From IMG/VR virus record IMGVR_UViG_3300046748_000311, positions 1 to 20,109 of that record: DNA of 20,109 nt; one strand, written 5' to 3'. Made by a program: the position numbers and the translations under genes. This document shows, in pieces, positions 1 to 20,109 of this stretch. The first letter of the stretch is position 1. Every line of letters begins with the position of its first letter. Below the pieces are notes generated by a model, which saw nothing but the letters and a program-made list of their open reading frames with translations, ran no database searches and was not told the origin of the DNA. Source of the DNA: a virus.

Positions 1-1
1 T

Positions 2-1720
2 GCTGAGTTTGTTGGTAGCAACGCACAGAACATGATGCTATTAGGAGGCACAACAACAGAAGGTGCTAAGGCATTTGGAAGATTAACTAAAAGTTTACCA
101 AGAGAAGAACTTATGGGAATGGGTTTTACTATGGAATCTCTTGCAGAACATACAGCAGGTTACATTGAACTACAAGCAATGCAAGGTAAACTTGCTGGAA
201 GAAGTCAAGCATCATTACGTGCAGGTTCAGAACAATACTTAATGCAGATTGATAGACTTGCTAAAGTAACAGGTAAATCACGTAAAGAAGCAGAAGCATT
301 ATTAAAGAAACAAGCCTCAGAAGCAAACGTTATGGTTATGGCAAGTAGATTGTCAGGAGAAGCATTAACTAACTTTCAAGACGGACTTGCATTTGTTGAT
401 TCAGAATTACCAGGATTTAGTGGTGCTATTAAAGACTTAGCAGACGGTGTTGCACAAACTCCATTAGCACAAAAACTTGCGGCAACTATACCAGGCTTTG
501 CAGAATTACAGAAACAACTTGGTGATGGTGCTATCAGTCAAGAAGAATACATTAAGCAGATGGCAGGCTTTGGTCCAGAGATGGATGCGTTTATTAAAAG
601 CATGGATCCTGCAATGGTACAATCATTGATGGGTAAAGAAGGCTTTGAAGGATTAACCAGTGGCTTGGCTGAATACAAAAAGATGTCAGCAAAATACACT
701 GATGCAGATATTGCGGCAATGAAAGCAGAACAACAAGAAAGAGATAAGACTACTAAAACAACGGCCGCTTTTGAAGTAGCAATGACTGAAATGCGTAACA
801 AGATTAAAACAACTATTCTTGACAGTGGATTGTTTGATATGTTCATGGAAGGTATTGGTACATTTACAGAATGGTTTACTTCCACAGGTAAAGATGGCGT
901 GTCAAAATTAGATGGTTTCTTAGACGGAATCCTAAAGTACGGTGAAGAGATGGCCAAGTTCTTAAAAGATACCTGGGAAGCGGCAGGAGGCGACTTAGGT
1001 AAATTCTTTAGCGAAGTTTGGGATAAAAAATTTAAACCTATGATTAAAAAAGGATTTGATAAAGTTGGAGAAATATTTGGTGCTTGGTTTGGTGCTTTCT
1101 TTAAAGAACATATTGGAACATTAATTGTTGGTGTACTTGGCGGACTTGCAGGACTACTACTTACAGGATTTATAACATCATTATTACCAACAATATTTGG
1201 AATCATACTTGGTCCAATTATTGCACCATTCCTTGCAATTGGAGTGGCACTACTTGCTATATTTGGTTGGGAAAAAATTAAAAGTTGGGTACAACCGATT
1301 CTTGATGTATTCTCTACAATGTTTGAGTTTATTGGGAAAATCTTTACTGGCTTAGTTGATAAACTTAAAAAACTTAATCCGTTTAGTTGGTTTGGTGGAG
1401 ATGACGAAGAAGACGATCCAAATCAAAAGATCGCCGAGAATTTGAAAAAGACAGAAATTGAAGATCCAAAAATCAAAATAGCCAACGCAGGTGTAATGCC
1501 AGACTATGAAATGCCAACAGTTACAACACCAGAAATTGATACAACCAAAATTGTTGCCGACTCTGGAGTCACAAAGAAACTCCAAGAGAGCGAAGCCGCG
1601 GTAAATACAAATAGCACAGATTTAGCAACTGCTACTTTGGTAGAGCAAAATAAAATTTTAAAACAGATTCTCCGTGCAACAAACGGGTTACAGGGGAATA
1701 TGTTGAAAGGAACTGCGTAA
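2..1720 (+). CDS. Putative tail tape-measure-like protein (5' end missing)
   Basis: The frame is open from base 2 with no stop before the first in-window ATG at 32, so the gene starts upstream and only its last 572 or so codons are seen. The N-terminal two thirds are rich in Ala, Lys, Glu and Met and look helical. At about nt 1109-1270 there is a long hydrophobic stretch (Gly/Leu/Ile-rich, beginning HIGTLIVGVLGG) able to form two membrane segments, flanked by Trp/Phe-rich amphipathic helices. An acidic patch follows (GGDDEEDDPN), then a polar tail. Long helical proteins with a central hydrophobic segment are typical of tail tape-measure or DNA-injection proteins, but I see no diagnostic motif. 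It ends 3 bases before the portal gene, so the two are probably co-transcribed. In T4 the tape measure (gene 29) lies elsewhere, so the location is unusual. A membrane-active virion protein is the alternative. Confidence 0.6.
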   Translation, partial: AEFVGSNAQNMMLLGGTTTEGAKAFGRLTKSLPREELMGMGFTMESLAEHTAGYIELQAMQGKLAGRSQASLRAGSEQYLMQIDRLAKVTGKSRKEAEALLKKQASEANVMVMASRLSGEALTNFQDGLAFVDSELPGFSGAIKDLADGVAQTPLAQKLAATIPGFAELQKQLGDGAISQEEYIKQMAGFGPEMDAFIKSMDPAMVQSLMGKEGFEGLTSGLAEYKKMSAKYTDADIAAMKAEQQERDKTTKTTAAFEVAMTEMRNKIKTTILDSGLFDMFMEGIGTFTEWFTSTGKDGVSKLDGFLDGILKYGEEMAKFLKDTWEAAGGDLGKFFSEVWDKKFKPMIKKGFDKVGEIFGAWFGAFFKEHIGTLIVGVLGGLAGLLLTGFITSLLPTIFGIILGPIIAPFLAIGVALLAIFGWEKIKSWVQPILDVFSTMFEFIGKIFTGLVDKLKKLNPFSWFGGDDEEDDPNQKIAENLKKTEIEDPKIKIANAGVMPDYEMPTVTTPEIDTTKIVADSGVTKKLQESEAAVNTNSTDLATATLVEQNKILKQILRATNGLQGNMLKGTA

Positions 1721-1723
1721 CAC

Positions 1724-3487
1724 ATGAGCTGGAAAAGATATTTTACAAATGCGCCTGTAGGTAACAACGACGGTGGTAACATGAGCCCGTTCAGTGGACG
1801 TGGCGGAAACGAACCGGGTCCGGCAAGATCTAATTATTCTTCATATCTACCAGACGTATATGTAGGCTCTCCAAATAGAGTAGAGCGTTATGGTCAATAC
1901 AATACTATGGACAACGACTCAGAAGTAAATGCGGCGTTAGACATTTTAGCAGAATTTTGTTCACAACAAAATGCACGTAACAGAACATCATTTAATTTAC
2001 ATTTTAATAAAACAGCAACAAACAGTGAAGTTAACATTTTAGGACAATACCTAAAGCAATGGTCTAAACTACAAAAGTTTGAAACTAAAATGTTTAAAAT
2101 TGTGCGTAATACATTTAAGTATGGTGACGCATTTTTTGTAAGAGATCCTGAAACTAAAAAATGGTTTTACATTGATCCTGCAAAAGTTGTACGTATTATT
2201 GTAAACGAATCAGAAGGCAAAAAGCCAGAACAATATATTATTAAAGATATTAACTTTAATTTTAGAGATCAAATTATTACTGATCCGCATATTACAAGCG
2301 GAAATATTACAGGCGGTGGAACATCGTCAGGTTCACAAGGTTATCAATCAGGTGGCGCACAAGGTGCAGTTGGTAACACAGGAACATCACAATCAGGTTC
2401 AAGATTTAATGTAAACAATAGAGAAGTTGCTATTAATGCAGAACATGTTGTACATTTAAGTTTAAGTGAAGGATTAGACAACAACTATCCATTTGGTAAT
2501 AGTTTGTTAGAAAGTATATTTAAAGTATACAAGCAAAAAGAATTATTAGAAGACGCAATTATTATTTACAGAACGCAAAGAGCACCTGAACGTAGAGTGT
2601 TTTACATTGACGTAGGTAATATGCCATCACACCTTGCAATGCAATTTGTTGAGCGTGTAAAAACAGAAATACACCAAAGACGTATTCCAAGTGCAACAGG
2701 TGGATCAACAAGCGTTATTGATAGTGCATACAATCCATTATCAACAAATGAAGATTACTTCTTTCCGCAAACAGCAGAAGGACGTGGATCTAAAGTTGAA
2801 ACATTACCAGGCGGTACTAACTTAGGTGAGATTGACGACTTAAAATACTTTACTAATAAACTTATTAGAGGTTTACGTATTCCAAGTAGTTACTTGCCAA
2901 CAGCGGCACAAGATGATGCACAAACACAAAGCAACGATGGTAGAGTAGGTACTGCATACATACAAGAACTACGCTTTAACAAGTACTGTGAACGTTTACA
3001 AGCACTTGTAACAGAAGAATTTAATCAAGAGTTTAAACGTTACCTATTAGAAAAAGGTATGAATCTTGATGTTTCAATGTTTGATTTAAAACTTGAACCA
3101 CCAATGAACTTTGCAAGTTACAGACAATCAGAACTTGACAATGTAAGAATTCCAACGTTTACACAAATTATGGCTGTGCCATTTATTAGTAACAGATATG
3201 CAATGAAACGTTTCTTAGGATTAAGTGAAGAAGATATGGCTGAGAATGAACGTTATTGGAAAGAAGAGAATGATGAAAATATTACTCCACCACCAACAGA
3301 CGCCGCAGGTGAAATGCGTGGCGTAGGTATTAGTGGCGCGGCAATGGATGCAGACATAGGCGGAGCAGAAGACATTGATCCTAATGCAGAGCCTGATCCA
3401 GTTGCAGGAGGAGAAGCGACAGCACCTGACACAACAACAGGCGGTGGCGCAGGCGGAGCACCTGCTCCTGAAGTACCACCAGCATAA
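1724..3487 (+). CDS. 20: Portal vertex protein (T4 gp20-like)
   Basis: This 587-residue protein matches the T4 gp20 family. It forms the dodecameric ring at one capsid vertex, nucleates prohead assembly, and is the channel for DNA packaging. Family-like stretches are MDNDSEVNAALDILAEF near the N-terminus, KIVRNTFKYGDAFFVRDPET at about residues 125-144, RTQRAPERRVFYIDVGNMP in the middle, and SSYLPTAAQDDAQTQSNDGR at about 388-407. Two low-complexity parts stand out: a Gly/Ser/Gln-rich insert at about 190-226, and a Pro/Ala/Gly/Asp-rich tail over roughly the last 70 residues, which are probably disordered. The length is close to that of cyanophage and T4 portals (roughly 520-590). It starts 3 bases after the previous stop. 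A purine-rich AAGGAA lies about 14 bases upstream of the ATG, so initiation may partly depend on coupling. Confidence 0.96.
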   Translation: MSWKRYFTNAPVGNNDGGNMSPFSGRGGNEPGPARSNYSSYLPDVYVGSPNRVERYGQYNTMDNDSEVNAALDILAEFCSQQNARNRTSFNLHFNKTATNSEVNILGQYLKQWSKLQKFETKMFKIVRNTFKYGDAFFVRDPETKKWFYIDPAKVVRIIVNESEGKKPEQYIIKDINFNFRDQIITDPHITSGNITGGGTSSGSQGYQSGGAQGAVGNTGTSQSGSRFNVNNREVAINAEHVVHLSLSEGLDNNYPFGNSLLESIFKVYKQKELLEDAIIIYRTQRAPERRVFYIDVGNMPSHLAMQFVERVKTEIHQRRIPSATGGSTSVIDSAYNPLSTNEDYFFPQTAEGRGSKVETLPGGTNLGEIDDLKYFTNKLIRGLRIPSSYLPTAAQDDAQTQSNDGRVGTAYIQELRFNKYCERLQALVTEEFNQEFKRYLLEKGMNLDVSMFDLKLEPPMNFASYRQSELDNVRIPTFTQIMAVPFISNRYAMKRFLGLSEEDMAENERYWKEENDENITPPPTDAAGEMRGVGISGAAMDADIGGAEDIDPNAEPDPVAGGEATAPDTTTGGGAGGAPAPEVPPA

Positions 3488-3489
3488 GG

Positions 3490-3497
3490 AATAAATA
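3490..3497 (+). promoter_or_regulatory. T4-like late promoter motif AATAAATA
   Basis: AATAAATA lies just after the portal stop codon and differs from the T4 late consensus TATAAATA at one base. It ends 5 bases before the ATG at 3503. In T4 this motif occupies the -10 region, so transcription should begin at or next to that ATG. An AAGGA at 3486-3490 lies 12 bases from the ATG and would be usable only on read-through transcripts. The same motif recurs five more times in gene gaps in this window. Confidence 0.65.
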
Positions 3498-3502
3498 GTT
3501 AC

Positions 3503-3742
3503 ATGATACTAAGAGAATTATTTTATTTTGACAAAGAAACACTTGAACCAACAGAAGACAAGTCATATGATTCTGCTGACGATGAAGGTGTTGTATCAAG
3601 AGACGACACAAGAAAAACAAGACTAAGCCTACGTCAAATCAACAAAGCACGTAGAGCTGGCGAATTTCATAACGAAGAACAACAGAAAGAGTTACATTTT
3701 GTAAGACAGATGTACGGATTGGCATCACAACCTGAAGCATAG
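3503..3742 (+). CDS. Small charged protein between portal and prohead core genes
   Basis: This 79-residue protein has an acidic N-terminal half (FDKETLEPTEDKSYDSADDE) and a basic second half containing DTRKTRLSLRQINKARRAGE. That part looks like an amphipathic helix of a kind seen in small proteins next to gene 20 in marine T4-like phages. I cannot assign a function from sequence. Its position between gp20 and the gp67-like gene fits a minor prohead-core or head protein, which is inference. The start is set by a late-promoter motif ending 5 bases upstream, with no Shine-Dalgarno at normal spacing. It is followed 8 bases later by the next gene, which has its own AGGAG. Confidence 0.85.
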   Translation: MILRELFYFDKETLEPTEDKSYDSADDEGVVSRDDTRKTRLSLRQINKARRAGEFHNEEQQKELHFVRQMYGLASQPEA

Positions 3743-3750
3743 GAGATGAT

Positions 3751-4347
3751 ATGTCAACAGCATTCGTTGTTGGTAACGGCACAAGTCGCAAACCCATAAG
3801 TTTAGAAGCATTAAAACAGTACGGTCCTATCTATGCCTGTAACGCAGTTTATAGAGACTTTAGGCCAGACTATCTTGTAGCAGTAGATGCCAAGATGGTG
3901 CTTGAAATTTGCAAAACAGGCTGGCAAAAGCACAACAAAGTATACACTAATCACAATAAACAGTTAAACGACATACAAGGACTCAACATTTTAAACCCCA
4001 GTAAAGGCTGGAGTAGTGGTCCTACAGCATTAGATCTTGCTTCAGACCACGGACACGATCCTATATATTTGTTAGGATTTGACTTTAAAGGCACTACAGG
4101 CACCGGAAAAGGCGATGATAAGGTAAACAACTTATACGCTGGTACATTTAATTACAAGCGAGAAAACGACCCTGCAACATATTTTGGTAACTGGGAGCGT
4201 CAAGTAGGCATAATATGCCAAAGAAATCATAGAAAGAGATATATAAGAGTAGTAGCAGAAGGAGATAAATTCCTACCAGGAAGTCTAAAAAACTTTACAA
4301 ATTTATCCCATGTAAATATCGAAGAATTTCAGAAAATCTTCGGTTAA
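3751..4347 (+). CDS. Hypothetical protein with DUF115/GT42-like nucleotide-sugar-binding signature
   Basis: The protein has 198 residues. Visible motifs are an N-terminal beta strand and glycine loop FVVGNGTSR (residues 5-13), YACNAVYRDF (28-37), DYLVAVD (40-46), KGWSSGPTALDLAS (85-98) and PIYLLGFDF (104-112). The order GNG(P/T)S, then CN, then S-S-G followed by a helix, then YL-G-DF resembles the Rossmann-like fold of GT42 sialyltransferases and of DUF115/motility-accessory-factor proteins, as I recall these families. Such enzymes transfer nucleotide-activated sugars, but no activity can be proved here and the active-site base is not evident. A good AGGAG precedes the ATG by 6 bases. It sits inside the capsid operon between portal and core genes, so it could modify a virion protein or have become structural. 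The CDS is certain; the function is tentative. Confidence 0.8.
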   Translation: MSTAFVVGNGTSRKPISLEALKQYGPIYACNAVYRDFRPDYLVAVDAKMVLEICKTGWQKHNKVYTNHNKQLNDIQGLNILNPSKGWSSGPTALDLASDHGHDPIYLLGFDFKGTTGTGKGDDKVNNLYAGTFNYKRENDPATYFGNWERQVGIICQRNHRKRYIRVVAEGDKFLPGSLKNFTNLSHVNIEEFQKIFG

Positions 4348-4461
4348 TTTCATTAAGGTTTCAAAATCCTGCGTTTTGAGCCTATATTCCACGTATTTTC
4401 CCTATTATATGTAAATATTATTGACAGCCTTACCAAACGTAAACTTATAGGAGGTACTACA
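4348..4461 (+). promoter_or_regulatory. Intergenic leader with possible hairpin and weak late-like motif
   Basis: This is the longest gap inside the capsid block. TCAAAA (4361-4366) can pair with TTTTGA (4374-4379), and GG (4357-4358) with CC (4381-4382), giving a modest hairpin without a T-run, so it is not a good terminator. TGTAAATA (4410-4417) differs from the late consensus at one base and would give a leader of roughly 40 bases. TTGACA at 4421-4426 is a perfect -35 hexamer but has no good -10 at proper spacing. A strong TAGGAGG Shine-Dalgarno at 4448-4454 precedes the next ATG. An extra promoter for the acidic core protein is plausible but unproven. Confidence 0.3.
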
Positions 4462-5433
4462 ATGGCAGACCGTAACAAATTCGAGCAAATGCTTGAAAAA
4501 TTAGTTAACGAAGATAAGAAAGGTGCAGAAGAACTGTTCCATGAAATCGTCGTTGAAAAATCAAGAACAATTTATGAAAATTTATTAGAAGATGAGTTAG
4601 CAGACGAGTCTAAAGACGAAGACACTAACGAAGCAACTGACGAAGAAGTTGATGAATCTTCAAAAGACGAAGAAGTTGACGAAGCAAAAGACGAAGATGA
4701 AAAAACAGATGAGTCTAAAGATGAAAACGTTGACGAAGCAAAAGACGAAGACGAAAAAACTGATGAGTCTAAGGACGAAGAAGTTGACGAAAACTTTGCA
4801 GAAATTACACCAGAAGCAGATGATGACATGGGCGGCGATCCAGCAGACGACATGATGGCTGATATCGAAGCAGATGCAGATGGCGAAGAAGGTGACGACG
4901 ACAAGGGCGACGAAGATATGGAAGACCGTGTTGTTGATTTAGAAGATGCACTTGACGACCTTAAAGCAGAATTTGAAAAAATGATGGGCGATAAGGAAGA
5001 AGGTGACGATGATGATTCTGAGGAAGCACCAATGGACGACATGGGTGACGACGAAGAAGAAAAGGAAGATGAAGCAATATCTTCCGATCTTAGCGTAGAA
5101 GATGAAGTACCAGCATTTGAAGGTACTAAATCACAAACTGAGCAAATGAGAGAGTATGTTGAAAAAGTTGCTGAGCCAAAAGGCGAAGATAACAAAGCAA
5201 AATCTCCAGTTGCTGGTAAAAATGATATGGGCGGTTCAGCGGCTAATATCGCAAAAGGATCTGCAGAAGAAAAAGGTGGTACTGTAAGTGCTCCTAAAAC
5301 TGAAGATCATGGTAATGTAAACGTACCAGGCGGTAAAGCATCTAAGTCTATGTCAAACGCTAAAGGCCACGGCGCTGAGAAAAAAGGCGCAGGCGAAGCA
5401 GGAGCAGATAGCAATAGTGTTATCGGTTCTTAA
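4462..5433 (+). CDS. 67: Acidic prohead core protein (gp67-like, enlarged)
   Basis: The protein has 323 residues. The first 46 look helical (KKGAEELFHEIVVEKSRTIY at 19-38). They are followed by an extremely Asp/Glu-rich region at about 43-220 that includes two exact-length 18-residue repeats (VDEAKDEDEKTDESKDE core). A predicted coiled coil near 155-178 (MEDRVVDLEDALDDLKAEFE) comes next, and then a Gly/Ala/Ser/Lys-rich tail. T4 gp67 is a core protein of about 80 residues with a helical start and an acidic tail, encoded between 20 and 21; this gene has the same place and architecture but is about four times longer. The likely role is prohead scaffold core, partly digested by gp21. The start has a strong AGGAGG. 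Confidence in coding is near certain; homology to gp67 rests on layout and N-terminal pattern. Confidence 0.75.
   Translation: MADRNKFEQMLEKLVNEDKKGAEELFHEIVVEKSRTIYENLLEDELADESKDEDTNEATDEEVDESSKDEEVDEAKDEDEKTDESKDENVDEAKDEDEKTDESKDEEVDENFAEITPEADDDMGGDPADDMMADIEADADGEEGDDDKGDEDMEDRVVDLEDALDDLKAEFEKMMGDKEEGDDDDSEEAPMDDMGDDEEEKEDEAISSDLSVEDEVPAFEGTKSQTEQMREYVEKVAEPKGEDNKAKSPVAGKNDMGGSAANIAKGSAEEKGGTVSAPKTEDHGNVNVPGGKASKSMSNAKGHGAEKKGAGEAGADSNSVIGS
4675..4791 (+). repeat. 54-bp tandem repeat in the acidic core gene
   Basis: Two adjacent in-frame 54-bp units begin with GTTGACGAAGCAAAAGACGA at 4675 and 4729, and a third partial unit (GTTGACGAA) starts at 4783. Each encodes 18 residues. The two copies differ at a few bases, mostly silent. 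A degenerate earlier unit (GAAGTTGATGAATCTTC) is visible from about 4645. In-frame duplication has lengthened the acidic region. Confidence 0.9.
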
Positions 5434-5450
5434 TTGTTAGGGAATAGTTG

Positions 5451-6068
5451 ATGAACTTATTACGTGAGAACTTGACATTCGACCAGGCTCAGATTGTTCT
5501 GGAATCTACTGAGGACGGCAAAGACCTTCATTTAAAAGGTATTTGTATACAGGGTGGCGTTCGCAATGCGAACCAACGTATATACCCCGTAAGTGAAATT
5601 AGTAGGGCTGTCAACACTCTTAACGATCAGATTCAAGGAGGATATTCAGTTCTTGGTGAAGTTGATCATCCAGAAGGCCTTAACATTAACCTTGACCGTT
5701 GTTCGCACATGATTAAAGAAATGTGGATGGATGGACCAAACGGTTATGGAAAGTTAAAAGTATTACCTACGCCGATGGGACAACTTGTTAAAACAATGCT
5801 GGAAAGCGGAGTTAAACTTGGTGTTTCATCGCGTGGTTCAGGTAACGTAAATGAAGACAGTAACGTAAGCGACTTTGAAATTATCACAGTTGATATAGTT
5901 GCTCAACCATCGGCTCCAGGAGCATATCCAACTCCAATATACGAGCACTTGATGAATACCACAGGTGGGTATAAGGCATTTAATATGGCTCGCGAAGTAA
6001 AAGAAGACACAAAGGCACAGAAGTATTTGAAAGAATCTTTGGTTAACATTATCCAAGGTTTAAAATAA
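5451..6068 (+). CDS. 21: Prohead core protein protease (T4 gp21-like)
   Basis: This 205-residue serine protease of the herpesvirus/HK97-type prohead protease group (MEROPS S77/U9, T4 gp21) removes the scaffold and trims head proteins before DNA packaging. Visible signatures are NANQRIYP (39-46), GEVDHPEG with probable catalytic His73, GVSSRGSG with probable catalytic Ser126 or Ser127, and TVDIVAQPSAPGAYP, in which Asp148 is conserved. The size is close to T4 gp21 (about 212). The frame also allows a TTG at 5448, but the ATG at 5451 is the natural start, with a weak TTAGGGA upstream. It lies between the gp67-like and gp22 genes, as in T4. Substrates in this window probably include gp22, gp67-like and gp23. 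Confidence 0.95.
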   Translation: MNLLRENLTFDQAQIVLESTEDGKDLHLKGICIQGGVRNANQRIYPVSEISRAVNTLNDQIQGGYSVLGEVDHPEGLNINLDRCSHMIKEMWMDGPNGYGKLKVLPTPMGQLVKTMLESGVKLGVSSRGSGNVNEDSNVSDFEIITVDIVAQPSAPGAYPTPIYEHLMNTTGGYKAFNMAREVKEDTKAQKYLKESLVNIIQGLK

Positions 6069-6078
6069 GGAGAACATG

Positions 6079-7182
6079 ATGTTGGAAGCACTGAAATCAC
6101 TTTTTGAGAATAACGTAATTTCGGAAGACATCAAAGCATCTATTGAAGAAGCATGGGCGGCTAAGATTACAGAGAACCGTCAGGAAGTAACCGCAGAACT
6201 TCGCGAAGAATTTGCTCAAAAATATGACCACGATAAGTCAGTAATGGCTGAAGCAGTGGAAAAAATGGTTGAGGATAGACTTGGTGCAGAGATTACGGAA
6301 TTTGCTGATGACCGCACAAAACTTGCTGAAGCAAGAGCAAAGTACCATGTAGCAATGCGTGAAAACGCAGACCTACTTAAAAACTTTGTTGTTGCACAAT
6401 TAGGCAAGGAAGTTTCAGAGTTACACGAAGACCAAAAAGCAATGTCAACTAAATTTGGCAAACTTGAGGAATTTGTGGTAGAGGCTTTGGCTAAAGAAAT
6501 TGCAGAGTTCCACGAAGACAAAAAGGATCTTGCAGAAACTAAAGTTCGACTAATTAGAGAGGCTAAGAAGCATCTTGATACTGTAAAAGAAAAATTCGTT
6601 AAAAACGGAGCGAAAGTTGTTGAAAACACAGTTGCAAAAACTCTTACAAAAGAGATTGGGCAACTTAAAGAAGACATCGACTCAGCACGTAAAAACGATT
6701 TTGGTAGAAAACTGTTTGAAACATTCCAAGAAGAGTACACTAATTCTTACTTGAATGAGAAATCAGAAACTGCTAAACTTTTAAAAGTTGTAGAGGTGAA
6801 AGACAAGCAATTAGCAGAAGCGAAAGCAACTGTTGAGAAAACAACTAAATTAGTTGAGTCTAAGGATCTTGAGTTCAAAAAAGCACAAGATACTGCAAAA
6901 AGAAAAGAAGTAATTTCCGAGTTAACTGCTCCATTGAGCAAGGAACAGAAAGAAATTATGTCAGACTTACTGGAGTCTGTACAAACTGCTAATATCCAAA
7001 AACAGTTTGACAAGTACTTACCGTCCGTTATTGATGGTAACACTCCAGAGAAGAAGAAGGCGACACTTACCGAGGCAAAAGAAGTAACAGGCAATAAAGA
7101 AGAATCTAACGTTAGAAATGGCGCAAGTAATTCTGCAACAGATAATGTCGTAGATATTAGAAGACTTGCAGGATTAAAATAA
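6079..7182 (+). CDS. 22: Prohead scaffolding core protein (T4 gp22-like)
   Basis: This protein of about 367 residues is almost entirely charged and helical, with long coiled-coil runs (for example ADDRTKLAEARAKYHVAMRE and VEVKDKQLAEAKATVEKTTK), as expected for the major core scaffold around which gp23 assembles. The C-terminus is less charged and ends NVVDIRRLAGLK. Many Leu/Ile-X-Glu triplets (LAE, IAE) could be gp21 cleavage sites. Position between gp21 and gp23 makes the assignment firm although sequence identity to T4 is probably low. Two ATGs are adjacent (6076, 6079). I chose 6079 because it leaves 6 bases after GGAG, the same spacing as gp23; starting at 6076 adds one Met. Confidence 0.92.
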   Translation: MLEALKSLFENNVISEDIKASIEEAWAAKITENRQEVTAELREEFAQKYDHDKSVMAEAVEKMVEDRLGAEITEFADDRTKLAEARAKYHVAMRENADLLKNFVVAQLGKEVSELHEDQKAMSTKFGKLEEFVVEALAKEIAEFHEDKKDLAETKVRLIREAKKHLDTVKEKFVKNGAKVVENTVAKTLTKEIGQLKEDIDSARKNDFGRKLFETFQEEYTNSYLNEKSETAKLLKVVEVKDKQLAEAKATVEKTTKLVESKDLEFKKAQDTAKRKEVISELTAPLSKEQKEIMSDLLESVQTANIQKQFDKYLPSVIDGNTPEKKKATLTEAKEVTGNKEESNVRNGASNSATDNVVDIRRLAGLK

Positions 7183-7192
7183 GGAGAAATCA

Positions 7193-8356
7193 ATGTCAGA
7201 ACTATTAGAAAGTAGATGGCAGGAAACTAAGAGCGCATTACTTGAAGGCCTACAAGGCAATAAGAAGTCTGTTATGTCTGCTACGCTTGACAACACCAAG
7301 AAATACTTGGCTGAGTCGGCTACAGCAGGAGCAACTTCTGCCGGTAATGTTGCAACTTTAAATAGAGTTATCCTACCAGTAATAAGAAGGGTCATGCCTA
7401 CAGTGATCGCTAACGAAATCGTTGGTGTTCAACCTATGACAGGACCAGTGGGTCAAATCCACACATTAAGAGTTCGTTACTCAGACACATTAGATGATGT
7501 GACTGCAGGCGAAGAGGCTCTATCACCGTTCAAGATTGGCTTAGGCTATTCAGGTGGTGGATCTACTGATAAGGCATCTGCTACAGCGGCACTTGAAGGT
7601 GAAGCAGGTAAGAGATTGTCAATTCAGATCTTAAAACAAACAGTTGAAGCGAAAACACGTAAGTTAAGTGCTCGTTGGACTTTTGAATCTGCACAAGATG
7701 CACAAGCACAACAGGGTATCGACGTTGAAGCGGAAATTATGGCGGCTTTAGCACAAGAAATTACTGCTGAAATCGACCAAGAAGTTCTTGCTTCTTTACG
7801 TAACTTGGCTGGCGCGGCTGAATCAGATGTACAGTACGATCAAACTGCTGTATCAGGAACTGCTACATTCGTCGGTGACGAACATGCGGCACTTGCTGTA
7901 ATGATTAACAGAGCGGCTAACAAGATCGCACAGCGTACAAGACGTGGCGCTGGTAACTTTGCAGTGGTATCACCGCATACGTTAACAGTACTTCAGTCTG
8001 CTACAACTTCAGCGTTCGCAAGAACAACTGAAGGAACTTTTGAAGCACCTACTAACACTAAACTTGTTGGTACATTAAACAGTGCTATGAAAGTATACGT
8101 AGACGCTTATGCATCAGACAGTACAGACGTACTTGTTGGATACAAAGGAACATCAGAAGCAGATGCGGCGGCATTCTATTGCCCATACATTCCGCTAATG
8201 TCTTCAGGCGTTGTGTTGGATCCAGGTTCATTCGAACCAGTAGTAAGTTTCATGACAAGATATGGTTATGTAGAGTTAAACAACACTGCATCATCTCTTG
8301 GTAATGCGGCTGACTACTTGGCACGTGTATCTGTAACAGGTGTAACATTCAGTTAA
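7193..8356 (+). CDS. 23: Major capsid protein (T4 gp23-like)
   Basis: The 387-residue major head protein forms the hexameric lattice of the shell. The diagnostic stretch VGVQPMTGPVGQIHTLRVRY (residues 77-96) matches the gp23 family, as do an IRRVMPTVIA-like segment before it and SFEPVVSFMTRYGYVELNN near the C-terminus. KKYLAE followed by SATAGATSAG fits the gp21 cleavage rule (Leu/Ile-X-Glu), which predicts removal of the first 41 residues. T4 gp23 has 521 residues, so this protein is short and probably lacks the insertion domain and other loops. Start: AAGGAG with 6 bases before the ATG. A strong terminator follows the stop, as expected for the most highly expressed head gene. Confidence 0.97.
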   Translation: MSELLESRWQETKSALLEGLQGNKKSVMSATLDNTKKYLAESATAGATSAGNVATLNRVILPVIRRVMPTVIANEIVGVQPMTGPVGQIHTLRVRYSDTLDDVTAGEEALSPFKIGLGYSGGGSTDKASATAALEGEAGKRLSIQILKQTVEAKTRKLSARWTFESAQDAQAQQGIDVEAEIMAALAQEITAEIDQEVLASLRNLAGAAESDVQYDQTAVSGTATFVGDEHAALAVMINRAANKIAQRTRRGAGNFAVVSPHTLTVLQSATTSAFARTTEGTFEAPTNTKLVGTLNSAMKVYVDAYASDSTDVLVGYKGTSEADAAAFYCPYIPLMSSGVVLDPGSFEPVVSFMTRYGYVELNNTASSLGNAADYLARVSVTGVTFS

Positions 8357-8380
8357 TTCTTAGAATTAATAGAAACACGA

Positions 8381-8409
8381 AAAAGGGCGGCTTTGGTCGC
8401 CCTTTTTTT
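8381..8409 (+). terminator. Intrinsic terminator after gene 23
   Basis: An 8-bp stem, AGGGCGGC (8384-8391) with GTCGCCCT (8396-8403), contains one G-T wobble and closes a TTTG loop. Flanking A and T runs extend it, and seven T follow. This is a textbook Rho-independent terminator 25 bases after the gp23 stop. It probably isolates the head block from the genes beyond. Confidence 0.95.
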
Positions 8410-8448
8410 ATGACTAAATCAAAATATATATTTTGGTAAACCTACCTC

Positions 8449-8477
8449 TTGCTTTTTTCTGCAAACAATGTTATATT
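8449..8477 (+). promoter_or_regulatory. Possible sigma70-type promoter
   Basis: TTGCTT (8449-8454) and TATATT (8472-8477) are separated by 17 bases. The -10 matches the consensus at 5 of 6 positions, but the -35 matches mainly at TTG. The predicted start is near 8484, at the beginning of the GC-rich hairpin region. It lies immediately downstream of a terminator, which favours a real transcription restart. AT-rich DNA produces such matches by chance. Confidence 0.35.
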
Positions 8478-8483
8478 AATATT

Positions 8484-8710
8484 AACTTTAACACAAACTA
8501 AGAGAGTTATAAGCTCTTAGCACTTGTGGCAGAATAACGCTTCGGCAGGGGCGTAATGCACACTAAAGTCTTTTAAGCGGCCAAGTGGCTCGGTTTAGAT
8601 GGAGGTGGTTGGAAGTAGGTATCATATCTAAACCTTGCAAAATTCAGATGTGATCTGCTTATCGAAAGTTGGAGGTGAGTTCACAGCAAGGCCTCCCGAG
8701 TAGTGTTATA
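8484..8710 (+). ncRNA. Candidate structured RNA in the gap after gene 23
   Basis: No convincing gene lies here: all three + frames are broken by stops. The GC content is visibly higher than in flanking genes and many helices can form. CTAAGAG pairs with CTCTTAG (8498-8520). An ACGC/GCGT stem with a TTCGGCAGGG loop (about 8537-8554) is enclosed by GTG-GCA/TGC-CAC with a bulge. GGTTTAGAT pairs with ATCTAAACC (8592-8600 with 8626-8634, 9 bp perfect), CAGAT with ATCTG (8645-8657), CCTTGC with GCAAGG (8633-8638 with 8686-8691), and GGAGG with CCTCC (8671-8675 with 8692-8696). GGAGGTG occurs twice (8601-ish and 8671) and the single CCTCC could pair with either, so alternative folds are possible. 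A short frame from TTG 8635 to TAG 8703 (22 codons) exists but has no Shine-Dalgarno. I do not recognise a known RNA family. Confidence 0.4.
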
Positions 8711-8722
8711 GTTGTTTTCCCC

Positions 8723-8730
8723 GATAAATA
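8723..8730 (+). promoter_or_regulatory. T4-like late promoter motif GATAAATA
   Basis: GATAAATACTTGT begins at 8723 and is identical over 13 bases to the motif at 9151. The ATAAATA core ends 5 bases before the ATG at 8736. No Shine-Dalgarno lies between or just upstream (the preceding bases are TTTTCCCC), so the mRNA from this promoter should be leaderless. Confidence 0.75.
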
Positions 8731-8735
8731 CTTGT

Positions 8736-9155
8736 ATGAAGGACGAATACACAACGGCCTTTTACGACTTGGTCAAAGACGCACAGTCAACTACAGGTTA
8801 CGAACTTCCATTAGAAGTTGAAGCGTATGTAGTAATGCTTCTTGCAGACAAATTAGACAAGCCAAATTTCCTTCCAGAAAAAACATTCGCAGAAGCATAT
8901 CTATCATTAAAACAGCCTTATAGATTAACAGCAAAAGAACTGGGTGACACGTGTCTTTTTGTTACAGGCGTATTTCCTGATTATGGTATGAGCATTGACT
9001 ACTATTCCAATATTGGAAAAAGCAGTTACAACCTTGCTACAACCAATTTAGACATTGAAATATTCGAATTATTAGCACTAAGATTTGACTTTGTACGTGA
9101 ATTTATCAATATAGCAACAAAGCCAAAATATTCTCCAGTTCTGTCTATTAGATAA
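8736..9155 (+). CDS. Conserved-looking hypothetical protein
   Basis: The protein has 139 residues, is probably mostly helical, and has no signal peptide or membrane segment. Stretches such as EAYVVMLLADKLDKPNFLPE, AKELGDTCLFVTGVFPDYG and SIDYYSNIGKSSYN resemble an uncharacterised bacterial/phage family as far as I can recall. I cannot give a function. The frame can be extended to a TTG at 8712, but that would place a late promoter inside the gene. The ATG at 8736, exactly 5 bases after the motif, is the better start. Its last bases overlap the next late-promoter motif (9151-9158). It is the first gene after the head block and its candidate RNA. Confidence 0.85.
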   Translation: MKDEYTTAFYDLVKDAQSTTGYELPLEVEAYVVMLLADKLDKPNFLPEKTFAEAYLSLKQPYRLTAKELGDTCLFVTGVFPDYGMSIDYYSNIGKSSYNLATTNLDIEIFELLALRFDFVREFINIATKPKYSPVLSIR

Positions 9156-9158
9156 ATA
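9151..9158 (+). promoter_or_regulatory. T4-like late promoter motif GATAAATA
   Basis: This second copy of GATAAATACTTGT overlaps the stop codon of the preceding gene. The predicted start of transcription is near 9164, giving a structured leader of about 90 bases before the ATG at 9256. Confidence 0.75.
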
Positions 9159-9161
9159 CTT

Positions 9162-9245
9162 GTGTCAGATAGTGTGCCGCAAGGCGGACTTATGCAGAAT
9201 ACCAACTGCGTACCGGATAGAACCCGGATAGGACTACTTATATAG
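9162..9245 (+). other. GC-rich structured leader with a possible 27-codon leader ORF
   Basis: About half G+C, against mostly A+T neighbours. Three short hairpins are visible: CCGC/GCGG (9178-9188), GCAG/CTGC (9194-9209) and CCGG/CCGG (9213-9227). CCGGATAG is directly repeated at 9213 and 9224. A frame from GTG 9162 (or GTG 9174, or ATG 9192) runs through QGGLMQNTNCVPDRTRIGLL to a TAG at 9243-9245 that forms part of the next gene's TAGGAG ribosome site. GTG 9162 lies about 2 bases before the predicted transcript start, so GTG 9174 may be the real start if it is translated. Either an RNA element or a translationally coupled leader peptide is possible. Confidence 0.4.
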
Positions 9246-9255
9246 GAGAAAACAA

Positions 9256-9705
9256 ATGGGAAGACCAATTAATAAAAAGTTTTTCGGAGTACCTACAGCA
9301 GGTGGCAACGAAATCAAAGTTGACTTTCATAACGGCTCTGCTGTTACTGAAGGTTATATTGTTAAGCAATTAGGTGCGAAGAAGTTTCGTGTAGCGGCAA
9401 TCGGTACACCAGGAACAACTTACGATCGTTTCTTAACAACAGCAAAATTAGCATCAGCATTGACTGGTACTGAAATGGCTATCACTGTTAAAGGTGATGA
9501 CGCAGAAACTTATCAGATTTCTAAGATTTCTGGAAGAAAAGCAACAATCATTGCACCAGATGCTACAGGTTCAAACGCTTTAGGCGGAACATCAATTGCA
9601 TGGAACTTTAGTACTGCAAACAATGACAGTGCTGTTCAAATTGAAGAAGCAGGTGATGACGATACATTATCAGGTACTGATGATGACGATTTCGCTAACG
9701 CATAA
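9256..9705 (+). CDS. Putative virion structural protein
   Basis: The 149-residue protein starts MGRPINKKFFGVPTAGGNEI, a beginning I associate with small structural proteins in marine T4-like phages. The body is predicted beta-rich (IVKQLGAKKFRVAAIGTPGT; YQISKISGRKATIIAPDATG). The last 25 residues are highly acidic (EEAGDDDTLSGTDDDDFANA). There is no membrane segment. A head-decoration, neck or fibre-attachment role is possible but not shown. Translation starts at a strong TAGGAG 7 bases upstream that overlaps the stop of the leader frame. Confidence 0.85.
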   Translation: MGRPINKKFFGVPTAGGNEIKVDFHNGSAVTEGYIVKQLGAKKFRVAAIGTPGTTYDRFLTTAKLASALTGTEMAITVKGDDAETYQISKISGRKATIIAPDATGSNALGGTSIAWNFSTANNDSAVQIEEAGDDDTLSGTDDDDFANA

Positions 9706-9717
9706 TATAGAATATAT

Positions 9718-9739
9718 TGTAGGGGAGCAATCCCCTACA
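9718..9739 (+). promoter_or_regulatory. Perfect hairpin with GNRA tetraloop between two structural genes
   Basis: TGTAGGGGA (9718-9726) pairs perfectly with TCCCCTACA (9731-9739) around a GCAA loop. This very stable 9-bp GNRA-type hairpin lies in the 52-base gap before the gene at 9758. No T-run follows directly (GTACTTTAGGATTTT), so it is a weak terminator at best. It may be an mRNA-stability or processing element that sets relative expression of the two genes. Confidence 0.7.
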
Positions 9740-9757
9740 GTACTTTAGGATTTTAAA

Positions 9758-10735
9758 ATGTCAAAATTTGTAAGTGTACCAAACGGAAATTATACAGTAA
9801 CAACACAAAGTGGTGGGACTATACGTCTTGACACAGGTGTTGCCGCAGGTGAAGTACGTGTAACTGGTGATCTTATAGTTGAAGGTGATACTGTAACGGT
9901 ACAATCTACAAACTTAGAACTTGAAGATAATATTATTTTATTAAACAGAGGTGAAACAGGCGCTGGCGTAGGTGAAGGCACTTCCGGTATTAGAATTGAT
10001 AGAGGTACAAAGGAAGATGCATTATTTTTAATTGACGAAACGATTGAACATGTAAATCCAAACGCACCAGCAACAGAAGTGTTTGGTACATTTGTATTTA
10101 GAGATGTTCTTGGAAACAACTTAGGTATTAGAGCGCCAAGTATTCAAACAGGCGGCAGTAGTTTATATCTTGACACAAATGGTGAAACAGTTAAAATAGT
10201 TGGATCAGCAGTAACATATAGTAACAGCATTAAGAACAATGACGATGATCATGCACTTACAAATAAATTATATGTTGATGAAGTTATTGATGCAACACTA
10301 AACGATTTAGCAATTAGAAAAATTGCAGACGGTAACACACAAGTAGAAGTAACTGATGCTTCTGATATTAGTGGACAAAGTAGAGTTGATTTTATGATGG
10401 ATAGTTCCGTTATATCAACATTCTTTCCAGACAGAATTGAATTAAATGATGTACGCATCAAAGACCAAACTATCTCAGGAACAGTTAGTAACGGTGATTT
10501 GATACTTGAAGCACCAGGCACAGGTACTGTAAGAATTAAAGATGTACTAAACATTGCAACAACACCAGGAGTTGATGATGTTGCAGTTGATCCATTAGCA
10601 CCAGCAGACGGTGTAAATCTTTATTCTAAGTCAGAAGGTCCAGGTAATACAGGCGTATATTATGTAAATACAAACAACGAGAGAGATGAACTAATAAGTA
10701 GAAATAGAGCCCTAATGTTTGGGTATCTATTGTAA
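9758..10735 (+). CDS. Tail-fibre-like virion protein
   Basis: This 325-residue, beta-rich protein has the look of phage fibre or baseplate-wedge appendages. The N-terminal part contains EVRVTGDLIVEGDTVTVQST and LEDNIILLNRGETGAGVGEG, a pattern frequent in marine phage fibre proteins. The middle has HALTNKLYVDEVID, a typical fibre linker helix. The C-terminus has DGVNLYSKSEGPGNTGVYYV and ends RNRALMFGYLL. It has no catalytic motif and no signal peptide. Only a weak AGGA lies upstream of the ATG, after the GNRA hairpin. The stop overlaps the region of the next late promoter. Confidence 0.82.
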   Translation: MSKFVSVPNGNYTVTTQSGGTIRLDTGVAAGEVRVTGDLIVEGDTVTVQSTNLELEDNIILLNRGETGAGVGEGTSGIRIDRGTKEDALFLIDETIEHVNPNAPATEVFGTFVFRDVLGNNLGIRAPSIQTGGSSLYLDTNGETVKIVGSAVTYSNSIKNNDDDHALTNKLYVDEVIDATLNDLAIRKIADGNTQVEVTDASDISGQSRVDFMMDSSVISTFFPDRIELNDVRIKDQTISGTVSNGDLILEAPGTGTVRIKDVLNIATTPGVDDVAVDPLAPADGVNLYSKSEGPGNTGVYYVNTNNERDELISRNRALMFGYLL

Positions 10736-10736
10736 G

Positions 10737-10744
10737 GATAAATA
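10737..10744 (+). promoter_or_regulatory. T4-like late promoter motif GATAAATA
   Basis: GATAAATA lies right after the preceding stop codon and ends 5 bases before the ATG at 10750, the same spacing as at 3490 and 8723. As at 3490, an AAGGA overlaps the motif's 5' side (10734-10738) and is 11 bases from the ATG, too far for ideal use. Confidence 0.7.
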
Positions 10745-10749
10745 TTACG

Positions 10750-11106
10750 ATGGCATTAGCAAACATATTAATTGACAATACACAAAAAGCAATAGTTACT
10801 GTACCCGCGAGTAAACAGTACGCTATCTTAACCTTAGTGGTTTGTAATACTGCGGCAGAAGATTTAAGCGGTGCAAACGATACAACTTTTGACTTATATA
10901 TTGTTCCAGCAGTTGCTAATCCAACTGGTACAGGATCAATTGCAGTTGGTGCTCAAACACAAATTGCAAAAAGAGTGAGAGTAGCAGGTTCAGATACGTT
11001 TACGTTTGATACAGAAAAAATGGTATTAGAAGCAGGTGATAGAATTATATTAGAAGGACAAACTCCTTATAATCTATCAGCAACAGTAAGTTACTTGGAA
11101 GTGTAA
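10750..11106 (+). CDS. Small beta-rich structural protein (paralogue of the gene at 18382)
   Basis: This 118-residue, probably beta-sandwich protein has LANILIDNTQKAIVTVPASK at the start and MVLEAGDRIILEGQTPYNLS before a final ATVSYLEV. The C-terminal pattern (V-L-x-x-G-x-x-I-I-L ... SY-(L/V)-E-(V/I)) recurs in the 109-residue protein at 18382, so the two are probably distant paralogues. Both flank the giant fibre genes, which suggests a fibre-associated or adaptor role (inference). The start codon is fixed by the late promoter. The stop TAA shares its last A with the next gene's ATG, indicating translational coupling. Confidence 0.85.
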   Translation: MALANILIDNTQKAIVTVPASKQYAILTLVVCNTAAEDLSGANDTTFDLYIVPAVANPTGTGSIAVGAQTQIAKRVRVAGSDTFTFDTEKMVLEAGDRIILEGQTPYNLSATVSYLEV

Positions 11107-11633
11107 TGAAATTTCTAAAAGCACAAACAACCAATAATAGAGGAATCGACAGAGGCGTTGGTATTTTTTATAATACTGATCAAACTGTTGACATTAGATC
11201 TAAAAGTGCTTTGAAAGTTCCTGTAGGTTCAGACGCAGATCGTCCGTCATATCCAGCATTAGGCCAAATGAGATTTAACACAACAAACAACAGTGTTGAA
11301 TTTTATGATAATGGTGTATGGAAAGAAATTAGACTTAAAGAGCCAACACCAATAACACAGCAAAGTTTAGGTACAGGAGATGGTACTGAAACTGTATTTG
11401 GGCCTCTTAATGCTAACGACAGTTCATATCCAGTGCCACAAACGGCACAGAGTGCATTAGTAATTGTAGAAAACGTTTTACAGTTATCTGTAACAAACTA
11501 CACATTAGAACAAAGTGTAAGTGGTAACCTTGCAGGGCCAAATAGTCCATACGCAGACGGTTATTACATTAAATTCCTTTCAGCAGTGCCAAACGGCAAA
11601 GCCGTAACAGTCCTACATAACTTCGACAAGTAA
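11106..11633 (+). CDS. Small tail-fibre-type protein
   Basis: Two recognisable modules make up the 175 residues. Residues about 38-75 contain VPVGSDADRPSYPALGQMRF followed by NTTNNSVEFYDNGVWKEI, a short unit also found at the ends of both giant fibres here. Residues about 85-175 follow the pattern of a common phage appendage module: GDGTETVF at the start, ALVIVENVLQLSVTNYTLEQ in the middle, and YYIKFLSAVPNGKAVTVLHN at the end. It is probably a fibre or fibre-attachment part. Its ATG overlaps the preceding TAA (TAATG), so it should be translated by coupling. Confidence 0.83.
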   Translation: MKFLKAQTTNNRGIDRGVGIFYNTDQTVDIRSKSALKVPVGSDADRPSYPALGQMRFNTTNNSVEFYDNGVWKEIRLKEPTPITQQSLGTGDGTETVFGPLNANDSSYPVPQTAQSALVIVENVLQLSVTNYTLEQSVSGNLAGPNSPYADGYYIKFLSAVPNGKAVTVLHNFDK

Positions 11634-11637
11634 ATCC

Positions 11638-11645
11638 AATAAATA
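11638..11645 (+). promoter_or_regulatory. T4-like late promoter motif AATAAATA
   Basis: AATAAATATAGTT sits between the small fibre gene and the first giant fibre gene. Transcription is predicted to start near 11651, exactly at the AAGGAG Shine-Dalgarno, giving a leader of about 14 bases before the ATG at 11665. This is the only late promoter here that leads to a short, conventional leader. Confidence 0.7.
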
Positions 11646-11664
11646 TAGTTAAGGAGTACTAACT

Positions 11665-14517
11665 ATGAGTCTTGGAAGAATATCCGGTCCGTTATTAAAG
11701 GCCAATCTACAGCGTGAAGCAGATCTTTCAGTAGAAACTGATCTACTGTATATAGGTCATACTGACGGAAAAATCGGTATTAATACTGTAACAAGACCAA
11801 GAGAATTTACAGTTGATGGTACTTTAAAAGCAAGAAGCACTGGACAAGACTTAACAATTACTAATGATCTAAACATTGGTAACTTTTCTATTGGTCCAGA
11901 CGGTATAAGTGTTCCATCAGGAAACATCAATATTAATCATGCAGGCGGTGTTGGTAGTGGAGTAGTTGTTGGCGGTATTAGAACATCATCAGTTGACATA
12001 CAAAACAATTACATTGGCTCGCATACTACAAATGCTGATGTAGATTTTATTCCAGCAGGCGCAGGTACTAACGAACTTATCACAGCAGGACAAACTGTTG
12101 GCGTTGATGGTAACATTCATGCAACAGGTAACATTACATTTGACGGAAATGTTTTAATTGGTGGTACAGGTGATGAAGATAATGTTAGATTCTTAGGTGA
12201 CATTGACAGTAATCTAATTCCTGATGTTACTTCAACTTACGATGTAGGTGCAAGTGCTAAACGTTTTGATTTACAAACAGAAAATTTAACAGTAACTAAT
12301 AATGTTAGCGTAGAAAATGTTACAGTTGCTGGTATTGAAGTTACACTTTCACAAGGTAACATATGGTATGTTGCTGTTAATGGTGATAATACTAACAGAG
12401 GTTCAACACCTCAAGGTAGACTTGCAACAATCAAGTATGCATTAAGCAGAGCAACATCAGGAGATACAGTTCTTATTGCCGCAGGTGATTATGAAGAACA
12501 ATTTCCATTAGAAGTTCCAGCAGGTGTTACAGTAAAAGGACAAGACATGCGTAATGTTGAAATACGTCCGACCACTGATAACCAAAGTGAAGATGCATTT
12601 TTATTAAATGGCGAAAGTACTGTTGAAGATTTAACAGTTAAAAACTTCTTTTATGATAGCACAAATGATAAAGGTTATGCTTTTAGATTTGCAGGCGACA
12701 TGAAAGTTACATCACGTAGTCCATATATTAGAAATGTAACAGTTATTACACAAGGACAAACAACAAGTGCAAGTGATCCAAGAGGTTTTGATTCTGGAGA
12801 CGCTGGTAAAGGCGCACTTGTAGATGGTAGTGTTTGTGATCATGATACAAATGAAGCAAGTATGTTGTTTCACAGTGTAACTTTTATTACTCCAGGTGTT
12901 GATGCCATTACAATGACAAACGGTGTTAGGGTTGAGTGGTTGAATTCATTCGCTTATTTCGCTAATAGAGCAATGTACATGGTGGATGGCGCTGGTAGAT
13001 GGCGTAGTGATAGCGTATTAATAAAAGGCGGTGAAATAAGATCCATTGGTTCAGCAAGTGTTTATGGAAATAAAGGTATTGAAGTAGATGGAGCAGACTG
13101 TTTAGCATATCTAATATCACACAACTTTGCTTATATTGGTTCAGGTAAGAACGTAACTAATGATGTTACACAAACTATTGTTGCAAATGAAGTTACAAAA
13201 CTAAACAACGGAAAAGTTTACTATCAATCACAAGACCAAGAAGGTAACTTTAAAGTTGGAGATACATTTTTTGTAAATCTTAAAGATGGAACAACAAGCA
13301 TTGATGCTGACACAGTTGATGCAACAGGACTTTCAAGTTTAAGAGTAAGCACAAATGCAAATACATCTTTTATTGATGGTGGAACTATTGAAACAGGAGC
13401 AATAAGAATTCTTTCTCCTAACACAATTAGATCCGTTGCAGGTCCAATTAACTTTGCATCTCCTTCAAACATACACAACTTACTTACAAATACAAGAATG
13501 GCAAGTGTAGATGTTACAGGTAATTTAACACTTGGCGGAAATCTTGTAACACTTGGAGATCAACCAAGTGATACTGTTGACTTTACAACATCTTTTGCAC
13601 AAGACTTATATCCAGACACAACAAACAAATATGATTTAGGTACAAATACAAGACGTTGGAGAAAAGGTTACTTTAACGAATTAGCATTAGATAGTTTTAA
13701 CTTCAATGCAAATACTATTAGTGTTAGTAATACAAACGAAAATTTAGATTTACGTGCAAATGGAACTGGAAATGTTGTATTTGATAATGTTACTGCAAGA
13801 AGTAATATATTAGGATCATATATAACTAATTTAACATTAGCACCAACTACTAATCTTACTATGTCAGCAACTAATAACTTAGGTTTGCCAACAGGTACAA
13901 ACGCACAACGTAAAGATAACGTGGGTGATTTGCGTTATAATACAGACTTAGGAATATTTGAAGGTTATAGCGGAGGTAATGTTAGTTTTGATGGATTATA
14001 TGATACTGACAGAGACACATATATTGATCTAAACAACAATCAGTTTACGTTAGTTACAGGAAATGCAAGTAATACTACAATTAATGGCATAACATTGCAA
14101 ACAAATAGACTTGATTCGCAGAATAGTTTCTCAATTGATGGTAATACAATAACAAGTGCTACACCTAATTCAGATATTCAGTTTTTATCCAACGGATTAG
14201 GTAGTATTAGTCAGGAAGATCTTGTGTTTAAGAATAACACAATTACTAATACACTTAACACACCGTTTACATTTAGTCTTGCAGACATATATTCTTACTT
14301 AAAGTTTGATCAAACTATGGGACTTGTTGTTCCATATGGTGATGATACAGCAAGACCCACAAGTCCAGAACAGGGTCTTACACGTTTCAATACACAGCGA
14401 GGATACCTTGAAAGTTGGAACGGAACACAGTGGGTTTTAGCGGCAGGTGGTGGTGAATCTGTTACTGAAGAATACGCTGAGTCAATTAACTTCCTTTGGA
14501 ACCTTATCTTAGGCTAA
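11665..14517 (+). CDS. Giant tail-fibre-like protein with pectate-lyase-like domain
   Basis: The 950-residue protein starts MSLGRISGPLLKANLQREAD, shared with the next large gene. It has N-terminal beta-repeat units (DGNIHATGNITFDGNVLIGG), then at about 230-300 the sequence NIWYVAVNGDNTNRGSTPQG with SGDTVLIAAGDYEEQFPLEV. That is the hallmark of DUF1565/pectate-lyase-like right-handed beta-helices, which runs to about residue 500. Two units of the type LYPDTTNKYDLGTNTRRW and two of the type P-x-G-x(4)-RP...R(F/Y)NT...E (about 739 and 887) follow. The C-terminus is helical. It is probably a trimeric host-binding fibre. The beta-helix could bind or cut polysaccharide, but no catalytic residues can be assigned. 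It has a strong AAGGAG. Confidence 0.85.
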   Translation: MSLGRISGPLLKANLQREADLSVETDLLYIGHTDGKIGINTVTRPREFTVDGTLKARSTGQDLTITNDLNIGNFSIGPDGISVPSGNININHAGGVGSGVVVGGIRTSSVDIQNNYIGSHTTNADVDFIPAGAGTNELITAGQTVGVDGNIHATGNITFDGNVLIGGTGDEDNVRFLGDIDSNLIPDVTSTYDVGASAKRFDLQTENLTVTNNVSVENVTVAGIEVTLSQGNIWYVAVNGDNTNRGSTPQGRLATIKYALSRATSGDTVLIAAGDYEEQFPLEVPAGVTVKGQDMRNVEIRPTTDNQSEDAFLLNGESTVEDLTVKNFFYDSTNDKGYAFRFAGDMKVTSRSPYIRNVTVITQGQTTSASDPRGFDSGDAGKGALVDGSVCDHDTNEASMLFHSVTFITPGVDAITMTNGVRVEWLNSFAYFANRAMYMVDGAGRWRSDSVLIKGGEIRSIGSASVYGNKGIEVDGADCLAYLISHNFAYIGSGKNVTNDVTQTIVANEVTKLNNGKVYYQSQDQEGNFKVGDTFFVNLKDGTTSIDADTVDATGLSSLRVSTNANTSFIDGGTIETGAIRILSPNTIRSVAGPINFASPSNIHNLLTNTRMASVDVTGNLTLGGNLVTLGDQPSDTVDFTTSFAQDLYPDTTNKYDLGTNTRRWRKGYFNELALDSFNFNANTISVSNTNENLDLRANGTGNVVFDNVTARSNILGSYITNLTLAPTTNLTMSATNNLGLPTGTNAQRKDNVGDLRYNTDLGIFEGYSGGNVSFDGLYDTDRDTYIDLNNNQFTLVTGNASNTTINGITLQTNRLDSQNSFSIDGNTITSATPNSDIQFLSNGLGSISQEDLVFKNNTITNTLNTPFTFSLADIYSYLKFDQTMGLVVPYGDDTARPTSPEQGLTRFNTQRGYLESWNGTQWVLAAGGGESVTEEYAESINFLWNLILG

Positions 14518-14528
14518 TATCCAAAAAC

Positions 14529-14536
14529 GATAAATA
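14529..14536 (+). promoter_or_regulatory. T4-like late promoter motif GATAAATA
   Basis: GATAAATACTATT matches the extended T4 late consensus (TATAAATACTATT, as I recall it) at all but the first base. It lies 11 bases after the end of the first giant fibre gene. The predicted start near 14542 gives a leader of about 117 bases before the GTG at 14659. Confidence 0.8.
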
Positions 14537-14547
14537 CTATTAATGCA

Positions 14548-14649
14548 ATGAAGGGCTGGCCAAGTCAATTGCAGGACAAACCGTGGTTATCCAGCGATAG
14601 AGGCAAGTTTTTGTCTAACAGGGTAGAGGGACAGGATCCCCGTTTATAG
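14548..14649 (+). CDS. Possible 33-residue leader peptide
   Basis: An uninterrupted frame starts at ATG 14548, about 6 bases after the predicted late transcript start, and ends with TAG 14647-14649 inside the TAGGAG of the next gene. The peptide starts MKGWPSQLQDKPWLSSDRGK and ends VEGQDPRL; it is Trp-, Arg- and Asp-containing and soluble. It has no Shine-Dalgarno. The DNA is richer in G+C than its surroundings and can fold: TGCAAT with ATTGCA (14544-14574) and GGGA with TCCC near 14628-14640. It may be a translated leader coupled to the fibre gene, or a structured leader whose frame is accidental. The parallel with 9162-9245 favours a shared design. Confidence 0.45.
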   Translation: MKGWPSQLQDKPWLSSDRGKFLSNRVEGQDPRL

Positions 14650-14658
14650 GAGAAAAAG

Positions 14659-17600
14659 GTGGCAGTTGGTCGTATATCTGGTCCGCTTTTAAAGGCAAAT
14701 TTGCTTCGTCAAGGAGTGGATTTAGCGTTTGAAACAGACCTACTTTATTTAGATGTTAATAATAGCCGTATTGGAATTAAGACATCAACGCCTACAGCCG
14801 AGCTCGATATAAACGGTTCAGCAAGAATACAATCATTAGATATTTTAGACACTACATTACCGATTGGTAACATAACAATCAACGGTGGTACTAATACTAT
14901 CTCTACTACAGCAAGTCAGTTCAATATTGCAACACCAAACAGCGTAATTTACCAAGATAGATTACAAATTGATGATATTGAAATAGACGGTAGTGTAATT
15001 CGCACATTAGGAACTAACCAAAACTTAGAATTTCGTCCTAACGGGACAGGTACTATTAACTTTGTAGGTAATACAAACGTTACTGGTAACTTACATGCAA
15101 CTGGTAACATCAGTGCAGACGGTGATATTACTATTGGTGATGACGATACAGATAGTATTACAATAAATGCAGACATTGCCAGTAACCTAATACCAGATGC
15201 AACAAACATATACACCATTGGTGACGCAACTAAAAAGTGGAATCATGGTTACTTTGATGATGTAACAGCAACAACAGTTGTTGCAAACAGTATTACATTA
15301 TCAGACTTGGACTTAACAGCAACTCCAGGCAACATTTATTATGTTGCTAAGAATGGTAATGATACAAATGCTGGTAATCATCCACAAGCACCATACACAA
15401 CTATTACAAAAGCATTAACTTCTGCAAGTGCAGGAGACACTATTCACATTTACCCAGGTGATTATGAAGAAGTATTTCCTTTAACAGTACCAGCGGGTGT
15501 TGCAATCTTAGGTGAAGGTATTAGATCAGTAAACATTACACCTACAGCAGGAACAAACAACAATGATTGTTTTGTATTGCAAGGTGAAACAAGTGTTATG
15601 AACTTGTCAATCAAAGATTTTTACTACGATAGCATTAATGACAATGGATATGCTTTTAGATTTGCAAGTAACTTTAATGTTACTTCAAGATCACCTTATG
15701 TTAAAAACGTAACTGTAATAACAAAAGGTAGTGTAACAAGTGCAAGTGATCCAAGAGGCTTTGATCAAGGAGATGCAGGACGTGGTGCATACTTAGATGG
15801 CTCTGTAGCAGTAACAGGATCAAAAGAAGCAAGTATGTTATTCCATGCAGTAACATTTATTGTTCCTGGAGCAGTTGGATTATACGCAACCAATGGTGCA
15901 AGAATTGAATGGCTAAACTCTTTTGTATATTTTGCCGACAAAGCGATACAAGGTGTTAATGGTACTACAGGATTAAAAGGTACAGGACGTACTAAAGTTA
16001 AATTAAGCGGACTTGTTGGAACACCAACAGCGTCTGAAGTGTTTCAATACACACAAGCAGGCGGAACTGTAATTAGTGCAACAGTAAATGAAGTAGATGG
16101 AAACTACATTTACTTGAACGGTAACGCGGCAGGACTTGAAACCAAATTTGAACGTGGTGGAAAGACAGTAGTTGTTTCAGGACAAGCACAAGTAGATACA
16201 ACAATTAAAAAATTCGGCACTGGTAGTTTACAACTTGACGGCACCGGCGACTATATCAGCATTGCAAATGATCCAGACTTTGGTTTAGGAACAGCAAACT
16301 TTACTATTGAAGGTTGGTTCTACGGAAACAACGTAACAGGTACACAGTCATTAGTTGATATGAGAGCCGGTACAGCAACTGACACAGGCTTATACATATA
16401 TCACGTAGGTGGTACAGTAAAAGTTTATTACAATGGTGCAGAGATATTATCCGGCGGAACGTTATCAGCAACAACATGGACACATATTGCAGTATCACGT
16501 TCAAGTAATACAATTAATTTATATGTTAACGGTGCAAGAGTTGATAGTGATAATGCATTTAGTAGCACACTTGGAACAAGTAAGCCGTTTATTATTGGTG
16601 CAGTGTATGATGCTTCAAATGCTTTCAACGGTTATGTAGATGATTTTAGAATTTCAGACAATGCAAGATACACAGCAGGTTCATACACACCACCATTGAA
16701 CGAAGTTTCAAATGATAACAACACAAAATTATTATTAAGATTTAACGGTACAGATACTTCAACAACACTTACTGACGAAACTATTTTAGATCAGACAATC
16801 GGCTTTGGTGGCGGTGCTTATGCAACTGGAATGGAACTGGTTGACTTCTCAGACTTTGGTTGTGAGATTAGATCAATTGGTAGTGCATGTGTTTATGGTA
16901 ACTATGGAATATACGGCGACGGTAACGGCGTTGTTATGTACCTTATTTCTCAGAACCTTGCATACATTGGTAACGGTAAAGCAGTTGATAATGATTCAAC
17001 AACAGTTGTACAAAGTCAAGAAGTTACAAAATTAAATGACGCAAACATTTACTTTAGTTCAGTTGACCATAAAGGTGACTTTAGAGTTGGTGATGTATTC
17101 CATGTTGATCAAGCATCTGGCACTGTTACATTTACTAACGCAAACTTTAACGTTGATACTTTACAAAGTGTTAGATTTAGCACTGGCACAAGTACAACTA
17201 TTATTGACGGCGACAAGATTCAAACAGGTAACACAAGATTAAGTGGCAACACTGTAGAAAGTTTAAGTGGAAACTTGAACATTGACAGTGCTGACGGTAT
17301 TATTAACTTTGCAGACAATGTAAACATCACAGGAAACTTAGATGTAACAGGAGATGTTACAATAGGTGGTAACATTACCATTGGTGATGAAGCAAGTGAT
17401 AGCATACAAATTGTTGCAGGTATTGCAAGTAACCTTGTACCAAGCCAAGACGGAACATTTGACTTAGGTATTTCAACACATGAATGGAAAAAAGTTTACA
17501 CAGGTGAGGCACAGATTGATGATATTAACATTAATACTAATGTTATTCAAACAACTAACACAAACCAAGACTTAGAATTACGTGCAAGTGGAACAGGAAG

Positions 17601-18369
17601 TATTGTTGTTGATGATTTAAGTTTCAAAGCAAACATTATTTCAGCACCAGGAGACATTGTTCTTGATCCAGGCAGTGAAACAGTTGAGATTAATTCAACA
17701 GGTTCATTAACAATACCAAAAGGTACAACAGCACAACGTCCAGGTACAGGCGTAAATGGTATGATACGTTATAACACAGACACAGATGTGTTTGAAGGTT
17801 ATGATGGACAGTGGATCACATTAAATGGTGTGCGTGATGTTGACCAAGATACATATATTACAGCAGAAGCAACACCGGGTGCAGACGATGATACTATACG
17901 TTTTTACGCAGGTGGAACACAGATTGCTGATGCAAACGCAACAAGGTTTAATGTAAATAAAATATTAGTCGATGACATTGAAATCGAAGGAAATACAGTA
18001 AGAACCATTACTACAAACGCTGATTTGAACCTTTTGGCGAACGGAACTGGTAAAGTTGTTGTAGAAAATTTTGGATTCAATCAAAATTCGATAACTAATA
18101 CTGTAGCAGGCGCAATTACTACTCTTGCTCAAACTGGTACTGGTTACTTCAAGATTGAAGGAACTGGCGGATTTGTTATTCCAACTGGTACTTTGTCAAA
18201 TAGACATCCAACACCAGAAACAGGAATGATGCGTTTTAATACACAGGATGACAGGGTTGAGATTTACGATCAAGCAGGTCAGTGGGTTTCAGTTGCAGGT
18301 AGTTCAGGTGCTGTGTCCGCACAAGATGCAGAAGAAATTGCTATTAAAATGGCAGTGGTAATAGGATAA
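14659..18369 (+). CDS. Giant tail-fibre-like protein with pectate-lyase-like domain and inserted LamG-like domain
   Basis: This 1236-residue paralogue of the preceding giant fibre starts at GTG (TAGGAG 6 bases upstream) with the shared beginning VGRISGPLLKANL. The order is: beta-repeat units (VTGNLHATGNISADGDITIG); pectate-lyase-like domain from about residue 224 (NIYYVAKNGNDTNAGNHPQA); an insertion of roughly 300 residues from about 428 to 733; return to the shared helix (CEIRSIGSACVYGNYGI); then fibre units (about 925, 1017, 1172) and a helical end. The insertion contains a LamG/concanavalin-like fold at about 515-690, with FGTGSLQLDGTGDYISIAND, TANFTIEGWFYGNN, TTWTHIAVSRSSNTINLYVN and NGYVDDFRISDNARY. 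LamG domains often bind carbohydrate, so this is a strong candidate receptor-binding part. Enzyme activity cannot be judged. Confidence 0.88.
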   Translation: MAVGRISGPLLKANLLRQGVDLAFETDLLYLDVNNSRIGIKTSTPTAELDINGSARIQSLDILDTTLPIGNITINGGTNTISTTASQFNIATPNSVIYQDRLQIDDIEIDGSVIRTLGTNQNLEFRPNGTGTINFVGNTNVTGNLHATGNISADGDITIGDDDTDSITINADIASNLIPDATNIYTIGDATKKWNHGYFDDVTATTVVANSITLSDLDLTATPGNIYYVAKNGNDTNAGNHPQAPYTTITKALTSASAGDTIHIYPGDYEEVFPLTVPAGVAILGEGIRSVNITPTAGTNNNDCFVLQGETSVMNLSIKDFYYDSINDNGYAFRFASNFNVTSRSPYVKNVTVITKGSVTSASDPRGFDQGDAGRGAYLDGSVAVTGSKEASMLFHAVTFIVPGAVGLYATNGARIEWLNSFVYFADKAIQGVNGTTGLKGTGRTKVKLSGLVGTPTASEVFQYTQAGGTVISATVNEVDGNYIYLNGNAAGLETKFERGGKTVVVSGQAQVDTTIKKFGTGSLQLDGTGDYISIANDPDFGLGTANFTIEGWFYGNNVTGTQSLVDMRAGTATDTGLYIYHVGGTVKVYYNGAEILSGGTLSATTWTHIAVSRSSNTINLYVNGARVDSDNAFSSTLGTSKPFIIGAVYDASNAFNGYVDDFRISDNARYTAGSYTPPLNEVSNDNNTKLLLRFNGTDTSTTLTDETILDQTIGFGGGAYATGMELVDFSDFGCEIRSIGSACVYGNYGIYGDGNGVVMYLISQNLAYIGNGKAVDNDSTTVVQSQEVTKLNDANIYFSSVDHKGDFRVGDVFHVDQASGTVTFTNANFNVDTLQSVRFSTGTSTTIIDGDKIQTGNTRLSGNTVESLSGNLNIDSADGIINFADNVNITGNLDVTGDVTIGGNITIGDEASDSIQIVAGIASNLVPSQDGTFDLGISTHEWKKVYTGEAQIDDININTNVIQTTNTNQDLELRASGTGSIVVDDLSFKANIISAPGDIVLDPGSETVEINSTGSLTIPKGTTAQRPGTGVNGMIRYNTDTDVFEGYDGQWITLNGVRDVDQDTYITAEATPGADDDTIRFYAGGTQIADANATRFNVNKILVDDIEIEGNTVRTITTNADLNLLANGTGKVVVENFGFNQNSITNTVAGAITTLAQTGTGYFKIEGTGGFVIPTGTLSNRHPTPETGMMRFNTQDDRVEIYDQAGQWVSVAGSSGAVSAQDAEEIAIKMAVVIG

Positions 18370-18381
18370 TAAGGAAATAAG

Positions 18382-18711
18382 ATGGCAACATTTTTTAGAA
18401 CAAAAGCAATTAAAGAAATTGGAACAGTGAAAGTTCCTGTTTACAAGGCTGGTCCAAGTACAACAGCAACGATCGTTGGCCTTTCGTTAGCCAACTTAAC
18501 TGAATCCGTTGTAAGTACCAGCGTTTTAATTGCAGACGATACATCAATTGAAGCATTTTACTTAAAAAATGTTTTGATTCCACCGAACGCAACTTTAAAA
18601 GTATTGAACGGTGGTGAAAAAATTATTCTTGCATCAGAGAATGAACTGTCTATTCAATCAGACATTGACGGAAGTTTAGATGCAGTTATGAGTTACGTGG
18701 AGATAGTGTAG
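18382..18711 (+). CDS. Small beta-rich structural protein (paralogue of the gene at 10750)
   Basis: The protein has 109 residues. ATIVGLSLANLTESVVSTSV and the C-terminal VLNGGEKIILASENELSI followed by AVMSYVEIV align with the end of the 118-residue protein at 10750 (VLEAGDRIIL ... SYLEV). It is likely a small beta-sandwich virion or adaptor protein; its exact role is unknown. It follows the giant fibre stop by 12 bases with AAGGAA 6 bases before the ATG. Its stop is one base from the next ATG, so the two small genes are likely translated together. Confidence 0.85.
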   Translation: MATFFRTKAIKEIGTVKVPVYKAGPSTTATIVGLSLANLTESVVSTSVLIADDTSIEAFYLKNVLIPPNATLKVLNGGEKIILASENELSIQSDIDGSLDAVMSYVEIV

Positions 18712-18712
18712 T

Positions 18713-19171
18713 ATGTCAGTTTTTTATGAAGGTCAGTCAATTACACAAACCATTGAAGACAATCTTGGAGAAAGATACTTTTACGGATTACGTAGAACTG
18801 ACTCTGGAGAATTGTTTTTAGGTAAGTTAGATCAATTAAGTTTGACAGACACTATTCAAATTAACAAGGAAGGTGACGTAGTTGATAACTTTCCAGACTT
18901 TGATGAAGGTGCAGAGTTCTTTGAAGGAAGAGATTCAGCACATAACTTGACGTACAAGAATTTAAATTATGAACAATTTCGTTGGGACGATGCAAATTTA
19001 TTTTATTATGTAAATGATGACGGCGAACTTGTTGTAAGAATTAACCAAGGATTAGCAGATGGTGCCGTTGAATATGCAGGCGACAACACTGTAATCGTTG
19101 ACAGTGATAAGGAATGGGATAACACAAACCTTACAATGGACAACAACAACATTACATTTGATCAAACGTAG
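18713..19171 (+). CDS. Acidic hypothetical virion protein
   Basis: The acidic 152-residue protein starts MSVFYEGQSITQTIEDNLGE and contains GDVVDNFPDFDEGAEFFEGR, DDANLFYYVNDDGELVVRIN and an Asp/Asn-rich end (DKEWDNTNLTMDNNN). The aromatic/acidic strands suggest a beta-rich structural protein. No known motif is recognised. It begins one base after the previous stop without a good separate ribosome site, indicating coupling, and its stop TAG is part of the next gene's TAGGAG. The arrangement within a fibre gene cluster suggests a virion role (inference). Confidence 0.82.
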   Translation: MSVFYEGQSITQTIEDNLGERYFYGLRRTDSGELFLGKLDQLSLTDTIQINKEGDVVDNFPDFDEGAEFFEGRDSAHNLTYKNLNYEQFRWDDANLFYYVNDDGELVVRINQGLADGAVEYAGDNTVIVDSDKEWDNTNLTMDNNNITFDQT

Positions 19172-19186
19172 GAGTAGGAGCAAAAA

Positions 19187-20109
19187 ATGGCAAAACAAAT
19201 AGTAAATGTAGGTGTTCTACCAAATGATGGACAAGGTGATAACCTTAGAGCAGGCGCTACAAAATTAAATAATAACTTTAACGAGTTATATACAGCATTA
19301 GGAGACGGATCAGTACTCAGCGTTGTCCAAAACGGAGTATTAAATTCATATCCAAGTACAGCAACTGGAAGCAATAAAATAACTTTCTTGTATAACAACT
19401 TTGCCGGTTTACCAAGTCCTACAACCTACGACGGCATGTTAGCAAAAGTTACAGCAGACGCGGCAGTTTACTATGCTCACAGTAACGCTTGGGTCAAAAT
19501 GTTAGACACTACTTCAAGCATTAACAGTTTATCAGATGTAACCACAGCAGGAATTAACGATGGAGAAGTTCTTGTTTGGAATACTTCTAACTCAAGATTC
19601 CAACCAGGCGCTGGCGGTGGTGGAGGTGGTTCTACTACATTCACTGCATTAACAGATACGCCATCTAACTTTTCATCAGCAAATGGCAAACTTGTAAGAG
19701 TAAACTCAGGTGCAACAGCATTAGAATTTTCAACAGCAGTTACAGCGGCAGAAGTTGCGGCAATTACAATTGGTTCATTAAGTGATGTATCAAGTTCGTC
19801 AGCAAGTACAGGTGATGTTCTTAAATGGGACGGCGCACAATGGGCACCAGGAACTGATATTGCATCAGGTGGTGGCGGTACTGACGCTGATACATTAGAT
19901 GGATTTGACAGTGCATACTTTTTAGATTACACAAACTTTACTAACAAGCCAACATTATTTGGCGGTGCTTTCTTAAACTTATCTGATACACCAGTAAACT
20001 TTACAGGTGCGGCAAATAGATTTGTTAAAGTTAACGGTGCTGGTAACGCATTAGAATTTGTTGTTGATCAATCAACAGACCAAAACTTGTTTGCAACATT
20101 TACAGGTGA
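19187..20109 (+). CDS. Tail-fibre-like protein, 3' end beyond window
   Basis: The frame opens at ATG 19187, preceded by two GGAG copies, and is still open at the last base (307 codons seen). Residues 6-35 contain VNVGVLPNDGQGDNLRAGAT and KLNNNFNELY, a conserved beginning of many phage fibre proteins. From about residue 110 it carries four degenerate repeats: LSDVTTAGINDGEVLVWN (about 114), LTDTPSNFSSANGKLVRVN (about 154), LSDVSSSSASTGDVLKWDG (about 197) and LSDTPVNFTGAANRFVKVNG (about 264). Between them are a poly-Gly hinge (GAGGGGGGS) and DADTLDGFDSAYFLDYTNFT, another common fibre motif. It is likely a trimeric fibre shaft with host-binding parts beyond the window. Confidence 0.88.
   Translation, partial: MAKQIVNVGVLPNDGQGDNLRAGATKLNNNFNELYTALGDGSVLSVVQNGVLNSYPSTATGSNKITFLYNNFAGLPSPTTYDGMLAKVTADAAVYYAHSNAWVKMLDTTSSINSLSDVTTAGINDGEVLVWNTSNSRFQPGAGGGGGGSTTFTALTDTPSNFSSANGKLVRVNSGATALEFSTAVTAAEVAAITIGSLSDVSSSSASTGDVLKWDGAQWAPGTDIASGGGGTDADTLDGFDSAYFLDYTNFTNKPTLFGGAFLNLSDTPVNFTGAANRFVKVNGAGNALEFVVDQSTDQNLFATFTG

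Follow-up and report, generated by a model that had tools for sequence, protein, structure and literature searches.

Gene content of the window and the three motif-to-ATG sites

The window, i.e. the whole virus record of 20,109 bases that has been analysed here, belongs by its gene content to a large T4-like phage: it opens with the end of a tape-measure gene, followed by the portal gene (1724-3487), a gene of 79 residues, a sialyltransferase-like ORF, an acidic protein, the gp21 protease, a protein at the gp22 position and the gp23 capsid protein, after which small genes are located together with baseplate and tail-fibre proteins. By portal and capsid, the closest isolates are jumbo phages such as Atu_ph07, Phosso, Vibrio 2.275.O, PA5oct and CBB, and a portal that is 73% identical to that of the window is found on a 335-kb contig. 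Ten binned portal relatives are spread over the bins of seven named groups and one further group, so that they point to no single host for the window's phage.

The late-promoter motif ATAAATA occurs six times in exact form in the window, always on the + strand and at gene junctions or gaps, in agreement with the six late motifs counted in a first-pass annotation. At three of them the motif is followed by exactly five bases and then by ATG, an arrangement that is found, as had been claimed, at 3491-3505, 8724-8738 and 10738-10752, with the spacers GTTAC, CTTGT and TTACG. The first motif (3491-3497) precedes the 79-residue gene located behind the portal (3503-3742, + strand, phrog_13986); the second (8724-8730) precedes a gene of 139 residues without a PHROGs match (8736-9155, + strand), the capsid gene ending about 380 bases upstream; the third (10738-10744) precedes a gene of 118 residues with a weak match to phrog_1276 (10750-11106, + strand). 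All three genes are predicted to be leaderless, the last of them in this clade, with predicted transcription starts (+1) at 3503, 8736 and 10750. The base directly before the third ATG is a G.

No Shine-Dalgarno (SD) sequence is located at normal spacing at any of these three sites. The other three motifs are followed by leaders with AGGAG-type sites: the motif at 9152-9158, with a predicted +1 at about 9164, has a long structured leader, and a freshwater-2 RNA (RF02980, 73.8 bits) is located at 9173-9258, inside the predicted late leader of the gene at 9256-9705, which is served by the AGGAG-type site at 9244-9248; the motif at 11639-11645 is located 19 bases before the ATG at 11665, with AAGGAG at 11651-11656 in the leader; and the motif at 14530-14536 is located 122 bases before the GTG at 14659, with AGGAG at 14648-14652 in the leader and no RNA family match within 14500-14700. 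The motifs at 8724 and 9152 have the same spacer, CTTGT, the latter being followed by GTG and not by ATG.

The number of motifs is ordinary for the composition of the window (six on both strands, against a shuffle mean of 6.73). Among 2000 dinucleotide shuffles of the + strand of the window, none had at least three ATAAATA at a spacing of 5 (mean 0.09), and 0.2% had at least three at any single spacing from 0 to 30; the first-pass annotation, too, had called chance an unlikely source of the arrangement. When one mismatch is allowed in the 15-base pattern, the window has no excess (five found, 3.88 expected).

Conservation of the arrangement at the three genes

The gene that is located behind the portal has the same place and size as gene 67 of T4. 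An in-frame stop, that of the portal gene, is located 18 bases upstream of its ATG at 3503, with no ATG, GTG or TTG in between. Its orthologues were collected from 133 matched loci, which were reduced to 98 distinct contexts by dropping 33 duplicates and two edge cases. NTAAATA is located 4-5 bases before the ATG in 98 of the 98 contexts (N being A in 92, C in three and G in three), an SD at normal spacing in none, a pyrimidine at -1 in 96, and an SD-like tetramer directly ahead of the motif in 19. The 92 contexts with exact ATAAATA hold 41 distinct spacers: the length of the spacer is kept, while its letters are free. Residues 2-10 of the protein are kept through synonymous change (leucine at residue 3 in 91 of 92, with seven codons in the column), which indicates that the start codon is correct. 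The orthologues of RaK2 and CBB have a start with a leader and an AAGGA-type SD, and those of Atu_ph07, PA5oct, SCTP-2, Vibrio 2.275.O and Phosso lack ATAAATA in the roughly 160 bases before the gene; for the PA5oct homologue, the annotation records detection by mass spectrometry.

The two other genes differ in how widely they keep the arrangement: for the gene at 8736, NTAAATA is located at spacing 4-5 in 10 of 10 distinct contexts of its orthologues, and for the gene at 10750 the layout is found in 4 of 48, an SD at normal spacing being present in 42 of the other 44. Judged from these orthologues, the AAGGA that precedes the ATG at 10750 by 11 bases looks like an old, normally spaced SD that has been displaced by the promoter.

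Spacing of the motif in related phages

The first-pass annotation had proposed that, if the claim holds, the distance from the motif to the next ATG should peak sharply at 5 in related genomes, and such a peak is found. A spacing of 5 is the main class; the single fixed value has to be widened by a real minor class at 4, and the motif letters by a first base that may also be C or G.

Our first survey covered 174 related loci and the window, with repeated contexts and contig ends dropped, and yielded 465 distinct ATAAATA contexts: the ATG is located at spacing 5 in 82, at spacing 4 in 20 and at spacings 6-15 in seven in all, with a broad class beyond 15, whose genes, preceded by a leader, we refer to as "led". 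As a control, the 20 remaining permutations of the seven letters (five A, two T) gave at most eight at spacing 5; these orders also peak at other spacings, with up to 33, some of them through overlap with the motif, which means that shared ancestry alone is able to make peaks in this survey. Moreover, 90 of the 102 sites at spacing 4-5 come from one orthologous family, the gene behind the portal, so that the first survey alone is no proof, and the motifs have been recounted in long contigs.

The recount is concerned with intergenic motifs in 11 of the 16 related contigs (1.59 Mb); motifs inside called ORFs (118 of 366, nine of these at spacing 4-5) were left out, as was a whole-bin pattern search, since bacterial contigs are mixed into the bins. 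Among the 248 intergenic ATAAATA, 36 have spacing 5 and 15 have spacing 4, i.e. 51 are short-spaced, while five are located at 0-3, ten at 6-14 and 173 at 15 or more, and nine have no ATG within 150 bases. The genes concerned fall into 91 protein families, of which 24 have a member at 4-5 and seven have a member at 6-14; among the 24, 17 have solely short members (spacing 3-8), and the other seven have led members too. The single-letter variants CTAAATA and GTAAATA have 14 sites each at 4-5, and ATAAGTA and ATAATTA have 12-13, so that the tolerance of the motif is not confined to its first base.

These counts bear on the simplest alternative, namely that chance and shared ancestry in compact genomes have made the peak out of one conserved gene, as the dominance of the portal-adjacent family in the first survey would suggest. 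The 24 families of the recount contradict it, and so do the absence of any site at 4-5 among the motifs counted in T4, Syn9, RaK2 and Atu_ph07 and the spacer itself, whose letters vary at constant length; we regard this origin of the peak as extremely unlikely.

The suggestion that the arrangement serves specific small genes does not hold as a rule: the proteins with the short layout range from 70 to 815 residues, and the median length is 192 residues for short-spaced genes against 262 for led genes (p = 0.004, related sites being taken as independent), a weak tendency only. Short-spaced genes include members of families that are matched as tail tube, virion structural protein, baseplate wedge subunit and head-tail adaptor.

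Signs of transcription start and of translation

In T4, the element TATAAATA covers positions -13 to -6, according to the available part of the source (PMC1524935), so that a spacing of 5 would place +1 on the A of the ATG. The base composition around the short-spaced starts is consistent with this: a pyrimidine occupies -1 in 48 of the 51 short-spaced genes and in 65 of the 134 led ones (p = 1e-9, related sites taken as independent), A being the commonest base before the ATG in the latter. In led promoters, the pyrimidine-purine step is most frequent at +4/+5 (0.47), followed by +5/+6 (0.35), with 0.19-0.33 at the other steps tested; these are the two positions where the ATG begins in the short class, with the order of preference reversed, since the step at +4/+5 fits spacing 4, yet spacing 5 is commoner. 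The short-spaced sites also have a -10-like box some 10-12 bases ahead of the start codon, the mark used in the available text of PMC3160421, and a NATAAATA-like element is located upstream of late structural genes.

The start site used at bacterial promoters can shift by one or two bases, and transcription might begin a few bases off the ATG, giving short leaders of 1-5 bases and mRNAs that are not truly leaderless. The sites at spacings 7-8 (7 of the 248), which would carry 2-3 extra bases, speak for such leaders, as they belong to two families in which the remaining members are spaced at 4-5. The distribution as a whole speaks against them: spacings 4-5 make up 51 of the 61 sites at 4-14 and match the pyrimidine-purine step, and we judge short leaders to be very improbable.

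With respect to translation, an SD at normal spacing is found in 2 of 51 short-spaced genes and in 98 of 134 led genes (p = 5e-19, related sites taken as independent). The AAGGA that had been noted 11-12 bases before the ATG is indeed present at two of the three window sites, i.e. at 3486-3490, overlapping the portal stop, 12 bases from the ATG and possibly acting as a weak SD on read-through RNA, and at 10734-10738, 11 bases from the ATG; as a general feature it fails, since an SD-like tetramer directly in front of the motif is found in a minority of the short-spaced sites (10/51, against 9/145 led sites; p = 0.011, related sites taken as independent). Start codons at spacing 4-5 are nearly always ATG: 62 ATG and no GTG, TTG or CTG in the 11 contigs, and 102 ATG, two TTG and no GTG or CTG in a larger set. 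In three divergent gene pairs, NTAAATA is located 4-5 bases before both ATGs, with gaps of 26, 30 and 39 bases from ATG to ATG, so that any longer leader would cross the neighbouring gene. The near-empty zone at spacings 6-14 would fit two modes of translation, one with no leader and one with a leader that is long enough for an SD.

A second alternative concerns the nature of the motif: ATAAATA-N5-ATG might be a translation signal on read-through mRNA, such as an A/U-rich ribosome stand-by or S1 site, and not a promoter that is tied to the start codon. A/U-rich starts open easily, and a same-strand gene is located upstream in 41 of the 51 short-spaced cases, within 30 bases in 29 of them, which makes read-through and coupled translation possible for those genes. 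Several observations are difficult to reconcile with such a signal: the motif is that of a late promoter, with the same preference for a preceding G in the short and led classes (0.47 and 0.46); the pyrimidine at -1 is a feature of transcription starts, while led genes favour A there; the gap at 6-14 would not be expected of an A/U-rich translation signal; and neither the divergent pairs nor 10 of the 51 sites have a same-strand gene directly upstream. We consider a pure translation signal very improbable.

Distribution among named phages and the transcription machinery

An earlier raw pattern count, which listed 13 named phages, was too noisy, its controls often being equally high, and has been replaced by an ORF-based intergenic count in HTVC008M, T4, Syn9, RaK2, Atu_ph07, P-SSM2 and PA5oct, with KVP40, phiM12, CBB, SCTP-2, Vibrio 2.275.O and Phosso left out. 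ATAAATA is located at spacing 4-5 in 8 of 25 motifs of HTVC008M (all at exactly 5), 2 of 64 of PA5oct and 1 of 40 of P-SSM2 (220 of 252 kb), and in none of those counted in T4 (0/39), Syn9 (0/21), RaK2 (0/46) and Atu_ph07 (0/68; 400 of 490 kb). If the intergenic filter is lifted, four ATAAATA at spacing 5 appear in PA5oct and one CTAAATA at that spacing in T4. The annotated stretch that we have examined holds seven of the eight HTVC008M sites, each with an ATG that is annotated as the start of a CDS.

Around HTVC008M, 60 related loci (itself included) have ATAAATA at 5 in 57 of 84 contexts, 52 of them from two families, and CTAAATA at 5 in 15 of 41 and at 6 in 10 of 41; 20 more distant loci have ATAAATA at 5 in 5 of 51, and the ten binned relatives of the window have it at 4-5 in 4 of 22. 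From the counts in the window group and in the HTVC008M group, the layout is common to two T4-like lineages.

As no Pfam family was found for T4 gp55, the sigma factor was searched for with PHROGs: a gp55-like sigma (phrog_234) is found in 12 of the 16 related contigs, which are possibly fragments. The T4-type gp45 clamp (phrog_223) was found in none of these 16, nor in RaK2 and Atu_ph07, and the authors on CBB likewise did not find it there, in the available part of their report (PMC5259590); for this reason we speak of a gp55-type promoter acting like that of T4, and not of the full T4 system. Phage-encoded bS21 has been considered as a cause of leaderless use and is not supported: PF01165 is found in 0 of the 16 window-group contigs, which are fragments, and it is present in HTVC008M but also in Atu_ph07 (0/68 at 4-5) and PA5oct (2/64). 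The same domain is present in SCTP-2, Vibrio 2.275.O and Phosso, phages outside the spacing count.

Predicted leaderless late mRNAs and their possible role

We infer from sequence comparison that the window's phage and its relatives very probably produce leaderless late mRNAs from gp55-type promoters, with +1 at the A of the ATG. The core of the first-pass annotation, that late mRNAs starting at the start codon are under selection, draws support from the spacing peak, the pyrimidine at -1 and the lack of an SD, as well as from the near-exclusive use of ATG, the divergent pairs and the spacer, which keeps its length while its letters vary. The G at -1 of the third window site, the sites at spacings 7-8, the CTAAATA contexts at spacing 6 among the HTVC008M relatives, the preference of led promoters for the step at +4/+5, the same-strand genes upstream of most short-spaced sites and the failure to find a T4-type clamp in the 16 related contigs weigh against this reading. 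NTAAATA would be read by a gp55-like sigma factor on the host RNA polymerase; at roughly one in five of the counted intergenic motifs, where it is located 4-5 bases before the ATG, the first transcribed base would be the A of the start codon and the mRNA would have neither leader nor SD, and the ribosome would bind the 5'-terminal AUG directly, by the leaderless route of translation. Most of the remaining late promoters, located at least 15 bases upstream, would give leaders with an SD, and the freshwater-2 RNA would be located within one such leader in the window.

As to its role, we tentatively suggest, with more doubt than conviction, that the fusion of late promoter and start codon may act as a time lock on translation: the ATG would lack a ribosome site on early or read-through RNA, and for the virion genes translation would be confined to transcripts begun by the late sigma at their own A of the ATG. 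The ribosomes of the hosts perhaps accept leaderless mRNA well, which would explain the occurrence of the layout in two aquatic T4-like lineages. Such a lock of translation to late infection is conjecture, though compatible with the data.

If the prediction is true, T4-like phages would have a second mode of late expression, without counterpart among the T4 motifs counted, which covers virion proteins such as the tail tube. The layout would also provide a simple rule by which the late promoters and the correct start codons of uncultured aquatic phages could be located, and it makes a testable claim about translation initiation in infected aquatic bacteria.

Comparison with known systems

Leaderless mRNAs and T4-type late promoters are each known already; kasugamycin is reported to leave leaderless mRNA unaffected (PMC5230787). 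Among the open-literature matches listed, mostly by title or abstract, no report of a T4-like phage whose late promoters are fused to start codons is found; the available text of a paper on AR9 mentions, as an aside, that transcripts of phages often lack a leader (PMC5312081), and late-promoter prediction is reported to fail in pelagimyophages, in the part available of PMC7029224.

The late promoters of T4 have the same element before homologous structural genes, and a gp55-like sigma is found in the relatives of the window too. T4 differs in that none of its 39 intergenic ATAAATA is located less than 12 bases from an ATG; a T4-type gp45 clamp was found in none of the 16 related contigs. The jumbo phages CBB and GAP32, for which 35 sites with the same ATAAATA motif are named in the available part of PMC5259590, are related to the window by portal and capsid; CBB and RaK2 differ in the led start of the orthologue of the gene at 3503, and RaK2 also in its lack of motifs at 4-5.

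The "TA-led" bacterial genes (PMC3160421) and leaderless mRNAs (PMC9031893) offer, in the available parts of these sources, a close likeness in layout: a -10-like box some 12 bases ahead of the start codon, no SD, and AUG. Unlike in those genes, the box of the window group belongs to the phage late sigma, so that leaderless status would be tied to the time of infection, and orthologues show both modes (7 of 24 families). Finally, the layout is common to the window group and the Pelagibacter phage HTVC008M, a SAR11 myophage that differs in being filed in Kyanoviridae, in having the layout on other genes and no spacing of 4 with ATAAATA, and in the presence of a T4-type clamp.

The freshwater-2 RNA in a predicted late leader

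The late-promoter motif ATAAATA and its spacer occur downstream of the capsid gene as the sequence GATAAATACTTGT, which is present twice in the window in identical form, within 8723-8738 and 9151-9166; the first copy is followed by an ATG at 8736, whereas the second is followed by a GTG at 9164, the start of a 26-codon ORF whose end coincides with the Shine-Dalgarno sequence of the next gene.

A freshwater-2 RNA (RF02980) is located at 9173-9258, inside the leader predicted for the late transcript of gene 9256-9705 and 9 bases downstream of the predicted +1; this same RNA was detected in all ten relatives that were selected for the RNA-family scan. Because of this placement and this recurrence, the sequences suggest that the freshwater-2 family acts as a late leader in phages.

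Positions 8002-8649 of the related locus L093, downstream of the capsid gene, carry three RNA elements in tandem: a glutamine riboswitch, a manA RNA and a freshwater-2 RNA. At the equivalent position, the window holds approximately 260 bases (8461-8720) that look non-coding, where the RNA-family scan returned no family over its gathering score.

Portal and head operon

The window portal shares 73% identity with the portal of a 335-kb contig (PBPT01000016.1) that is binned as Neomarinimicrobiota, and which is probably a misbinned jumbo phage.

In phage CBB (NC_041878, 180187-180229), an ATG occurs 3 bases past ATAAATA, 42 bases upstream of where the gene next to the portal is annotated to begin, and it is to this annotated start that the AAGGA-type Shine-Dalgarno sequence belongs.

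Located in the head operon of the window is a sialyltransferase-like ORF (3751-4347; weak match to phrog_4603), flanked by the position of T4 gene 67 on one side and the gene 68 position on the other.
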